This document shows positions 1-64,000 of a stretch of 64,000 bases of DNA, one piece after another (position 1 is the first letter of the stretch; each line of letters opens with the position of its first letter). Under the pieces are notes generated by a model, which worked only from the letters and a program-made list of their open reading frames with translations, made no database searches and was not told the DNA's origin. The position numbers were made by a program, and so were the translations under genes. This stretch comes from Microbacterium rhizosphaerae (GTDB taxonomy: Bacteria > Actinomycetota > Actinomycetes > Actinomycetales > Microbacteriaceae), in the NCBI RefSeq assembly GCF_034120055.1, contig NZ_CP139368.1, forward strand, positions 1,116,001 to 1,180,000, read 5' to 3'.

Positions 1-149
1 AGCGCGACTACACCGCGCGCGAGCTGTCCGGCGACGAGCGCGCCGAGTGGTGGGCGCGGGCGGCGCAGGCATGGCCGGACTACGACACCTACCAGACCCG
101 CACCGATCGGCAGATCGCGATCTTCGTGCTCGAGCCGAACGACGCGTGA
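1..149 (+). CDS. C-terminal part of a nitroreductase/deazaflavin-dependent oxidoreductase family protein (5' truncated by window edge)
   Basis: An open frame runs in from the left edge (first full codon at base 3) and stops at TGA 147-149, giving 48 visible residues. They include [17 protein letters not shown] and end [18 protein letters not shown]. This matches the conserved tail of the small DUF385/F420H2-dependent nitroreductase family, whose C-terminus has the pattern YxxYQxRTxRxIPxxxLEP. In actinobacteria these proteins bind the deazaflavin cofactor F420 and reduce varied substrates. The substrate cannot be inferred and the flavin-binding N-terminus lies outside the window. The following SUMF1-like gene starts 10 bp downstream, so the two may be co-transcribed. 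Confidence 0.7.
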
Positions 150-159
150 TCCCGCGCGA

Positions 160-903
160 GTGAGGGACATCGAGCTCGAGCGCATCAGCGGAGGCGTCGT
201 CACGCTGCACGACGCGCGCCGCAAGGTCCGCTGGAGCGTCGAGCTGGAGCCGTTCGAGATCGGCGTGTTCGCCGTGACCGAGGCGCAGCTGGGCGAGCTG
301 CTCGGGATCACGGCGGCGCACCCTCGCCGCCCGGCGGTCGGCGTCAGCTGGCAGCGGGCCATCCGGTTCTGCAACGCGGCATCGGAGTGGGAGGGCCTCG
401 ACCCGGCGTACTCGTTCGACGGCGAGGATGTCACGTGGCACGTCGACGCCGACGGATATCGCCTTCCCACCGAGGCCGAGTGGGAGCTCGCCTGCCGTGC
501 CGGCTCGACGGGGCCGCACTACGGCCCGCTGAGCGAGATCGCGTGGACGAGCGCCGACGGCCTCTCTGCGCCGGCTGACGTCGGCGGGAGGCTCCCGAAC
601 CTCAACGGCCTCTTCGACACGCTGGGCAACGTGTGGGAGTGGTGCTGGGACCTCCTCGATCCCGCCCGCTACCGCGACTACCGGGTGTTCCGCGGCGGCG
701 GCTTCGCCGACGACGCGTTCAGCGTCCGGGCGTCCACGCGGCGCGGCGGCGGGCCGCGCATGCGTCACGAGGACGTCGGCTTCCGCGTGGCCCGCGGCGG
801 GTTCGACACGGTCGATGAAGCGCAGGGCTGGTCGGCGCGGGCGGATGCCGAGCGGGCCGACCTCGACGGGCCGCTCCCTCCGGGCTGGACGCCGCTGCGC
901 TGA
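160..903 (+). CDS. SUMF1/formylglycine-generating-enzyme-fold protein lacking the catalytic cysteines
   Basis: A 247-residue protein with the FGE-sulfatase (SUMF1/EgtB-like) fold. Recognisable pieces are RLPTEAEWELACRAG (about residues 100-115), LGNVWEWCWD, and the C-terminal FRGGGFADDAFSVRAS followed by VGFRVAR. True formylglycine-generating enzymes carry a pair of copper-binding cysteines in the segment corresponding to residues 175-200. Here that segment (GGGFADDAFSVRASTRRGG) has none, so sulfatase activation is unlikely and the function is unknown. The start is GTG at 160; no strong Shine-Dalgarno is visible. It ends 3 bp before the stop of the convergent membrane hydrolase. It could be a substrate-binding or regulatory member of the family. 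Confidence 0.75.
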   Translation: MRDIELERISGGVVTLHDARRKVRWSVELEPFEIGVFAVTEAQLGELLGITAAHPRRPAVGVSWQRAIRFCNAASEWEGLDPAYSFDGEDVTWHVDADGYRLPTEAEWELACRAGSTGPHYGPLSEIAWTSADGLSAPADVGGRLPNLNGLFDTLGNVWEWCWDLLDPARYRDYRVFRGGGFADDAFSVRASTRRGGGPRMRHEDVGFRVARGGFDTVDEAQGWSARADAERADLDGPLPPGWTPLR

Positions 904-906
904 CGC

Positions 907-3510
907 CTACTCGGGAGGCAGCTCCGCGAGGGCCAGCAGCTCCGCCTGGAACTGCGGGGCCCGGTAGTAGACGCGGTGGCCGTCGACGGCGACCATATAG
1001 CCCGTCAGGTCCAGCTCGTCGGCGAGCACGTCGACGGAATTGGGATGCGGCCCGTCGACGACGAAGCCGAGGATGTCGGTCGGACGCCACAGGCTCCGCC
1101 ACGGTACGCCGTAGCCGGCGAGCAGGGTGCCCGACAGGCGGCCGCCCGCGCGATCGACGAGCCCGGTCTGCGCGAAGTCGACCGACCACGGGTCGGAGTC
1201 CGCGGCGAACGCCCGGGGTGCGCGAGACGGCTCGGTGCCGAGCACCTCCGGGCCATGCAGCTCGGGGAACATGCGCCCGAAGAACGCGCGCAGCTGCACT
1301 CCGATGGTCAGAAGCGAGATCCGTTGCAGCACCGGTCGCGTCTGCGGACTCGAGGCGAGCAGGGCGAGCGCCGACACCGAGAGCACGGCGCCCATGCTGT
1401 GTCCGACGAGGACGGCGCGCCTGTGCTCGATGAGATGGATGCGGTCCGGGTCGGTCTCGCCGCCGGCATCCAGCCATTCGAAGAGCCGGCCCGCGATCTC
1501 GGGCACGGCGCGCTCGGCATACGCCGGCGGCCCGAACGGGTGGCCGGTGCGCGGCAGGTAGCACACGACGTCCCACACCACGGCGATGGGGCGGACGGCG
1601 CCGCTGGAGGCGCCGGCGACGAGCAGCGCCAGCAGGGCGAGCCCGATCCAGGCGAGGGCGAGCATCCCGACGTCCAGCAGCGGGTGGAGAATCGACGGCC
1701 ACCCCCCGCCGATGCGCGCTGGATCCCACAGCGGCGCGCCGGGGTGCGCGTAGGTCACCCACGACCACACGACGCCGCCCGCGACGCCGAGACCGAGCGT
1801 CAGCGCCGCGGTCGCGCCGAGAGGCTCGGCCAGCTGCACGCGCGCCGCCAGCGAGCGCCGGCTCTCGATGGCCGACAGGAGCGCCCCCGGCGAGGGCGGC
1901 AGCACACTGCGCGCGGGGGTCGGGAAGTCGGCGACGGTCGTCGGCGCTCCCCACGCCTTCGCGCGGGCGTCCACCGTGCGCGGACGCACGAGCATGGCCG
2001 CGGCGATCACGGCGAGGATCGCCGTCCCGACCAGGACCCCGAAGCCCAGCGCGATGTAGCTGCCCGAGATGTACACGGTGGGCGGTGCGACGCCGGCAAG
2101 GACCTGTCCACGCGCGAGGGCGGATGCGGGCAGCACTCCGTTGAGCCAGTCGCCGACCGTCGTCGTGACGATGGCGCTCATCGCGGCGGCGACGGCCAGC
2201 GCGAACGACATGAAGCCCGCGGGACCGCAGCCGAGCCACAGCGTGGCGCGTCGGCCCGCCCGCGGTCGCCAGAAGACCCCGGACACCGCGATCAGCGCAG
2301 CCGCGCTGACGATCGCGAGCGGTGCGGTTCCGGCGCCGTACAGCCGCCCGGGAGACTGCGGCCCTGTGGCGAACAGGAGCACGATCTCGAGCGCCGCGAA
2401 GACGGCCGCCGAGCCGATGAGCAGACCGTCGGCCCATCGCACGGCCGCCCGGGGGAGTCGCTCCTCGGTGGCCGGGACGGTGGTCGGCAGGACGAAGGCG
2501 ACCACGAGCACGGCGGCGAGGCCGACGCATCCGAGGGCCGCGAACCCGATGGCGGTGTCGAAGTCCGCGCGGCCCCACGCTGCGCCGATGCAGTGCTCGA
2601 ACCCGCCCAGTCCGCGGCAGGTCGTGTGCCAGCCGAACGAGGCCTGCCCCGCGGTCAGGGCGATCGTGAAGAAGATCGCGCCGGCGAAGTGCGCGTGCGC
2701 GAGGTGCCGGGTCACACGGTTCGACCAGAAGCCGGGGCTCGTGAGCAGGGCGGAGGGCTGGGCCGGAGCGACGCCACCGGCGAGGTCGCGCGCGAGACCC
2801 GCGCGCGCGGCGCGGTGGGCGCCCATTCCGGGCAGCACGTCGTAGCGCAGGCGCGACAGGGCGGACAGCGCCCAGATGCCTGCGACCGCGATCACCGGCA
2901 CGAGGGCGAACAGCGCGAGCCGCTGGCCGGCGGTCCACGTCGCGAACATCGAGAAGAAATCCTTCGCCGGCCCGCACAGCGCGGCGGCCGCCGCGCACTG
3001 CGCCGCGCCGAGGTCGAGCGCGAGCGTCACCGCCGTGCTGGTGAGCAGCAGCGTGAGGAGCAGTCCGAACAGGCGGGTCAAGCCGGCCGTGGTGCGGCCG
3101 CCGCGCTCGGTGACGGGCGCGTCATCCGCGGGCTCGGGCGGTGCCGGCGGCAGGCGGCGCATCCACTGCACGACGTTCGCCAGCGCGAACGGCAGCAGCA
3201 GCGCGTAGCCGATGCGGGCGAAGACGCTCGCGATGATCCCACCCGTGCTGGTTCCGCCGAGATCCGGCATCGTGCGCACCATCCCGCCCCACGAGTAGGC
3301 CTCGCGGCGGATGCCCGGCGGGACATAGCCCTGCTCGCCGGATTCGAGCTTCGCGACCGCCTTGCGCTTCGGTCGCCAGAAGCTGCCCAGCTTGTCACCC
3401 ATCACGAGCCGGATGTCCTCCGACTCCAGGTCGAGCAGGGCGGCGGGCGTGGTGTTGTTCATCCCGTGCACGCGCAGCTCGAGGACGGGATGTTCGGGCG
3501 CATCGCCCAT
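907..3510 (-). CDS. Large polytopic membrane protein with C-terminal alpha/beta-hydrolase domain
   Basis: An 867-residue protein starting at ATG 3508-3510, chosen because AGGAGGTGCGCC lies directly upstream; the open frame extends 183 codons further without such a signal. The N-terminal ~80 residues are soluble (VLELRVHGMNNTTPAALL). About ten or eleven hydrophobic segments follow to about residue 650. A soluble C-terminal domain contains the nucleophile elbow VLVGHSMGAVL near residue 705 and a late histidine in VDGPHPNS. This is the pattern of a membrane-anchored serine hydrolase or lipase/esterase. The N-terminal HGMNN stretch resembles the oxyanion-hole strand of such hydrolases. The substrate is unknown. 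It is divergent from perM with 145 bp between starts, and convergent with the SUMF1-like gene. Confidence 0.7.
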   Translation of the reverse strand: MGDAPEHPVLELRVHGMNNTTPAALLDLESEDIRLVMGDKLGSFWRPKRKAVAKLESGEQGYVPPGIRREAYSWGGMVRTMPDLGGTSTGGIIASVFARIGYALLLPFALANVVQWMRRLPPAPPEPADDAPVTERGGRTTAGLTRLFGLLLTLLLTSTAVTLALDLGAAQCAAAAALCGPAKDFFSMFATWTAGQRLALFALVPVIAVAGIWALSALSRLRYDVLPGMGAHRAARAGLARDLAGGVAPAQPSALLTSPGFWSNRVTRHLAHAHFAGAIFFTIALTAGQASFGWHTTCRGLGGFEHCIGAAWGRADFDTAIGFAALGCVGLAAVLVVAFVLPTTVPATEERLPRAAVRWADGLLIGSAAVFAALEIVLLFATGPQSPGRLYGAGTAPLAIVSAAALIAVSGVFWRPRAGRRATLWLGCGPAGFMSFALAVAAAMSAIVTTTVGDWLNGVLPASALARGQVLAGVAPPTVYISGSYIALGFGVLVGTAILAVIAAAMLVRPRTVDARAKAWGAPTTVADFPTPARSVLPPSPGALLSAIESRRSLAARVQLAEPLGATAALTLGLGVAGGVVWSWVTYAHPGAPLWDPARIGGGWPSILHPLLDVGMLALAWIGLALLALLVAGASSGAVRPIAVVWDVVCYLPRTGHPFGPPAYAERAVPEIAGRLFEWLDAGGETDPDRIHLIEHRRAVLVGHSMGAVLSVSALALLASSPQTRPVLQRISLLTIGVQLRAFFGRMFPELHGPEVLGTEPSRAPRAFAADSDPWSVDFAQTGLVDRAGGRLSGTLLAGYGVPWRSLWRPTDILGFVVDGPHPNSVDVLADELDLTGYMVAVDGHRVYYRAPQFQAELLALAELPPE

Positions 3511-3655
3511 GGCGCACCTCCTGCCGGGCCGCGGATCCGACGGTGTGACCACAGTCCGCGCCGCGGGCGCTTCCACCCTAGGGCCGCTCCGATGCCGGGC
3601 GGGATGCGCGCGCCGACAGGGAGCGTCCACGGTCGCTGGGTAGGGTCGATGAGGC

Positions 3656-5266
3656 ATGCATCGCCTCGTCGTCGCCCTCCTCGCAGCTCTGGACGCCGCT
3701 CTCGCGGCGGTGGTCGGCGTTGCCGCGGCACTCGCCCCGCTCGCGCTGCTGTGGCTCATCGGCGGCACGCTGCCGTGGGGCGCCCTCTGGCCCACGGCGG
3801 TGTCGGTGTGGCAGCTCGGACACCTCGTGCCGCTGCACATCCACCTGCCCGCCGAGTACCTCGCAGTGACGGGCATCGACCAGTCCGCGGCATCCTTCGT
3901 CATCTCGCTCGCCCCGCTCGCCTTCGCCTCGTTCACGGCGATCTTCGCGGCGCGCTCGGGAGTGCGCGCGGCGCAGGCGGATGCGGCGGCCACGGGTCCG
4001 ATCGCCGGGACCGTCGTCTTCGCCGTCCTCGCCACCCTCGCCGGGCTGACGGCGCGCAACCCGATCGCAGCGATCCACCTGTGGCAGGGCGTGATCTTCC
4101 CCGTCGCGATCTATGCGGTCGGCGCCGCGGGCGGCGCCCTGGTCGCGGGATGGATCCACGCCGATCCGTCGGGCCACCGCACGCTCGACGGCATGCGCGC
4201 CCGCGTCGCGCACGGGCGGCACGGCTGGGATCGGGTCGTCGAGCTGACGGCCCGCGGAGCAGGGATCGCGCTCGCGGGTCTCATCGGCCTCGGCGCGCTC
4301 GCGTTCGCAGCGGCCATGATCGTCCGCGGCGGGAACGTCATCGCGCTCTTCGAGGCGGGACATGTCGATCTGATCGGCGCGGTCGTGGTCGCGCTCGGGC
4401 AGCTGGCGTACCTGCCCACGCTCGTCGTCTGGGGGCTCTCCTTCGTCGCCGGTCCGGGGTTCTCGGTCGGCGTCGGCACGACGGTCTCGCCCGCGGGCAC
4501 GCAGCTCGGGGTCGTGCCCGGCATCCCGGCGCTCGGCGCGCTTCCCGAGACGACATCGCCGTTCCTGCTCGTCGTGGTGCTGCTGCCCGTCGCCGTGGGG
4601 GCGCTCGCAGGCTGGGCGGTGCGCTCGCGGTTCGCGGACCCGGATGCGTCGACCCACGAGGTCGTGCACGCCGGCTCGGGCCTGCGCGCGACCGTCGCCG
4701 CCGGCATCGCCGTGCTGTCCGCAGGCGGCACCGCGGCGCTGTGCGCCGCCGCATCCGGGTCGCTGGGGCCCGCCCGGCTCGCGCAGACCGGTCCCGAGCC
4801 GGGTCCTGTGGCGCTCGCGGTGGGGATCGAGGTGCTGATCGGCGCGGCGATCATGCTGCTGTCGCCGGCATCGGACCGCGGCCGCGAACGCACGGTGGAG
4901 CGCCCGGCCGCCCCGCAGGCGCCGGCGGACGACGTGACAGCGCCCCTCGAGCCGCTGCCCGTCGCCCCGCTGCCCGTCGCCCCGCTGCCCGTCGAGCCGC
5001 TGCCCGTCGAGCCGCCGACGGGCGCTGACACTTGGGCGCCCGCCGGAGAGATGGATGCCGACGCCCGGACCGGGCCGATCGTCCTCCCGCCCGTGCCCGC
5101 GGCGCAAGCCGAACCCGAGCCGGAACCCGAGCCTGTCGAACCCGAGCCGGTCGAGCCCGAGGCGCCCAAGCCGCCGCCGCCCGCGGCATCCCGCCCGGAT
5201 CTCGGTCCGAACCGGCCGAATCCGCTGCCGCCGGCAGCGGCGCCCGGCGGGAGGGACGGTTCTTAG
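3656..5266 (+). CDS. perM: Cell division membrane protein PerM (DUF6350 family)
   Basis: A 536-residue integral membrane protein with about nine to ten hydrophobic segments up to residue ~410, then a hydrophilic tail rich in Pro, Glu and Val with tandem [10 protein letters not shown] and EPEPEP units. The family sits directly upstream of purN-purH across actinobacteria (in Mycobacterium tuberculosis Rv0955 next to Rv0956/Rv0957), and the same order is seen here. M. tuberculosis PerM is reported to support cell division by stabilising the divisome. A TAGGGT hexamer ends 9 bp before the ATG and no convincing Shine-Dalgarno is present, so translation may be leaderless. The stop is 13 bp before purN. 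The repetitive Pro/Glu tail is probably disordered. Confidence 0.8.
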
Positions 5267-5279
5267 TAAACTCGGTCCC

Positions 5280-5864
5280 GTGCTCTCGGTCGCCGTCCTC
5301 ATCTCCGGCACCGGCTCGAATCTGCGAGCCCTCCTGGAAGCCGCCGAGGATCCCGATTACCCGGCGCGCGTCGTCGTCGTCGGAGCCGACCGCGAAGCCG
5401 ACGGTCTCGCGCACGCGGAGGACTTCGGCATCCCGAGCTTCACCGTGCCCTATGCGCACTACGCGACCCGCGAGGAGTGGGGCGCGGAGCTGTCGGCGCA
5501 GCTCGCGGTCTGGCAGCCCGATCTCGTCGTCCTGAGCGGTCTCATGCGGCTGCTTCCCCGCGAGGTCGTGGACGAATGGGCGCCGAACCTCGTGAACACC
5601 CATCCGGCGTATCTGCCCGAGTTCCCCGGCGCGCACGCGGTGCGCGACGCGATCGAAGCCGGAGTCCCCCAGACCGGCGCGAGCGTCATCGTCGTCGACG
5701 CCGGCGTCGACAGCGGTCCCATCGTCGCCCAGGAGCGCGTCCCCGTGCTCGACGGCGACGACGAGCACTCGCTGCACGAGCGCATCAAGCCCGTCGAACG
5801 CCGTCTGCTGATCGACGTCGTTCGCCGTGTCGCCACAGGCGATCTCGACCTCACGTCTCCCTGA
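5280..5864 (+). CDS. purN: Phosphoribosylglycinamide formyltransferase
   Basis: A 194-residue GART (10-formyl-THF dependent), the third step of purine synthesis. The start is GTG 5280, in frame and matching the family N-terminus [17 protein letters not shown]. Conserved landmarks are the phosphate-binding [10 protein letters not shown] near residue 10, the catalytic region [17 protein letters not shown] with Asn and His near residues 105-107, and DAGVDSGPI with the catalytic Asp. The sequence TTCTTAGTAAACT just upstream looks like a -10 region close to the start, so the gene may also have its own leaderless promoter besides read-through from perM. purH follows after 34 bp. Confidence 0.95.
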
Positions 5865-5898
5865 GCCCCCGAACCCCACCCCCGAACCGGAGGAATCC

Positions 5899-7506
5899 AT
5901 GGCCGGCCCCCGCCACGACCCGTCCCTGTACCGTGACCGCGATGTCGTGCCGGTTCGCCGCGCCCTGGTGTCGGTGAGCGACAAGACCGACCTGCTCCGC
6001 CTCGCCGAGGCGCTCTCGGGCGCGGGCGTCGAGATCGTGTCGACGGGTTCCACGGCGGCGACGATCCGCGAGGCCGGGCACGCGGTCACGGACGTCTCGG
6101 CGGTCACCGGCTTCCCCGAGTCGCTCGACGGCCGGGTCAAGACGTTGCATCCCGCGGTGCACGCCGGCCTTCTCGCCGACCTTCGCCTGGAGGACCACGA
6201 GGGGCAGCTCCAGCACCTCGGCATCGAGCCGTTCGAGCTCGTCGTCGTGAACCTCTACCCGTTCGTGGAGACCGTGGCAGCCGGCGCGCAGGGCGACGAC
6301 GTGGTCGAGCAGATCGACATCGGCGGCCCCGCGATGGTGCGCGCCTCCGCGAAGAACTACGCCAACGTGGCGATCGTCGTCTCGCCGCAGTCGTACCCCG
6401 CGATCATCGAGGCCCTCGGCCAGGGCGGCACGAGCCTCGCCCAGCGCAGGGAGCTCGCGGCCCGCGCCTTCGCGCACACGGCCGAGTACGACCGTGCTGT
6501 CGCAACCTGGTTCGCCGAGGGCACCCTCGTCGAGGGCACCGACCTGCCGCAGCATCTGACGGTCCGCGCGGAGCGTCTCGCCATCCTGCGCTACGGCGAG
6601 AACTCGCATCAGCGCGCGGCCCTCTACTCGCGCACCGGCGGCCACGGCATCGCCCAGGCGACGCAGCTGCAGGGCAAGGAGATGTCGTACAACAACTACG
6701 TCGACGCCGATGCCGCTCTGCGCGCCGCCTTCGACATGGTGCTGCCCGCCGTCGCGATCATCAAGCACGCCAACCCGTGCGGCATCGCGGTGACGGCGCC
6801 GAACGCCCTCGACCCCATCGCCTCCGCGCACCTGCGCGCCCACGAATGCGACCCGGTGTCCGCCTTCGGCGGAGTGATCGCGGCCAACCGCACGGTGACC
6901 CTCAAGATGGCGGAGAACCTCCGCGACATCTTCACCGAGGTCGTCGTCGCGCCCGATTTCGAGCCGGCGGCGCTCGAGGTCTTCGCGCTGAAGAAGAACC
7001 TCCGTGTGCTGCAGCTGCCCGCCGACTGGCGCCAGGAGCGCATCGACGTCCGGCTGGTCTCGGGCGGCCTCCTGCTGCAGGATGCCGATCGCTTCCCCGA
7101 CGACATCGAGTCGGTCGCGGAGAACTGGGACCTCGTGACGGGGGAGCGCCCGACCGAGGACGAGATGCAGAACCTCATCTTCGCGTGGAAGGCCTGCCGC
7201 GCGGTCAAGTCGAACGCCATCGTCCTGGCCAAGGACTCGGCGACGGTCGGCATCGGCATGGGCCAGGTCAACCGGGTCGACTCGTGCCGCCTCGCGGTCG
7301 AGCGCGCGGGGTCGCGGGCGGCAGGGTCGGTCGCGGCATCCGACGCGTTCTTCCCGTTCTCCGACGGACCGCAGGTGCTGATGGATGCCGGGATCTCGGC
7401 GATCGTGCAGCCGGGAGGGTCCGTGCGCGACGACGAGACGATCGCGCTCGCGCGCGAGCGCGGCGTGACGATGTTCTTCACCGGGGAGCGGCACTTCTTC
7501 CACTGA
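5899..7506 (+). CDS. purH: Bifunctional AICAR transformylase/IMP cyclohydrolase
   Basis: A 535-residue PurH that catalyses the last two steps of IMP synthesis. ATG 5899 is preceded by CCGGAGGAATCC. The N-terminal IMP cyclohydrolase (MGS-like) domain contains [37 protein letters not shown] and VNLYPF. The C-terminal AICAR transformylase domain contains LRYGENSHQ, the catalytic [12 protein letters not shown] motif, and [12 protein letters not shown]. It ends [12 protein letters not shown]...FTGERHFFH, typical of full-length PurH. It is co-directional with purN and they form a purine operon with perM upstream. No deviations from the family are seen. Confidence 0.97.
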
Positions 7507-7536
7507 CGCCGGCGCGGGCGACCGTCGTGGTCCGGG

Positions 7537-8370
7537 TCAGGGACGCAATGCGGTGACGACGAACGCCCGCATGGGCGCCCGAATCGGACCCGTGCCGAAC
7601 TCGTGCTCGATGAGCTGCGTGGCGATCATCTCGATCTCTTCGCGCGCGCTGGACGGATAGCCGTCCAGCTGGGCCGCGAGGGCGGAGCCGTAGGCGAGGG
7701 CCGCGGCGGCGATCTGAGCGGAGTCCGCGACGGCGACGAGGTCCACGGTGTCGATGGTTCCCAGGACGAGACCGCCCGCCTCGACGTCGGCGCGGATCCG
7801 GTCGTGGTCGTGGTAGCCGTGGGCGACGCTCGTGATCACGTTGGGCCGGGCGTCCGGAAGGACGCGCCGGTAGGCCTCGTCGACGAGGGACGGGATGGGG
7901 TTGGTCGCGATCGAGTCCCATGCCGAGAAGATGTAGTTCCCGCCCGTGCGCAGCACCCGCATCACCTCGGCGTTGGATCCGGGGCGGTCGCGGAAGAACA
8001 TCACGCCGAACTGGCAGACGACGAGGTCGAACGAGCCGTCGTCGAACGGCAGCCGCTGGGCGTCGGCGACGCGCCAGGTCACGTCACCGGTCCCCTCCGT
8101 CGGCTCGCCCTCGAGTGCCGCGGCGACGGCGAGCATGTCGCTGTTGAGGTCGGTCGCGACGATCGTCGAATCGCCCGGCAGCGACCCGACCAGACCCCGG
8201 GTGACGACGCCGGTGCCGGCCGCGATCTCCAGCACGTCCACGGGCTCGAGCGCGGCGGCGCGGGCGACGAGGTCCTCGGCGAACGGCTGGAAGAAGAGCG
8301 GCACCATGAGGTCCTCGTAGGCGTCCGGGAGGGAACCCTGGAACAGCATCCCCGCATCACGATCAGACAT
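7537..8370 (-). CDS. Class I SAM-dependent methyltransferase (UbiE-like)
   Basis: A 277-residue methyltransferase beginning at ATG 8368-8370 (MSDRDAGMLFQGS), preceded by AGGGAGACCGAG. The open frame runs 33 codons further upstream but without a ribosome binding site. The Rossmann-fold motif I VDVLEIAAGTGVVTRGL lies near residues 40-55, the acidic loop is VATDLNSDML, and post-I/II elements are DAQRLPFDDGSFDLVVCQFG, as in UbiE/Coq5-type small-molecule methyltransferases. The C-terminal third is variable and does not identify a substrate. It is convergent with purH and divergent from the flavoprotein reductase. Confidence 0.85.
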   Translation of the reverse strand: MSDRDAGMLFQGSLPDAYEDLMVPLFFQPFAEDLVARAAALEPVDVLEIAAGTGVVTRGLVGSLPGDSTIVATDLNSDMLAVAAALEGEPTEGTGDVTWRVADAQRLPFDDGSFDLVVCQFGVMFFRDRPGSNAEVMRVLRTGGNYIFSAWDSIATNPIPSLVDEAYRRVLPDARPNVITSVAHGYHDHDRIRADVEAGGLVLGTIDTVDLVAVADSAQIAAAALAYGSALAAQLDGYPSSAREEIEMIATQLIEHEFGTGPIRAPMRAFVVTALRP

Positions 8371-8467
8371 CTCGGTCTCCCTGATATGGATCCCCACCGT
8401 TGTACCCGCATCCCGCTGCACTGTCCAGGGGTTGGCGGGGCCACCTCGAGCAGGCCAGACTTCCGGC

Positions 8468-9808
8468 ATGACCTATGACTACGATGCGATCGTCCTGGGC
8501 GGCGGGTCGCCCGGAGAGCATTGCGCAGGAGCGATCGCCGCGGGAGGCAAGCGCGTCGCCGTCGTCGAGCGGGAGCTCCTCGGCGGCGAATGCTCGTACT
8601 GGGCGTGCATCCCGTCGAAGACCCTGCTGCGGCCCGGTGAGGCGCTCGCCGCCGCGCGAACCGTGCCCGGCGCACGCGAGGCCGTGACGGGCGGCATCGA
8701 CGTGGCCCAGGCGCTCGCGTGGCGCGACTTCCAGGTCTCCGGCTACGACGACAGCGGCCAGGAGACGTGGGCGGCCGGCGCGGGCATCGACGTGGTCCGC
8801 GGCCACGGACGGCTCGCCGGACCGCACACGATGGCCGTCGGCGATCGCACGCTCACCGCCGAGCACATCGTCATCGCCACCGGGTCCACCGCCGCCATCC
8901 CCCCGGTGGAGGGGCTGCGCGAGCTTCCGGGCCTGTGGACCAACCGCGAGGTCACGGGCATGAAGGAGGTGCCGGCGCGTGTCATCGTCCTGGGCGCGGG
9001 TCCCGTCGGCGTCGAGATGAGCCAGGCCCTCGCCCGCTTCGGCTCGTCCGTAACCCTCGTCGGTCACGGCGAACGCGTGCTGCCGCGCGAGGCGCCGTCG
9101 GTGGGCGATCGGGTCCTCGCGGCGCTGAAGGCGGACGGCATCGACGTGCGATTCGGGGATGCCGTGCACGCTGCGCTGGAGGGCGACGAATACGTCCTGA
9201 CGCTCGCGGACGGCGCCGAGCTGCGCGCCGACCGGCTGCTGGCCGCGACCGGCCGTGCACCCCGCATCCACGACATCGGTCTCGAGACGGTCGGCATCGA
9301 GCCGACGAAGAAGGGCATTCCCGTCGACGATCGGCTCTCGGCGGGCGACGGGCTCTGGGCGATCGGAGACGTGACCGGGCTGTGGGACCTCACGCACGTG
9401 GGCAAGTATCAGGGCCGTGTCGTCGCCGACAACATCCTCGGCCGCGCGCGCGTCGCGGACTACACCGCGGTTCCCCGCGTGGTCTTCAGCGACCCCGAGG
9501 CCGCGGCCGTCGGCGAGACCGAGGGCGCGTACGTCAGCACCACGGACCTCGGCGCGGTCGCGCGCACGTCCACCTACACGCGGGACTACGAGGATGCGGG
9601 GTTTCTCACCCTCGTCTCGGACGGACACGTGCTGACCGGCGCCTTCGCCGTGGGCCCGGAGGCAGGGGAGTGGCTGCAGCAGGCGACGCTCGCCGTCCGT
9701 GCGAAGACGCCGCTCGACGTGCTGCTGGACGTCATCCAGCCGTTCCCGACGTTCTCGGAGGCCTACCTCGACGGACTCCGCGACCTCGACGCGCAGATCC
9801 GGGGGTAG
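8468..9808 (+). CDS. FAD-dependent pyridine nucleotide-disulfide oxidoreductase, active-site His replaced
   Basis: A 446-residue member of the lipoamide dehydrogenase/mercuric reductase superfamily. The FAD-binding [10 protein letters not shown] is at the N-terminus. The redox-active cysteine pair is in [16 protein letters not shown] (C-x4-C, residues ~40-50). The NAD(P)-binding [17 protein letters not shown] lies around residue 180, and the second FAD motif LWAIGDVTG around residue 300. The dimerisation domain ends [13 protein letters not shown], where classical lipoamide dehydrogenases have an HPTxSE motif. The catalytic His is therefore Phe, so ordinary dihydrolipoamide oxidation is unlikely. 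ATG 8468 was chosen over the upstream frame extension because it gives the canonical N-terminus. The substrate is unknown. Confidence 0.85.
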
Positions 9809-9824
9809 GCCCCGGGCGCGGACG

Positions 9825-9851
9825 AATCGGGCATCGCCGCGATGTCCGATT
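9825..9851. terminator. Hairpin downstream of the flavoprotein reductase gene
   Basis: A 12-bp inverted repeat (AATCGGGCATCG / CGATGTCCGATT) with a 3-nt loop. The single mismatch would be a G-U pair in RNA. It lies 16 bp after the reductase stop and 40 bp before the Ada-AlkA gene, so it probably terminates the upstream transcript. No long T-tract follows. Confidence 0.5.
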
Positions 9852-9891
9852 TCCGCGAGAGCGTGTCGGCGGGGCGTGCGATTCTGGATGC

Positions 9892-11385
9892 ATGGACACC
9901 CTCACGACGATGACGTTCGACGAGCGCTATCGAGCGATCGAGTCGCGCGATGTCCGTTTCGACGGCCAGTTCGTGACCGCGGTGCGCTCCACGGGCATCT
10001 ACTGCCGCCCCAGCTGCCCGGCACGCACGCCGAAGCCGTCGAACGTCACATTCTTCCCCACGTCGGCGGCGGCGCACGAGGCCGGTTACCGTGCCTGCAA
10101 GCGGTGCCTGCCCGAGGCGGCGCCCGGCTCACCCGCGTGGAATCTCCGCGGCGACGTCGCCGGACGCGCGATGCGGCTGATCGCCGACGGCGTGATCGAG
10201 CGCGAGGGCGTCCCCGGACTGGCATCCCGACTCGGCTATTCGCCCCGGCATCTCACGCGCGTCCTCACCGCCGAGCTCGGCGCGGGTCCGCTCGCCCTGG
10301 CCCGCGCGCAGCGCGCGCACACGGCCCGCATGCTGCTCGTCGGCACCGACATGTCCGCGGCGGACGTCGCGTTCTCCGCGGGCTTCGCGAGCGTGCGGCA
10401 GTTCAACGACACCGTCCGCGAGGTGTTCGCCATGACCCCGCTCGACCTGCGGGCGCGACGGCACACCACACCGGACGCGACGCCTCTCGGCGAGATCGAC
10501 CTCCTGCTGCCGGTCCGCGGACCCTTCGACGGCGCGGGGCTCTTCGCGTGGATGGCGGCGCGCGCCGTCACGGACGTGGAGCAGGCGGGCGACGCCTCCT
10601 TCTCGCGCACTCTGCGGCTCCCCGGCGGCCCGGCGTGGTTCGAGCTCCGGCAGGACGAGGAGCGCATCCGTCTCCGCGCACGCCTCGCGCACCTCGGTGA
10701 CCTCACCGTGCTCGTCGCACGCGCTCGGCGCCTGTTCGACCTCGATGCCGATCCATTGGTGGTGGATGCGGCGCTCGCCGCGCACCCCGAGCTGTCGGCG
10801 TCGGTCGCCGCCATCCCGGGCATCCGCGTGCCGGGAGCCGCCGACCCGCACGAGATGCTCATCCGCGCGATGATCGGCCAGCAGATCACGGTCGTGGCCG
10901 CCCGCACGGCACTGAGCTCGCTGGCGGCGGCGCTCGGCGAGCGCACCCCCGACGGCGCCCTGCTCTTCCCGACCATGCAGGCCATCGCCGAGCGCGGCGC
11001 GGAAGTCCTGCGCGGGCCTGCCGCCCGCATCCGTGCCGTCACGGGTGCCGCAGGCGCCGTCGCGTGCGGCGACCTGCGGCTCTCGAGCGGCGATGACGCC
11101 CTCGAGCAGCGCGCAGCGCTCCTCGCGCTCCCCGGCGTCGGCCCGTGGACGGCGGACTACGTCCGCATGCGCGTGACCGGCGACCCGGACGTGCTGCTGC
11201 CCGGAGACGTCGCCGCCCGCGCCGGCGCCGCGGCTCTCGGCATCCCCTCCGATGCGTCCGGCCTGGTCGCCTGGGCCGCGCGGACGGCGCCCTGGCGCAG
11301 CTACCTCACCGCGCACCTCTGGCGCGCCGTGCCCCCACGGCTGCGCACACCGTCCACGAAGACCCCGACCAAGGAGCTGTCATGA
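9892..11385 (+). CDS. Ada-AraC-AlkA fusion: methyl-responsive activator and 3-methyladenine DNA glycosylase
   Basis: A 497-residue multidomain DNA-repair protein. Residues ~1-75 are an Ada zinc/methyl-acceptor domain ([15 protein letters not shown] ... CKRCLPE, four cysteines). Residues ~85-190 form an AraC-type helix-turn-helix ([28 protein letters not shown]). The remainder is an AlkA-type glycosylase with the AlkA N-terminal domain and a HhH-GPD core: [16 protein letters not shown], then [11 protein letters not shown] with the catalytic Asp. In actinobacteria this fusion both senses alkylation through Ada and excises alkylated bases. ATG 9892 opens the recognisable Ada domain. Its stop overlaps the start of the next repair gene (ATGA), so the two are translationally coupled. 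Confidence 0.92.
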
Positions 11386-11879
11386 CCGCTGTCATCCAAA
11401 CCATCGACACCCCGGACGGCCCGTTCACGATCGTCGCCGACGACGCGGGCCGCGTCCTCGCCTCGGGGTGGACCGCCGATCCCGACGCCGCGCTCGCGCG
11501 CATCCATCCCTCGCTCCGGCCGGACACGGTCGTAGAGGGTGAGACGGATGCCGCGACCGCCGTCGCCGCCTACTACGCCGGCGACCTCGACGCCGTCGGC
11601 GCGGTCGAGGTGCGTCAGCATGGAACGGCGATGCAGCAGACCGGATGGCGAGCCCTGCGCGACATCACGCCCGGCCGGCCGCTGACCTACACGGAGTTCG
11701 CCGTGCAGCTCGGGCAGCCCTCGGCGGTGCGGGCCGCCGCATCCGTCTGCGCCCGCAATGCCCCCGCCCTGTTCGTGCCGTGCCACCGCGTGCTGCGCAC
11801 GGACGGGTCTCTGGGCGGCTTCGCGTGGGGCCTCGAGGTCAAGGAGAGCCTGCTCGCGCGGGAGGCGGCGATCGCCTGA
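11382..11879 (+). CDS. ogt: O6-methylguanine-DNA methyltransferase
   Basis: A 165-residue suicide alkyltransferase. The active-site motif VPCHRVL is present with the acceptor Cys near residue 126, preceded by the winged-helix DNA-binding region [21 protein letters not shown] and followed by [17 protein letters not shown]. It removes O6-alkyl groups from guanine by transferring them to this Cys. The start ATG overlaps the stop of the Ada-AlkA gene by 4 bp, and AAGGAGCTGTC is an obvious ribosome binding site. Together they form an alkylation-damage operon that the Ada domain of the first protein probably autoregulates (family knowledge). Whether the locus is called ogt or mgt is a naming choice. 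Confidence 0.93.
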
Positions 11880-11906
11880 GGCGTGCGGCCGCGAGAGAAT
11901 CGGGGC

Positions 11907-12947
11907 ATGGACGGATCGATGCGCGCTGTGGTGTACGACGAGTACGGATCCTCGCCGCGCATCGATCGCCTCCCCGCGCCGGACTGCCCGCCGGACGGTG
12001 CCGTCGTCCGGGTCGAGGCGACTGGCGTCTGCCGCTCGGACTGGCACGCCTGGCGCGGGCACGACCCGGTGCCGCTGCCGATGATCCCCGGGCACGAGTT
12101 CGCCGGCATCGTCGCCGAGGTCGGCCGCGAGGTGCGCGGCTTCGCCGTCGGCGACCGCGTCACCGCGCCGTTCGTCAACGGATGCGGCGCCTGCGAGTGG
12201 TGCCGGAGCGGCCAGGCGCAGGTATGCCCCGACCAGACGCAGCCGGGCTTCACCGGCGACGGGTCGTTCGCCGAGTACGTGATCGTCCGCGTCGCCGACC
12301 TCAACCTCGTGCGACTGCGGGACGAGGTCGATCCCGTGACCGCGGCATCCCTCGGCTGTCGGTTCGCGACCGCATTCCGCGCGATCGTCGGGCAGGCGGG
12401 CGTGCGTGCGGGCGAGGAGGTCGCCGTGTTCGGATGCGGCGGCGTCGGCCTCTCCGCCATCATGATCGCCCGGGCGCTCGGCGCGCGGGTGACCGCGGTC
12501 GACCTCTCGGAGCGCGCGCTCGCGCGTGCGCAGGACCTGGGTGCCGCCGCCACGGTGCTCTCCCGCACGCCGGTGGACGAGGTGATCGCAGCCACCAGAG
12601 GGGGAGCGCACGTCACGATCGACGCCCTCGGCTCGGCCGCGACGGCGGATGCCGCGGTCCGCAGCCTGCGCCGGCACGGCCGTCACGTGCAGGTCGGGCT
12701 CATGCTGGGGGCCGCAGCATCCGCCCCGCTCCCGTGGGATCGGGTGATCGCGTGGGAGCTCGAGGTGTCCGGCTCGCACGGCATGTCGGCCGCCGACTAT
12801 CCCGCGATGCTGCAGCTGATCGTGGACGGCGCGCTGGATCCGGGTCGGCTCGTCGGACGGGTCACGGACCTCGCGGGCGCCGCCGAGGCGCTCGTGGCGA
12901 TGGATGCCGCCCCCGCAGACGCGGGCATGGTCGTCGCGCGGCTCTGA
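11907..12947 (+). CDS. Zinc-dependent alcohol dehydrogenase (MDR family)
   Basis: A 346-residue medium-chain dehydrogenase. Catalytic zinc ligands are visible in TGVCRSDWHAW and PGHEFAGIVAEVG. The structural zinc loop CGACEWCRSGQAQVC carries four cysteines, and the nucleotide-binding site is VFGCGGVGLSAIMIA near residue 170 followed by an acidic residue in AVDLSERAL, which suggests NAD preference. The enzyme oxidises or reduces an alcohol/aldehyde whose identity is not evident. The start is ATG 11907, with a second possible ATG four codons later. The GAGAATC sequence just upstream could be a -10 element of a near-leaderless transcript. It is 27 bp after the methyltransferase gene and not obviously functionally linked. 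Confidence 0.88.
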   Translation: MDGSMRAVVYDEYGSSPRIDRLPAPDCPPDGAVVRVEATGVCRSDWHAWRGHDPVPLPMIPGHEFAGIVAEVGREVRGFAVGDRVTAPFVNGCGACEWCRSGQAQVCPDQTQPGFTGDGSFAEYVIVRVADLNLVRLRDEVDPVTAASLGCRFATAFRAIVGQAGVRAGEEVAVFGCGGVGLSAIMIARALGARVTAVDLSERALARAQDLGAAATVLSRTPVDEVIAATRGGAHVTIDALGSAATADAAVRSLRRHGRHVQVGLMLGAAASAPLPWDRVIAWELEVSGSHGMSAADYPAMLQLIVDGALDPGRLVGRVTDLAGAAEALVAMDAAPADAGMVVARL

Positions 12948-12960
12948 ATTCATCCAGATC

Positions 12961-12990
12961 TTGCATTCAGCGTTCGTCCAGGTTTAGGCT
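12961..12990 (+). promoter_or_regulatory. Predicted sigma-70-type promoter for the leader ORF and ABC exporter operon
   Basis: A -35-like TTGCAT (12961-12966) and a -10-like TAGGCT (12985-12990) are separated by 18 bp. The predicted start of transcription would leave about 275 nt of leader RNA before the first ABC gene, containing the 25-codon ORF. The call rests on hexamer similarity only. Confidence 0.45.
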
Positions 12991-13052
12991 GGTGGGCTGT
13001 CGCGTCCTACGACGATGCGACAGCCACATTTCCGTGACACAAGGAGGAAGAC

Positions 13053-13130
13053 ATGTATCAGGCCGTCATCGCAGCCAAGCCGGTCGTCTTCCTCCCCGCT
13101 GTCCGCGGCCGGCACGTCTTCGAGGGCTAA
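13053..13130 (+). CDS. 25-residue leader peptide ORF upstream of the ABC exporter operon
   Basis: ATG 13053 to TAA 13128-13130 encodes [19 protein letters not shown] followed by RHVFEG. It has one of the best ribosome binding sites in the window (AAGGAGGAAGAC just before the ATG). It lies inside the 325-bp space between the alcohol dehydrogenase and the exporter, about 60 bp after a predicted promoter and 142 bp before the exporter start. A small hairpin (GCGGC/GCCGC, 13149-13166) follows the ORF. A translated mini-ORF ahead of a heterodimeric drug-exporter pair resembles the BmrB leader of Bacillus bmrCD, where ribosome stalling by antibiotics relieves attenuation. The regulatory role here is inference. 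The peptide is not recognised. Confidence 0.5.
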
Positions 13131-13272
13131 CCGGACTTCTCCGTCCCCGCGGCATTCGATCGCCGCACATCGCGTTACACCCCGCAGACCACTGCATATC
13201 AGGCGCCTCGGGCGTCAGCATGCCCTGCCATGCCCTGCCGAAACACACGTCACCGACCCTGGCCCAAGGAAC

Positions 13273-15114
13273 ATGACACTCTCCGCACCTCCGAAACTCA
13301 GCACTCTCCAGGCGCTCGGGCGCCTCTCACTCTTCGTGAAACCGGTCCTGCCGCGTCTCATCGGGGGCTTCGTCGTCGCGCTCGGCGCGGCCGTGGTCTC
13401 GCTGATCATCCCGCTCGTCCTGCAGGTCGCCGTCGACGGTCCCATCGCATCGGGCAACACGCAGCTGATCATCCTGTCGGTGGCCGGCGTGCTCGTACTC
13501 GGCATCCTCGAGGCCGTCTTCGTCTACCTGCGCCGCGCGTTCGTCCTGACGCCGGCCACGGGCGTCGAGTACGCGATCCGCCAGTCGTTCTACCAGCGGC
13601 TGCAGCGCCTGCCCGTCTCCTTCCACGACAAGTGGCAGTCGGGCCAGCTGCTCTCGCGCATGATGCAGGACATCAACCTGATCCGTCGCTGGCTCGCGTT
13701 CGGCTCCATCCTGCTCGTCGTCAACGTCCTCACGGTGATCATCGGCACGTTCCTGCTGTTCCGCTGGCACTGGTCGCTCGGGGTGACGTTCCTCGTCGTG
13801 TCGATCCCGCTGTGGTTCTTCGGCTACCGCTTCGAGGAGCGCTACGGCGGGCTCACACGGCAGAGCCAGGACCAGGCCGGCGACCTGGCCACCGCGGTCG
13901 AGGAGAGCGTGCACGGCATCCGCGTGCTGAAGGCCTTCGGCCGCGGCAAGCACGCCCTGCAGAAGTTCACCCGCCAGGTCGAGACGCTCCGCGGCACCGA
14001 GATGAACAAAGCCAAAGAGGTCGGCATCCTCTGGTTCTGGCTGGAGGCCGTCCCGGTCGTCGCCTTCGGACTGTGCCTGCTGCTCGGCATCTGGCTCGTG
14101 AGCTCCGACCAGTTGACGGTCGGCGAGCTGTTCGCCTTCTTCGCGATGGCGACGGCGCTGCGCTGGCCGCTGGAGTCGCTCGGCTTCCTGTTCTCGTTCC
14201 TCGTCGACACGCGCACGGCCACCGACCGCGTCTTCGAGGTGCTCGACGAGGAGAACGACATCGTCGACCCCGCCGAGCCGAAGACGATCCCGCAGCCGCG
14301 CGGCGAGCTCGCGTTCCGCGACGTGCACTTCCGCTACCCGGATGCCGCAGCAGCCGAGCGCGATCTGCTCGACGGCGTGGACCTCGTGCTCGAGCCCGGG
14401 GAGACCATGGCGCTCGTAGGCCTGACCGGCTCGGGCAAGACGACGCTCACGACGCTCCCGACGCGCCTGTACGACGTGACGCAGGGCAGCGTCGAGCTCG
14501 ACGGCGTCGACGTGCGCGACCTGCGCCTGGACGAACTGCGCACGCACATCGCGATGGCCTTCGAGGATGCGACGCTGTTCTCCACCACCGTGCGCGAGAA
14601 CGTGCTGATCGGGCGTGACGGGCTCGATCCGCGCAGTCCGGAGGCCGAGGCTGTGCTGAGTGAGGCGCTCGACATCGCGCAGGCGGGGTTCGCCTACGAC
14701 CTGCCGGACGGCGTCGACACGATGGTCGGCGAGGAGGGTCTCAGCCTCTCCGGCGGCCAGCGCCAGCGCCTCGCGCTCGCGCGCGCGGTGGCGGCGGCTC
14801 CGAAGGTGCTCGTGCTCGACGATCCGCTGTCGGCCCTCGACGTCGACACCGAGGCACTGGTGGAGGCGGCCCTGCGCCGGGTGCTGGCGACGACGACGGC
14901 GCTCATCGTCGCCCACCGCCCCTCGACCGTGGCGCTCGCCGACCGCGTGGCCGTGCTCGAGGACGGCCGCATCACGGCCGTCGGCACGCACTCGGCGCTG
15001 CTGCGCGACAGCGCGCACTACCGGCACGTGATCTCGAGCCTCGAGGCCGCCGCCGCCGACGAGCGGCGGCCGAGACCCGAACCCGTTCGACAGGAGATGG
15101 AGGTGAACCTGTGA
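13273..15114 (+). CDS. Heterodimeric ABC exporter, subunit 1 (degenerate Walker B)
   Basis: A 613-residue half-transporter fusing a six-helix exporter membrane domain (residues ~20-310) with a nucleotide-binding domain. Walker [10 protein letters not shown] lies near residue 382, the canonical signature LSGGQRQ near 491, and Walker B is [12 protein letters not shown]. The residue after the Walker B Asp is Asp instead of the catalytic Glu, marking this as the subunit that contributes the degenerate ATP site. The H-loop is IVAHRPST. The start ATG 13273 is preceded by CCAAGGAAC. The stop overlaps the next gene (GTGA). Related heterodimers (BmrCD, TM287/288, LmrCD) export drugs or lipids, but the substrate here is unknown. 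Confidence 0.9.
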
Positions 15115-16922
15115 CCACCGTTCTGGGAACCCGTGGCGAGGACCGCCACGACTACACCAAGGACGAGAGCCGCGCCATCCGTCGCCGCTCCCTGAAGCTC
15201 CTCGGTTCGCTCATCCAGCCCATGCGGGGCCTGCTCGTGCTGACCGCGCTGGTCATCGTCGCTTCGACGGGACTGCGCGTGCTCGGTCCGTCGCTCATCG
15301 CATGGGGCATCGACCAGGCCCTTCCGCAGGCTGTGCAGTACGCGAACTGGATGCCGGCCTTCATGGTCTCGGCGCTGTACGTCGCGACGGGCGGCCTCGG
15401 CGCGGGACTGCTGGCGTGGTACGTCCTGCTGTCGGCGCGCCTCACGCAGGCGATCCTCATGGACCTGCGCACGCGCATCTTCCGGCACACGCAACGGCTG
15501 AGCCTCGAGTTCCACGAGAGCTACACCTCGGGGCGCATCATCTCGCGGCAGACCAGCGACCTGGAGTCGATCAGGGAGCTGCTCGACGGCGGCCTGAACC
15601 AGCTCGTGCAGGGCTCGCTCTACGGCCTGTTCACGCTCGTGGCGCTGTTCTTCCTGGACTGGCAGAGCGGTCTCGTGCTGGTGCTGATGGGCATCCCGCT
15701 GTCGGTGCTGATGCGCTGGTTCTACATCGAGTCGCAGAAGGGCTTCCGCGCCTCGCGCGTGGTCAGCGCGAAGCTCATCGTGCAGTTCGTCGAGACGATG
15801 ACGGGCGTGCGCGCCGTCAAGGCGTTCCGCAAGGAGAGGCGCAACGACACCGAGTTCGGCCAGATCTCGGCGGACTACCGGTCCGTCAACCTGAAGCTCG
15901 TGAAGCTGTACGGCGTGCTCGACCCGGGCATGATCCTGCTCTCGAACATCACGCTGTCGGTCGTGCTGCTGTGGGGCGCCTTCCGCGTCGCCGATGGGCG
16001 GCTCGCGGTCGGCGTGCTGCTCGGCGCGCTGCTGTACGTGCGCAACTTCTTCTCGCCGCTGGAGGAGGTGGCGATGTTCCTGAACTCGTACCAGTCCGCC
16101 ACGGCCGCGCTCGAGAAGGTGTCGGGCGTGCTGGAGGAGGAGCCGTCTGTGCCGGATCCGATCAAGCCCGTCGACCTGTGGACCTCGACCGGGCACGTGC
16201 GGTTCGACGACGTCGAGTTCGGCTATGCGTCCGGGCGCACCATCCTGCCGGACTTCACGCTGGACATCCCCGCGGGGCAGACGATCGCGCTGGTCGGGAC
16301 GACGGGCGCGGGCAAGTCGACGCTCGCGAAGCTCGTGTCGCGGTTCTATGATCCGACCCGCGGCCGGGTGACGCTCGACGGCGTCGACCTGCGCGACCTG
16401 CACCCGAACGACCTGCGACGCGCGATCGTGATGGTCACGCAGGAGGCATACCTGTTCAGCGGGACGGTGGCGGACAACATCGCGCTCGGCAAGCCGGATG
16501 CGACGCTCGACGAGATCCGCGCCGCGGCCCGCGCGGTCGGCGCCGACGGCTTCATCCAGGCGCTGCCCGACGGCTACGACACCGACGTGAACAAGCGCGG
16601 CGGACGCGTGTCGGCGGGCCAGCGCCAGCTGATCTCGTTCGCCCGCGCGTTCCTCGCCGACCCCGCGGTGCTGATCCTCGATGAGGCGACGGCGTCGCTC
16701 GACATCCCGTCGGAGCGCCTCATCCAGGAGGCGCTGCAGACGCTGCTCGCCGACCGCACGGCGATCATCATCGCGCACCGGCTCTCGACGGTGGCGATCG
16801 CCGACCGGGTCCTCGTGATGGAGCACGGGCGCATCATCGAGGACGACGACCCCGAGACACTGATCGCGGGCACGGGCAAGTTCGCCCAGCTGCACTCCGC
16901 GTGGCGGGCGTCGCTCGTCTGA
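15111..16922 (+). CDS. Heterodimeric ABC exporter, subunit 2 (canonical Walker B, altered signature)
   Basis: A 603-residue partner half-transporter with the same architecture: six transmembrane helices to about residue 320, then an ATPase domain with Walker [10 protein letters not shown] near residue 396, Walker [13 protein letters not shown] with the catalytic Glu, and H-loop IIAHRLST. Its signature reads VSAGQRQ instead of LSGGQ, and this altered motif would face the Asp-bearing site of subunit 1. The two chains are thus complementary: one consensus and one degenerate ATP site, as known for asymmetric exporters. The start GTG 15111 overlaps the upstream stop, showing translational coupling and probably 1:1 synthesis. 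Cargo is not inferable from sequence. Confidence 0.9.
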
Positions 16923-16927
16923 CACGC

Positions 16928-16944
16928 AGGGGCGGCCTGCCCCT
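16928..16944 (+). terminator. Short hairpin after the ABC exporter operon
   Basis: AGGGGC and GCCCCT form a 6-bp perfect stem with a 5-nt loop 5 bp after the stop of the second ABC gene, followed by pyrimidine-rich CTTCC. It is a modest intrinsic terminator candidate immediately before palindromic repeat A. Confidence 0.4.
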
Positions 16945-16948
16945 CTTC

Positions 16949-17032
16949 CGCCGAGCCCACACCGGTTTGCCGAACCCCCACCGGATCTACGCATATTCGT
17001 TGAGGGTTCGACTAACCAGTGAGGGCTCGGCG
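16949..17032. repeat. Palindromic four-box repeat, copy A
   Basis: An 84-bp imperfect palindrome bounded by CGCCGAGCCC and GGGCTCGGCG. It contains four 10-bp boxes of the type CGAnCCCTCA: two forward at 16952 (CGAGCCCACA) and 16971 (CGAACCCCCA), and two inverted at 17001 (TGAGGGTTCG) and 17020 (TGAGGGCTCG). Box-start spacings are 19, 30 and 19 bp, identical to copies B and C. It lies upstream of the AbiEi-like gene. Confidence 0.75.
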
Positions 17033-17155
17033 CCCGTCCCGTCATGCAGGGTGGAGGTGCGACCGAGATTCCGCGGCGCGGATGGTCGATGTCGTGCCAT
17101 CCACCGACTGCGCGTGGGCGCGATCCGGGGGCGACGGGAGTGCGACCGTGGCGCA

Positions 17156-18238
17156 ATGGAGATCGATGATGCCCGCAATTCGCTGCTCAGCCGGGAAGAC
17201 CTCGAGCGCCGGGGCACGACAGTGCAGATGCTCCGCGCATCCCTTGCGAGGGGCGACCTGCACCGGGTGGATCACGGTCGATATGTCGAAATGACCCTGT
17301 GGCGCTCGAGATATGTCGAAGGTCGTCACCTTCTACGGGTCGTCGCCGCCGCCGAGCGACAACGGGGGACGAGCCTGGTCTTCTCACACGCGTCGGCCGC
17401 CGTCATGCACGGGCTTCCGCTCTTCCGGATGGAGCCGGCCCGGGTCCATCTGAGCGGGTCGGCGGCGAACGGACAGGTGCTCGCATGCAAGCCGACGGTC
17501 GCGCGCCACGAGGTTCCCGTCCCGGACGAGGACATCGTCGAGATCGGCGGCATCAGCTGCACCTCCCTTCCGCGCGCCGTCGCGGAGGTCGTACGGAGCG
17601 CTCCGCGAGAGACCGGGATCGCGGTCCTGGATGCGGCCCTCCGCAGAGGCGCATGGTGCGACCGAAGCCGCACCTACGACGTCGATCGTGCGGAGACCCT
17701 GCGCGCGCAGATCGGTCGATACCTGCCGAAGGGTGGACGAGGAGTGCGCCGTGGGCGGGAGATCTTGATGCTGGGAGACGGTCGGATCGAGTCGCCGGGC
17801 GAGTCCGTCAGCCATCTCTACCTGCGGGACATCGGGTTCCCGCCGCCTCTCCTGCAGGCACAGGTGCCAGGACCGGGCGGCACGACGTATTACGTCGACT
17901 TCGAGCTGGATGGTGCATTCGGCGAGTTCGATGGGATGGGAAAGTACATCGATCCGGTGTTGCGCGGCGGTCGTGGCATCGAGGAGGTGGTCGTCGCGGA
18001 GAAGAGGCGCGAGGACTGGATCAGGGGGATGACCGGTAAGCGCGTGGTCCGCTGGGGTACGGCGGACATCGCGGATGCCGCGACCTTCGAACAGCGCCTC
18101 GCCCGATTCGGCCTCACGCCGCGCGGCCGCGCGGGGGGAACCGGGTCAGCCCGACGCGCGACACACCCCTTTTCGCCGATCCCTCACTCGTTCATCGATC
18201 CCTCAGCCGATAGTGCGCAATCGGGTGAGGGATCGTGA
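17156..18238 (+). CDS. AbiEi-antitoxin-like N-terminal domain protein with endonuclease-like C-terminus
   Basis: A 360-residue protein of a type common in Microbacteriaceae and related actinobacteria. The N-terminus (SLLSREDLERRGTTVQML ... GDLHRVDHGRYV) resembles the winged-helix domain of type IV AbiEi antitoxins. The middle contains SHASAAVMHGLPLF and TSLPRAVAEV. The C-terminal part has TTYYVDFELDGAFGEFDGMG followed by KYID, similar to the DUF559/Vsr-type PD-(D/E)XK nuclease strand pattern. No cognate AbiEii toxin is adjacent, so a toxin-antitoxin role is not supported. Flanking palindromic repeats A and B bracket the gene. Repeat B encodes roughly the last 21 residues and the stop codon, so the C-terminus appears to have been altered by the repeat. 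Start ATG 17156 is the first consistent with the family N-terminus. Function unknown. Confidence 0.65.
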   Translation: MEIDDARNSLLSREDLERRGTTVQMLRASLARGDLHRVDHGRYVEMTLWRSRYVEGRHLLRVVAAAERQRGTSLVFSHASAAVMHGLPLFRMEPARVHLSGSAANGQVLACKPTVARHEVPVPDEDIVEIGGISCTSLPRAVAEVVRSAPRETGIAVLDAALRRGAWCDRSRTYDVDRAETLRAQIGRYLPKGGRGVRRGREILMLGDGRIESPGESVSHLYLRDIGFPPPLLQAQVPGPGGTTYYVDFELDGAFGEFDGMGKYIDPVLRGGRGIEEVVVAEKRREDWIRGMTGKRVVRWGTADIADAATFEQRLARFGLTPRGRAGGTGSARRATHPFSPIPHSFIDPSADSAQSGEGS

Positions 18239-18257
18239 GGCGATTGCGGGTTCGGCG
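18174..18257. repeat. Palindromic four-box repeat, copy B
   Basis: An 84-bp imperfect palindrome bounded by CGCCGATCCC and GGGTTCGGCG. Forward boxes CGATCCCTCA lie at 18177 and 18196, and inverted boxes at 18226 (TGAGGGATCG) and 18245 (TGCGGGTTCG). The 19-30-19 spacing equals that of copies A and C. The copy overlaps the 3' end of the AbiEi-like gene and supplies its stop. Confidence 0.75.
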
Positions 18258-18303
18258 AGCACGGCGCTCGGGCCCAGTCGGGCATCCGTGCGATCGACTG
18301 GTG

Positions 18304-18756
18304 CTAGAGGCCGACCTCGGCGATGATCTCGCCGTACTCGGTCTCGCCGACGGGCGTGAAGCCGACGCGCTCGAAGAACGCCGCCGGCCCGCCCTCGCCG
18401 GCCTCGTAGATCACGTTCACGTGGTCCATGCCGCGCTCGCGCGCCTCGGCCAGGAGCGACTCGACCGCGAAGCGGCCGATGCCCTTGCCCTGGTCCTCGG
18501 CGTCGACGTTGATGCGCCACAGCACGGAGCGGAAGTGCTCCTGCGGGAAGTCCGGATCGAAGTTCGCGCTGATGAAACCCACGATGTCGTCGCCGTCCAG
18601 GACGACCCGCTGCCAGGACGTCTGCGGATTCACGACGGTTGCAGCGATGCCGTAGCTCACCGGCGAGAGGAACTCCTCCTGCCCGGGCTTCAGCGACATG
18701 TTGTTGACCGCCACGATCGTCGAGGCGGACAGTTCTTCCAGCCGAAGTTCTGCCAT
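18304..18756 (-). CDS. GNAT-family N-acetyltransferase
   Basis: A 150-residue acetyltransferase. The acetyl-CoA binding motif A is visible as WRINVDAEDQGKGIGRFAVESLLAEA (Q/RxxGxG/A pattern in QGKGIG, about residues 90-95), followed by AAFFERVGFTPVGE typical of the motif B end. The N-terminus VNNMSLKPGQEEFLSPV is like spermidine/polyamine-type GNATs (the SpeG/PaiA/BltD-like group), which suggests an amine or amino-acid substrate, but this is weak. The start ATG 18756 was preferred to GTG two codons upstream. It is divergent from icd with 206 bp between, which contain the palindrome at 18819. Confidence 0.85.
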   Translation of the reverse strand: MAELRLEELSASTIVAVNNMSLKPGQEEFLSPVSYGIAATVVNPQTSWQRVVLDGDDIVGFISANFDPDFPQEHFRSVLWRINVDAEDQGKGIGRFAVESLLAEARERGMDHVNVIYEAGEGGPAAFFERVGFTPVGETEYGEIIAEVGL

Positions 18757-18818
18757 ACGCACAGGCTAATGCCCACATTGGTCCCAGAGGCAGGCTTGAT
18801 TCCGCATCCATAGGGAGA

Positions 18819-18836
18819 TATCTCGATGTCGAGATA
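18819..18836. promoter_or_regulatory. Perfect palindrome between the GNAT gene and icd (operator candidate)
   Basis: TATCTCGA-TG-TCGAGATA is a perfect 8-bp inverted repeat with a 2-bp centre, in an AT-richer island 126 bp upstream of the icd start and 62 bp upstream of the GNAT start. The size and form fit a dimeric repressor site such as MarR-type regulators use. No regulator gene is adjacent and the binder is unknown. Confidence 0.5.
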
Positions 18837-18962
18837 CTTTCGCGTGTGCGATAGTCTGGCGGATGCGTCGCTGCGCGCGGAGAACCGGCGTGCGGCGGCC
18901 GCATCCGACGCCCCTCACAGCCTCGCCCGCAAGGGCTCCTCCCTTCAAGAGAGAGACGATTC

Positions 18963-21179
<2,217 letters not shown>

Positions 21180-21209
21180 CTCGACACGATCCGGGACGAT
21201 CAGTGCGGA

Positions 21210-21239
21210 CGGGCCGGCGGGGGAGACCTCGCCGGCCCG
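21210..21239 (+). terminator. GC-rich terminator-like hairpin after icd
   Basis: CGGGCCGGCG and CGCCGGCCCG form a perfect 10-bp stem around a 10-nt loop, ending 22 bp before the start of the BadF-type kinase. No T-tract follows, as is common for actinobacterial terminators. Confidence 0.55.
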
Positions 21240-21261
21240 CGCCGCGTGAAGGAGGCGACGG

Positions 21262-22188
21262 GTGACCGACGGAGCGATGCTCGCGATCGACGCGGGCCAG
21301 ACCGGGATCAAGATCCGGATGACGGCCCCCGGCGCCGCACCTCGGGAGACGACTCTCGCGGGCGTGCGCACCCACGAGGAGCTCATCCCGCAGCTGGCAG
21401 CCGCAGCGCGTGCCGCGGCCGCCGGGAATCGGATCGCCGAGGTGTCGGCCGGTGTCTCGGGCCTCACGCGTCGCGAGTCGGACGCGACCGCTCTGCTGGA
21501 TGCGACGCGGGACCTCGGCACGAGGCTCGCCCGTCTCACGCACGACTCGGTGACCTCGTTCCTCGGCACCCTCGGCGGCGATCGCGGGGCGGTCGTCGCG
21601 GCGGGCACGGGAGTCGTGACCCTCGCCGTCGGCCGTTCTCGCGTCGCGCGCGTCGACGGCTGGGGCAACATCATGGGCGACGCGGGCAGCGCGTACTGGA
21701 TCGGCCGAGAGGCGCTGGATGCCGGCATGCGCGCCTATGACGGGCGCGGTCCGCGCACGCCGCTGACCGATGTCATGCGCGAGCGGTGGCCCGACCTCGA
21801 CGAGGCGTACATCGACCTGCAGGGCGATCCCGACCGCATCAGGATCGTCGCATCCTTCGCCCCCGCGGTCGCCGACCTCGCGGATGCGGACCCGGTCGCC
21901 GAGGGCATCTGCCGTCGTGCGGCCGGGGAGCTCGCGCGATCGGTCACGGCGGCGCTCGAGCGGGTCGCGGAGGAGGCTGACGCGGACGCATCCTGGGCCG
22001 TCGGCGCCGTCGGCGGCGTGTTCGCATCGGGGCTCATCCGCTCGCGCTTCGCGCAGCTCCTGGCCGACGGCTCGGTGGCGGTGCACCTCGTCAGCGCACG
22101 GGGCACCGGCCTCGACGGCGCCGCCGCACTGCCGGGCGTCGGGCCGGAGCATCCGCTCAGCGCGTTCGTCTCCGTCGCGTCGCGCTGA
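21262..22188 (+). CDS. BadF/BadG-type ATPase, probable N-acetylglucosamine kinase
   Basis: A 308-residue ASKHA-fold protein. ATP-binding elements are MLAIDAGQTGIKIRM (phosphate 1), VVAAGTGVVTLAV (phosphate 2) and, near the C-terminus, VGGVFASG. The stretch RVDGWGNIMGDAGSAYWIG is characteristic of the GlcNAc-kinase branch of the BadF family (GWGxxxGDxGSxYWIG). The likely reaction is ATP-dependent phosphorylation of GlcNAc or a related amino sugar, which would link it to the chitin-saccharide genes starting 1.7 kb downstream; substrate assignment is by family. The start is GTG 21262 with AAGGAGG 8 bp upstream. It is convergent with the L,D-transpeptidase gene. Confidence 0.8.
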   Translation: MTDGAMLAIDAGQTGIKIRMTAPGAAPRETTLAGVRTHEELIPQLAAAARAAAAGNRIAEVSAGVSGLTRRESDATALLDATRDLGTRLARLTHDSVTSFLGTLGGDRGAVVAAGTGVVTLAVGRSRVARVDGWGNIMGDAGSAYWIGREALDAGMRAYDGRGPRTPLTDVMRERWPDLDEAYIDLQGDPDRIRIVASFAPAVADLADADPVAEGICRRAAGELARSVTAALERVAEEADADASWAVGAVGGVFASGLIRSRFAQLLADGSVAVHLVSARGTGLDGAAALPGVGPEHPLSAFVSVASR

Positions 22189-22220
22189 CCCGGCTGACGT
22201 CGCGCACGCTCACGCGTGGG

Positions 22221-23663
22221 TCAGTTGTGCACCCACACGTCGGTGCCGGTGGGGGTCCAGTCGTAGAGCTGCTTGGCGCGGGGGATCGGCATCCCGACGC
22301 AGCCGTGGCTCATCGTGTGGCCCCAGTTGTGGTGCCAGTACACGCCGTGGAAGCCCTGGTCGCCGTTGAAGTACATGACCCACGGGACGTCCGGCTGCGC
22401 GTACGTCGTGCCGTCGGGGTTGTTGCCCCGCATCGTCATCGACGTGATGTGCGAGTTGATCCGGAAGTGACCGGTCTTCGTGGGGTACGTGCGTCCGCTC
22501 GAGATGAGCCACGAGTCCACGACCTGCCCGTTCTCCTTGAGGTACAGCGTCTGCGTTGTCAGGTTGACCTCGAGCAGGCGCTGCGCCGTCGCCATCTTCG
22601 CGGGGACCTCGGAGACGGTGAGCTTGTACACCCCGTCGAGGTTGGCCAGCTGCTTCGCGAAGGCCTCGGCGACGCCCGTGGTCTCGCCGAGAGTGCGTCC
22701 GCTGTGCCCGGCGGCGATGGTGCGCAGCACCGTGCCGGACGAGTTCGTGATGACGGAGCCGTCGGCGGGCGCACGGTTCACGGACGCCGCAAGCGTATCG
22801 ACGACCCTCTGGATCTTGGATGCGTCGGCCCTCACGCCGATGGTGCCGTCCGGCTTGTCCGCCACGGTGATCCACGATGCGGCGGTCGCGCGGTCGACGG
22901 GTACCGTCCGCTCGTCGCCCACGTAGAACCCGACGGTGTCGAGCATCTTGTTGAGCTTGCCGGCGACCTCCTGCGCGTGCGCGGTCGTCGTGGCCGCGGC
23001 CACCGGGGTCGTCGACACCGTCACGGCCGCACTCGCCGAGCCGGCGGCGAAGGCGTTCTGGATGGCGGTCTGCACGGCATCCACGTTCACGCTGGTGCCG
23101 TCGACCGCCGGCGTGACGGTGTACGAGCCCGTGGCGCCGTCGAAGGAGACGGTCGCGTCGACGGGGGCGACGTAGAGCGAGGGGAAGACCGTGTGGAGCT
23201 TCGATGCGACCGTGGCGTGGTCGACCTTCACGTCGGCCTTGCGCGACGAGGGGAACCACGCGGCCACGTTCCACAGGGGGTGGTCGGCGTACGTGTCCTG
23301 CGCGAGCGTGGCCGCATCGACGCTCGCCCCGAGGTCCGCGCCGGTCATGGTGACCGTTCGGCCGTCGGGCCCGGACAGGGTCACCGGCGTCGAGGCGAGC
23401 CTCGCGGTGATGGCGTCGGCGGCGGCGCCCGCGGTCATCCCTCCGACGGGCACGCTCGCGACGGAGGCGCCGGGGGCGATGAGGACGAGGGAGATCGCGA
23501 CGACGGCCGCTGCGACGATGCCTGTGGGTACGCCGATCCACGCGCCGAGGTGACGCTTGCGGTGGGCCGGTTCCGCCGGTGCCCACGCGTATGTCGCGCC
23601 GGTGCCGGTGCTGTGATCAGCCCCGGTCTTCCCGGCATCCCCCTGCTCGCCCGTGTCTGCCAC
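22221..23663 (-). CDS. Membrane-anchored L,D-transpeptidase (YkuD domain)
   Basis: A 480-residue cell-wall enzyme. A short cytoplasmic N-terminus is followed by one transmembrane helix near residues 45-65 (GIVAAAVVAISLVLIAP). Then come two repeated extracellular PG-binding-4-like segments (PVGGMTAGAAADAI ... GATGSYTVTPAVDG) and the C-terminal YkuD catalytic domain with FHGVYWHHNWGHTMSHGCVG, containing the catalytic His and Cys (HG...SHGC). Such enzymes form 3-3 peptidoglycan cross-links or attach proteins to the wall. The start was set at GTG 23663, because the GGGGG upstream is at good distance; TTG two codons earlier abuts it. Confidence 0.9.
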   Translation of the reverse strand: MADTGEQGDAGKTGADHSTGTGATYAWAPAEPAHRKRHLGAWIGVPTGIVAAAVVAISLVLIAPGASVASVPVGGMTAGAAADAITARLASTPVTLSGPDGRTVTMTGADLGASVDAATLAQDTYADHPLWNVAAWFPSSRKADVKVDHATVASKLHTVFPSLYVAPVDATVSFDGATGSYTVTPAVDGTSVNVDAVQTAIQNAFAAGSASAAVTVSTTPVAAATTTAHAQEVAGKLNKMLDTVGFYVGDERTVPVDRATAASWITVADKPDGTIGVRADASKIQRVVDTLAASVNRAPADGSVITNSSGTVLRTIAAGHSGRTLGETTGVAEAFAKQLANLDGVYKLTVSEVPAKMATAQRLLEVNLTTQTLYLKENGQVVDSWLISSGRTYPTKTGHFRINSHITSMTMRGNNPDGTTYAQPDVPWVMYFNGDQGFHGVYWHHNWGHTMSHGCVGMPIPRAKQLYDWTPTGTDVWVHN

Positions 23664-23824
23664 AGTCAACCCCCGAATTGCCCGAGCATTATTGTACCGG
23701 GGACGGCCTGAGCGCCGGATCGGAGACGGTGACGGTTGGGTCTCGATGGCCGACGCCGCGCGCCGGCAGCGAATATAACGAATTCGTAAAGAGGCCGCGC
23801 AAACCTGGTCGAGGGCTTGCGGAA

Positions 23825-23853
23825 TGTTTGTTCGTAAGGTCTACTAACAAACA
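23825..23853. promoter_or_regulatory. ROK repressor operator candidate overlapping its own start codon
   Basis: An inverted repeat with 12-bp arms and one mismatch: TGTTTGTTCGTA and TACTAACAAACA around 5 bp. It ends on the A of the ROK regulator's ATG, the position expected for autorepression. A close match to the left half (TGTTTGCTCGTA) lies at 36605, and the CTAACAAA core recurs at 36731 and 45293, all at amino-sugar genes. Confidence 0.6.
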
Positions 23854-25046
23854 TGACTGCACCGGAAGCGCAGCGCGGCTCTTCCACGATCGAGCCCGCG
23901 CCCACGACCCACGGCGACGAGAATCCCTATGGTCCCCGCCGTGCACTGCGTCAGGGAGCCAAGGTGCTTCCCGAGCACGCCCGCGGGCACAACCGGGCGC
24001 TCCTCCTGCAGACGCTCTTCCACGAGGGGGCGATGAGCCGCGCCGACCTGTCGCGCGAGACCGGCCTCACGCGCGTGACGATCTCCGACCTCGTCGCCGA
24101 GCTCATCGCCGACGGCTTCATCGTCGAGGTGGGCGTGCGCGAGGCCTCCGGCCCGGGCAAGCCCGCGATCCTCATCGACCTCGACCGCACGGGGCACCGC
24201 ATCCTCGCCCTCGACCTCTCCGCGAGCGACCGCTTCGTCGGCGCGGTGCTCACCCTCGACGGGCGGATCGTCAGCCGTCGCGTGGTCGACCACGTCGAGC
24301 ATCTCGACGACGCGGCCGGCATCATCATCGGGCTCGCCCGTGAGCTCGCCGCAGAATCCGACATGCCGATCCTCGGCATGGGCGTCGGCACCCCCGGTGT
24401 GGTCGACGACGCGGGCGTGGTCCTCACCGCGCCCAACTTCGGCTGGCGCGACTACGACCTCAAGTCGGCGCTGCGCGCGGCCGTCGACGTCCCCGTGATC
24501 GTCGCCAACGACGCGAACGCGGCCGTGCTCGCGGAGTACACGTTCGGCGGTGCCGACGACGTCCTGCTCGTGAAGATCGGCCGCGGCGTCGGCTCGGGGC
24601 TCGTCATCGACGGGCGGCCGGTGCGCGGCAGCCACTCGGCGGCGGGCGAGATCGGCCACGTCACGGTCGGCACCGACGGTGGCCCGCTGTGCGCATGCGG
24701 CCGCTCCGGCTGCCTCGAGGCGTGGCTCTCGGCTCCGGCGCTCACGGCTCGCACCGCGGATGCCGACCCCGCCGACCGCGACGGCATCCTGTACGACGCC
24801 GGGGAGCGTCTCGGCATCGCGCTCGCACCCGTCGTGGGTGCGCTCGACCTGTCGGAGGTCGTCCTCTCCGGCCCCCCTGAACTTCTCGACGGACCGCTCG
24901 CCCGGGCGACCCTCGAGACCCTCCGCTCCCGGATCCTCACCGTCCTGCACGACGGCATCCGGGTGCGGATGACGGAGCAAGGCCAGGACATCGTCCTGCG
25001 CGGCGCGGCCGTCATGGTCCTGTCCGGACAGCTGGGCGTGTCCTAG
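23853..25046 (+). CDS. ROK-family transcriptional repressor
   Basis: A 397-residue NagC/XylR-type regulator. An N-terminal winged helix-turn-helix (GHNRALLLQTLFHEGAMSRADLSRETGLTRVTISDLV, residues ~45-85) is followed by a ROK sugar-kinase-like domain with GMGVGTPGVVDD, IGRGVGSGLVIDG and the zinc-binding CACGRSGCLEAW. The first ATP-binding strand has lost the DIGGT motif (LALDLSASDRFVGAVL), as usual for regulators. Its effector is probably a GlcNAc-derived sugar, given the downstream DasABC-like transporter, ROK kinase and nagB, all on the same strand. The 12-bp-arm palindrome over the start codon suggests autoregulation. Effector identity is inference. Confidence 0.9.
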   Translation: MTAPEAQRGSSTIEPAPTTHGDENPYGPRRALRQGAKVLPEHARGHNRALLLQTLFHEGAMSRADLSRETGLTRVTISDLVAELIADGFIVEVGVREASGPGKPAILIDLDRTGHRILALDLSASDRFVGAVLTLDGRIVSRRVVDHVEHLDDAAGIIIGLARELAAESDMPILGMGVGTPGVVDDAGVVLTAPNFGWRDYDLKSALRAAVDVPVIVANDANAAVLAEYTFGGADDVLLVKIGRGVGSGLVIDGRPVRGSHSAAGEIGHVTVGTDGGPLCACGRSGCLEAWLSAPALTARTADADPADRDGILYDAGERLGIALAPVVGALDLSEVVLSGPPELLDGPLARATLETLRSRILTVLHDGIRVRMTEQGQDIVLRGAAVMVLSGQLGVS

Positions 25047-25120
25047 GACCTGACATCCCCCAGACGGAGCCGCAAGGCCCGTCGCACACCAAGAGAAATC
25101 ACCAAACACGAGGAGACAAA

Positions 25121-26428
25121 TTGCGCACTTCACGCATCGTCGCCGTCGGCGCTGTCGGCGTCGCTGCCGCCCTGGCGCTGAGCGCCTGCGGCAGCAGCTC
25201 CGGATCTGGGTCAACCAGCGGCGCGGTCGACGGCAAGGGCAAGACGCTCACCGTCTGGGCCATGACCGGCGACCTCTCGGACACGACGCTCAAGGCGATC
25301 AACGACGAGTTCACCAAGCAGACCGGTGCCAAGGTCAAGATCGAGACCCAGCAGTGGACCGACATCGCGACCAAGATCACCACGGCGCTCGCCACGAGCA
25401 CCCCGCCGGACGTGCTCGACCTCGGCAACACCCAGGTCGCCACCTTCGCCTCGAGCGGCGGCCTCGCCGACCTGTCGAAGTACAAGAGCGAGTTCCAGCA
25501 GGGCCAGACGTGGCTCGGCGGTCTGCAGGATCCGGCCACCGTCGACGGCAAGCTGTACGCCGTCCCGTCGTTCGCCGGCGCCCGTGCGGTCCTCTACAAC
25601 AAGACCATCTGGGCGGATGCGGGCATCACCGCCGCCCCCACCACGTACGACGAGCTCAAGGCCGACCTCGACAAGCTCAAGGCCAAGAACGCCGGCACCG
25701 ACTTCTCCGCCTTCTACCTCCCGGGTCAGTACTGGTACGCCGGCATGCAGTGGGTGTGGGACCAGGGCGGCGACATCGCCACGCAGAAGAGCGGCAAGTG
25801 GACGGCCGGCTTCTCGACGCCTGAGGCGCAGAAGGGCCTCGGCGACTGGAAGGCCTTCCAGAACGCGTACTCGTCGGCCGCCAGCCAGACGCTCAACACC
25901 GACAAGCCCGACCAGGACCAGGTGTTCGCCGACGGCAAGGCCGGCGCGATCATCGCCAACGGCTGGGAGATCGGCGTGGTCCAGAAGGACAACCCGAAGA
26001 TGACGAACGACGTCCTCGGCTCGTTCCCGATGCCGGGCGTCTCGGGCAAGAACCAGCCGGTGAACCTCGGAGGCTCGGACTGGGGCATCGCGACCAAGAG
26101 CAAGAACCAGGAGCTGGCCCGTGCATGGGTCAAGATCGCTGCCAGCCCCGACATCCAGAACACCTACGTCTTCGGCAAGGACGGCTGGATCCCGAACAGC
26201 GTCGAGGGCTCGAAGGCCGCGGTCGACGGCGGCACCCTGTCGGACCTGCAGAAGGCGTTCTTCACGTCGGCACAGAACTCGAAGGCCACGCCGGCCTCGG
26301 GCAGCTGGGCGTCGCTGGAGGACCCCGGCATGAAGCAGTTCTTCCAGTCGGTGACCTCGGGCAGCCAGTCGACGTCCGACGCGGCGAAGACGTGGGACGC
26401 CACGGTCAACTCGACCCTCAACCAGTGA
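25121..26428 (+). CDS. Chitobiose/GlcNAc-oligomer ABC transporter, lipoprotein substrate-binding protein (DasA-like)
   Basis: A 435-residue extracellular solute-binding protein (family 1). TTG 25121 is preceded by GAGGAGACAAA. The signal peptide ends in lipobox LSAC (Cys ~24), then a Ser/Gly linker. The mature start KTLTVWAMTGDLSDTTLKAI, together with QQWTDIATKITTALATSTPP and LGNTQVATFASSGGLADL, closely resembles DasA, the N,N'-diacetylchitobiose-binding protein of Streptomyces. This supports an amino-sugar oligomer ligand, but specificity is not proven from sequence. It is first of the transporter genes, followed after 26 bp by the permeases. No ATPase gene is present, so a shared MsiK-type ATPase elsewhere is expected. 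Confidence 0.85.
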   Translation: MRTSRIVAVGAVGVAAALALSACGSSSGSGSTSGAVDGKGKTLTVWAMTGDLSDTTLKAINDEFTKQTGAKVKIETQQWTDIATKITTALATSTPPDVLDLGNTQVATFASSGGLADLSKYKSEFQQGQTWLGGLQDPATVDGKLYAVPSFAGARAVLYNKTIWADAGITAAPTTYDELKADLDKLKAKNAGTDFSAFYLPGQYWYAGMQWVWDQGGDIATQKSGKWTAGFSTPEAQKGLGDWKAFQNAYSSAASQTLNTDKPDQDQVFADGKAGAIIANGWEIGVVQKDNPKMTNDVLGSFPMPGVSGKNQPVNLGGSDWGIATKSKNQELARAWVKIAASPDIQNTYVFGKDGWIPNSVEGSKAAVDGGTLSDLQKAFFTSAQNSKATPASGSWASLEDPGMKQFFQSVTSGSQSTSDAAKTWDATVNSTLNQ

Positions 26429-26454
26429 TCGACCGATAGCAGGACACGGAGAAG

Positions 26455-27438
26455 ATGACCATCGCCTCGACCGCGACAAGCGTCGCAGGCGAGGGTGTGG
26501 CCGCCGCCCGACCCGGGCGGCGGCCACGGCACCCTCGCCGCTACACCGCGCAGGCGCGCTACGCGCCGCTCTGGCTGCTCTCGCCGGCCGGAATCGTGAT
26601 CGCCGCGCTGATCCTGGCGCCGATCGTCTTTCTCGTCTTCACGTCCTTCACGGACTTCAACCAGCGGACCCTCTTCACGGGGGAGTTCAGCTTCGTCGGG
26701 CTCGACCAGTACACGAAGACCCTTGCGAGCCCGCAGTTCTGGTGGTCGACGCTGCTGACGATCGGCTTCACGGCCGCACTCGTCGTCGGCAGCCTCATCA
26801 TCGGAGTCGGCGTCGCCGAGCTCATGATGCGACTGGGCACCGTGATGCGTTATGTCGTCACGATCGTGCTGATCTTCGCCTGGGGCATGCCGAACGTGGC
26901 GTCGTCGCAAGTGTGGAACTGGCTGTTCCAGCCGGGCTACGGCGTCATCAACTGGATGCTGACCCAGCTGCGCATCTTCGGCGACGTGACCAACCTGTCG
27001 TGGGCCAACAACACCTTCCTCGCTCTGCTGTGCATCTGGATGCTCGTCGTGTGGCAAGCGGTGCCGTTCATCGCGCTGACCACCTACGCGGCGCAGACGC
27101 AGATCGACACGTCGATGCTCGAGGCCGCCCGCATCGACGGCGCTAGCGAGCCCCGCATCTACTTCACGCTCGTCCTCAGCTACCTGAAGCCGACGATCCT
27201 GCTCGTCACGGTGCTCTCGATCATCTGGGACTTCAACGTCTTCAACCAGATCTGGCTCGTCACCCAGGGCGGGCCCAACAACACGACGGCGACGCTCGGC
27301 ATCTGGACCTACCTGACCGCCTTCAACACCTTCAAGATCGGAACGGGCGCCGCGATCTCCGTGATCACCACGATCATGCTCATGATCATCAGCGGCTTCT
27401 ACATCCGCAGCCTGCTTCGCTCGGGGGAGGACTTGTGA
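26455..27438 (+). CDS. Sugar ABC transporter permease (MalF/DasB type)
   Basis: A 327-residue inner-membrane permease with about six transmembrane helices. The ATPase-contacting EAA loop reads LEAARIDGASEPRIYFTLVL (residues ~222-241). A ~35-residue basic N-terminal extension precedes the first helix (LLSPAGIVIAALILAPIVFL). ATG 26455 has GGAGAAG upstream. Its stop overlaps the next permease start (TGTGAG), so the two membrane subunits are coupled, consistent with a heterodimeric channel fed by the DasA-like lipoprotein. Confidence 0.93.
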   Translation: MTIASTATSVAGEGVAAARPGRRPRHPRRYTAQARYAPLWLLSPAGIVIAALILAPIVFLVFTSFTDFNQRTLFTGEFSFVGLDQYTKTLASPQFWWSTLLTIGFTAALVVGSLIIGVGVAELMMRLGTVMRYVVTIVLIFAWGMPNVASSQVWNWLFQPGYGVINWMLTQLRIFGDVTNLSWANNTFLALLCIWMLVVWQAVPFIALTTYAAQTQIDTSMLEAARIDGASEPRIYFTLVLSYLKPTILLVTVLSIIWDFNVFNQIWLVTQGGPNNTTATLGIWTYLTAFNTFKIGTGAAISVITTIMLMIISGFYIRSLLRSGEDL

Positions 27439-28343
27439 GCACCATCACCACCGCGTCGTCGACGTCCACGGCCGCGGCGACGCGCACGGGAGCGCGGCCC
27501 ACGCGGCCCCGGCGGCGGCGCCGCCAGCGTCACGGCTGGGCGACCGCCATCGCGATCGTCTTCAGCGTCGTCTGGATCTTCCCCGTGTACTGGATGGTCA
27601 ACACGGCGTTCAAACCGCGGCCCGAGGTCATGACCTCGACACCCCACTTCCTGCCGCTGAACCCGACGCTCGAGAACTTCATCGTCGCGATCACGCAGAC
27701 GTCGTTCCTGACGAACCTCCAGAACAGCATCATCGTCGTCGTGAGCGCCGTGGTCTTCGCGCTCGCGCTCTCGCTGTTCGCCGCGGCGGCACTCAGCCGG
27801 TTCCGCTTCCGCGGGCGCCGCACGATCATGGTGCTGATCCTCGCGGTCCAGATGCTGCCCGGCACGGCGCTGCTCATCCCGCAGTTCCTGATGTTCAACA
27901 ACCTGGGTCTGCTGAACTCGTTCTTCGGCCTCTCGCTCGCGTACGTCGCGGCTGTGCTGCCGTTCGCGATCTGGACCCTGCGGGGGTTCTTCATCACGAT
28001 CCCGGTCGAGCTCGAAGAGGCCGCGATGATGGACGGTGCGGGCACATGGCGCATCCTGCGCAGCATCCTGTTCCCGCTCGTCGTCCCGGGTGTGATCTCG
28101 ACGAGCATCTTCGCCTTCATCTCCGCCTGGAACGAGTACATCCTCGCCTACACCTTCATGAAGGAGCAGGCGATGTACACCCTGCCGATCTGGCTGGTGT
28201 CGTTCTCCTCGCCCGTCACGGGCACGGACTATGGCGGGCAGATGGCGGCCTCGGTGCTGTTCGCGCTCCCCGTCGTCGTCTTCTTCCTCATCATCCAGCG
28301 CCACCTCGTGGTCGGGATGTCGGCCGGGGCGGTCAAGGGCTGA
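27435..28343 (+). CDS. Sugar ABC transporter permease (MalG/DasC type)
   Basis: A 302-residue second permease subunit with six predicted helices. The EAA motif is LEEAAMMDGAGTWRILRSIL (about residues 194-213), and the FISAWNEYILAYTFM segment is typical of the MalG group. The start is GTG 27435, overlapping the stop of the upstream permease by 4 bp. It pairs with that subunit to form the transmembrane pore. The next gene, a ROK sugar kinase, starts 44 bp downstream on the same strand, so uptake and phosphorylation are encoded together. Confidence 0.93.
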   Translation: MSTITTASSTSTAAATRTGARPTRPRRRRRQRHGWATAIAIVFSVVWIFPVYWMVNTAFKPRPEVMTSTPHFLPLNPTLENFIVAITQTSFLTNLQNSIIVVVSAVVFALALSLFAAAALSRFRFRGRRTIMVLILAVQMLPGTALLIPQFLMFNNLGLLNSFFGLSLAYVAAVLPFAIWTLRGFFITIPVELEEAAMMDGAGTWRILRSILFPLVVPGVISTSIFAFISAWNEYILAYTFMKEQAMYTLPIWLVSFSSPVTGTDYGGQMAASVLFALPVVVFFLIIQRHLVVGMSAGAVKG

Positions 28344-28386
28344 TGCGGGCGCAGGCTGCAGCCGCCTCCCGTCGGGAGAGCGGCTC

Positions 28387-29313
28387 ATGAGAGCGGGCTT
28401 GGACATCGGCGGGACCAAGACGGACGCCGTCGCGATCGACGGGGCGGGGACGGTGCGGGCTCGGGTGCGGCTCGCGACGGGATGGGGATCGGATGCGGTC
28501 GTCCGCACCGTGGTCGACGCCGTCTCGGCGCTCGCTGCCGAGCTCGGGCTGCCCGTCGCCGCCTTCGCCTCGGTGGGCATCGGCATCCCGGGACGCATCG
28601 AGCCGGGCTCCACGCGCGTGCGGCACGCCGTGAACCTCGGCATTGACGAGCTCGACCTCGCCGCCGCCGTCGGTCCCGAGCTCGGGCTGCCCGTGGCCGT
28701 GCAGAACGACGTGAAAGCGGCCGCTCTCGGCGCCGCGGCGCTCGTCGGCGCGACGGGAACCCTCGCCTACCTCAACGTCGGCACCGGCGTCGCTGCGGGC
28801 ATCGTCGTGGACGGGCGGCTGTGGGCCGGAGCATCCGGCACGGCCGGTGAGGTCGGCCACCTGTCGATCGATGCGGACGGGCCACTGTGCACGTGCGGCC
28901 AGCACGGCTGCGTCGAGGCGTTCTCGGGCGGCGGCGCGGTCGCGCGCCGCTGGGATCGCCCGGGCGAGCTGCCGATCCGCGACGTCTTCGACGCCGCCGA
29001 TGCAGGTGACGCGTTCGCGATCGAGCTGCGCGACGGCATCGGCTATGGCGTGAGCGCCGCGATCCGCGCCCTGGTGCTGACGGTGGATGCCGGTACCGTC
29101 GTCCTCGGGGGTGGCATAACGATGCTGGGCGATCGGCTGATGGCCGTCGTGGGTGCTGAGCTCGAGCGCAGCGCCGACGCATCCCCGTTCATCCGCTCGC
29201 TCCGCCTCGACCAGCGCGTGCGCGTGCTTCCGGCGGGCTCGCCGGTCGCCGCGATCGGTGCGGCGCTCGTCGGCGCCGACCGCGATACCGAGGAGGTCCT
29301 TGCCCATGGCTGA
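28387..29313 (+). CDS. ROK-family sugar kinase (probable GlcNAc/glucosamine kinase)
   Basis: A 308-residue kinase. ATP-binding LDIGGTKTDAVAI lies at the N-terminus. Further motifs are GIGIPGRIE, NLNVGTGVAAGIV-like (YLNVGTGVAAGIVVDG), the sugar-binding AGEVGHLSID and the zinc motif CTCGQHGCVEAF. The intact DIGGT and zinc ligands mean this is a catalytic enzyme, unlike the upstream ROK repressor. Position between a DasABC-like importer and nagB suggests it phosphorylates GlcNAc or glucosamine released in the cytoplasm. The start ATG 28387 has GGGAGAGCGGC upstream. The stop overlaps nagB by 8 bp. Confidence 0.87.
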   Translation: MRAGLDIGGTKTDAVAIDGAGTVRARVRLATGWGSDAVVRTVVDAVSALAAELGLPVAAFASVGIGIPGRIEPGSTRVRHAVNLGIDELDLAAAVGPELGLPVAVQNDVKAAALGAAALVGATGTLAYLNVGTGVAAGIVVDGRLWAGASGTAGEVGHLSIDADGPLCTCGQHGCVEAFSGGGAVARRWDRPGELPIRDVFDAADAGDAFAIELRDGIGYGVSAAIRALVLTVDAGTVVLGGGITMLGDRLMAVVGAELERSADASPFIRSLRLDQRVRVLPAGSPVAAIGAALVGADRDTEEVLAHG

Positions 29314-30085
29314 AGTGGTCATCGTCGAGAACGCCGCTGCGGCGGGGGCTCTCGTCGCCGACGAGATCGTGCGGCTGATCCGCGCAGACCCGTCCGTCGT
29401 GCTGGGACTCGCGACCGGCTCGACGCCGCTGCCCGTCTACGAGGCGCTGCGCTCGCGCGTCGCCGACGTTGACGTGTCGCAGGTGCGCGGCTTCGCCCTC
29501 GACGAGTACGTCGGCATCGATCCGGCGCATCCCGAGAGCTACCGCTCCGTCATCACTCGCGAGGTCGTCGAGCCGCTGGGACTCGACCCGGCGCGCATCC
29601 GCGTGCCCGACGGGCGCACAGACGGCATCGAGCACGCCGGCGCCGACTACGAGGCCGCGATCGATGCGGCCGGGGGAGTGGCCCTCCAGCTGCTCGGCAT
29701 CGGCACCGACGGGCACATCGGCTTCAACGAGCCGGGGTCGTCGTTCGCGTCGATCACCCGTGTGAAGACCCTGACCGAGCAGACGCGCGAGGACAACGCG
29801 CGCTTCTTCCCGAGCATCGACGACGTGCCGATGCACTGCATCACGCAGGGGCTCGGAACGATCCTTCGCGCGAAGCACCTCGTGCTCCTCGCCTTCGGCG
29901 ACGGCAAGGCGGAGGCCGTGGCCGGCGCTGTCGAGGGTCCGGTGACGGCGTCGCTGCCCGGCTCCGCGATCCAGCTGCATCCGCACGCGACCGTGGTCGT
30001 CGACGAGGCCGCGGCATCGCACCTGCGCTTCGCGGACTACTACCGCTACACGTACGCGAACAAGCCCGCCTGGCAGGGCCTGTAG
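29306..30085 (+). CDS. nagB: Glucosamine-6-phosphate deaminase
   Basis: A 259-residue NagB converting glucosamine-6-phosphate to fructose-6-phosphate and ammonia. Signatures are VLGLATGSTPLPVYEAL (phosphate loop), VRGFALDEYVGIDPAHPESY with the catalytic Asp, and LLGIGTDGHIGFNEPGSSF with the catalytic His region. ATG 29306 lies within the 3' end of the ROK kinase and has GAGGAGGTCC upstream. It completes the operon ROK repressor - DasABC-like - kinase - nagB. nagA, needed to make the substrate from GlcNAc-6-P, is 13 kb away next to the hexosaminidase. Confidence 0.95.
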   Translation: MAEVVIVENAAAAGALVADEIVRLIRADPSVVLGLATGSTPLPVYEALRSRVADVDVSQVRGFALDEYVGIDPAHPESYRSVITREVVEPLGLDPARIRVPDGRTDGIEHAGADYEAAIDAAGGVALQLLGIGTDGHIGFNEPGSSFASITRVKTLTEQTREDNARFFPSIDDVPMHCITQGLGTILRAKHLVLLAFGDGKAEAVAGAVEGPVTASLPGSAIQLHPHATVVVDEAAASHLRFADYYRYTYANKPAWQGL

Positions 30086-30115
30086 ATCCGTCGCGCGCGC
30101 CATTACTCTGACGAC

Positions 30116-30217
30116 ATGACGAATGGCTCTGCGCAGGTGCTCACGGAGACCGGGCGCGACGCCCGCCTGACGTGGGCGATCGGCGGCGGACTGCTCGTCG
30201 CGTACGCCGTTCGATGA
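30116..30217 (+). pseudogene. 33-codon ORF, possible remnant of a truncated gene
   Basis: ATG 30116 to TGA 30217 encodes 33 residues beginning MTNGSAQVLTETGRD and ending with the mildly hydrophobic WAIGGGLLVAYAVR. TACTCT, a good -10 match, lies about 7 bp before the ATG, as in leaderless actinobacterial genes. The reading frame stops soon after and no continuation is found in other frames. A 6-bp hairpin (30151-30165) inside it fits a terminator for nagB equally well. I do not recognise the peptide. It may be the N-terminal stub of a deleted membrane protein gene, or chance. Confidence 0.25.
30151..30165. terminator. Small hairpin between convergent nagB and Nudix genes
   Basis: CGGGCG-CGA-CGCCCG is a perfect 6-bp stem with a triloop, 66 bp after the nagB stop and 78 bp before the Nudix stop on the other strand. 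It could end transcription in either direction. It is the only terminator-like structure I see in this gap. Confidence 0.35.
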
Positions 30218-30242
30218 CTTCACGAGCTAGCTGTACCGCGTC

Positions 30243-30656
30243 TCAGCGCCAGGCGAGGGGCAGCAGCTGATTGCGGCTGAGCGGGGCGAGGGGAGTCGCA
30301 TCCACGTCGCCCTCGCCGATCCAGCGCAGCTCGTCGATCTCCGCACCGGCGAGCGCCTCGGGTCCGGGCAGCGTCAGCGCGAACGCGTCCGCGACGACGG
30401 TGTGACCGGGCTCGTCGGCCGCGGCATCCCGGAACATCCCGAGCGGCGTGAACGAGGCGGGATCCGCGACGATCCCCGTCTCTTCGAGCAGTTCACGGAC
30501 GGCGGCCTCGAGCGCCCCCTCCCCGGGATCGGGCTTGCCGCCGGGCTGCTGGAAGACGGCCGTGCCGTGCTTGCGGACGACGAGCGCGCGCCCGGACGGA
30601 TCCGTGACCACGACGGCGCTGACCCGGATCACGCGCTCCGCGGGCGCTGCGCTCAC
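30243..30656 (-). CDS. Nudix hydrolase
   Basis: A 137-residue hydrolase with an intact Nudix box GGKPDPGEGALEAAVREL followed by LEETGI (Gx5Ex7REUxEExGU). Such enzymes cleave nucleoside diphosphates linked to another moiety, often for housecleaning (MutT-like). The substrate is not predictable. The start GTG 30656 overlaps the stop of the upstream FAD-linked oxidase (GTGA), so the two are translationally coupled. The open frame extends further upstream, but only inside the oxidase gene. The N-terminus RVIRVSAVVVTDPSGRALVV is a standard first strand. Confidence 0.87.
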   Translation of the reverse strand: MSAAPAERVIRVSAVVVTDPSGRALVVRKHGTAVFQQPGGKPDPGEGALEAAVRELLEETGIVADPASFTPLGMFRDAAADEPGHTVVADAFALTLPGPEALAGAEIDELRWIGEGDVDATPLAPLSRNQLLPLAWR

Positions 30657-32023
30657 GGGAAGACCTTGCCGGGATTGAGGATGCCCTGGGGGTCGAACAG
30701 GCGCTTGATGTCGCGCTGCAGGCGCCACTGATCGTCGCCGAGCTCGTCCGCGAGCCATCGCTTCTTCAGCACGCCGATGCCGTGCTCTCCGGTGAGCGTT
30801 CCGCCGAGGCGCAGAGCGGCGCGGAAGAGGTCGTCCGCGGCCGCCCAGATCTGATCGGGCACGTCGGTTTCACCGTCGGGGATGATGAAGTTGGGATGCA
30901 GGTTGCCGTCGCCGGCGTGCGCGACCGTGGGGATCGCGATCCCGTACTCGCGCTCGACCCGCGCGATCTCATCGAACATCGCCGGCAGGGCGCTGCGGGG
31001 CACGCTGACGTCCTCGATGAGGGTGCGGCCGAGCGACTCCATGGCGGGATGCATCGACCGGCGGATCGCGAGCAGCCGCTCGCCCTCGGCGGGATCCTGC
31101 GAGACCGCCACCTGACCGCCGGCGTCGCGCAGGACCGCCGCGATCTCGTCCGCTTCGGTCGCCGCGGCCGGGCCGTCCGTCTGGACCGTCAGCTGCGCGG
31201 CCCCGACGGGCGGGGCTGCGAGCCCCAGCAGGGCGTGCACAGCCGCGAGGGACTGCGTATCCATCAGTTCCATGATCGCGGGCTGGATGCCGGCCGCCGT
31301 CACGGCTGCCGAGGCCTGCGCGGCCGAGCGCACGCCGCGGGGGAAGGTCGCCGCGATCGTCCGCGGCGCGCCCGGGACGAGCCGCGTGAGCTTGAGTGTC
31401 GCGCCGACGACGATGCCGAGGATGCCCTCGGACCCGATGAACAGCGACGTGAGATCGAGCCCCGTGACGCCCTTGACCGAGCGATGGCCGACGTGGATCA
31501 GCCTGCCGTCGGCGAGCACGACGTCGAGTGCGAGGACGGCGTCGCGCACGACCCCGTACTTCGCGCACAGAAGCCCCCCGGCGCCCGTGGCGATGTTGCC
31601 GCCGACCGTCGAGATCGCGCGGCTCGCGGGGTCCGGCGCCCACCACAGTCCGTGCGGCGCGAGCGCCTCGTTGAGGTCGCCGTTGAGGATGCCCGGCTCG
31701 ACCACGGCGAGCAGATCGTCGGGGCGGACCTCGAGGATGCGCGTCATCGACCGCAGCGACAGCGCGATCTCGCCGCGCCCCGCGTTCGCTCCTCCCGCGA
31801 GTCCGGTCCCGGCGCCGCGCGGGACGACCGGTGTTCCCGTCGCCGTCGCGATGCGACACACCGCCTGCACGTCGGCGACGGAGGCCGCGTGGACGACGGC
31901 GACGGGCGGGGCGGATGCCGCGTGCCCGGACTTGTCGGCGCGGGCCCCGTCGAGGGCGCCCGGGGTCGTGTCGACGCGCTCGCCGAGCGCGTCGCGGAGC
32001 TGGTCGAGGACGTCGGAGGTCAC
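30653..32023 (-). CDS. FAD-linked oxidase, glycolate/D-lactate dehydrogenase (GlcD) type
   Basis: A 456-residue flavoenzyme of the vanillyl-alcohol-oxidase/GlcD family. The FAD-binding PCMH domain contains VVPRGAGTGLAGGANA and ISTVGGNIATGAGGLLCAKYG. The C-terminal FAD-oxidase cap has PTVAHAGDGNLHPNFI and GTLTGEHGIGVLKKRWL with the conserved His residues. It most likely oxidises D-lactate, glycolate or another 2-hydroxy acid to the 2-keto acid; the exact substrate is not resolved. The start is GTG 32023, preceded by a short gap in which repeat C lies. It is followed by the overlapping Nudix gene. No GlcE/GlcF partners are present. Confidence 0.88.
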   Translation of the reverse strand: MTSDVLDQLRDALGERVDTTPGALDGARADKSGHAASAPPVAVVHAASVADVQAVCRIATATGTPVVPRGAGTGLAGGANAGRGEIALSLRSMTRILEVRPDDLLAVVEPGILNGDLNEALAPHGLWWAPDPASRAISTVGGNIATGAGGLLCAKYGVVRDAVLALDVVLADGRLIHVGHRSVKGVTGLDLTSLFIGSEGILGIVVGATLKLTRLVPGAPRTIAATFPRGVRSAAQASAAVTAAGIQPAIMELMDTQSLAAVHALLGLAAPPVGAAQLTVQTDGPAAATEADEIAAVLRDAGGQVAVSQDPAEGERLLAIRRSMHPAMESLGRTLIEDVSVPRSALPAMFDEIARVEREYGIAIPTVAHAGDGNLHPNFIIPDGETDVPDQIWAAADDLFRAALRLGGTLTGEHGIGVLKKRWLADELGDDQWRLQRDIKRLFDPQGILNPGKVFP

Positions 32024-32048
32024 ACTCTCAGCCTAGAGATGCGTTTCG

Positions 32049-32128
32049 GCGAGCCCTCGCTCCATGACCGAACCCACACTCAGATCACGCGAATCGGCTG
32101 TGGGCTCGGGAAATGGATGAGGGCTCGC
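32049..32128. repeat. Palindromic four-box repeat, copy C
   Basis: An 80-bp imperfect palindrome from GCGAGCCCTC to GAGGGCTCGC. Boxes lie at 32050 (CGAGCCCTCG), 32069 (CGAACCCACA), 32099 (TGTGGGCTCG) and 32118 (TGAGGGCTCG), with the same 19-30-19 spacing as copies A and B. It fills the gap between the DeoR stop and the FAD-oxidase start, both on the minus strand. Confidence 0.75.
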
Positions 32129-32144
32129 GAGAGGTGCGCACGGG

Positions 32145-32933
32145 TCACTCCGCGACCCGGACGTCGTAGCCGCGCTCGACGAGCTCCGCGCGCTGTTCCG
32201 GGGTGATGCCGGCATCGGTGAGGACGATCGGGAACCGCTCCGGGCCGCCCATCACGGCGAACGCGGTGCGGCCGATCTTGCTCGAATCGGCGACGATGAC
32301 CGCCTGCCGGGCGCGCGCGGCCATCAGCCTATTGGCCGCGGCCTCGCGCTCGTCGTGCGTGGTGGCGCCGACCTCCGCGTCGATGCCGTTGACGCCGATG
32401 AACGCCACGTCGATCGTGAGGCCGCGCAGCACCTGCTCCGCGTATCCGCCGACGAGCTCGTAGGAGCGGGCGTTGAGCACGCCGCCCGTGACCACGATCT
32501 TGAGGGAGGGACGGGTCGCCAGCTGCGCGGCGATGTTGACCGAGTTCGTGACGACCGTGAACGCGTGGAGCGCGGCGGCGGGCGCAGCATCCGTCCGCAT
32601 CGCGAGGGCCGCCGCGATCGCGGTCGTCGTCGTGCCACCGGTGAGTCCGACGACCGACCCGGTCGGGATCATCTGCGCGGCCATGCGGGCGATCCGCTGC
32701 TTCTCCGCGGTGCGCTGGTGGTTCTTGTACCGCAGGGGCAGCTCGTAGGCGACGCTCAGCGGCGCAGCACCGCCGCGGGTGCGGGTGAGCAGCCGCTGCT
32801 CGGCGAGGGCGTCCAGGTCTCGACGCGCGGTCGCGGCCGAGACGCCCAGGGTGTCGACGAGCTCGTCGACCTCGACGCCGTCCGAGGCGGCCAGCAGCTC
32901 GATGATCGCCGCGAGTCGCTCGGCACGCTTCAT
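32145..32933 (-). CDS. DeoR/GlpR-family transcriptional repressor
   Basis: A 262-residue regulator. The N-terminal DeoR helix-turn-helix is ERLAAIIELLAASDG...VDELVDTLGVSAATARRDLDAL (residues ~5-50). The C-terminal sugar-phosphate-sensing DeoRC domain includes VGLTGGTTTTAIAAAL, VVTNSVNIAAQL, VVTGGVLNARSYELVG and VADSSKIGRTAFAV. It is the last gene of a five-gene minus-strand operon (SIS isomerase, ROK kinase, PfkB kinase, aldolase, DeoR). Its start ATG overlaps the aldolase stop (ATGA). It likely represses this operon and the divergent ABC transporter through the palindrome at 36667, responding to a phosphorylated intermediate. The inducer is inferred. Confidence 0.9.
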   Translation of the reverse strand: MKRAERLAAIIELLAASDGVEVDELVDTLGVSAATARRDLDALAEQRLLTRTRGGAAPLSVAYELPLRYKNHQRTAEKQRIARMAAQMIPTGSVVGLTGGTTTTAIAAALAMRTDAAPAAALHAFTVVTNSVNIAAQLATRPSLKIVVTGGVLNARSYELVGGYAEQVLRGLTIDVAFIGVNGIDAEVGATTHDEREAAANRLMAARARQAVIVADSSKIGRTAFAVMGGPERFPIVLTDAGITPEQRAELVERGYDVRVAE

Positions 32934-33790
32934 GAGGCGACCCGCAGCGCGTCGGTCTGGAGCGCGAACAGGCGCAGCATCCGTTCCGCCTCGGCCGCCA
33001 CGGCGGCCCGCCCGGCGGACACGTACCTGCGCGAGTCGACCATCGTCGGGTCCCCGTCGAGGGAGGACCGGATGGCGCGGGTGAAGAAGCCGTTCAGGTG
33101 CGTCGACACATTGATCTTCGTCATGCCGGCGCGGATCGCGGCCGCCAGGACGTCATCGGGGACTCCGGATGAGCCGTGCAGCACGAGCGGGACGTCGAGG
33201 GCGGCGCGCAGGCGCGCGATGCGCTCGAGATCGAGGTGGGCGGTGCGGCTCGTCATGGCGTGCGATGATCCCACGGCGACGGCCAGGGCGTCCACTCCCG
33301 TCGCAGCCACGAAGTCGCGGGCCTCGTCCGGGTCCGTGCGCACACCGGGCGCATGGGCGCCGTCCTTGCCGCCGATCTCGCCGAGCTCGCCCTCCACCGA
33401 GACGCCGGCCGCATGGGCGGCGGCCACGACGCGGGCGGTCGCACGTACGTTCTCCTGATAGGGGAGTGTCGAGGCGTCGAACATGACCGAGCCGAAGCCG
33501 AGTGCGATCGCATCGGCGACGAGCTCTTCGCGCTCGGCGTGGTCGAGGTGCACCGCGACCGGGACGGTCGACGCGTCGGCGATCGCGAGGGTCGCCGCAC
33601 CGATCGGCGCCAGAGCGCCATGGTAGTCCGCGCAGTTCTGCGAGATCTGGAGGATGACGGGCAGGCCCGCCGTCTCCGCACCGCGGACGAGCGCCTCGGC
33701 CGTCTCGAGGTGGATCACGTTGAACGCGCCGATCGCGGTACCGCGGTCGGCGGCGTCGGCGACGAGGTCGCGGGCGTGGGCGAGGGTCAT
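32930..33790 (-). CDS. Class II ketose-bisphosphate aldolase (tagatose/fructose-1,6-bisphosphate type)
   Basis: A 286-residue zinc aldolase of the GatY/KbaY/Fba family. The substrate-binding region is IGAFNVIHLETAEAL, the metal ligands lie in VAVHLDHAEREELV, and further elements are VMFDASTLPYQENV, VEGELGEIGGKDG, VAVGSSHAM and LVLHGSSGVPDDVL, with the phosphate-site TKINVSTHL. It would cleave a ketose-bisphosphate to dihydroxyacetone phosphate and glyceraldehyde-3-phosphate. Placement after a PfkB kinase and a SIS isomerase suggests the tagatose-bisphosphate branch of galactosamine-type degradation, though fructose-bisphosphate is equally compatible. It overlaps PfkB by 4 bp at the start and DeoR at the end. 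Confidence 0.88.
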   Translation of the reverse strand: MTLAHARDLVADAADRGTAIGAFNVIHLETAEALVRGAETAGLPVILQISQNCADYHGALAPIGAATLAIADASTVPVAVHLDHAEREELVADAIALGFGSVMFDASTLPYQENVRATARVVAAAHAAGVSVEGELGEIGGKDGAHAPGVRTDPDEARDFVAATGVDALAVAVGSSHAMTSRTAHLDLERIARLRAALDVPLVLHGSSGVPDDVLAAAIRAGMTKINVSTHLNGFFTRAIRSSLDGDPTMVDSRRYVSAGRAAVAAEAERMLRLFALQTDALRVAS

Positions 33791-34755
33791 CGGGCCTCCG
33801 TCATCGGAAATGTCTTCGAGAGTGGGAACACGTCGATGCGCTGGGCGAACTCGACGTGTGCGGGTGAGATCTCGCCGGCGACGGGCTCCAGGACCGCCGC
33901 GGCGGACCACGCGACCGCCGCGCGCAGGAGCGACGCCGGGTCGTGGACCCCGCATGCCAGGAGGACGGATGCGGCGGCCACCGCCGCATCCCCCGCTCCC
34001 GTCGGGTTGCCCGCGAGCACCTCGGGCAGACGTGCATGCAGCGGTTCGGTGTCCGCCGTCACCGCGAGCATGCCGCCCGCGCCGAGCGAGAGCAGGACGA
34101 GTCGAGTGCCGTGTTCGAGCAGCGTGCGGGCGGCGGCGACCGGGTCGTCGATGCCGGTCGCCTCGACCAGCTCGGCACGATTGGGCTTCAGCACGGTGGC
34201 ACCGGCCCGGGCGGCGGCGAGCAGCGGCGCTCCGGAGGTGTCGACGATCGAGGGGATGCCGCGCGACGCCGCGATGCCGACCAGCTCGGGCACGACCGCG
34301 TCGGGAGCGCCCGGCGGCAGGCTGCCGGAGACGACCAGGACGGCTGCGGCGGCAGCCGCATCCGTCGTCGCAGCCACAAGTGCGAGCCACGCGGCGGCGC
34401 CCGGATCGGAGCCGCGCTCATTGAGGACGGTCGCGTCGCCGGTCGCCGCATCCACGATCGCGACGCTGCGCCGCGTCGGCGGATCGACCGGGACGAGCAC
34501 GTGCGGGATGCCGCTCGCCGCGAGCTCGGCGGCGAACTCCGCGCCGGTGGACCCCCCGCACGTCGTGACGGCCACGACATCGGCACCCTGCTGCGCCGCA
34601 ACCCGGGCGACGTTCAGGCCTTTGCCGCCTGCGCGCACGCGTGCCGGGCCCACCCGGTGACTCTCGCCCACCGAGAGGCCGTCGACGTGCCAGGTCATGT
34701 CGAGCGCCGGGTTCGGGGTCACGGCGACGATCCGTCCCGTCTGCGCGCGGCTCAT
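33787..34755 (-). CDS. PfkB-family kinase, 1-phosphofructokinase/tagatose-6-phosphate kinase type
   Basis: A 322-residue ribokinase-fold enzyme of the FruK/LacC branch: N-terminal VAVTPNPALDMTWHVDGL, GGKGLNVARVAAQQGADV, and the C-terminal anion-hole/catalytic motif GNPTGAGDAAVAA containing the catalytic Asp. It would phosphorylate a sugar phosphate (tagatose-6-P or fructose-1-P) to give the bisphosphate used by the adjacent aldolase. ATG 34755 overlaps the ROK kinase stop and its own stop overlaps the aldolase start, making a tightly coupled block. Substrate choice rests on the neighbouring SIS isomerase and is tentative. Confidence 0.87.
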   Translation of the reverse strand: MSRAQTGRIVAVTPNPALDMTWHVDGLSVGESHRVGPARVRAGGKGLNVARVAAQQGADVVAVTTCGGSTGAEFAAELAASGIPHVLVPVDPPTRRSVAIVDAATGDATVLNERGSDPGAAAWLALVAATTDAAAAAAVLVVSGSLPPGAPDAVVPELVGIAASRGIPSIVDTSGAPLLAAARAGATVLKPNRAELVEATGIDDPVAAARTLLEHGTRLVLLSLGAGGMLAVTADTEPLHARLPEVLAGNPTGAGDAAVAAASVLLACGVHDPASLLRAAVAWSAAAVLEPVAGEISPAHVEFAQRIDVFPLSKTFPMTEAR

Positions 34756-35687
34756 GCGGCGGCATCCGTTCGCTCGCGGGCGATGATCGCGGCTCCCAGG
34801 AGCCCGGCGTCCTCGCCGAGCTGGGCCGGCAGCAGCTGCGGTCGGCGGTGGAAGCTCAGGCGCGCGTCCAGGCGCGTGCGCAGCGGCTCGAACAGTGCAT
34901 CGCCGGCACGCGAGAGGCCGCCGCCGATGACGACGGCCTGCGGCGCGAGCATCGCCGTCAGCTGAGCGAGCGCGAGCACGAGGGCATCGATGGCGGCATC
35001 GACGACGGCGGTCGCGACGGTGTCTCCGGCCGCGGCGCGGGCGAAGACCGCGCGGGCGCCGTCGGTGGTGTGACCGGAGAGCTCGGTGTAGCGGCGGGCG
35101 ATGGCGCCGGCCGAGGCGACGGTCTCCAGGCACCCGTAGGCCCCGCACGGGCACTCCGATCCGCCGGCGACGGGGGAGTGGCCGATCTCACCCGCGTAGC
35201 CACCGGCGGGATGCAGCCGGCCGTCCACGATGAGCGAGCCCGCGATGCCCGTCCCGATCACCATGACGAAGACGTCGTCGAACGCGCGGGCTCCGCCCAT
35301 GAGGTGCTCGGCCCATGCGGCAGCCCGCACATCGTGGTCGAATGCGACCGGCATGCCGAGCGCGTCCGCGGCGAGCTCGCGGATCGGCGCGTCGTGCCAT
35401 CCCAGATTGCTCGCGTAGACCCCGATGCCGCGCGTCGAATCCACGATGCCCGGCACGATGACGCCCGCCGCGGTCGGGGTCGTGCGGGGAAAGCGCGATG
35501 TGAGCTCGGCGGCGAGCTCGGCGAGGCGCGCGGTCAGCGCGACAGGGGTCTCGGAGCCGGCGAGGGGAGTCGGTGTGCGCTCGACGCCGAGAGCGTGGCC
35601 GCCGGCGTCGAACAGGGCGGACTTGATGTCGGTCCCGCCGACGTCGAACGCGAGGATCGGCCGGCCGTCGCCGAGCGAGAGAGTCAT
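34752..35687 (-). CDS. ROK-family sugar kinase
   Basis: A 311-residue kinase with ATP-binding LAFDVGGTDIKSALFD, GVIVPGIVD, the sugar-binding AGEIGHSPVAG and the zinc motif CPCGAYGCLETV, plus VVIGGGLSRAGDAL near the C-terminus. All catalytic features are intact. It lies between the SIS isomerase and PfkB kinase with 4-bp overlaps on both sides and probably phosphorylates the hexose or N-acetylhexosamine imported by the divergent ABC transporter. It is the second catalytic ROK kinase in the region, besides the one next to nagB, suggesting a different sugar. The start ATG 35687 was chosen by the overlap and family N-terminus. Confidence 0.87.
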   Translation of the reverse strand: MTLSLGDGRPILAFDVGGTDIKSALFDAGGHALGVERTPTPLAGSETPVALTARLAELAAELTSRFPRTTPTAAGVIVPGIVDSTRGIGVYASNLGWHDAPIRELAADALGMPVAFDHDVRAAAWAEHLMGGARAFDDVFVMVIGTGIAGSLIVDGRLHPAGGYAGEIGHSPVAGGSECPCGAYGCLETVASAGAIARRYTELSGHTTDGARAVFARAAAGDTVATAVVDAAIDALVLALAQLTAMLAPQAVVIGGGLSRAGDALFEPLRTRLDARLSFHRRPQLLPAQLGEDAGLLGAAIIARERTDAAA

Positions 35688-36595
35688 GGTTCGAGAATGA
35701 CAGAACGGGTGAGCGAGCGGGGCTCGTCGGGGTTCAGGCCCTTGGCGCGGGCGCGCTCGAGTGCGACGCGCTGTGCACGCACGAGTTCGGCGAGCGGATG
35801 CAGCGACCCCTGCTCGAATCGTGCCCCGGTCGCCGCGACCTGCTGTGCGAGGCCCTCGGGCGCGTCGCCGAACTGCCAGGTGACGCGGCCGGGCGCGGCG
35901 ATCGAGATGGGCCCGTGGCGGTACTCCATCGCGGGGTACGACTCGGTCCAGGACTGGGATGCCTCGCGCATCTTCAGCGCCGCTTCGTGGGCGAGGCCCA
36001 CCGTCCAGCCCTGCCCGAGGAACGTGTACTGCTCGGCGCCGACGAGCTCCGGGTCGAGCTCCTCGGCGATGGCTCGCTCGGCATCCGCGATCGCGGGCGC
36101 GAGGTCGACGCCGAGCGAGGAGAGCATCAGGGCGAGGGCCGTGGTCGCGAAGCGCGTCTGCACCACCGACTGCTCGTCGGCGAAGGGCAGGAGGAGCGGC
36201 CTGTCGACGGCGGAGACCAGTGGGGACGAGGCATCCCCCACGATGCCGATGGTCGACACGCGGCCGGTGAGGCGATCGGCGAGCTCGAGGATCTCGGTCG
36301 TCGTGCCCGAGCGCGACAGCAGCACGACGTCGTCGTAATGCCGGTCGACGACGAAGGCCTCGGATGCGGCGAACGCGTCGGTCTCGCCGAGGCCGAGGGA
36401 CTCGCGGGCCGCGGCGTAGGACTGGCCCATGAACCACGAGGTGCCGCATCCGACGATCGCGACCCGGCGGCCGGCGGCCGGCATGCCGGCGCGCACGGCG
36501 TCGAGGCCGGCGACCCGCGCCCACGTCTCGGGCTGCGAGGCGAGCTCTCGCGCCATGTGCTCGGCGATACGGCCGGTGGGGTCCTGTTCGATCAC
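35684..36595 (-). CDS. SIS-domain sugar isomerase/deaminase (AgaS/GlmS-isomerase-like)
   Basis: A 303-residue protein with two SIS domains: VAIVGCGTSWFMGQSYAAA and LLSRSGTTTEILELAD in the first, and AALKMREASQSWTESYPAME followed by YRHGP in the second. The last is the signature of the GlmS isomerase/AgaS group. By family it would isomerise or deaminate an amino-sugar 6-phosphate, for example galactosamine-6-P to tagatose-6-P, feeding PfkB and the aldolase. The start was set at GTG 36595, because ACAGGAGCAGCC precedes it. An in-frame ATG 13 codons upstream lacks such a site. It is first gene of the minus-strand operon and divergent from an ABC transporter. Confidence 0.82.
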   Translation of the reverse strand: MIEQDPTGRIAEHMARELASQPETWARVAGLDAVRAGMPAAGRRVAIVGCGTSWFMGQSYAAARESLGLGETDAFAASEAFVVDRHYDDVVLLSRSGTTTEILELADRLTGRVSTIGIVGDASSPLVSAVDRPLLLPFADEQSVVQTRFATTALALMLSSLGVDLAPAIADAERAIAEELDPELVGAEQYTFLGQGWTVGLAHEAALKMREASQSWTESYPAMEYRHGPISIAAPGRVTWQFGDAPEGLAQQVAATGARFEQGSLHPLAELVRAQRVALERARAKGLNPDEPRSLTRSVILEP

Positions 36596-36604
36596 GGCTG
36601 CTCC

Positions 36605-36617
36605 TGTTTGCTCGTAG
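36605..36617. promoter_or_regulatory. ROK-type half-site upstream of the SIS operon
   Basis: TGTTTGCTCGTAG matches the left arm of the palindrome over the ROK repressor start at 23825 (TGTTTGTTCGTAA) at all but two positions. It lies just upstream of the SIS gene start. Function as a regulator site is inferred from the match. Confidence 0.35.
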
Positions 36618-36653
36618 TTTGCAGGAATGAGCATAGCGCATGATCTAAAGTGC

Positions 36654-36690
36654 TTGTAACGCCGATTTTCAATCAGTATCCTGATCGAAA
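36654..36690 (+). promoter_or_regulatory. Promoter of the second sugar ABC operon with overlapping DeoR-type palindrome
   Basis: TTGTAA (36654-36659) and TATCCT (36677-36682) are spaced 17 bp, a good sigma-70-type promoter pointing right. An inverted repeat, TTTCAATCAG - 4 bp - CTGATCGAAA (36667-36690, 9 of 10 positions paired), straddles the -10. The TTTC...GAAA form is typical for DeoR-family operators, and a DeoR gene closes the divergent operon. Binding would block this promoter and perhaps the divergent one. Confidence 0.55.
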
Positions 36691-36834
36691 TATGCGCCGG
36701 CCATGAGAGCTTGGCAATATGCTCAGAGTCCTAACAAAAGGGACTATAGGCGACGAAGCCGAGGAACTGCACCCGCAGCCCGAGCGATGCCGCCCGAGCA
36801 CCACCCTTTGCACGAGACAGTGAGGATGCAGCAC

Positions 36835-38079
36835 ATGAAGAAGACCCACCTGCTGGGAGGCGCCGCGATCGCGGCGACTGCAGCGCTCGCGCTCACCGGG
36901 TGCGGGTACGGCGGCGGATCGTCCGGCAATGCGTCCGGCGGCGCCACCACGCTCAACATGCTCGTCCCGAGCTACTCGGACAAGACGCAGCAGAACTGGC
37001 AGACCGTGATCAAGGGCTTCGAGAAGAAGTACCCCGACATCACCGTCAAGCTCCAGGTCGAGTCGTGGGACAACCTGCAGACGGTGATCACCACCAAGAT
37101 CCAGGGCGGCCAGACGCCGGACATCTACAACGGCGGTCCCTTCGTGGGCTTCGCCTCCGACGACCTGCTGTACAAGGCGAGCGACGTCGTCTCGAACGGC
37201 ACGATGTCGGACTTCCAGGATGCCTTCGTCAAGAACGAGGAGTACAAGGGCACCGCCTACGCGCTGCCGTTCATCGCCTCCGCCCGTGCGCTGTTCGTCA
37301 ACAACGACCTGCTGAAGCAGGCCGGCGTCTCGACGCCGCCCAAGACGTGGGACGAGGAGCTGGACGCCGCGGTCAAGATCTCGAAGCTCGGCAACGGAGT
37401 CGCCGGCTACGGCATGCCCCTGGGCTCGGAGGAGGCTCAGGCGGAGGCGGCCGTGTGGCTGTGGGGCGGCGGCGGCACGTTCGGCAACGCCGACAAGATC
37501 ACGGTCAGCGACCCGTCCAACCTGCCCGGCGGCGACCAGATCAAGAAGATGATCGACGCCGGCGCGACGGAGAAGGACCCCGGCTCGACGAACCGCACCC
37601 CGCTGCTCGACATCTTCATCCAGGGCAAGATCGGGATGCAGGTGGGCCTGCCGCCGACCGTCGGCCAGATCAAGGAGAAGAACCCCTCCCTGAACTACTC
37701 GATCGTCCCGATCCCCACGAAGGACGGCAGTGCCATGACGCTCGGCGTCGAAGACCAGCTGATGGCCTTCAAGACGAAGACGGACAAGAAGGCCGCCATC
37801 CAGAAGTTCTTCGACTACTTCTACTCCAAGGACGTCTACGTGCCGTGGGTGAAGTCGGAGGGCTTCCTGCCGGTCACCAAGTCCGGAGCGACGGCGCTCG
37901 ACAACGAGCCCGACCTGAAGCCGTTCCTCGAGGTGCTGCCGAGCGCGAAGTTCTACCCGTCGACGAACCCCAAGTGGGACGCCACGGATGCCGCGTTCAA
38001 GTCCCTGTTCGGCCAGATTCAGACCAAGCCGGCCACGGACGTCCTGGACGAGATCCAGGCCGCGGCGGACAAGGGCTGA
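36835..38079 (+). CDS. Sugar ABC transporter, lipoprotein substrate-binding protein
   Basis: A 414-residue family-1 solute-binding protein. ATG 36835 (MKKTHLLGG) is preferred because GTGAGG is at 9 bp; another ATG three codons upstream abuts that sequence. The signal peptide ends with lipobox LTGC (Cys ~24), then a Gly/Ser linker and the mature fold starting TTLNMLVPSYSDKTQQNW. The ligand is unknown; the divergent SIS-kinase-aldolase operon suggests an amino sugar or a hexosamine-containing oligosaccharide. It differs clearly from the DasA-like protein at 25121. The leader RNA is about 145 nt long. Two permeases follow; no ATPase gene is present. Confidence 0.87.
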   Translation: MKKTHLLGGAAIAATAALALTGCGYGGGSSGNASGGATTLNMLVPSYSDKTQQNWQTVIKGFEKKYPDITVKLQVESWDNLQTVITTKIQGGQTPDIYNGGPFVGFASDDLLYKASDVVSNGTMSDFQDAFVKNEEYKGTAYALPFIASARALFVNNDLLKQAGVSTPPKTWDEELDAAVKISKLGNGVAGYGMPLGSEEAQAEAAVWLWGGGGTFGNADKITVSDPSNLPGGDQIKKMIDAGATEKDPGSTNRTPLLDIFIQGKIGMQVGLPPTVGQIKEKNPSLNYSIVPIPTKDGSAMTLGVEDQLMAFKTKTDKKAAIQKFFDYFYSKDVYVPWVKSEGFLPVTKSGATALDNEPDLKPFLEVLPSAKFYPSTNPKWDATDAAFKSLFGQIQTKPATDVLDEIQAAADKG

Positions 38080-38107
38080 CACCCCGGAAAGGTTCGGTGA
38101 CACGCGC

Positions 38108-39094
38108 ATGAGCACCTCCACCGAGACGTCGCCGAACCAGGCGGGGGCGGCCACCGGCCGCCCCCGCTCCGGCAAGGCCGCTGCATCCGACTCCGTCGGC
38201 CGCGTCCGCAAGCCGGGCGGGCGCGACCTCGTCGCGGCCCTGCCGTGGCTCGCCCCGGCCCTGATCCTCATCTTCGGCGTCGTGTTCTTCCCCGCCGGGG
38301 TCATGTTCTTCAACTCCACGCGGCGCATCGACATCGCCGGCATCGACAAGGGCTCCGTGGGCTTCGACAACTACGTCGAGGTCTTCACGTTCCCCTCCTT
38401 CTGGCCGATCTTCCTGCGCACCATCGTGTGGGTCGTGGTCGTCGTGGGTGTCACGGTCGTGCTCTCGCTGGGACTCGCGCAGATCCTCAACAAGGCGTTC
38501 CCCGGCCGTCGCTTCGTCCGGATGATCGTCATCATCCCGTGGGCCGCATCCGTCGTCATGACGACGATGGTCGTGTTCTACGGCCTCGAGCCGTACTTCG
38601 GGATCATCAACAAGCTCCTCTACGACATCGGGCTCATCGCAGACCCGGAGGGCTTCGGCTGGACGAGGAACGCGACGACGGCCTTCGCGTGGTCGATCGT
38701 GGTCGCCGTCTTCGTGTCGCTGCCGTTCACGACGTACACGATCCTGGCGGGGCTCGCGACGGTGCCGACGGAGACGCTCGAGGCCGCCAGGGTGGACGGT
38801 GCGAGCCCGGCGCGCACGTACTTCACGGTCGTGCTGCCGCAGCTGCGGGCGGCGCTGGCGGTCGCCATCCTGATCAACATCATCAACGTCTTCAACTCGC
38901 TGCCGATCCTGCGGGTGATGACCGGCTCGATACCGGGATACGACGCCGACACGTTCATGACCCTCATCTTCAAGTACATCCAGAATCAGCATCGCGTCGA
39001 TGTGGCGAGCGCCCTGTCGGTCGTCGCCTTCCTGATCGTGATCGGCATCGTCGCGCTGTACGTGAAGATCGTCAAGCCGATGCAGGAGGCCTGA
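38108..39094 (+). CDS. Sugar ABC transporter permease (MalF type)
   Basis: A 328-residue permease with six predicted helices after a ~45-residue polar N-terminus (first helix LPWLAPALILIFGVVFF). The EAA loop is LEAARVDGASPARTYFTVVL, about residues 223-242. It follows the substrate-binding protein by 28 bp and precedes the second permease by 3 bp. Likely forms the membrane channel for the same sugar and is energised by a shared ATPase elsewhere in the genome. Confidence 0.92.
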   Translation: MSTSTETSPNQAGAATGRPRSGKAAASDSVGRVRKPGGRDLVAALPWLAPALILIFGVVFFPAGVMFFNSTRRIDIAGIDKGSVGFDNYVEVFTFPSFWPIFLRTIVWVVVVVGVTVVLSLGLAQILNKAFPGRRFVRMIVIIPWAASVVMTTMVVFYGLEPYFGIINKLLYDIGLIADPEGFGWTRNATTAFAWSIVVAVFVSLPFTTYTILAGLATVPTETLEAARVDGASPARTYFTVVLPQLRAALAVAILINIINVFNSLPILRVMTGSIPGYDADTFMTLIFKYIQNQHRVDVASALSVVAFLIVIGIVALYVKIVKPMQEA

Positions 39095-39097
39095 GCG

Positions 39098-40003
39098 ATG
39101 ACCGCCACCACTCTTCCCGCCCCGGCGGCGGGCGTACCCGTGAAGCCCCGCAAGAAGCGGTACACGAGCGATCAGATCACCCTGTCGCGGATGCTCTGGC
39201 GGATGCTCGCCGGGCTCGTCGTCGCGCTGTTCTTCATCCTCCCGTACCTGATCATGTTCTTCGGGTCGGTGAAGACGCAGGCGCAGATCCGCTCGGTCAC
39301 TCCCACGTACTTCCCCACGGAGTGGCACTGGGAGAACTACCTCACGATGTGGTCGACGCCCGAGACACCGCTCTTCCACAACCTCGTCTCGACCATCGTG
39401 ATCTCGGTGTGCGCGACGATCCTCGTGCTGTTCGTCTCACTGCCGGCTGCCTACTACACGGCGCGCTACCGGTTCCCGGGGCGGCTGGTGTTCCTGTTCC
39501 TCGTGATCGTGACGCAGATGCTGCAGCCGGCCGTGCTCACGTCGGGTCTGTTCCGCCAGTTCTTCGCGATGGGCCTGATCGACACGTGGACCGCGATGAT
39601 CCTCATCAACGCCGCGTTCAACCTCGCGTTCGCCGTGTGGATCATGCACGCCTTCTTCGCCGGTGTCCCCCGGGAGGTCGACGAGGCGGCGCAGATCGAC
39701 GGCGCCGGGCGATTCACCGTGCTCTTCCGGATCAACCTGCCCCTGGTCTGGCCGGGCATCGTGACGGCTGTCGTCTTCACGTTCGTCGCCTGCTGGAACG
39801 AGTTCGCCGCATCCCTCGTCATCCTGCAGACGGCCGACAACCAGCCTCTCTCGGTCGCGCTGACGAAGTTCGTCGGCCAGTATGCGACGTCGTGGCAGTA
39901 CGTGTTCGCCGTGTCCGTCGTCGCCGTCGTGCCGGTCGTCGTGCTGTTCATGCTCATCGAGAAGCGACTCGTGGGCGGACTCACCGCGGGCAGCGTGAAG
40001 TAG
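39098..40003 (+). CDS. Sugar ABC transporter permease (MalG type)
   Basis: A 301-residue permease with six helices and the EAA motif VDEAAQIDGAGRFTVLFRIN, then FVACWNEFAASLVIL as in MalG-type subunits. ATG 39098 lies 3 bp after the upstream stop, with GCAGGAGGCC as the ribosome binding site. It is the last gene of the transporter operon. A strong hairpin follows the stop by 15 bp. Confidence 0.92.
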   Translation: MTATTLPAPAAGVPVKPRKKRYTSDQITLSRMLWRMLAGLVVALFFILPYLIMFFGSVKTQAQIRSVTPTYFPTEWHWENYLTMWSTPETPLFHNLVSTIVISVCATILVLFVSLPAAYYTARYRFPGRLVFLFLVIVTQMLQPAVLTSGLFRQFFAMGLIDTWTAMILINAAFNLAFAVWIMHAFFAGVPREVDEAAQIDGAGRFTVLFRINLPLVWPGIVTAVVFTFVACWNEFAASLVILQTADNQPLSVALTKFVGQYATSWQYVFAVSVVAVVPVVVLFMLIEKRLVGGLTAGSVK

Positions 40004-40017
40004 AGACGCGGATGCCG

Positions 40018-40051
40018 GAAGCCCCCGGTTCTGCGCATAACCGGGGGCTTC
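40018..40051. terminator. Strong bidirectional terminator hairpin
   Basis: GAAGCCCCCGGTT and AACCGGGGGCTTC form a perfect 13-bp stem with an 8-nt loop. It sits between the convergent permease (stop 40003) and the YrdB-family gene (stop 40068), so it can serve both. Confidence 0.8.
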
Positions 40052-40067
40052 GAGCGCGAAGCGGGGA

Positions 40068-40445
40068 TCAGTCGAAGCGGCGACGCCCGGCGATCACGCC
40101 GACGGTGATCGCGATCACCGCGAAGACGAGGCCCACCCAGGCGAGGCCCATTCCCCACCACGCGAGCGTGGCGGCCAGGTAGACCAGCAGCTCGACGACC
40201 CCCCGGACGAACGGATGCACGGCGAGCACGGCGCGCGGCGACACGAACAGCGCCCACACGAGGATGGCGAGCACCGGCGCGCCGATGCCGACGATGACGT
40301 TCCACGGGAGCGCGAACGCCGCGAAGCCCCAGAACGCGAGTGTGCCGAAGGCGAAGAGCTCGCAGAAGAATGCGATGACGTCCACGGCTGACAGCGGCGG
40401 GCGCGTGCCGGCGGGCAGGGCGCTCTGGGGCGGGTTCTCGGGCAT
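40068..40445 (-). CDS. YrdB-family (DUF2568) small membrane protein
   Basis: A 125-residue protein with four predicted transmembrane helices (VDVIAFFCELFAFGTLAFWG, LPWNVIVGIGAPVLAILVWALF, VVELLVYLAATLAWWGMGL, WVGLVFAVIAITVGVIAG). Features such as FCELFAFGTLAFWGF and WALFVSPRAVLAVHPFVRG match the DUF2568/YrdB family of unknown function. The start ATG 40445 opens the conserved region after a short Pro-rich N-terminus. It is separated from the sigma factor gene (ending at 40531 on the same strand) by 85 bp with no recognisable feature. Confidence 0.8.
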   Translation of the reverse strand: MPENPPQSALPAGTRPPLSAVDVIAFFCELFAFGTLAFWGFAAFALPWNVIVGIGAPVLAILVWALFVSPRAVLAVHPFVRGVVELLVYLAATLAWWGMGLAWVGLVFAVIAITVGVIAGRRRFD

Positions 40446-40530
40446 CGTTCGATTCTACGGCGGACCGCTGGGAGCGCCGATCGGGTGCGGTGCTTCGTCG
40501 GCCGCACCGGTCGGCTGCACCCCTGGCGGC

Positions 40531-42111
40531 TCAGGCCCGGCTGAGCAGATCGCCCATGGCGATCTGCAGCGTCGTCGCACCCGGCACGAGGAACGACACG
40601 GACGCGTTCTGCACGACGTCCGACACCTTCGGTGTGATCACGATCGTCGCGATGCCGTCGGCCCCGGCGACCGCGGTGCCGCGCACGAAGCCGCGGGCCG
40701 TCGCCGTGATCGTCGCGCCGGGACTCGTCCGGACGGTCGCGGTGATCGTGACCGTGTTGCCGCCGCTGCGCGTGACCTGCACGCCGATCAGTGACGGGGC
40801 CACGACAGCGGGAGGTGCGACCGGCGGCGGCGGTGTCGTCGGAGGAGCGGTGATCGCCGGGGCGGTCGTGGACACCGACGCGGGAGCGGGAGCGGGAGCG
40901 GGCGCGGGCGCGGGCGCCGGGGCCGACGCGACGGGCGCCGTCGCCCTCGGCGCGACCGGTGCGGGTGCGGGCGGCGGAGAGACCGTGGCGGGCGCGACCG
41001 GAGCGGGATCGGTGCCGGAGGCAGCGGAGTCCGTCGTCTGAGGCGGTGCGGCGGCGGGAGCCGCGGCCTGCGCGCGATCGGCGGGAGCGGGGTGCGGCTG
41101 GTTCGCCAGCACGAACCCGAGCGCGACGGCGCCGGCTATCGCGATCCCGGCCGCCACGGCGCCGACGGTCATGGACGACGTGCCCGCTCCGGCAGTGGCG
41201 CCGCCGGCGCCGCCGGCGCCTCCTGCCCCCGCGTTGCCGGCCACGACGGCACCCGGGATGACGGATGACGGCATCCCCGCCACCGCGACGACCGCCGCCC
41301 CGCCGCCCTGCAGCGATGCGAGGTAGGCCGTGGCTCCGCCCACCCCGATGACGAGTGGCAGCAGCACGAGGGCGAGCCGGCGCGAGACCTCCTTGGCCTC
41401 CGACGCGACGATCGCGCAGCGCGCGCACTCGGCGAGGTGGGCCTCCACACGGTTCTTCGCGCGGATGCCGAGGTTTCCGCGCGCGTACGTGCCGAGCTTC
41501 TCGATCGTGAACTGGCACTCGGAGCCGTCCTCGATGGACCGCAGATGCGCCTGGATCCACGCCTCTCGCAGGCCCTCCCGTGCGCGCACGGCGAGCTGGG
41601 CGACGGCGTTCGCGCTCATGCCGAGCAGGGGCGCCGCCTCGGCGGGCTTCATCTGCTCGATCTCGGTGTACCAGAGCACCTCCTGCCACCGCGTGGGCAG
41701 GCTCCGGAACGCCTGGTTCGTGAGGCTGCGGTCGAGAGCCTCGTCGGTGGCGTGCGCACTCGCCTCGGGATCCTCGACGGCGTCGAGCTCGTCGATCGCC
41801 GTCTCCCTGTGGGAGCGTCCCCATCCGGCGGCCGTGTTGCGGATGCTCGTGAAGAGATAGGCGCGGAAGGCCCCCGTGGGCCCGCCCCCGCGCGTGATGG
41901 CCTGGAAGATGCGTGCGTACGCCTCCTGGACCAGGTCGTCGGCGTCGATGCTCGACGTGATGGAACGCGCCACGACGATGCCCGACCGGTAGTGCCTGCG
42001 CCAGAGCTCGCCGTACGCGGAGGCGTCTCCAGAGCGCGAGCGCAGCACGAGATCGCCGTCGCTCAACTCGGTGAGATGAGCCGCGGCGGGGGGCGCGTCA
42101 TCCGGTGACAT
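40531..42111 (-). CDS. ECF-type sigma factor fused to a zinc-finger, transmembrane, Pro/Ala-rich extracytoplasmic tail
   Basis: A 526-residue protein starting at ATG 42111 with AGAAGGACC upstream. Residues ~20-190 are an ECF sigma factor: region 2 has IDADDLVQEAYARIFQAI and region 4 LPTRWQEVLWYTEIEQMKPA then LLGMSANAVAQLAVRAREGL. Residues ~225-260 carry a putative anti-sigma zinc finger (RVEAHLAECARC, HxxxCxxC). Two hydrophobic stretches follow (RLALVLLPLVIGVGGATAYL and MTVGAVAAGIAIAGAVALGF). Then comes a long Ala/Pro region with repeated AP units, and a ~90-residue C-terminal domain with an Ig-like beta pattern (VTITATVRTSPGATITATA). A sigma factor and its own membrane tether in one chain implies release by proteolysis or conformational change. 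Known ECF groups with C-terminal extensions exist; this one's signal is unknown. Confidence 0.82.
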   Translation of the reverse strand: MSPDDAPPAAAHLTELSDGDLVLRSRSGDASAYGELWRRHYRSGIVVARSITSSIDADDLVQEAYARIFQAITRGGGPTGAFRAYLFTSIRNTAAGWGRSHRETAIDELDAVEDPEASAHATDEALDRSLTNQAFRSLPTRWQEVLWYTEIEQMKPAEAAPLLGMSANAVAQLAVRAREGLREAWIQAHLRSIEDGSECQFTIEKLGTYARGNLGIRAKNRVEAHLAECARCAIVASEAKEVSRRLALVLLPLVIGVGGATAYLASLQGGGAAVVAVAGMPSSVIPGAVVAGNAGAGGAGGAGGATAGAGTSSMTVGAVAAGIAIAGAVALGFVLANQPHPAPADRAQAAAPAAAPPQTTDSAASGTDPAPVAPATVSPPPAPAPVAPRATAPVASAPAPAPAPAPAPAPASVSTTAPAITAPPTTPPPPVAPPAVVAPSLIGVQVTRSGGNTVTITATVRTSPGATITATARGFVRGTAVAGADGIATIVITPKVSDVVQNASVSFLVPGATTLQIAMGDLLSRA

Positions 42112-42221
42112 GGTCCTTCTGCGGGCCGCGCTGTTCGGGTGACGCGACCCCTCGATTCTGCCGTCGGACGGATGCCACGGCAAACCCGGATCCGTGTCTT
42201 CACGGGCGTTTCGGGGCTCCA

Positions 42222-42250
42222 GGAACTTTTTCCGACTTTTTTCGGGAAGT
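42222..42250 (-). promoter_or_regulatory. A-tract direct repeat upstream of the fused sigma factor (autoregulatory promoter candidate)
   Basis: Read on the minus strand, the sequence is CCCGAAAAAAGTC followed directly by GGAAAAAGTTCC, two tandem GAAAAAGT units in otherwise ~70% GC DNA, 111-139 bp upstream of the sigma factor start. ECF sigma factors often activate their own GGAAC/AAGTTCC-like promoters. Assignment is inference. Confidence 0.4.
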
Positions 42251-42367
42251 CGCGTCATGGATCGCGGCATCCCCCGTCTCATGGGTGGAGACCGCACCCC
42301 GGAACGGGGGGATTCGTGAGGGGGCGGAGTGCGGAGCGGCGACGTCACATGACACGTCCGCGGGGGC

Positions 42368-42396
42368 CCGGCCGGCCTCGGGGGAGAGCCGGCCGG
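42368..42396 (-). terminator. GC-rich hairpin downstream of nagA
   Basis: CCGGCCGGC and GCCGGCCGG form a perfect 9-bp stem with an 11-nt loop, 74 bp past the nagA stop on the minus strand. There is no T-tract. It probably ends the hexosaminidase-nagA transcript. Confidence 0.5.
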
Positions 42397-42469
42397 CCCC
42401 GACTCCGTCGCCGGTGACCCGGCTGAGGGCCCGGCGCATCCCCAGTTAGCGCAAACCCTGTGAGGGCCG

Positions 42470-43633
42470 TCAGGCCGGGTCGCCGGCGACCCACACCGCT
42501 CTGACCGCGACCTCGTCGTCGAGCAGGACGGCGTCGGCGAGGAATCCGGGATGCAGCGACCCGAGGTCGTGGCCGCGGCCGACGGCACGGGCGGGCACGC
42601 GCGTGGCGGCCTCGACCGCGTCGATCACCGGCACACCGACCTCCTGCACGGCACGGCGGACGGCCGCATCCTGCGTCAGCGTCGATCCCGCGATCGAGCC
42701 GCCGCCCTCCAGCCGGGCGACACCGTCGACGACGTCGACCGCGAGCCCGCCGAGGTCGTAGCGGCCGTCGCCCGCGCCCGCGGCGGCCATCGCATCGGTG
42801 ATGAGCGCGATGCGACCACGCCCGTCGGCGGTGCGCGCGCTCGCGAAGGCGAGGCGCATGACGGCCGGGTGCACATGGATGCCGTCGGCGATGAGCTCGA
42901 GCGTGACCCGGTCGTCGGCGAGCGCCGCGGCGACCGGTCCGGGGGCACGGTGATGTATGCCGTCCATCCCGTTGAACGCGTGGGTCAGGATCGTCGCTCC
43001 GGCGTCGAAGGCGCGCTGCGCGGTCTCGAAGTCCGCGCCGGTGTGGCCGACGGCGACGGCGACGCCCGCATCCACGAACCGACGCACGGCGTCGAGGCCG
43101 CCGTCCAGCTCGGGGGCGACGGTGACCTGGCGGATGGTGCCGCGGCCCGCGGCGAGCAGCAGGTCGATGTCCTCCGCCGTCGGTGCGCGGAGCAGGGACG
43201 CGGTGTGAGCGCCCTTGTGCCCCGGATCGAGGAACGGTCCCTCGAGATGGGAGCCGAGGATCGTGGCATCCGTCTCGGCGAGGTCGGCGACCATCGCGGC
43301 CCGCGCCGCCAGCGCGGGGATCGTCGCCGTGACGAGCGAGAGCACGGCCCGGGTGGTGCCGTGCGACCGGTGGAGCGCGCGCGCGGCGGCCACGGCAGCG
43401 GGTCCGTCGTCGAACGCGACGCGTGCGCCGCCGTGGCCGTGGATGTCCACGAATCCCGGGGCGAGCAGCAAGCCCGCACCGTCGAACGCGGCGCGCGGCG
43501 CGAGGTCGCGCCATCCGTCTCCCGCCCCGGTCTCCACCACCCGCCCGGCGTCGAACGCCACCCAGCCATCGGCCCCACGGCCGTGCGCCTCCTCCGCGAG
43601 ACGGACGGAGTGGATGACGCGGTCGACCGTCAC
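42470..43633 (-). CDS. nagA: N-acetylglucosamine-6-phosphate deacetylase
   Basis: A 387-residue amidohydrolase that deacetylates GlcNAc-6-P to glucosamine-6-P, the substrate of nagB. Motifs are LLLAPGFVDIHGHGGARVAF, the metal-ligand segment GSHLEGPFLDPGHKGAH, VGHTGADFETA, THAFNGMDGIHHRAPG with metal/substrate His residues, ELIADGIHVHPAV and the catalytic Asp in LITDAMAAAG. The start GTG 43633 overlaps the stop of the hexosaminidase gene (GTGA), tying extracellular release of GlcNAc to its catabolism. The protein is full length. nagB lies on the other strand about 12 kb to the left. Confidence 0.94.
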   Translation of the reverse strand: MTVDRVIHSVRLAEEAHGRGADGWVAFDAGRVVETGAGDGWRDLAPRAAFDGAGLLLAPGFVDIHGHGGARVAFDDGPAAVAAARALHRSHGTTRAVLSLVTATIPALAARAAMVADLAETDATILGSHLEGPFLDPGHKGAHTASLLRAPTAEDIDLLLAAGRGTIRQVTVAPELDGGLDAVRRFVDAGVAVAVGHTGADFETAQRAFDAGATILTHAFNGMDGIHHRAPGPVAAALADDRVTLELIADGIHVHPAVMRLAFASARTADGRGRIALITDAMAAAGAGDGRYDLGGLAVDVVDGVARLEGGGSIAGSTLTQDAAVRRAVQEVGVPVIDAVEAATRVPARAVGRGHDLGSLHPGFLADAVLLDDEVAVRAVWVAGDPA

Positions 43634-45282
43634 CTCGCGGCCCAATCGATCTCGGGAGAGGCGAAGAAGTGGATGCCCTCGCGCGTCCACAGCGGGCCGA
43701 GCTGCCCGACGCGCGCGCGGAAGCCGCTCCACGTGCGCTCTGCGTCGGGGGCGGACTCCGCCGACGAGTGGGCCGCAGGCGCCGGCGACCACGCGATCTC
43801 GGCCGCCGACGCCAGGCGGGGGAAGGCCATCTCGTCGATGTCGTCCGCCGTGCGCAGGGTCTCCGACCACAGCGGCGCCTCGACCCCGAGGATGCTCTGC
43901 TCGCCGATGCCGTCGACGATCTTCGTCGGCTCCCACGAATAGGACCTCTCGACGCTCGTCGGGCCGTTCGCCCATGTGAGACCCAGGGCCGTGGAGGCGT
44001 CGTACTTCATGTCGAGGTAGGCCGCGTCAGCCGGCGACATGACGACCTTCGCGCCGTTCTCGACGAACGTGCGTGCCTGATCGTCCATGCCGTCGGTCGG
44101 CGTCCGGAAGCCCCAGTACTGTCCGACGGTGCTCGGGGCGATGCCGGTGGACGCCCCCGCCTCGTGCCAGGCGACCGGCGTCTTGCCCGCATCGGCGACG
44201 ATCTTCGTCACGCGATCGACGAACAGGCGGTAGTCCGCGGGCGCGATGCTGTGCGGCTCGTCGCCGCCGATGTGGATGTAGGGACCCGGCGTCATCACGG
44301 CGAGCTCCCGGACGACGTCCTCGACGAACGTGTAGGTCGCCTCATCGTGGATCTTCAGCGACGAGAACCCGACGGCGTCGCCGGTGTAGGGCTCTCCGGC
44401 GACGGGGATCTGCTGGTTGAACTTCTTCATCTCGTCGGTGATGACGGGCGCCTCGGCGAGCTCCGGGTAGGCGAGGCCGACGGCATGCGTGTGGCCGGGC
44501 AGGTCGATCTCCGGGACCACCGTCATGTGCCGAGAGGCGGCGTAGGCCACGATGTCGGCGAAGTCGGCCTTCGTGTAGAAGCCGCCCGGGTCGCCGCTCA
44601 TCGAGGTCGTCGAGGCGCGCTCGGTGAGCTTCGGACGGGAGTCGATCCGGATGCGCCATCCCTGGTCGTCGGTGAGGTGGAGGTGCAGGACGTTGAGCTT
44701 CAGCGACGAGGCGTCGTCGATGTAGTGCTTGACCACGTCGACGGGGAAGAAGTGGCGGGCGACGTCGAGCATCGCTCCGCGGTAGGCGAACCGCGGATGA
44801 TCGGAGATCTCCGTCGCCTCGGCCTGCCACGTGCCGTCGCGCTCTCGCAGCAGCTGCGTGAGCGTCTGCACGCCGTAGAAGAGGCCGGCCTCGTCGGCGC
44901 CGGTGATGGTGACCCCGGCGGCGCTCGCCTGCAGCGTGTAGGACTCGGGCGACGCGCCCGCCGCGATGCGCAACACGACGTCGTGCGCCGATCCGGCGCC
45001 CGACGCCGTCTGCAGCCGCAGTCCGGTGGCCGCGCCGAGCAGCTGGACCGCGAGCCGAGCCGTGGCCTCGGCATCCGTCGCCTCCGTACGGACCGTCGAC
45101 GACGTGCCGAGCGTGAAGGGCTTCGCGGACGCATCCGCCTTCTGCGATGCCGGGAGAGGGACGACTGCGGTCACGGATGATCCTTCTTCGGAGGGGGCGT
45201 GGGATGCGGCGGAGCCGGGTGTGCAGGCCGCCAGCGCCACCGCGGCCAGCACGACGATACCGACCGCCGCGGTGCGCTTCAT
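43630..45282 (-). CDS. Secreted lipoprotein beta-N-acetylhexosaminidase (GH20)
   Basis: A 550-residue glycosidase. MKRTAAVGIVVLAAVALAAC is a lipoprotein signal with lipobox LAAC (Cys ~20). A GH20b N-terminal domain is followed by the catalytic barrel: FAYRGAMLDVARHFF, LNVLHLHLTDDQGWRI, PEIDLPGHTHA and the catalytic Asp-Glu pair in YIHIGGDEPHSI. It removes terminal GlcNAc or GalNAc from chito-oligosaccharides or glycans at the cell surface. The start ATG 45282 has a TAGGTTTCC stretch upstream, which also forms part of a possible ROK-type operator (CTAACAAA core at 45293). It forms an operon with nagA and is divergent from glyA. Confidence 0.93.
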   Translation of the reverse strand: MKRTAAVGIVVLAAVALAACTPGSAASHAPSEEGSSVTAVVPLPASQKADASAKPFTLGTSSTVRTEATDAEATARLAVQLLGAATGLRLQTASGAGSAHDVVLRIAAGASPESYTLQASAAGVTITGADEAGLFYGVQTLTQLLRERDGTWQAEATEISDHPRFAYRGAMLDVARHFFPVDVVKHYIDDASSLKLNVLHLHLTDDQGWRIRIDSRPKLTERASTTSMSGDPGGFYTKADFADIVAYAASRHMTVVPEIDLPGHTHAVGLAYPELAEAPVITDEMKKFNQQIPVAGEPYTGDAVGFSSLKIHDEATYTFVEDVVRELAVMTPGPYIHIGGDEPHSIAPADYRLFVDRVTKIVADAGKTPVAWHEAGASTGIAPSTVGQYWGFRTPTDGMDDQARTFVENGAKVVMSPADAAYLDMKYDASTALGLTWANGPTSVERSYSWEPTKIVDGIGEQSILGVEAPLWSETLRTADDIDEMAFPRLASAAEIAWSPAPAAHSSAESAPDAERTWSGFRARVGQLGPLWTREGIHFFASPEIDWAAR

Positions 45283-45292
45283 GTAAGGAAAC

Positions 45293-45300
45293 CTAACAAA
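45293..45300. promoter_or_regulatory. CTAACAAA box in front of the hexosaminidase-nagA operon
   Basis: The 8-mer CTAACAAA, the core of the right arm of the ROK operator at 23844, lies 11 bp upstream of the hexosaminidase ATG. The surrounding sequence on the coding strand (GTTAGG TTT CCTTAC) is itself an imperfect palindrome running to the start codon. It is a candidate site for the ROK repressor. Confidence 0.4.
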
Positions 45301-45332
45301 TAGGCGACGGGACGGACAAGTGGCCTTTCGAC

Positions 45333-45338
45333 TATGCT
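45333..45338 (+). promoter_or_regulatory. Predicted -10 element of the glyA-folD promoter
   Basis: TATGCT lies just before the riboswitch aptamer, placing the transcription start near 45345. No clear -35 is visible. Confidence 0.4.
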
Positions 45339-45340
45339 CG

Positions 45341-45446
45341 GCTTGTCGCGACTGGCGTATGAGGTGGTCACCACCGGGGAGCGACTTCACGGCATTCGAC
45401 CGCGCGCCTGGGCCGATGTGTTCTTTTACCGATCGCAGCCGTGAAG
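45341..45446 (+). promoter_or_regulatory. ZTP (pfl motif) riboswitch controlling glyA-folD
   Basis: The leader contains the conserved ZTP-riboswitch words GCGACTGGCG (45348-45357), a short hairpin GGTGG-TCA-CCACC, CCGGGGAGCGA, and the 3' domain CCGCGCGCCTGGGC ending near 45413. This class senses ZTP/ZMP (10-formyl-THF shortage) and turns on folate and purine genes; glyA and folD are classic targets. CTTCACGGC at 45385-45393, between the two aptamer halves, is perfectly complementary to GCCGTGAAG at 45438-45446, which overlaps the glyA Shine-Dalgarno. A translational switch is therefore likely. No terminator T-tract is visible. Confidence 0.88.
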
Positions 45447-45453
45447 GGAAGCC

Positions 45454-46728
45454 ATGACCGACCAGTTCTTCAACGCCCCGCTCGCCGAGGTCGATCCCGA
45501 GATCGCCCAGGTGCTCGAGCGGGAGCTCGAGCGTCAGCGCGGCTACCTCGAGATGATCGCCTCCGAGAACTTCGTGCCCGTGTCGATCCTGCAGTCGCAG
45601 GGCTCCGTGCTGACGAACAAGTACGCCGAGGGCTACCCGGGCCGCCGTTACTACGGCGGCTGCGAGGAGGTCGACGTCGCGGAGGAGCTCGCCATCCAGC
45701 GCGCCAAGGAGCTGTTCGGCGCCGCCTTCGCCAACGTGCAGCCGCACTCCGGCGCCACGGCCAACGCCGCGGTGCTGCATGCGATCGCGCGGCCCGGCGA
45801 CACGCTGCTCGGTCTCTCGCTCGACCAGGGCGGCCACCTTACCCACGGCATGAAGATCAACTTCTCGGGCCGGCTCTACAACATCGTCGCCTACGGCGTC
45901 GACCCCGAGACCTCCGTCATCGACATGGACGAGGTCGCCCGCCTCGCCCGCGAGCACCAGCCCAAGGTGATCATCGCCGGCTGGTCGGCGTACCCGCGTC
46001 AGCTCGACTTCGCGCGCTTCCGCGAGATCGCCGACGAGGTCGGCGCGCTGCTGTGGGTCGACATGGCGCACTTCGCCGGCCTGGTCGCCGCCGGCCTGCA
46101 CCCGAACCCGGTGCCGCACGCGCACGTCGTCTCCTCGACGGTGCACAAGACGATCGGCGGACCCCGCTCGGGCTTCATCCTCACCAACGAGGAGGACATC
46201 GCCAAGAAGATCAACTCGGCCGTCTTCCCGGGGCAGCAGGGCGGTCCGCTCATGCACGTCATCGCCGCCAAGGCGACGGCGTTCAAGCTCGCGGGCACGC
46301 CCGAGTTCACCGAGCGCCAGGAGCGGGTCCTGCGAGGTGCGCACATCATCGCCGAGCGGCTCTCGCAGCAGGACGTGAAGGATGCCGGCATCGCAGTGCG
46401 GTCGGGTGGCACCGACGTGCACCTCGTGCTCGTCGACCTGCGCGACGCGGCGATCGACGGCAAGCAGGCCGAGGACCTCCTGCACGAGATCCACATCACC
46501 GTCAACCGCAACGCCGTGCCGAACGACCCGCGTCCGCCGATGGTGACGTCGGGGCTGCGCATCGGCACGCCCGCGCTGGCGACCCGCGGCTTCGGCGACG
46601 CCGAGTTCACCGAGGTGGCCGACGTCATCGCGCTCGCGCTGCAGCCGGGGGCGGATGTCGAGGCGCTGCGTGCGCGTGTGGCCGCCCTGACCGCGGCCTT
46701 CCCGCTGTACCCGGGCCTGCAGCAGTAA
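45454..46728 (+). CDS. glyA: Serine hydroxymethyltransferase
   Basis: A 424-residue PLP enzyme interconverting serine and glycine while charging tetrahydrofolate to 5,10-methylene-THF. Landmarks are [62 protein letters not shown], and the PLP-lysine segment [22 protein letters not shown] 45454 has GAAGGGAA just upstream, within the riboswitch-controlled leader. Its TAA overlaps the folD start (TAATG). Together with folD it supplies one-carbon units for purine synthesis; the ZTP riboswitch links both to the purH step encoded at 5.9 kb. Confidence 0.97.
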
Positions 46729-47609
46729 TGCCGGCGCAGATCCTCGACGGCCGCGCGGCCGCCGCGCAGATCAAGGCCGAGCTCACGGAGCGCGTCGCCG
46801 CGCTCCGTGAGCGCGGCGTCGTTCCGGGCATCGCGACGGTGCTCGTCGGCGCGGACCCCGCCTCGCAGCTGTACGTCGCGATGAAGCACCGGCAGTCCGT
46901 CGAGGTCGGGATGAACTCGATCCAGCGCGAGCTGCCCGCGGACGCCGCACAGGCCGATGTCGAGGCGCTCATCGACGAGCTCAACGCCGATCCGGCGTGC
47001 CACGGCTACATCGTGCAGCTGCCGCTGCCGAAGCACCTCGACACGGACGCGATCCTCGAGCGCATCGATCCCGCCAAGGATGCCGACGGGCTCCACCCGA
47101 CCAACCTCGGGCGGCTCGTCCTCAACGTCAACGGGCCGATCCACACCCCGCTGCCGTGCACGCCGCGGGGTGTCATCGAGCTGCTGCTGCGCAACGATTA
47201 CGACCTGAAGGGCAAGCATGTCGTCGTCGTCGGCCGCGGTGTCACGATCGGTCGGTCGATCGGCCTGCTGCTGACCCGCCGGGTGCTGAACGCCACCGTG
47301 ACCCTCACGCACACGGGGACCGTGGATCTGCCGTTCTACCTGCGGCAGGCGGATGTCATCGTCGCGGCGGCGGGGGTCAAGCACCTTGTTCGCGCGGAGG
47401 ACGTGAAGCCCGGCGCTGCAGTCCTCGACGTCGGCGTCACGCGCGAGATCGACCCGGAGACGGGCAAGGCCCGCGTCTACGGCGACGTCGAGCCCGGCGT
47501 CGCCGACGTCGCGGGCTGGATCTCGCCGAACCCCGGCGGCGTCGGCCCGATGACGGTGGCCCTCCTGATGACGAACGTCGTCGAGGCCGCCGAGCGCACC
47601 CTGGCCTGA
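46728..47609 (+). CDS. folD: Methylenetetrahydrofolate dehydrogenase/methenyl-THF cyclohydrolase
   Basis: A 293-residue FolD that oxidises 5,10-methylene-THF and hydrolyses methenyl-THF to 10-formyl-THF, the cofactor of PurN and PurH. Motifs are [20 protein letters not shown] with the catalytic Lys, [23 protein letters not shown], and the nucleotide site [17 protein letters not shown]. The last is variant from the usual GRSxIVGxP but within family range. The start ATG overlaps the glyA stop codon, so it shares the ZTP riboswitch transcript and translational coupling. Confidence 0.96.
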
Positions 47610-47654
47610 GCGGCGCTCGCATCCCCGGGTGACGCCGTCGCCGGTTTGTCGGCA

Positions 47655-47705
47655 ATCCGGCGAAAATCGGGCGGCCTGGCGCGCGGGACCCGATTTTCGC
47701 CGGAT
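47655..47705. terminator. Long perfect hairpin between convergent folD and TetR genes
   Basis: A 17-bp perfect inverted repeat (ATCCGGCGAAAATCGGG and its complement) with a 17-nt loop lies 46 bp after folD and 47 bp before the TetR stop on the opposite strand. The central location suggests a shared bidirectional terminator. Its AAAA/TTTT-containing stem and lack of a tail are unusual. Confidence 0.6.
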
Positions 47706-47751
47706 CACCGTGGATTCGAAGGATGCCGAGGAACGCGACGCCGGTCCGACC

Positions 47752-48300
47752 TCACACGGGCCGCGGCCAGAGCCGCTCGACCGCGTCGAGGACGCCCTCG
47801 TACACGGTGTCCGGGTCCACAGGCGGCGGGCAGACGCCCGCGAACTCGAGGCTGACGGCTCCGTGCACATGCGCCCACACCGTGAGGGCGGCGGCGAGAG
47901 GATCCGCAGCCCCGCGCGCGGCGAGCGAGCGGATGAGGGGGTCGAGCGCGTCCTCCGTGCCCTCGCCCTCGTAGGAGGCCAGGGCTCCGCCGAACATCAG
48001 GCGATAGAGCGACGGATGCTCGTGCGCCCACGTGCGATAGGCGACGCCGAGGGCGCGCAGGCCGTCGGGCTCGGCATCCCGCTGTGACGCCGCGAACGAC
48101 GCGAAGCCGTCGGCGATGACCGCGACGAGCAGCTCGTCCTTGCCGCCGAAGAGCGTGTACACGGCGGAGGTCGACGTGCCTGCCGCGCGTGCGACCTCAC
48201 GCAGCGAGACGCGGTCGGGCCCGGCCGCCGCGACCGCGTCGGCGGTTGCGGCGAGCAGATCGGCGCGGAGCGCGTCGTCATACGTGGAAGGTCTGGCCAT
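47752..48300 (-). CDS. TetR-family transcriptional regulator
   Basis: A 182-residue repressor. The N-terminal helix-turn-helix (TADAVAAAGPDRVSLREVARAAGTSTSAVYTLFGGKDELL, residues ~18-60) is classic TetR, followed by a ligand-binding domain of the WHG/TetR_C_13-like type (WAHEHPSLYRLMFGGALA). ATG 48300 is used; an in-frame ATG three codons upstream is possible. It is divergent from a DUF4188 gene, and a perfect 24-bp palindrome lies between them, so the regulator very likely controls both itself and that gene. The ligand is unknown. Confidence 0.9.
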   Translation of the reverse strand: MARPSTYDDALRADLLAATADAVAAAGPDRVSLREVARAAGTSTSAVYTLFGGKDELLVAVIADGFASFAASQRDAEPDGLRALGVAYRTWAHEHPSLYRLMFGGALASYEGEGTEDALDPLIRSLAARGAADPLAAALTVWAHVHGAVSLEFAGVCPPPVDPDTVYEGVLDAVERLWPRPV

Positions 48301-48317
48301 CGCATCCATTGTATGTG

Positions 48318-48341
48318 TAACATCGTTACGTAACGATGTTA
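48318..48341. promoter_or_regulatory. Perfect 24-bp palindromic operator for the TetR regulator
   Basis: TAACATCGTTAC followed directly by its exact complement GTAACGATGTTA. It begins 17 bp upstream of the TetR ATG and ends 26 bp before the DUF4188 ATG, where it would occlude both promoters. The length and divergent context are typical for TetR operators. Confidence 0.8.
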
Positions 48342-48367
48342 TGGATCGAATCCGCAAGGGGTGTGTC

Positions 48368-48844
48368 ATGAGTCGAGAGGTGCTTCCGGGCCGATACACG
48401 GCCGACATCGACGGCGAGACCGTCACCGTCTTCCTCATCGGGATGCGGGCGAACCGCTGGTGGCGGCTCGGGCGGGTGATGCGCATCGCGAGCCGGATGC
48501 CGCCCATGCTGCGGCACCTCATGACGCATCCGGATGCGGGGCTGCTGGGATTCGAGCAGTGGTTCGGGCGGACCACGATCCTGCTGTCGTACTGGCGCAG
48601 CTCGGAGCATCTCCAGCGCTTCGCCGCGGACCGGGACGCTCCGCACCTCGAGCCGTGGCGCGAGTTCCAGCGGACGTTCGCCGGCAGCGGCGATGTGGGC
48701 GTGTGGCACGAGACCTACGAAGTCCCCGCCGGCCACAGCGAGACGGTCTACAGCGACATGCCGCTGTTCGGGCTCGCGCGGGCCACCGCGCACGTGCCGG
48801 TTGCGGCCGGCCGCAACACGGCCCGTCAGCGCATGGGCCGCTGA
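48368..48844 (+). CDS. DUF4188-domain protein
   Basis: A 158-residue protein of the DUF4188 family, recognisable by GRYTADIDGETVTVFLIGMRAN, LMTHPDAGLLGFEQWFGRTT, LLSYWRSSEHLQRFA, HLEPWREFQRTF and GVWHETYEVPAGHSETVYSD. This family is related to monooxygenase-like ferredoxin-fold (DUF3291-type) proteins, but no activity is established. ATG 48368 has CAAGGGGTG at a proper distance. It is transcribed divergently from the TetR gene and probably repressed by it, which suggests induction by a small hydrophobic compound; that is inference. Confidence 0.85.
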   Translation: MSREVLPGRYTADIDGETVTVFLIGMRANRWWRLGRVMRIASRMPPMLRHLMTHPDAGLLGFEQWFGRTTILLSYWRSSEHLQRFAADRDAPHLEPWREFQRTFAGSGDVGVWHETYEVPAGHSETVYSDMPLFGLARATAHVPVAAGRNTARQRMGR

Positions 48845-48867
48845 TCGCCCGGTTCCCGCGGGCGTCG

Positions 48868-49905
48868 TCAGTCCTGAGACTCGACGGCGGCGAGAGCCTC
48901 CAAGGCGCCGCGCGTGGGTGCGACCTGGACGAGCCCGCGGTACAGGGTGCGCAGTGCGGCCCGGTCGACGACTCCCGTGCGGGCGCGGTCGCAGTGCACC
49001 GACTGGATCGCGGCCTCGAGCTGGAAGCGGCCGGGGACATCGTCGCCCTTCACGCGGGCAGCCGTGCGCAGGAGCGCCTCGCCCTCCGAGATGAGCTCGC
49101 GATCCCACAGCGCAGTGTCCTGCCGGTCGAGGGGAGGCCACGGGTCGCCCACGCGCGCGGGTGCCCGCGACTGCGCGAGAGTCAGGAGCGCCGCGAGGCC
49201 CCAGGCCTCGGCATCCGTCTGCAGAAGGGTCGCCGTGAGCACGGCGAGCCAGCGCGCCTCATCGGCGAGCGAGGTGCGGACGTCCTGCTGGTCGAGCCAG
49301 TCCAGCGAGTACGCCCCGTAGATCGCCTCGAGGACGGCGGCCGTGCGAGCGGGCATGTCGGCGCGCGTGGGCACGACGAAGGGGATGCCGGCATCCCGGA
49401 TCTTCCGCTTCGCCCGCACGAGCCGCTGCGCCATCGCGGCGGGCTCGACGTCGAAGGCCGCAGCGATCTGCGCGGCGTCGAATCCGAGCACCGCCTGCAG
49501 CATCAGGGGCGTCCGGATGGCGGGATCGATCGCCGGGTGCGCGCACGCGAACATCAGCTCGAGCCGCCGGTCGGGGATGGCGTCGCCCCGCTCGAGCAAT
49601 GCGGCGATGTCCTCGTCGCCGGCCATCGCCTCCGCACTGTCGAGCGATGAGCTCGTGCGGCGCGCGGCGGAGCCGAGCACGTCGCGGAGTCGGTTGCGGG
49701 CCACGGTGAGCAGCCATCCTTCCGGGTTGTCCGGTACGCCGGTCTCGGGCCAGAGCCGCAGCGCGCGCTCGAGCGCGTCGGCGAGGCAGTCCTCGGCGAG
49801 GGCGAGGTCGCCGGTGCCGGCGGCGAGGAGGGCGACGAGCCGGCCGTACGACGTGCGAACCGCGCGCTCCGCGGCGCCCGCCGCCTCCAGGTCTGCCGTC
49901 GCCAC
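48868..49905 (-). CDS. ECF42-type RNA polymerase sigma factor (with DUF6596/SnoaL-like C-terminal domain)
   Basis: A 345-residue sigma factor. Region 2 is LAEDCLADALERALRLWPET followed by PDNPEGWLLTVARNRLRD. Region 4 is LQAVLGFDAAQIAAAFDVEP with AAMAQRLVRAKRKIRDAGIPF. A ~170-residue C-terminal extension follows (VLEAIYGAYSLDWLDQQDVR ... FQLEAAIQSVHCDRA). This is the ECF42 architecture, which has no anti-sigma factor and is encoded next to DGPF/YCII proteins; such a gene lies 5 bp upstream here. The start was set at GTG 49905, the first after the YCII stop, though its ribosome site is weak. In other actinobacteria ECF42 members control DGPF genes. Confidence 0.88.
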   Translation of the reverse strand: MATADLEAAGAAERAVRTSYGRLVALLAAGTGDLALAEDCLADALERALRLWPETGVPDNPEGWLLTVARNRLRDVLGSAARRTSSSLDSAEAMAGDEDIAALLERGDAIPDRRLELMFACAHPAIDPAIRTPLMLQAVLGFDAAQIAAAFDVEPAAMAQRLVRAKRKIRDAGIPFVVPTRADMPARTAAVLEAIYGAYSLDWLDQQDVRTSLADEARWLAVLTATLLQTDAEAWGLAALLTLAQSRAPARVGDPWPPLDRQDTALWDRELISEGEALLRTAARVKGDDVPGRFQLEAAIQSVHCDRARTGVVDRAALRTLYRGLVQVAPTRGALEALAAVESQD

Positions 49906-49910
49906 GGCGG

Positions 49911-50297
49911 TTACCGGACGGGCGCCGCGCCCTGCCAGGCGCCGTCGGCGAAACGCGTCGCAACGGGGCGCACCTCGACGGCGCCCCAGGCGACAGACGG
50001 TGCCTTCGAGGCCCACTCGATCGCGGCATCCAGGTCATCCACCTCGATCACGAACGAACCGCCGAGCTGCTCCTTCGTGTCGGCGTACGGGCCGTCCTGC
50101 ACGACGAGCTGGCCGTCACGCATGCGCACGGTGGTGGAGACGGCAGAGGGCTGCAGCACCTCGGCGCTGCGCAGCACGCCTGCGGCGTCGAGGGCCTTCG
50201 CGTACGTGTCGAACGCACGCATGCCCTCGGCCAGGGTCTCGGGGTCGAGTTCGTCCGCCGTCATCTCGGCATACTGCAGGAGAAGCGTGTATCGCAT
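49911..50297 (-). CDS. YCII/DGPF-domain protein
   Basis: A 128-residue YciI-related ferredoxin-like fold protein: MRYTLLLQYAEMTADELDPE, then VVQDGPYADTKEQLGGSFVI, which carries the DGPF-type motif (here DGPY), and ends ...GAVEVRPVATRF. Proteins of this family are typically encoded beside ECF42 sigma factors, as here with 5 bp between stop and start. They are thought to be regulated by, or to act with, the sigma factor; the biochemical role is unknown. ATG 50297 has GGAAGGACGGATC upstream. Confidence 0.88.
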   Translation of the reverse strand: MRYTLLLQYAEMTADELDPETLAEGMRAFDTYAKALDAAGVLRSAEVLQPSAVSTTVRMRDGQLVVQDGPYADTKEQLGGSFVIEVDDLDAAIEWASKAPSVAWGAVEVRPVATRFADGAWQGAAPVR

Positions 50298-50377
50298 GAT
50301 CCGTCCTTCCGTGGGGATGCTGGCGTGATGATGACGATCCGGCAGACCTCTGATCGACACGAGCCTCTCACAAGAGA

Positions 50378-50443
50378 GCGGGCCGGCCGAAGGGGGGAAT
50401 CCGGCCGACCCGCTGCGACGGCGACTCCGGGGGGAGAGTCGCC
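50378..50443 (-). terminator. Tandem terminator-like hairpins after the S8 protease gene
   Basis: Two stem-loops lie just past the protease stop on the minus strand. GGCGACTC / GAGTCGCC (50420-50443) is a perfect 8-bp stem with an 8-nt loop. GCGGGCCGGCCG pairs with CGGCCGACCCGC (50378-50413) with one mismatch. They separate the protease from the YCII-sigma pair. Confidence 0.65.
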
Positions 50444-50450
50444 GCCACCT

Positions 50451-53400
50451 TCAGCCGCGAGAGCCTTGGCCCTGCGCGGGGGACACCTCGATGGCCCGCT
50501 CGATCTCCTGCCTGAAGCTGTTGCCCGCCGTGTCGGACGCGGTGACGCGGAGGTCGATCCATCCGCCGGCATCCGGCACGGGAAGGGCTGCCGAGTAGGC
50601 GGCGACATACGCGCGCCCCTCGGCGAAGATGTCCGTCGGCGGCTCGCCGGGCCCGGACGTGTCGCGGGAGACGAGCGTGAGCGGCACAGGGGCCCACGTG
50701 CCTCCCGCGACGCGCATCTCGACGGTCGTCGTGGTGATCGCGCCGCTGCCGGCAGCACCGGCGAGGTGTCCGAGCTCGAGGCGCAGCGGCAGGGCGGCGC
50801 CCTTCTTCCGGTTCGCGCCCGCGGTGCCGGATGCATCCAGGTCGACCCCGTAGTACGCCTGGATGAGCGGCTGCAGGACGTTCGACCAGTCGTCGGACGT
50901 GCCGGTGGAGGTGAAGTCCCACTCCGTCACGGTCTTGGTGGACGACGGCATGAGCGTGCCGTCCTGCGTCGTGGTCACCACCGCGCGCACCGTGCTGGAC
51001 CCGTCCGGCATCTCCCAGTAGTTCGTGTCCGGCCACGACGACTGCTTCACGAGCTCGCCGTTGACGTAGAGGTCGGTGCTGATCGTGCCCGACGGCACGG
51101 GCTCGGACATCTCGAGCGATCCGGTGTGCAGGGCGTCGCCGCCGTCGCTCCAGCCGGGGATGTTGAGCGAGAGGCCGGGGCCGACGCGCGCCGGCGCCCA
51201 ATACCCCTGCCCGACGTACGGTCGGATGACGGGTCCGTAAAAGGCGGCGGCCGTTCGATCGCCCGCCGTGTAATGCCGCAGCACGTCGCGGATCACCCAG
51301 CCCCCGACCATGGTCGACGTGCTCTGCGACCACCCGACGGAGGGATCGACCCAGTCGGTGCGGACGACTCCGCGCTCCATCGGCATGGGCAGGCCGAAGC
51401 CGTACACACCGGTCGGCTCGATGTCCCACCGGAACTCGCTGATCGGGTCGCCCTTCTTCCCGTAGAACGTCGTGTCGACGCGCGCGAGCTTGCCGGGGCG
51501 GTAGGTGAGGTCGCTCGGAATGCCGCCGTCGCTGTAGCGGACCAGATCCCATACCTCGCTCGAGTACGGCTCGCCCGTGGCGTCGACCGACCGACGCGGA
51601 TGCTTCGCGAGATCGGCGAGCAGGGCGCGGCCCTGGACCCCGCTGATTCCCACGACGGGGATGCCGACGGTCGCGCCGTCCTCGGTGCCGACGTACTCGC
51701 TGAACTCCCCGTCGGCGTCGTTCGCGATGACGAGGAGCTTCACACCGGCCGCGGCCGCGTTCGCCGCCTGCTGCATCGGCGTGGCGCTCGACGAGCGGGT
51801 GACGACGGCCACCTGCCCGCCGGCGTGTGCGGCCACGAGAGCAGCGGGGCTGCCGTCGCCGGCGGCGACGGCGGTCGACTGCAGGCGACCCTCGAGGGGC
51901 GTGGAGCCGTACTGCGGGATCACGTCCAGTGCCGTGCCGCCGATGGCCAGATCCAGCCGGGCGTGGGTGAGGCGCCAGCGCGTCGTGAAGTCGACGTGCT
52001 TCGCGCTCGGCGCATCCATCGGCTGCGCCCACATCTCGTCGATCCACACCGGCTCGAGTGCACCGTTGGAGAAGCCGTCGACCGAGATGTCCATACGGCG
52101 GACCAGCTGCTCGAGCCCCTTCTTCCCGACGTCGACGGTGACCTGCGTGGCCCTGCGGGCATCGAGCGCGACAGTCCTGTCTGCCTTGAGGGTGAACGAG
52201 GGGTCGCCCACGAACACGTTGGCCAACGTGTCGGGTGTGCGGTTCGCGTCCATGAACGCGGTGACGGAGTAGCGGCCCGCCGGCAGGCGCAGGGTCATCG
52301 TGCCGGACACCTCGGGGAAGTAGTAGTCGCCCGTGTCGAAGTTGTAGAGGGTCGGGAAGGCGTCCAGCGCCTCGCCGGCGAAGCCGGTCGCCGTCAGCGT
52401 GAGGTCGTAGCGTTCTGATTCCGTGACGAGGCCGAGGGCGGTGCGCGCGACCGGCGCCCCGTCGACGGAGGCGATGAGCATCCCCGAGTGCTGCGTGCCC
52501 GCCTTCACCGCACCGGGATCGGCGGTGATCGAGACGGAGCGCGTCTGGCCGGCCGGGATGTCGAGCGTCTTCGCGTCGAGGGTCAGCGCACGGGAGTCGT
52601 CGGACCCGCCGGCTCCCGGCGTGCTGTCGAGGAAGGATGCCGAGAGAGCCACCCTCACCGGCTGCGCCGTGCGGTTCGCGTACTCGACCTTGCGCGTGAC
52701 GGGAGTCGGGGTGGCGCCGAACGAGAGCATGCCGAAGTCGCCGGATCCCGAGGCGATGACGGGGGTGTCGACGGCGGTGGCGACGTCGAGGGCGCCCGTG
52801 CCGGCCTGGTACGAGCTGAGCCCGACGTCCTTGGCGCTGCTCACGACCGCGGCGCGCAGCTGTGCGCCGGTGTACTCGGGATGCTGCTGCTTGACGAGTG
52901 CGGCCGCACCGGCGACGTGGGGGGTCGCCATCGACGTGCCGCTCATCGTGACGTAGGAGCCCTCGCCGGGAGAGTCGGCCGAGCGCGCGGCGGTGATGTC
53001 GTTGCCGGGGGCGGCGATGTCGGGCTTGAGCGCAGCGGAGCGTGCGAGCGGGCCCGTGTTCGAGAACCAGGACAGCGCACCGCTCGGGTCGTCCACAGAG
53101 CCCACGGTGAGGGCGTCGGCGGCCGAGCCGGGCGAGCCCATGTGCTCGGCTGCGCCGTCGTTGCCGGCGGCGACGACGAACAGGGCGCCGGTGGACGCGG
53201 AGAGGTCGTTCAGAGCCTGATCCATGAGGTCCGAGCCATCCGACGGGACAGAGGAGGTGAGGCTCATCGACACGATGGACGCGTGGGCTGCGGCCCACTC
53301 CATGCCGGCGAGGACCCAGGAGTCCTGGCCGGAGCCGTCCGCGCCGAGGACCTTGCCGACGAGGAGGTCGGCGCCGTCTGCGACGCCGCGATGCGTGCCG

Positions 53401-54305
53401 CCGTCGGCGGCACCGGTGCCCGCGATCGTCGACGCCACATGGGTGCCGTGTCCGTTCGGGTCGGACGCGACCTCCTCGCCGGGAACGAAGCTGGTCGAGG
53501 TGCTGAGCACGCGACCAGCGAGATCGGGGTGGGTGTCGTCGTAGCCCGTGTCGAGGACGGCGACCGTGACGCCTGAGCCGGTCAGGCCCTCCGCCCACGC
53601 ATGCGGGGCGCCGATCCACGGCACGCTCGAATCGAGGGTGGCCCTGACCTTGCCGTCGAGGTGGATCGACGTGATGCCGCCGCTCAGCGTGGGCTTGTCG
53701 CTGAACGTGGAGGGTCCCGTCGTCAGGGCCGTCCAGGTCGCAGCGGCGTCGGCGTGGGCCGCCGTCGCGGCTGCGCCGTCGATGCTGTGGAGGGGCACGC
53801 CCAAGTCGATGCCGGGCACCGCGGCGCCCGCGTCGAAGAGCTGCGGGCCCGTGCCGAGCTGAAGGATGACCGGGGTGGCCTTCACGTGCGCGTCGTCGTA
53901 CCCGTCGGCGATGAGCCGGGTGACGTTGAACAGATCGCGGTCGAGGACGCCCGCGGCGAGGTAGCGCTGGGCGACGTCGGGGATCACGAGCAGGTCGCCC
54001 TTGACGACGACGGTGCGGTACCCGGCGCCCGGGGTGACGGTGTCGACGTCCACCGTCTGCTTCCCGCCGGCCAGCCCGTGCACGTGGACGCGATCGCCGG
54101 TGATCAGCGTGACCGTGTGATCGGCGGGCCTGCTCGCGGCCGCGGCGCTCTTCGCGGGTGAGGTGCCGCCGCCCGAGGGCCCCTTCCCGGTCGCGGCAGT
54201 GGCAGAAGAGGACAGGCCGATGCCGGTGACGGCGATGGCGGTGGCGCAGACCAGCGCAGTGATGGCGCGCGGTCCGCGCAGGCGGGATCGGGATGCTGCG
54301 GGCAT
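50451..54305 (-). CDS. Large secreted subtilisin-like serine protease (S8 family)
   Basis: A 1284-residue exported protease. The start ATG 54305 (MPAASRSRLRGPRAIT) opens a signal peptide (ITALVCATAIAVTGIG, cleavage likely after ATAA near residue 40). A propeptide follows to about residue 230. The S8 catalytic triad is in VAVLDTGYDDTHPD (Asp252), NGHGTHVAS (His286) and SGTSMATPHVAGAAAL (Ser458). The remaining ~800 residues contain beta-rich segments and a PA-like loop (GIPVVGISGVQGRALL). A GAGAGG site is 13 bp before the ATG; GTG five codons upstream is an alternative start. It is divergent from a TrmB/LuxR-type regulator, so expression is probably controlled by that neighbour. Substrates are likely extracellular proteins. 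Confidence 0.9.
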   Translation of the reverse strand: MPAASRSRLRGPRAITALVCATAIAVTGIGLSSSATAATGKGPSGGGTSPAKSAAAASRPADHTVTLITGDRVHVHGLAGGKQTVDVDTVTPGAGYRTVVVKGDLLVIPDVAQRYLAAGVLDRDLFNVTRLIADGYDDAHVKATPVILQLGTGPQLFDAGAAVPGIDLGVPLHSIDGAAATAAHADAAATWTALTTGPSTFSDKPTLSGGITSIHLDGKVRATLDSSVPWIGAPHAWAEGLTGSGVTVAVLDTGYDDTHPDLAGRVLSTSTSFVPGEEVASDPNGHGTHVASTIAGTGAADGGTHRGVADGADLLVGKVLGADGSGQDSWVLAGMEWAAAHASIVSMSLTSSVPSDGSDLMDQALNDLSASTGALFVVAAGNDGAAEHMGSPGSAADALTVGSVDDPSGALSWFSNTGPLARSAALKPDIAAPGNDITAARSADSPGEGSYVTMSGTSMATPHVAGAAALVKQQHPEYTGAQLRAAVVSSAKDVGLSSYQAGTGALDVATAVDTPVIASGSGDFGMLSFGATPTPVTRKVEYANRTAQPVRVALSASFLDSTPGAGGSDDSRALTLDAKTLDIPAGQTRSVSITADPGAVKAGTQHSGMLIASVDGAPVARTALGLVTESERYDLTLTATGFAGEALDAFPTLYNFDTGDYYFPEVSGTMTLRLPAGRYSVTAFMDANRTPDTLANVFVGDPSFTLKADRTVALDARRATQVTVDVGKKGLEQLVRRMDISVDGFSNGALEPVWIDEMWAQPMDAPSAKHVDFTTRWRLTHARLDLAIGGTALDVIPQYGSTPLEGRLQSTAVAAGDGSPAALVAAHAGGQVAVVTRSSSATPMQQAANAAAAGVKLLVIANDADGEFSEYVGTEDGATVGIPVVGISGVQGRALLADLAKHPRRSVDATGEPYSSEVWDLVRYSDGGIPSDLTYRPGKLARVDTTFYGKKGDPISEFRWDIEPTGVYGFGLPMPMERGVVRTDWVDPSVGWSQSTSTMVGGWVIRDVLRHYTAGDRTAAAFYGPVIRPYVGQGYWAPARVGPGLSLNIPGWSDGGDALHTGSLEMSEPVPSGTISTDLYVNGELVKQSSWPDTNYWEMPDGSSTVRAVVTTTQDGTLMPSSTKTVTEWDFTSTGTSDDWSNVLQPLIQAYYGVDLDASGTAGANRKKGAALPLRLELGHLAGAAGSGAITTTTVEMRVAGGTWAPVPLTLVSRDTSGPGEPPTDIFAEGRAYVAAYSAALPVPDAGGWIDLRVTASDTAGNSFRQEIERAIEVSPAQGQGSRG

Positions 54306-54346
54306 GGGGATCGGGAACACCTCTCGTAGGGGTGAATCCACCGTCA

Positions 54347-54398
54347 CACGGCCGTGGCATAAAGTGCTGGCGGGGATGTGCCCAGGCGGTTAACCGCC
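54347..54398. promoter_or_regulatory. Palindromes between the protease and its divergent regulator
   Basis: GGCGGTTAACCGCC (54385-54398) is a perfect 14-bp palindrome 23 bp before the regulator ATG, and CACGGCCGTG (54347-54356) is a perfect 10-bp palindrome 41 bp before the protease ATG. Either could bind the LuxR-type domain of the adjacent regulator. This is positional inference. Confidence 0.45.
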
Positions 54399-54421
54399 AA
54401 TCGACCCTGTGGGGAGCGGAC

Positions 54422-55390
54422 ATGCTGGAGGCCATCGGGCTGGCGGACGAGCACACGGCGGTGTACCGCGTCGTGCTCGGCATGCCGTCGGCGGATGTGG
54501 AGCAGATCGCTCAGGCGGCATCCATCTCGGTGCGGCAGGCCCGCCGCATCCTGGACGACCTCGAGGAGCTCGGTCTCATCGCGCGCCAGGCTTCTTCACC
54601 GGGACGGCTGGTCGCCTCGCCACCCGCTGTCGCCCTGCTGCCGATCCTGCGGGAGCGGGAGCGCCGCCTCGCCGCCTCGCACGAGGCGCTCGTCCAGCTC
54701 AGCGACCTCTACCGGCAGGGGGCGGCGCAGCGCGAGGTGGCCGACGTCGTCGACGTCGTGCTCGGGCCCGAGGCCGTCGTCCAGCGTCTCGCGCAGCTGC
54801 AGGCGTCCGCCGAGGAGCAGGTGTGCGTCTTCGTCCTGGAGGACGTCGCGCTCGTGTCCGGGCCGGACAACGTCGAGGAGGACCTCGCGCTCGCGCGTGG
54901 CGTCCGCTACCGCGTCGTCGCGGAGCGCGCGGTGCTGGAGCGGCCGGGCTTCGTCGAGACCGTCCGCGAGCTCGAGCCGTTCGGCGAGGAGGTGCGGGTC
55001 GTCCCGCATCTGCCGACGCGGCTGTTCATCGCGGACGACACGATGGCGCTGCTGCCGATGTACTCGCGGGGCGAGCGCAAGATCTCGGGCGGTCTGCTCG
55101 TGCACCCGAGCGGGCTGCTCGACCTCGTCATCGAGACGTTCGAGCAGACCTGGCGGTCGGCGCCGGTGCTCGCGGCATCCGAGGGCGTCGTCCGCGACCG
55201 GACGATCACGCCGCTCGACAGCGAGCTGCTGACGCTCCTGCTGCTCGGGCTCACGGATGCGGCCGCGGGCGCGCAGCTGGGCGTCTCGCTGCGCACGGTG
55301 CAGCGGCGGGTCGCCGAGCTCATGGACGAGGTCGGCGTGACGACGCGCATTCAGCTCGGTGCCGAAGCGGTCAGGCGAGGCTGGGCGTGA
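54422..55390 (+). CDS. TrmB-like/LuxR-type transcriptional regulator
   Basis: A 322-residue regulator with two DNA-binding-like ends. The N-terminal winged helix (LADEHTAVYRVVLGMPSADVEQIAQAASISVRQARRILDDLEELGLI, residues 7-55) is TrmB/MarR-like. The C-terminal ~65 residues are a LuxR-type helix-turn-helix (LLTLLLLGLTDAAAGAQLGVSLRTVQRRVAELMDEVGVTTRIQL). The central part resembles the phospholipase-D-like sensor region of TrmB relatives. ATG 54422 has GGGGAGCGGAC upstream. Proteins of this build are common in Streptomyces and relatives beside secreted enzymes, and here the gene is divergent from the S8 protease, which is its probable target. Confidence 0.82.
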   Translation: MLEAIGLADEHTAVYRVVLGMPSADVEQIAQAASISVRQARRILDDLEELGLIARQASSPGRLVASPPAVALLPILRERERRLAASHEALVQLSDLYRQGAAQREVADVVDVVLGPEAVVQRLAQLQASAEEQVCVFVLEDVALVSGPDNVEEDLALARGVRYRVVAERAVLERPGFVETVRELEPFGEEVRVVPHLPTRLFIADDTMALLPMYSRGERKISGGLLVHPSGLLDLVIETFEQTWRSAPVLAASEGVVRDRTITPLDSELLTLLLLGLTDAAAGAQLGVSLRTVQRRVAELMDEVGVTTRIQLGAEAVRRGWA

Positions 55391-55425
55391 GTCAGACGAC
55401 CTCGAACACGCAGGGCGATGCGAAC

Positions 55426-55448
55426 CGCACGACCCGGTTCCTCGTGCG
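55426..55448. terminator. Hairpin between convergent regulator and hpaI
   Basis: CGCACGA and TCGTGCG form a perfect 7-bp stem with a 9-nt loop in the 78-bp gap between the LuxR-type regulator stop and the hpaI stop. It is a candidate bidirectional terminator. Confidence 0.5.
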
Positions 55449-55468
55449 TCGAGCCTGCCCCACGGCGG

Positions 55469-56272
55469 TCAGTACGAGGCGCGCTCGCTCTCGCCCGGCG
55501 CAGGGATGAATCGGGAGGCGAGCGCCTCGGAGCCGCGCGCGAGCATCGACACGTCGGCGGCCACGGCGACGAAGGCCGCCCCGCCGGCGATGTAGGCGTC
55601 GGCCGCGACCGGGTCGAACGCGTTCACGCCGACGGGCTTCCCCGCGCCCGTGACGGCCTCGAACGTGCGCTGCACGGCGGCGAGGACCTCGGGATGCGTC
55701 TGCTGCCCGAGCACCCCGAGTGAGGCGGCGAGGTCGGCCGGGCCGACGAAGACCGCATCGACGCCGTCGACGGCGGCGATCTCCGCCGCGTTCTCCACCG
55801 CCTCGGCCGACTCGACCTGGACGATGAGCGAGACGTGGTCGTCGGCATCCTGGAGGTATCCCTCCACGCGGTTCCAGCGCGCCGAGCGCGACAGCGACGA
55901 GCCGACGCCGCGCCGCCCCCGCGGCGGGTAGCGCACGGCGGCCACGAGCTCGCGGGCCTGCTCGGCGGTCGACACCATCGGCACGATGACGTTCTGCGCG
56001 CCGATGTCGAGCACCTGCTTCAGGATCACGTCGTCGCCGTGCGGCACGCGCACGACCGGAGCCACCGGGTAGGCGCCGACCGCCTGCAGCTGCGCGAGGA
56101 CGGACTCGAGCGTGTTCGCGGAGTGCTCCATGTCGATGAGCAGCCAGTCGACGCCCGATCCCGCGAGGATCTCGGCGACCAGGGGCGAGCCCGAGCACGC
56201 CCACAGGCCGATGAGCGTGCGGTCGGATGCGGCGAGCCGCTCGCGGATGGTGGTGCTCAGGTGAACTGGCAT
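55469..56272 (-). CDS. hpaI: 4-hydroxy-2-oxoheptanedioate aldolase (HpaI)
   Basis: A 267-residue class II pyruvate aldolase. Motifs are GLWACSGSPLVAEILAGSGV, DWLLIDMEHSANTL (metal/substrate region), APVVRVPHGDDVILKQVLD with Arg, GAQNVIVPMVSTAEQARE, and QVESAEAVENAAEIAAV with the metal-binding Glu. It cleaves 4-hydroxy-2-oxoheptane-1,7-dioate to pyruvate and succinate semialdehyde, the last step of homoprotocatechuate degradation. ATG 56272 lies 16 bp inside the hpaH 3' end, so the genes overlap. It is the last gene of the hpa operon. Confidence 0.92.
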   Translation of the reverse strand: MPVHLSTTIRERLAASDRTLIGLWACSGSPLVAEILAGSGVDWLLIDMEHSANTLESVLAQLQAVGAYPVAPVVRVPHGDDVILKQVLDIGAQNVIVPMVSTAEQARELVAAVRYPPRGRRGVGSSLSRSARWNRVEGYLQDADDHVSLIVQVESAEAVENAAEIAAVDGVDAVFVGPADLAASLGVLGQQTHPEVLAAVQRTFEAVTGAGKPVGVNAFDPVAADAYIAGGAAFVAVAADVSMLARGSEALASRFIPAPGESERASY

Positions 56273-57042
56273 GTGATGGTCCCCAATGGTCCGTAGTCGC
56301 ACACCACGGTATCGCCGCGGGACACCCACATCGGCCGCGTGAACGAACCGGCCAGGATGATCTCGCCGGCCTCCAGTCTGGCCCCGTGCTGGTGGAACTT
56401 GTTCGCGAGCCACGCCACGCCGACCGCGGGATTTCCGAGGACGCCCGCCGCGACGCCGGTCTCCTCGATCTGCCCGTTGCGCGAGAGCACCCCGGGCACC
56501 CACGGCAGGTCGACCTCGTCGAGCCGCTTGCGGGTGTCGCCGAGCACCATCGCGCCGTAGGCGGCGTTGTCGCTGATCGTGTCGACGATCGTGCGGCCCT
56601 CCAGCTCGATGTGCGAGTTCAGCACCTCGAGGGCCGGCACGACGTGCGCGGTCGCGCGCAGGACGTCCTCGAGGGTGCAGTCGGGGCCCTCGAGCGGCTC
56701 CGCGAGGACGAAGGCGAGCTCGACCTCGATGCGCACGTTCGAGAAGTCGTCGAACGGGATGCTCGACCCGCTGGCGTACACCGTGTCGTCGAACATCACC
56801 CCGTAGTCGGGCTCGGTGATGCCCGTCGCCTGCTGCATGGCCTTCGAGGTGAGGCCGATCTTGCGCCCGACGATCCGGTGGCCGTCGGCGAGACGCTTGT
56901 CGCGCCACACGCCCTGGATCGCGTACGAGTCCTCGATCGTCGCATCCGGATACCGCGCGGTGATGCGCGGGATCACCGTGCGCGTGCGGCCCGCCTCGGC
57001 GAGCTCCTCGGCGATCTGCGCGATGACATCGGGTGACAGCAT
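56257..57042 (-). CDS. hpaH: 2-oxo-hept-4-ene-1,7-dioate hydratase (HpaH)
   Basis: A 261-residue hydratase of the MhpD/HpaH family (FAH-like fold). Recognisable elements are YAIQGVWRDKRLADGHRIVG, RKIGLTSKAMQQATGI, PDYGVMFDDTVYASGSSIP, IEVELAFVLAEPL and AGEIILAGSFTRPM. It hydrates 2-oxohept-4-ene-1,7-dioate to the 4-hydroxy compound cleaved by HpaI. ATG 57042 has AGGAGGAAACGGG upstream. hpaD lies 11 bp before it on the same strand. The order D-H-I follows the pathway. Confidence 0.92.
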   Translation of the reverse strand: MLSPDVIAQIAEELAEAGRTRTVIPRITARYPDATIEDSYAIQGVWRDKRLADGHRIVGRKIGLTSKAMQQATGITEPDYGVMFDDTVYASGSSIPFDDFSNVRIEVELAFVLAEPLEGPDCTLEDVLRATAHVVPALEVLNSHIELEGRTIVDTISDNAAYGAMVLGDTRKRLDEVDLPWVPGVLSRNGQIEETGVAAGVLGNPAVGVAWLANKFHQHGARLEAGEIILAGSFTRPMWVSRGDTVVCDYGPLGTITCQFT

Positions 57043-57053
57043 CCCGTTTCCTC

Positions 57054-58220
57054 CTAGAGCTGGTGGCCGAGCTTGTACTCGCCCTGCTTCCACTCGGGCA
57101 TGGATGCGTCGCCCTCGTCCGGTCGGGTGTAGCTGAACCCGTCGGCGCCGATCGTGACCGCCATCTCGGACGTGTCGGTGCGGGCGACGACCGGCTGCGG
57201 ATTGCCGTCGAGGTCGAGCACGAGCGACGCCTCGGTGTACCAGGACGGGACGACCGGGTTGCCCCACCAGTCGCGGCGCTGGTTGTCGTGCACGTCCCAC
57301 GTGACGACCGGGTTGTCGGGATCGCCGGTGTAGTAGTCCTGCGTGTAGATCTCGACGCGGTGGCCGTCGGGGTCGCGCAGGTACAGGTAGAACGCGTTCG
57401 AGACGCCGTGGCGGCCGGGGCCGCGCTCGATGGCGTCCGAGCGGCGCAGGGCGCCGAGCTTGTCGCAGATCGCGAGGATGTTGTGCTTCTCGTGCGTGGC
57501 GAAGGCGACGTGGTGCATGCGCGGGCCGTCGCCGCCGGTCATGGCCGTGTCGTGCACGGTGGGCTTGCGGCGCATCCATGCCGCGTAGACGGTGCCCTCG
57601 TCGTCCTGGATGTCCTCCGTGACGCGGAAGCCGAGGTCCTGCATGTAGCCGACCGCGCGCGGGACGTCGGGCGTGACCTGGTTGAAGTGGTCGAGCCGCA
57701 CGAGCTCGCCCGGGGTGTGCAGGTCGTACCGCCAGGAGAGGCGCTCGACATGCTCGGTCTGGTGGAAGAACTCGTAGGGGAAGCCGAGCGGGTCGACGAC
57801 CCGCACCGAGTCGCCGATGCCCTTCGTCCAGCCCTGCGGGTTGCGGCGCACGTCGCAGCCGAGCTCGGTGTAGAACGCGACGGCCTTGTCGAGGTCTTCG
57901 GGAGTGCGCACGCGGTACGAGAACGCGGCGACCGCGGCCACCGGCCCCTGCCGCAGGACCAGGTTGTGGTGGATGAACTCCTCCGTCGAGCGGAGGTGGA
58001 TCGTGGTGTCGTCCTCTTCCGTGACGTACAGCCCGAGCACATCGACGTAGAACTCGCGGGAGGCGAGGAGGTCGGTGACCACGAGCTCCATGTACGCGCA
58101 GCGCAGCACGTCCGGCGGGGCGGCCGCGGGGGTCGGCACCGGGTTCTCGGAGTGGATGGGCGCCTCCTGGCTCACGTAGAAGCCCGAGGAGGTGAGGGTC
58201 ATGTCTTTGCGGTCGGTCAT
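57054..58220 (-). CDS. hpaD: Homoprotocatechuate 2,3-dioxygenase (type I extradiol)
   Basis: A 388-residue dioxygenase, which opens the ring of 3,4-dihydroxyphenylacetate to 5-carboxymethyl-2-hydroxymuconate semialdehyde. Two vicinal-oxygen-chelate domains are visible. The metal ligands map to His178 (LDHFNQV), His237 (MHHVAF) and Glu290 (RVEIYTQDY), and the second-sphere His to His223 (TVHDTAM). Each is offset by exactly 23 from His155, His214, Glu267 and His200 of the Brevibacterium fuscum enzyme, whose close relative in Arthrobacter uses Mn instead of Fe. The metal here cannot be told from sequence. ATG 58220 opens MTDRKDMTLTSSGF. It is central to the hpa operon. Confidence 0.95.
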   Translation of the reverse strand: MTDRKDMTLTSSGFYVSQEAPIHSENPVPTPAAAPPDVLRCAYMELVVTDLLASREFYVDVLGLYVTEEDDTTIHLRSTEEFIHHNLVLRQGPVAAVAAFSYRVRTPEDLDKAVAFYTELGCDVRRNPQGWTKGIGDSVRVVDPLGFPYEFFHQTEHVERLSWRYDLHTPGELVRLDHFNQVTPDVPRAVGYMQDLGFRVTEDIQDDEGTVYAAWMRRKPTVHDTAMTGGDGPRMHHVAFATHEKHNILAICDKLGALRRSDAIERGPGRHGVSNAFYLYLRDPDGHRVEIYTQDYYTGDPDNPVVTWDVHDNQRRDWWGNPVVPSWYTEASLVLDLDGNPQPVVARTDTSEMAVTIGADGFSYTRPDEGDASMPEWKQGEYKLGHQL

Positions 58221-58249
58221 GTCAGCGTCCTTGCTTTGAGATCCGGCGG

Positions 58250-59755
58250 TCAGTTCTTGCCGAAGGTGGGGTTGTGGACCTTGCCGAGCGTGATGTGCAC
58301 GGCCTGCTGGTCGGTGTAGAAGTCGATCGAGCGGTAGCCGCCCTCGTGGCCGAGGCCCGAGGCCTTCACACCGCCGAACGGAGTGCGCAGGTCGCGCACG
58401 TTGTTCGAGTTCAGCCACACCATCCCGGCCTCGACGGCCTGGGCGAAGTTGTGGGCGCGCTTGAGGTCGTTCGTCCAGATGTACGCGGCGAGGCCGTACT
58501 TCGTGTTGTTCGCGAGGGCCAGAGCCTCTTCGTCCGTGTCGAACGGGGTGATCGCGACGACCGGTCCGAAGATCTCCTCCTGGAAGATCCGCGCGTCCGG
58601 GCTGACGTCGGCGAACACGGTCGGTGCGACGAAGTTGCCGACCTCGAACCCCTCGGGACGGCCGCCGCCGGCGACGAGGCGACCCTCTCCTTTGCCGATC
58701 TCGACGTAGCTCATGACCTTCTCGTAGTGCTCCGGGTGCACGAGCGCGCCGACCTCGGTCGCCGGGTCGTGCGGGTAGCCGACCGTGACGCGCTTCGCCT
58801 GGGCCGCGTACTTCTCGACGAACTCGTCGTACACCTCGCGCTGCACGAGGATGCGGCTGCCCGCGGTGCAGCGTTCGCCGTTGAGTGAGAACACGCCGAA
58901 GATCGTGGCGTCGATCGCCGCGTCGAGGTCGGCGTCGGCGAAGACGACGGCGGGCGACTTGCCGCCGAGCTCCATCGACAGGCCCTTGAGGAACGGCGCC
59001 GCGTTGCCGAAGATGATCTGCCCTGTGCGGCTCTCGCCGGTGAAGGAGATGAGCGGCACGTCGGGGTGCTTCACGAGGGCGTCGCCCGCATCCTCGCCCA
59101 GTCCGTTGACGAGGTTGAAGACGCCCTGGGGAAGGCCCGCCTCCTCGAAGATGCCGGCCCACAGGGATGCCGACAGCGGCGTGAACTCGGCGGGCTTCAG
59201 GACGACCGTGTTGCCGGTGGCGAGGGCCGGTCCGAGCTTCCACGACTCGAGCATGAACGGGGTGTTCCACGGCGTGATGAGGCCGGCGACGCCGATCGGC
59301 TTGCGGTTCACGTAGTTGATCTGTCGCCCCGGCACCTTGAACGTGTCGTCGGCCTGGGCGACGATGAGGTCCGCGAAGAAGCGGAAGTTCTCCGCGGCGC
59401 GACGGGCCTGACCGAGGGCCTGCGTGATCGGCAGACCCGAGTCGTACGACTCGAGCTCGGCGAGCCGGGCGTCGCGGGACTCGACGATGTCGGCGATGCG
59501 GTGCAGCACGCGCGAGCGCTCGCGGGGCAGCATCCGCGGCCAGGGGCCATCGGCGAAGGCGCGCGCGGCGGCGGCGACGGCCTTGTCGATGTCGGCCTTC
59601 TTGCCGGCGGCCGCCTGCACGTACACCTCGTTGGTCACCGGGTCGAGCACGTCGAAGGTGTCGCCGTCGACGGAGTCGACGAACCGGCCGTCGATGTAGT
59701 GCTGGATGCGGTCGGGCAGGTCGGCGGGGACGTGCGCGTGGGCGTTGTCGGTCAT
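58250..59755 (-). CDS. hpaE: 5-carboxymethyl-2-hydroxymuconate semialdehyde dehydrogenase
   Basis: A 501-residue aldehyde dehydrogenase. Key features are LITPWNTPFMLESWKLGPAL (cofactor binding), VVLKPAEFTPLSA, LSMELGGKSPAVVF with the general-base Glu, and NGERCTAGSR with the nucleophilic Cys. The C-terminus FGGVKASGLGHEGGYRSIDF is typical of HpaE. It oxidises the ring-cleavage semialdehyde to 5-carboxymethyl-2-hydroxymuconate with NAD. ATG 59755 was chosen by family N-terminus; the frame extends further upstream through the GntR gene. It lies between gntR (18 bp upstream) and hpaD (30 bp downstream). Confidence 0.94.
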   Translation of the reverse strand: MTDNAHAHVPADLPDRIQHYIDGRFVDSVDGDTFDVLDPVTNEVYVQAAAGKKADIDKAVAAAARAFADGPWPRMLPRERSRVLHRIADIVESRDARLAELESYDSGLPITQALGQARRAAENFRFFADLIVAQADDTFKVPGRQINYVNRKPIGVAGLITPWNTPFMLESWKLGPALATGNTVVLKPAEFTPLSASLWAGIFEEAGLPQGVFNLVNGLGEDAGDALVKHPDVPLISFTGESRTGQIIFGNAAPFLKGLSMELGGKSPAVVFADADLDAAIDATIFGVFSLNGERCTAGSRILVQREVYDEFVEKYAAQAKRVTVGYPHDPATEVGALVHPEHYEKVMSYVEIGKGEGRLVAGGGRPEGFEVGNFVAPTVFADVSPDARIFQEEIFGPVVAITPFDTDEEALALANNTKYGLAAYIWTNDLKRAHNFAQAVEAGMVWLNSNNVRDLRTPFGGVKASGLGHEGGYRSIDFYTDQQAVHITLGKVHNPTFGKN

Positions 59756-59772
59756 CGGTGCTCCTGTCGGAT

Positions 59773-60435
59773 TCAGTGGTCGTGGCGCGCGGCGAGGAAG
59801 GCGTCGAGCGTGCGCCAGCGGTGGTTGCGCGCGGCCAGCTCGATCTCGAGCGGGTCGGCGCCGGTGCGGATGAGGTCGAGGATCTCGGTGTGCTCCTCGA
59901 CCGAGTGGTGTGCACGCCCGGGCACGAAGGCGAACGTCGAATCCCGCAGGTTCGACAGGCGCCCCCAGCCGCGGTGGACGAGGTCGAGGATGTGCGGGTT
60001 CGGGCACGGCTCGTACAGCACGGAGTGGAACTGCTGGTTCAGCTGCGTGAACACGTGCGCGTCGAAGTGCTCGAGGAGGCGCTGCATCCGGTCGTTGACC
60101 TCCGCCGCGCGGTCGAGATCCTCGGGCATGAGCAGGGGAGCGGACATCGAGGTCGCGGCTCCCTCGACGAGCCCGAGGGTCTGCATCGTGAAGGCGTACT
60201 CGCTCTCGTCCACCACGGTCACGCGTGCGCCCACGTTGCGCTCGAAGGTGACGAGACCCTCGGCCTCCAGGCGGCGGATCGCCTCGCGCACCGGAACGAC
60301 GCTCATGTCGAGGGCCTCGGCGATGGGGGCGAGGACGAGCCGGTACCCGGCACTGAACTCGTTGCGTGCGATGCGCTCGCGGATCCACACGTAGGCGCGC
60401 TCGGACTTGCTGGCGGTGTCGGTCGTCGTACTCAT
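59773..60435 (-). CDS. GntR-family regulator with FCD domain, in the hpa operon
   Basis: A 220-residue regulator. The N-terminal GntR helix-turn-helix is IRERIARNEFSAGYRLVLAP followed by EALDMSVVPVREAIRRLEAEGLVTFERNVGARV. The C-terminal FCD domain carries metal-ligand-type residues (LNQQFHSVLYEP, AHHSVEEHTEIL). Such proteins repress catabolic operons until an organic-acid intermediate binds. Its position between hpaG and hpaE, with an ATGA overlap to hpaG, suggests autogenous control of this operon, and the AT-rich element near 61942-61965 is a possible target. The effector is probably a pathway intermediate; this is inference. Confidence 0.9.
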   Translation of the reverse strand: MSTTTDTASKSERAYVWIRERIARNEFSAGYRLVLAPIAEALDMSVVPVREAIRRLEAEGLVTFERNVGARVTVVDESEYAFTMQTLGLVEGAATSMSAPLLMPEDLDRAAEVNDRMQRLLEHFDAHVFTQLNQQFHSVLYEPCPNPHILDLVHRGWGRLSNLRDSTFAFVPGRAHHSVEEHTEILDLIRTGADPLEIELAARNHRWRTLDAFLAARHDH

Positions 60436-61919
60436 GACTCCCGCTCCGCGTCATAGCGTGCGCGCCACTCGGCGTTCATGGGGAAGAGCCCGTCGACCTT
60501 GTGGCCTTCGCGGATGCGATCGGCGATCCAGGCATCCACCTCCTCCTGCGCGAGGGCCGCGTCGGCGACCTCCTCGGCGATGCCGGGCGGGATGACGATG
60601 ACACCGTCGTCGTCGCCGACGATGATGTCGCCGGGCTCGATCGTGGTGCCGCCGCATCCGATCGCCACATCGACGTCCCACGGGACGTGCTTGCGCCCGA
60701 GGACGGCGGGATGCGCGCCGCGGGAGTAGACCGGGATGCCGACCGCGGCCACGGCCTCGTAGTCGCGGACGCCTCCGTCGGTGACGATGCCGGCGGCCCC
60801 GCGCGCGTGGGCGCGCAGGGCGAGGATGTCGCCGAGGGTGCCGGATCCGCTCTCGCCGCGGGCCTCGATGACGATGACCTCGCCCTCGCCGACGGCGTCG
60901 AACGCGCGCTTCTGCGCGTTGTAGCCGCCGCCGTGGCTCTGGAAGAGGTCCTCGCGGCCGGGGACGAAGCGAAGGGTGCGTGCGGTGCCCACGAGTTTGA
61001 CACCGGGATGCATCGGCCGCACGCCGTCGACCGTGACGTTGTCCAGGCCGCGCTTGCGCAGCTGCCCCGACAGGCCCGCGACCGGGACGGCCTCGAGCTT
61101 CGCGCGAAGTTCGGGGGTGAGCGCGGGCGCGGGCTCCGGCAGACCGGCGGCCTCGCGCGAGCCCCAGGCCTCGGCGCGCTGCGTGTCGTCGACGTGGGGG
61201 AGTGAGCCGACCTCGGCGTCGAAGCCGCCCGAGCCCTGCACGACGTGGGTCACCAGGCTGCCGGTCGACAGTCCCGCCGATGGCGCGTCGACCTCGACCT
61301 CGACGACGTCGCCCGGCTGCACGACGGACGAGCCGGCGGGGGTGCCGGTCAGGATGACGTCGCCGGTCTCGAGCGTGAAGTGCTGCGAGAGGTCGGCGAC
61401 GAGCTGCGTGAGAGGGAAGATGAGGCCGGCCGACGTGTCGTCCTGCACGAGGGCGCCGTTCACCCACGTGCGCAGGCGCAGGCCGGCGGGGTCGACGGCG
61501 CGGGCGTCGATGAGGGCCGGACCGAGGGGCGTGTAGCCGTCGCCGCCCTTGGAGCGCACGTTCGACCCCTTGTCGTTCGCACGCAGGTCGTACAGGCCGA
61601 AGTCGTTGGCGGCGGTGACCCAGCCGACATGGCTCCAGGCGTCGGCCGGCGGGATGCGACGCCCCGGCGTGCCGATGACGAGCGCGATCTCGCCCTCGAA
61701 GGCCAGAAGCTCGGTGCCCTCGGGTCGTTCGATCGTCGAACCGGTCCCGGCGACCGAGCTCGACGGCTTGAAGAAGTAGCTCGGGGCGGCGGGGCGCCGA
61801 CCGCGCTGGTCGGCCCGGGAGGCGTAGCTCAGGTGGATCGCGATGATCTTCCCCGGGCGGGTGGGAAGCGCGGCGAATCGGGGATCCGACGTGTCCCTGG
61901 AACGGCTGTCCGTGCTCAT
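60432..61919 (-). CDS. hpaG: HpaG-like fusion of FAH-type isomerase/decarboxylase domain with an RraA-like domain
   Basis: A 495-residue two-domain protein. Residues ~20-235 are a fumarylacetoacetate-hydrolase fold (SYFFKPSSSVAGTGSTIERP, LAFEGEIALVIG with the metal-binding ExE, WVTAANDFGLYDLRA with the metal Asp, DVILTGTPAGSSVVQPGD). They resemble the 5-oxopent-3-ene-1,2,5-tricarboxylate decarboxylase/HHDD isomerase of hpa pathways. Residues ~265-485 are an RraA/HMG-aldolase-like domain (GSGTLGDILALRAHARGAAG, IVTDGGVRDYEAVAAVG with the catalytic-type DGxxRD). In E. coli HpaG has two FAH repeats. Here the second is replaced by an RraA-like domain that may carry the decarboxylation. First gene of the operon, ATG 61919. 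Confidence 0.87.
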   Translation of the reverse strand: MSTDSRSRDTSDPRFAALPTRPGKIIAIHLSYASRADQRGRRPAAPSYFFKPSSSVAGTGSTIERPEGTELLAFEGEIALVIGTPGRRIPPADAWSHVGWVTAANDFGLYDLRANDKGSNVRSKGGDGYTPLGPALIDARAVDPAGLRLRTWVNGALVQDDTSAGLIFPLTQLVADLSQHFTLETGDVILTGTPAGSSVVQPGDVVEVEVDAPSAGLSTGSLVTHVVQGSGGFDAEVGSLPHVDDTQRAEAWGSREAAGLPEPAPALTPELRAKLEAVPVAGLSGQLRKRGLDNVTVDGVRPMHPGVKLVGTARTLRFVPGREDLFQSHGGGYNAQKRAFDAVGEGEVIVIEARGESGSGTLGDILALRAHARGAAGIVTDGGVRDYEAVAAVGIPVYSRGAHPAVLGRKHVPWDVDVAIGCGGTTIEPGDIIVGDDDGVIVIPPGIAEEVADAALAQEEVDAWIADRIREGHKVDGLFPMNAEWRARYDAERES

Positions 61920-61941
61920 GAGCTCCCTTACCCTTGGCGTT

Positions 61942-61979
61942 GTATCTGAAATCGTATATTATCCGTCTCATCGCAACAA
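61942..61979 (-). promoter_or_regulatory. Predicted promoter/operator region between hpaG and the MFS gene
   Basis: On the minus strand, TTGTTG (complement of 61974-61979) and TACGAT (complement of 61951-61956) are spaced 17 bp and point at hpaG. The surrounding AT-rich stretch (61942-61963) carries two GTAT words 11 bp apart that could be contacted by the GntR or IclR regulator. No convincing full palindrome is present. Confidence 0.45.
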
Positions 61980-62039
61980 GCACGACTTTCGCGGCGGGTC
62001 CTCCGCCGTGCAGAGGCAGACGAGACGAAGGAGTCGCCA

Positions 62040-63425
62040 ATGAGCAGCGGGCCGCAGCATCCGGGATTCACCCCCACGGGGACGATCCAGAGCACCCCCG
62101 ATCGCCGACGGGTCGTGGTCGCGACCGTCGTCGGCACCACGGTGGAGTGGTACGACTTCTTCATCTACGCGTTCGCAGCCGGTGTCGTGTTCGCTGATCT
62201 GTTCTTCGCTCCCGCCGGTCCCCAGTTCGCGCAGATCCTCTCCTTCATCACGGTGGGCATCAGCTTCCTCTTCCGCCCGCTCGGCGCGTTCCTCGCCGGG
62301 CACTTCGGCGACAAGCTCGGCCGCCGGCCCGTCCTCGTCATCACGCTGATCATGATGGGCACGGCCACGACCCTCGTCGGCCTGCTGCCCACGTACGCCG
62401 TCATCGGGGTGTGGGCGCCGGTCCTGCTGATCCTGCTGCGCATCGTGCAGGGGATCTCGGCGGGCGGCGAGTGGGGCGGCGCCGTCCTGATGGCCGTGGA
62501 GCACGCGCCCAAGGCGAAGCGCGGGCTGTTCGGCGCGTCGCCGCAGATCGGCGTGCCGATCGGCCTGCTCCTCGCATCCCTCGTCCTGGCGCTCATGGCG
62601 CAGATCGCGCCCGGCGCGGCGTTCGCGGCGTGGGGCTGGCGCGTGCCCTTCCTGCTGTCGTTCGTGCTGATCCTCGTCGGCTACTGGGTGCGCCGCCGGG
62701 TGGAGGAGAGCCCGGTGTTCAACGAGATCGCCGAGCGCAAGGAGCAGAGCCGGATGCCCATCGTGCAGCTGTTCCGTCGGCACACGCTGCTGGTGATCAT
62801 CGCGGCGCTCGTCTTCGCGGGCAACAACGCGGTCGGCTACATGACGACCGGCGGCTATGTGCAGCACTACGCGACCGACCCGGCCGGGCCCATCAAGCTG
62901 AACCCCGGCCCGGTCTTCTGGGTCGTCGCGGTGTCCGGCGTGACGTGGCTCATCTCGACGTGGTTCGCGGGATGGTTCTCCGACAAGATCGGCCGCCGCA
63001 ACACCTACATCGTCGGGTGGATCGTGCAGCTCGTCGGCGTCTTCCTCCTCTTCCCGCTGACGAACACGGGCTCGCTCCTCTCGCTGATGGTCGCGCTCAT
63101 CGTGCTGACGATCGGCCTCGGCCTGACCTATGGACCGCAGGCGGCGCTGTACTCCGAGCTGTTCCCGGCATCCATCCGCTTCTCGGGCGTCTCGATCTCG
63201 TACGCCATCGGCGCCATCATCGGCGGCGCGTTCGCTCCCACGATCGCGCAGGCCATCTTCCAGGCGACCGGGTCGACGAACGGCATCACGTGGTACCTCG
63301 CCGGGATGACGCTGCTCGGACTCGTCGCGACGCTGCTGCTGCGCGACCGCACGGGCATCCCGCTCGGCCCGGATCACGAGGCCGAGCAGGAGGTCAGCCC
63401 GATCCGCGGCTTCGCCAAGGTCTGA
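62040..63425 (+). CDS. MFS transporter, metabolite:H+ symporter family (probable 4-hydroxyphenylacetate-type uptake)
   Basis: A 461-residue transporter with 12 predicted helices. Motifs of the MHS family are VVGTTVEWYDFFIYAFAAG in helix 1, FRPLGAFLAGHFGDKLGRRP in loop 2-3, RIVQGISAGGEWGGAVLMAV in helix 4, and WFSDKIGRRNTYIVG in loop 8-9. ATG 62040 has GACGAAGGAGTCGCC upstream. It is divergent from the hpa operon with 120 bp between, and convergent with an IclR gene, so it most likely imports 4-hydroxyphenylacetate, homoprotocatechuate or a related aromatic acid. The substrate is inferred from position only. Confidence 0.9.
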   Translation: MSSGPQHPGFTPTGTIQSTPDRRRVVVATVVGTTVEWYDFFIYAFAAGVVFADLFFAPAGPQFAQILSFITVGISFLFRPLGAFLAGHFGDKLGRRPVLVITLIMMGTATTLVGLLPTYAVIGVWAPVLLILLRIVQGISAGGEWGGAVLMAVEHAPKAKRGLFGASPQIGVPIGLLLASLVLALMAQIAPGAAFAAWGWRVPFLLSFVLILVGYWVRRRVEESPVFNEIAERKEQSRMPIVQLFRRHTLLVIIAALVFAGNNAVGYMTTGGYVQHYATDPAGPIKLNPGPVFWVVAVSGVTWLISTWFAGWFSDKIGRRNTYIVGWIVQLVGVFLLFPLTNTGSLLSLMVALIVLTIGLGLTYGPQAALYSELFPASIRFSGVSISYAIGAIIGGAFAPTIAQAIFQATGSTNGITWYLAGMTLLGLVATLLLRDRTGIPLGPDHEAEQEVSPIRGFAKV

Positions 63426-64000
63426 TCAGGAGCCGAGCGCCTCGCGGATGCCGTTCGCGGCCTGCGTGAGGCGCTCGGCGAGCTCCTCCGGCGCATGCGC
63501 GCTCGCGAGGTAGACGACCGCCAGGGCGACCGGCGGGCGCCCGCGGAGCGCGAGCGGCACCGCCACGGAGCGGAGCGAGGGGATGACCTCGTCGTGGCTC
63601 TGCGCGTATCCACAGGCCGCCGCATCCGCGATCTGCGCGGCGTCGGCGCCCTCGGGCCACTGCCCGGGCGGCAGCTGTGCGAGGATCGCGCGGCCGGGTG
63701 CGCCGACGGCGACGGGATGCCGGGAGCCCGGGCGCTGCGCGACGGAGGCGACGGCGTGCCGCGGCTCGACGCTCATGAGCGTGACGCTCTCGTCGCGATC
63801 GAGCACCGTCAGGAAGCACGTCATCGCGAGGTCGTTCGCAGCCGCGGTGAGCTCCGGGAGCGCCTCGGCCTGCAGGTCGTGGGCGACTCCCGCGGCCAGC
63901 GCCGCGAGGCGGGACCCGAGCTCCACGCGGCCGGAGCCGTCGCGGGCGACGAGACCATGGTCCTCGAGCGTGCGCAGCAGGCGATAGGCGACGGAGCGGT
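63426..64000 (-). CDS. IclR-family transcriptional regulator (N-terminus beyond window edge)
   Basis: About 191 residues of an IclR regulator are visible. The edge shows the end of the winged helix (SVAYRLLRTLEDHGLVARDG), followed by the linker (GRVELGSRLAAL) and the effector-binding domain (ELTAAANDLAMTCFLTVLDRDESVTL ... HPVAVGAPGRAILA ... GYAQSHDEVIPSLRSVAVPL). The stop directly abuts the MFS stop (TGATCA), so the genes are convergent. IclR proteins commonly control aromatic-acid catabolism, so it may regulate the transporter or hpa genes together with the GntR protein. The start codon lies outside the window. Confidence 0.88.
   Translation of the reverse strand, partial: RSVAYRLLRTLEDHGLVARDGSGRVELGSRLAALAAGVAHDLQAEALPELTAAANDLAMTCFLTVLDRDESVTLMSVEPRHAVASVAQRPGSRHPVAVGAPGRAILAQLPPGQWPEGADAAQIADAAACGYAQSHDEVIPSLRSVAVPLALRGRPPVALAVVYLASAHAPEELAERLTQAANGIREALGS

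Follow-up and report, generated by a model that had tools for sequence, protein, structure and literature searches.

Four-box palindromes around a predicted AbiEi-nuclease gene in Microbacterium rhizosphaerae: candidate recognition sites of a proposed REPIN-RAYT-like repeat system

A 64,000-nucleotide stretch of the Microbacterium rhizosphaerae chromosome (contig NZ_CP139368.1, positions 1,116,001 to 1,180,000; hereafter the window) carries three palindromic repeats of four short boxes each and raises the question of what maintains a fixed box layout around drifting spacers. The identical 19-30-19 spacing described in a sequence-only reading of this DNA is real: box starts fall at 0, 19, 49, and 68 bp in every copy. 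Element 1 (16952 to 17029; forward boxes at 16952 and 16971, inverted boxes at 17001 and 17020) begins 29 bp past the stop codon of an ABC transporter gene and lies upstream of its cognate gene. Element 2 (18177 to 18254) overlaps the 3′ end of that gene and ends 49 bp ahead of the stop of a convergent GNAT gene, and element 3 (32050 to 32127), a dispersed copy, has a FAD-oxidase gene on one side and on the other a DeoR-family regulator gene, whose 3′ end faces it; none is assigned a strand. The two-box half-pattern, with up to three mismatches allowed, matched six times in the window versus 0.20 expected (maximum of 100 shuffles, 2). Because single boxes with up to one mismatch were not enriched in the window (27 versus 29.2 expected), the signal lies in the box arrangement.

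Genome-wide, the half-pattern gave 27 matches, 23 of them halves of 13 complete elements and the other 4 isolated, and the reversed-pattern control gave none. The expectation of further copies with conserved spacing was borne out by these 13 four-box elements, all at 0/19/49/68 (control, 0). Across the genus, the full pattern matched in 11 of 149 genomes, including this one, with no control match in any. The description of the repeats as intergenic or at a gene end holds for the three window copies. When genes were called genome-wide by a simple codon-usage method, 10 of the 13 elements were found no more than 50 bp downstream of a stop codon, 1 separated two gene starts, and 2 were located in predicted ORFs. 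Six of the 10 post-stop copies sit between convergent genes, one of them being element 2, which was judged against the family gene that the caller missed. On the chromosome, no copy was found between 1.15 and 2.64 Mb, a possible terminus-avoiding pattern.

Between elements 1 and 2 lies a plus-strand gene (17156 to 18235; stop codon, 18236 to 18238; start codon picked by eye) that was missing from the sequence-only reading. Element 1 occupies positions −204 to −127 relative to the chosen start, and the last residues of the 360-amino-acid product are translated from element 2. The predicted fold of this product is an AbiEi-like module (residues about 7 to 208), with the two-domain fold of AbiEi antitoxins, fused to a Vsr/homing-endonuclease-like nuclease domain (about 211 to 324); Foldseek matches other than AbiEi and Vsr were weak. 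Structure and Pfam comparisons used an alignment of the window protein with 56 of 80 named loci, chosen by hand. In these 57 members, residues E216, D248, E257, and D259 of the nuclease domain are invariant, a pattern of conservation suggestive of a catalytic role, and no Y1/HUH Pfam family was detected at an E value of ≤0.01, AbiEi families being found instead. The C-terminal tail of the window protein is mostly missing in 11 aligned relatives. PADLOC also returned AbiEi matches, and database labels read "type IV toxin-antitoxin system AbiEi family antitoxin domain-containing protein" for one relative and "hypothetical protein" for another. The window neighbors are GNAT and, by eye, ABC transporter genes, with no AbiEii-like toxin partner, and no AbiEii nucleotidyltransferase domain occurs in the 10 scanned neighbors of six homologs.

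Many homologous genes in other species also have 19-30-19 four-box elements at their flanks, with boxes of another sequence (CGAR followed by a variable 6-mer). Among 86 genes scored with a lax cutoff of 40, 43 had elements both upstream and downstream, 16 had an element at a single flank, and 27 had none, and several low-scoring loci have matching flanks by eye; since scoring required at least two of the four boxes to begin with CGA, this part of the consensus is partly imposed. When 80 homolog loci were scanned without specifying a box, the 19/30 geometry came out at the top of the grid, with 48 sides bearing flank matches. Geometries 19/28 (44 sides) and 19/32 (43 sides) came next and are taken to represent this palindrome in shifted frames; far from the gene, maxima were mostly 29 to 40. 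Similarity between the upstream and downstream flanks exceeded the 95th percentile of the far control in 58 of 68 genes (those of the 80 named loci with enough flank) versus 11 of 67 cross-locus pairs. This measure replaced a 9-mer flank-sharing test, which proved uninformative (own, 64/70; null, 0.56; far control, 41/70). In the 39 loci with both flanks scoring at least 45, upstream and downstream boxes differed by a mean of 0.26 of 6 mismatches versus 3.30 when shuffled, the lowest of 10,000 shuffles giving 2.36. Scored upstream elements start about 170 to 390 bp ahead of the gene. These data strongly support the conclusions that many family genes have, at each flank, an element with a common private box sequence and that the geometry stays constant while the box varies by lineage.

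Box type could be compared with the parts of the protein at 49 of the 86 loci (L137, L119, and loci with a best flank below 47 being set aside). In Mantel tests, which remove common ancestry only incompletely, box distance correlated with AbiEi-C at an r of 0.61, with the wHTH at 0.48, and with the nuclease at 0.36; the partial correlation with AbiEi-C given the nuclease was 0.53, and the nuclease link persisted slightly after removal of the wHTH (partial, 0.13; P = 0.013). Two locus pairs illustrate the relation at similar flanking DNA identity (about 86% in each, with L149 substituted for L139). The N-terminal, middle, and C-terminal protein parts are 46, 56, and 78% alike in the box-switch pair L162/L180 and 67, 80, and 87% alike in the same-box pair L139/L180. 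There is thus strong support for box type following the AbiEi-like module more than the nuclease. Two earlier suggestions, a protein contact under selection and a REP-like element, gain weight from boxes that match those flanking a predicted DNA-binding nuclease gene and vary with its AbiEi module.

Dispersed copies often have the box type of the flanked gene in their own genome, as is strongly supported by the TGCACG box, which gave 4 to 24 matches in all nine TGCACG-gene genomes supplied (9 of 13 loci of this type) and none in 23 of 25 other genomes. Further box-type comparisons gave similar agreement. For genomes G011 (13 CCCACA elements) and G164 (5 TGCACG elements), none of the homologs inspected had that flanking box. 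In G006, a single element belongs to the window box class though the scored gene of this genome is of the ATGACC type, and at one site, among 29 loci read for 30 genomes, the boxes of G166, G197, and G198 differ from those of their own gene. Copy number is low (2 to 24). Some copies are simply common to close species (L214/L219), and orthologous sites may be empty or hold another box type in other species; in some relatives an ordinary hairpin, by eye, takes the place of the element. The orthologous solo sites L214/L223 and L217/L234 bear the box type of each species' own gene. From this presence, absence, and turnover, we infer that the elements are mobile.

The proposal that the repeat keeps a foldable shape was not sustained. 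The three window copies have a strong predicted single-strand fold; however, in 116 of 143 elements (box types with at least three copies), spacers paired no better within an element (4.29 of 9) than between elements of the same type (4.17 ± 0.13), and the element center is mildly self-complementary (5.07 versus 4.46 ± 0.15 of 10). With no sign of selected spacer pairing, the conserved feature is therefore probably duplex DNA bound by protein rather than a folded hairpin. A hairpin or RNA element was likewise rejected on the background level of spacer complementarity and on Rfam, which at gathering scores gave no match in window positions 16500 to 32500 or in eight homolog loci.

We consider it fairly probable that the palindromes are recognition sites of the gene product and that the two together constitute a repeat system, either selfish or domesticated, that is REPIN-RAYT-like but has an unrelated enzyme; recognition of the four-box elements by the AbiEi-nuclease protein is strongly suggested. 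Passages in the REPIN-RAYT literature describe an enzyme gene adjoining its own palindrome class, dispersed extragenic copies, and enzyme-repeat coevolution (PMC3116915, PMC8266576). The likeness to REPIN-RAYT systems (REPtron, TnpA-REP) lies in the cognate palindromes beside the gene and the dispersed copies, G011 and G164 excepted. Nonetheless, the RAYT enzyme is an HUH tyrosine transposase rather than a predicted AbiEi plus Vsr-like nuclease, and its element is a folded single-stranded DNA hairpin rather than four boxes at fixed spacing with drifting spacers; the low copy number of 2 to 24 is a further difference. Moreover, the GTAG or CGTC tag by the REPIN-RAYT hairpin is absent here: position profiles built from 143 elements and 141 flank pairs contain CGA boxes with GC-rich sequence beside them. 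MITEs and other short nonautonomous insertion elements are similarly short, palindromic, mostly intergenic, and patchy. In the 141 elements with flanks, no target-site duplication stood out convincingly among the offsets examined (highest z, 3.1, for a 3-mer), and no transposase of a known class was seen as a potential parent.

AbiEi and Rv2827c, type IV antitoxins that share the two-domain DNA-binding fold predicted for the family protein, bind two or four inverted repeats (PMC7319586). By analogy, each 19-bp unit may be bound by one AbiEi-like module, giving four protomers per element as two inverted pairs, with the variable box bases read by residues about 101 to 120 and the wHTH. More speculatively, the Vsr-like domain might nick or cut at the bound palindrome, and repair might then copy elements into intergenic sites, mostly directly after stop codons. 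A change in AbiEi specificity would let new-type elements spread while old ones decay. We give even credence to a broader proposal, in which AbiEi-derived readers with Vsr-like nucleases, each spreading its own flanking palindrome, make up a new selfish repeat class in Actinomycetota that is convergent with REPIN-RAYT. Its several subfamilies would include 78-bp four-box and 59-bp two-arm palindromes, with specificity rewritten by changes in the reading module and elements turning over at the same intergenic sites. No description of an AbiEi-nuclease and palindrome system was found in the open-access papers searched.

Could the sites instead coevolve with a regulator because they are functional? 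An AbiEi-derived autorepressor with a regulon, using the upstream element as its operator and dispersed copies as operators or roadblocks, would accord with autorepression of AbiEi and Rv2827c through two and four inverted repeats (PMC7319586), with the distance of upstream elements from the gene, and with the solo sites that match each species' own gene type. We regard it as unlikely, however: no promoter is expected at the 10 post-stop copies, of which 6 have convergent neighbors, upstream and downstream elements match each other, the acidic nuclease residues are invariant, and one site is empty in other species. Unlike AbiEi and Rv2827c, the family protein is fused to a nuclease, has no AbiEii toxin beside it in the scanned loci, and has candidate sites dispersed and on both sides of its gene.

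Distinctly unlikely, in our view, are sites kept for the host and serviced by the nuclease, such as bidirectional terminators or supercoiling or repair sites. The post-stop and convergent-gene preference and the predicted fold of the window copies fit such a role; the T run that follows an intrinsic terminator hairpin is missing on the needed side in the 12-bp flanks of all 13 own-genome elements, spacer pairing is not above background, some relatives have an ordinary hairpin at the same site, and occurrence is patchy. Classical homing, with solo elements as targets and the gene between two elements as an occupied site, is very improbable: one match to the window protein versus 13 elements in this genome speaks against frequent homing, and each flank is a complete element in its own right, with differing spacers, rather than half of one target. 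The family protein has the predicted nuclease fold and conserved acidic residues of EDxHD/Vsr-like homing endonucleases; unlike for Vsr and the EDxHD homing endonuclease I-Bth0305I, no intron or known target gene was seen here, and DNA is probably read by the AbiEi module. Equally remote is a defense role in which the nuclease attacks foreign DNA and chromosomal palindromes restrain it or mark self. AbiEi belongs to an abortive-infection system and draws PADLOC matches here, which would fit such a role, but no AbiEii-like partner lies among the neighbors scanned.

If gene and palindromes do form a repeat system, these little-studied genes would be its enzymes, evolved independently of RAYTs, and the persistence of single-copy nucleases with their palindromes would become testable in a second, unrelated system. 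Each gene's flanks hold its candidate recognition sequence, with two dozen natural variants here, so that the DNA code of AbiEi modules might be read by comparing flanks. As for carriage of the family by phages or plasmids, also considered and rejected, there was no phage match or viral contig, and the plasmid matches (E limit, 1e-10) were two Tsukamurella records at 27 to 31% identity.

The sequence-only reading had described three palindromes, each with two forward and two inverted boxes at constant spacing. All three were recovered, at positions 16952–17029, 18177–18254 and 32050–32127, with ten-base boxes starting at 0, 19, 49 and 68. The half-pattern matched six times in the window, compared to 0.20 expected, and single boxes showed no enrichment there. 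A search of the host genome (one 4.06-Mb contig, with the window at 1,116,001–1,180,000) yielded further copies, for 13 complete elements in all; 23 of its 27 half-pattern matches were parts of these 13, and the reversed-pattern control gave none. The full pattern was present in 11 of 149 genomes of the genus, namely, Microbacterium rhizosphaerae itself (13 copies), G011 (13), G138 (13), G079 (11), G130 (9) and six more with one to three each, and its control matched nowhere in the 149. In G130, region L082 has exactly the sequence of L118, a record of M. ureisolvens. According to a simple codon-usage gene caller, 10 of the 13 host elements lie at most 50 bp past a stop codon, six of these between convergent genes; one element lies between two gene starts and two within predicted ORFs. 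The caller missed the gene at 17156–18235 (+), a member of the family treated below, and the second element was scored as convergent between this gene and the GNAT gene. Separately, the host chromosome carries no element from ~1.15 to 2.64 Mb, which may be a chance effect.

The family gene, which is predicted to encode an AbiEi-like module (wHTH and C-domain) fused to a nuclease domain, lies between the first two elements, and its homologs in G138, G079 and G130 likewise adjoin elements found by the genus scan. When four similar 10-mers at 19-30-19 were sought in 24 loci with no box given (shuffled maxima, 31 to 39), elements of very different sequence were found beside homologs in G002, G005, G006, G011, G016 and G070; several other homologs had no match. 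A 19 × 31 grid of geometries, run on 80 named loci (the best 80 of 184) with a score cut of at least 46, put 19/30 on top with 48 of 160 sides. The runners-up, 19/28 (44 sides) and 19/32 (43 sides), are read as frame shifts of the 19/30 palindrome; the grid median was 0, and only two control maxima far from a gene reached the cut (47 and 57). Under a laxer cut of 40 that also applied the CGA register, elements stood on both sides of 43 of the 86 genes, on one side of 16 and on neither side of 27; several of these 27 have flanks that match by eye, with the spacing changed or part of the element lost. In a pattern-free test, 58 of 68 genes had upstream and downstream flanks more similar than the 95th percentile of the far control, compared to 11 of 67 cross-locus pairs. 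Tandem arrays of four to six copies of the 19-bp box unit were also seen beside or inside elements at two loci (L241 in G016, and L106).

The two flanks of a gene mostly carry the same box. Among 39 genes with both flanks scoring at least 45, the consensuses differed by a mean of 0.26 of the six variable positions, compared to 3.30 with shuffled partners (lowest mean in 10,000 shuffles, 2.36), and were identical in 32. Of 312 boxes, 96% had C at position 1, 93% had G at position 2 and 96% had A at position 3, a uniformity that the register rule itself imposes in part. For 49 genes with 24 distinct box cores, box distance correlated with protein distance most strongly for the AbiEi C-domain (r = 0.61), followed by the wHTH (0.48) and the nuclease (0.36). 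Partial correlations were 0.53 for the C-domain and 0.37 for the wHTH given the nuclease, and 0.13 (P = 0.013) for the nuclease given the wHTH; ancestry is not fully removed from these pairwise tests. Residues near 101–120 topped the per-site list. At one orthologous gene locus, identities over residues 1–70, 71–190 and 191 to the end were 90/91/98% (L162/L171) and 67/80/87% (L139/L180) for same-box pairs, compared to 46/56/78% (L162/L180) and 44/56/77% (L162/L139) for box-switch pairs; the DNA around the gene was ~93% alike in L162/L171 and ~86% in L162/L180. In L133/L178 and L135/L177, whose boxes were only partly scored, the surrounding DNA was 87–94% alike and the N-terminal part most divergent.

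Dispersed copies often match the box type of a gene in the same genome; the figures below are numbers of pattern matches, so the two elements beside the gene and a few frames that overlap are counted too. CGANYGCACG had 4–24 matches in all nine given genomes holding such a gene and none in 23 of 25 others, the exceptions being G161 (7) and G164 (5). A second gene in G161 (L147/L296) stands between copies of this box; in G164, with five homologs found and the flanks of four read, no explaining gene was seen. Among six genomes, CGANGACGCA matched only in G167 (4) and G168 (3). CGANATGACC matched two to four times in five genomes of that type, once in G168 and not in G167 or G000 (the host). G011 holds 13 CGAACCCACA elements, yet none of its three homologs is flanked by that box, and only some low-copy genomes of the genus scan were traced to a gene. 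The first ~100 bases of L147, at the contig end of NZ_FUKO01000002.1, hold homopolymer runs and a stretch that we take to resemble a sequencing adapter.

Relatives lacking a full-length family gene between the ABC and GNAT genes keep the gene order, with both flanks found in 19 of 20 fetched regions. Four base pairs separate these flanks in G032; other relatives have hairpins or other insertions, G011 and G003 have short, weak family-like fragments, and G018 has a solo element of another type (CGAACTCCGC) that fits neither of its two homolog matches. Host site 3276696 spans 99 bp, compared to 16 bp in G138 and 8 bp in G149; its orthologous site carries a solo element of the own gene's type in G002 and of another type in G034. 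Orthologous solo sites with flanks 86–95% alike hold GACGCA in G168 versus ATGACC in G197, and GACGCA in G167 versus ATGACC in G165; one solo element is common to G168 and G167. At the G167/G165 site, 29 loci were read for 30 genomes, about half not judgeable with the left flank not found. There, G167 has an intact GACGCA element next to ATGACC remnants (by eye), G162 carries its own CGAGACCCCC type, G016 shows a 19-bp tandem expansion, box types differ from the own gene's in G166, G198 and G197 (right flank only), and G156 and G157 have no element. To us, this variation between sites suggests that elements insert, and replace one another, at favored intergenic positions, where older types stay behind as fossils. 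No convincing target-site duplication was found among 141 elements. In G201 (L246) and G200 (L243), the intergenic site orthologous to the G167/G165 one is occupied by a different palindrome of GTGTCCAAGACAC type, present twice at each site. Ribosomal-protein genes lie just downstream of some family homologs (L10 for L139, the S13 region for L127), a placement that would fit a preference for a small number of conserved intergenic sites.

The suggestion that the elements keep a foldable shape was not borne out. Among the 116 elements, out of 143 distinct ones, whose box type had three or more copies, spacers paired at 4.29 of 9 positions within an element versus 4.17 ± 0.13 between elements of one type, and the centre was mildly self-complementary (5.07 versus 4.46 ± 0.15 of 10). 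Since spacer pairing does not exceed the between-element level, the sequences point to duplex boxes read by a protein, not a hairpin. In excerpts of PMC7319586, inverted 23-bp repeats are bound as separate events, two by AbiEi and four by Rv2827c. By analogy, one AbiEi module might occupy each 19-bp unit, with two inverted pairs per element, and the bound modules would place nuclease domains at the palindrome; cutting, followed by repair-driven copying, could then multiply the elements. Judged from excerpts (PMC3116915, PMC8266576), the system works like REPIN-RAYT, but the enzyme test that defines REPIN-RAYT came out negative for it. We found no account of the four-box system in the open-access literature searched, nor a description in excerpts of the RepRanger paper (PMC12306157).

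The family gene was found neither in 50,697 phage records nor in a viral-contig scan. A second, distant AbiEi-nuclease paralog (~26–34% identity) occurs in G165, G167, G016 and G027, with other palindromes, its own, on its flanks; it was seen at the site orthologous to 3276696 (L278, L276, L282 and L274). One form of these palindromes, found next to the paralog in both G167 and G016, has GTGAGGGGTCANNNNNTGTCGC arms 37–38 bp apart, also given as GTGAGGGGTCA-N5-TGTCGC arms; the G165 gene is flanked by a different form. Half-sites of the GTGAGGGGTCANNNNNTGTCGC arm numbered 68 in G009, 59 in G167, 44 in G165, 12–21 in G016, G168 and G166, and 1–2 in G070 and G020, with none in 12 of 20 genomes. 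Plasmid records of Tsukamurella tyrosinosolvens, of another order, carry two AbiEi-family genes (L313, L314; 27–31% identity). By eye, the repeats to either side of each gene match, which suggests that the pattern is wider than Microbacterium.
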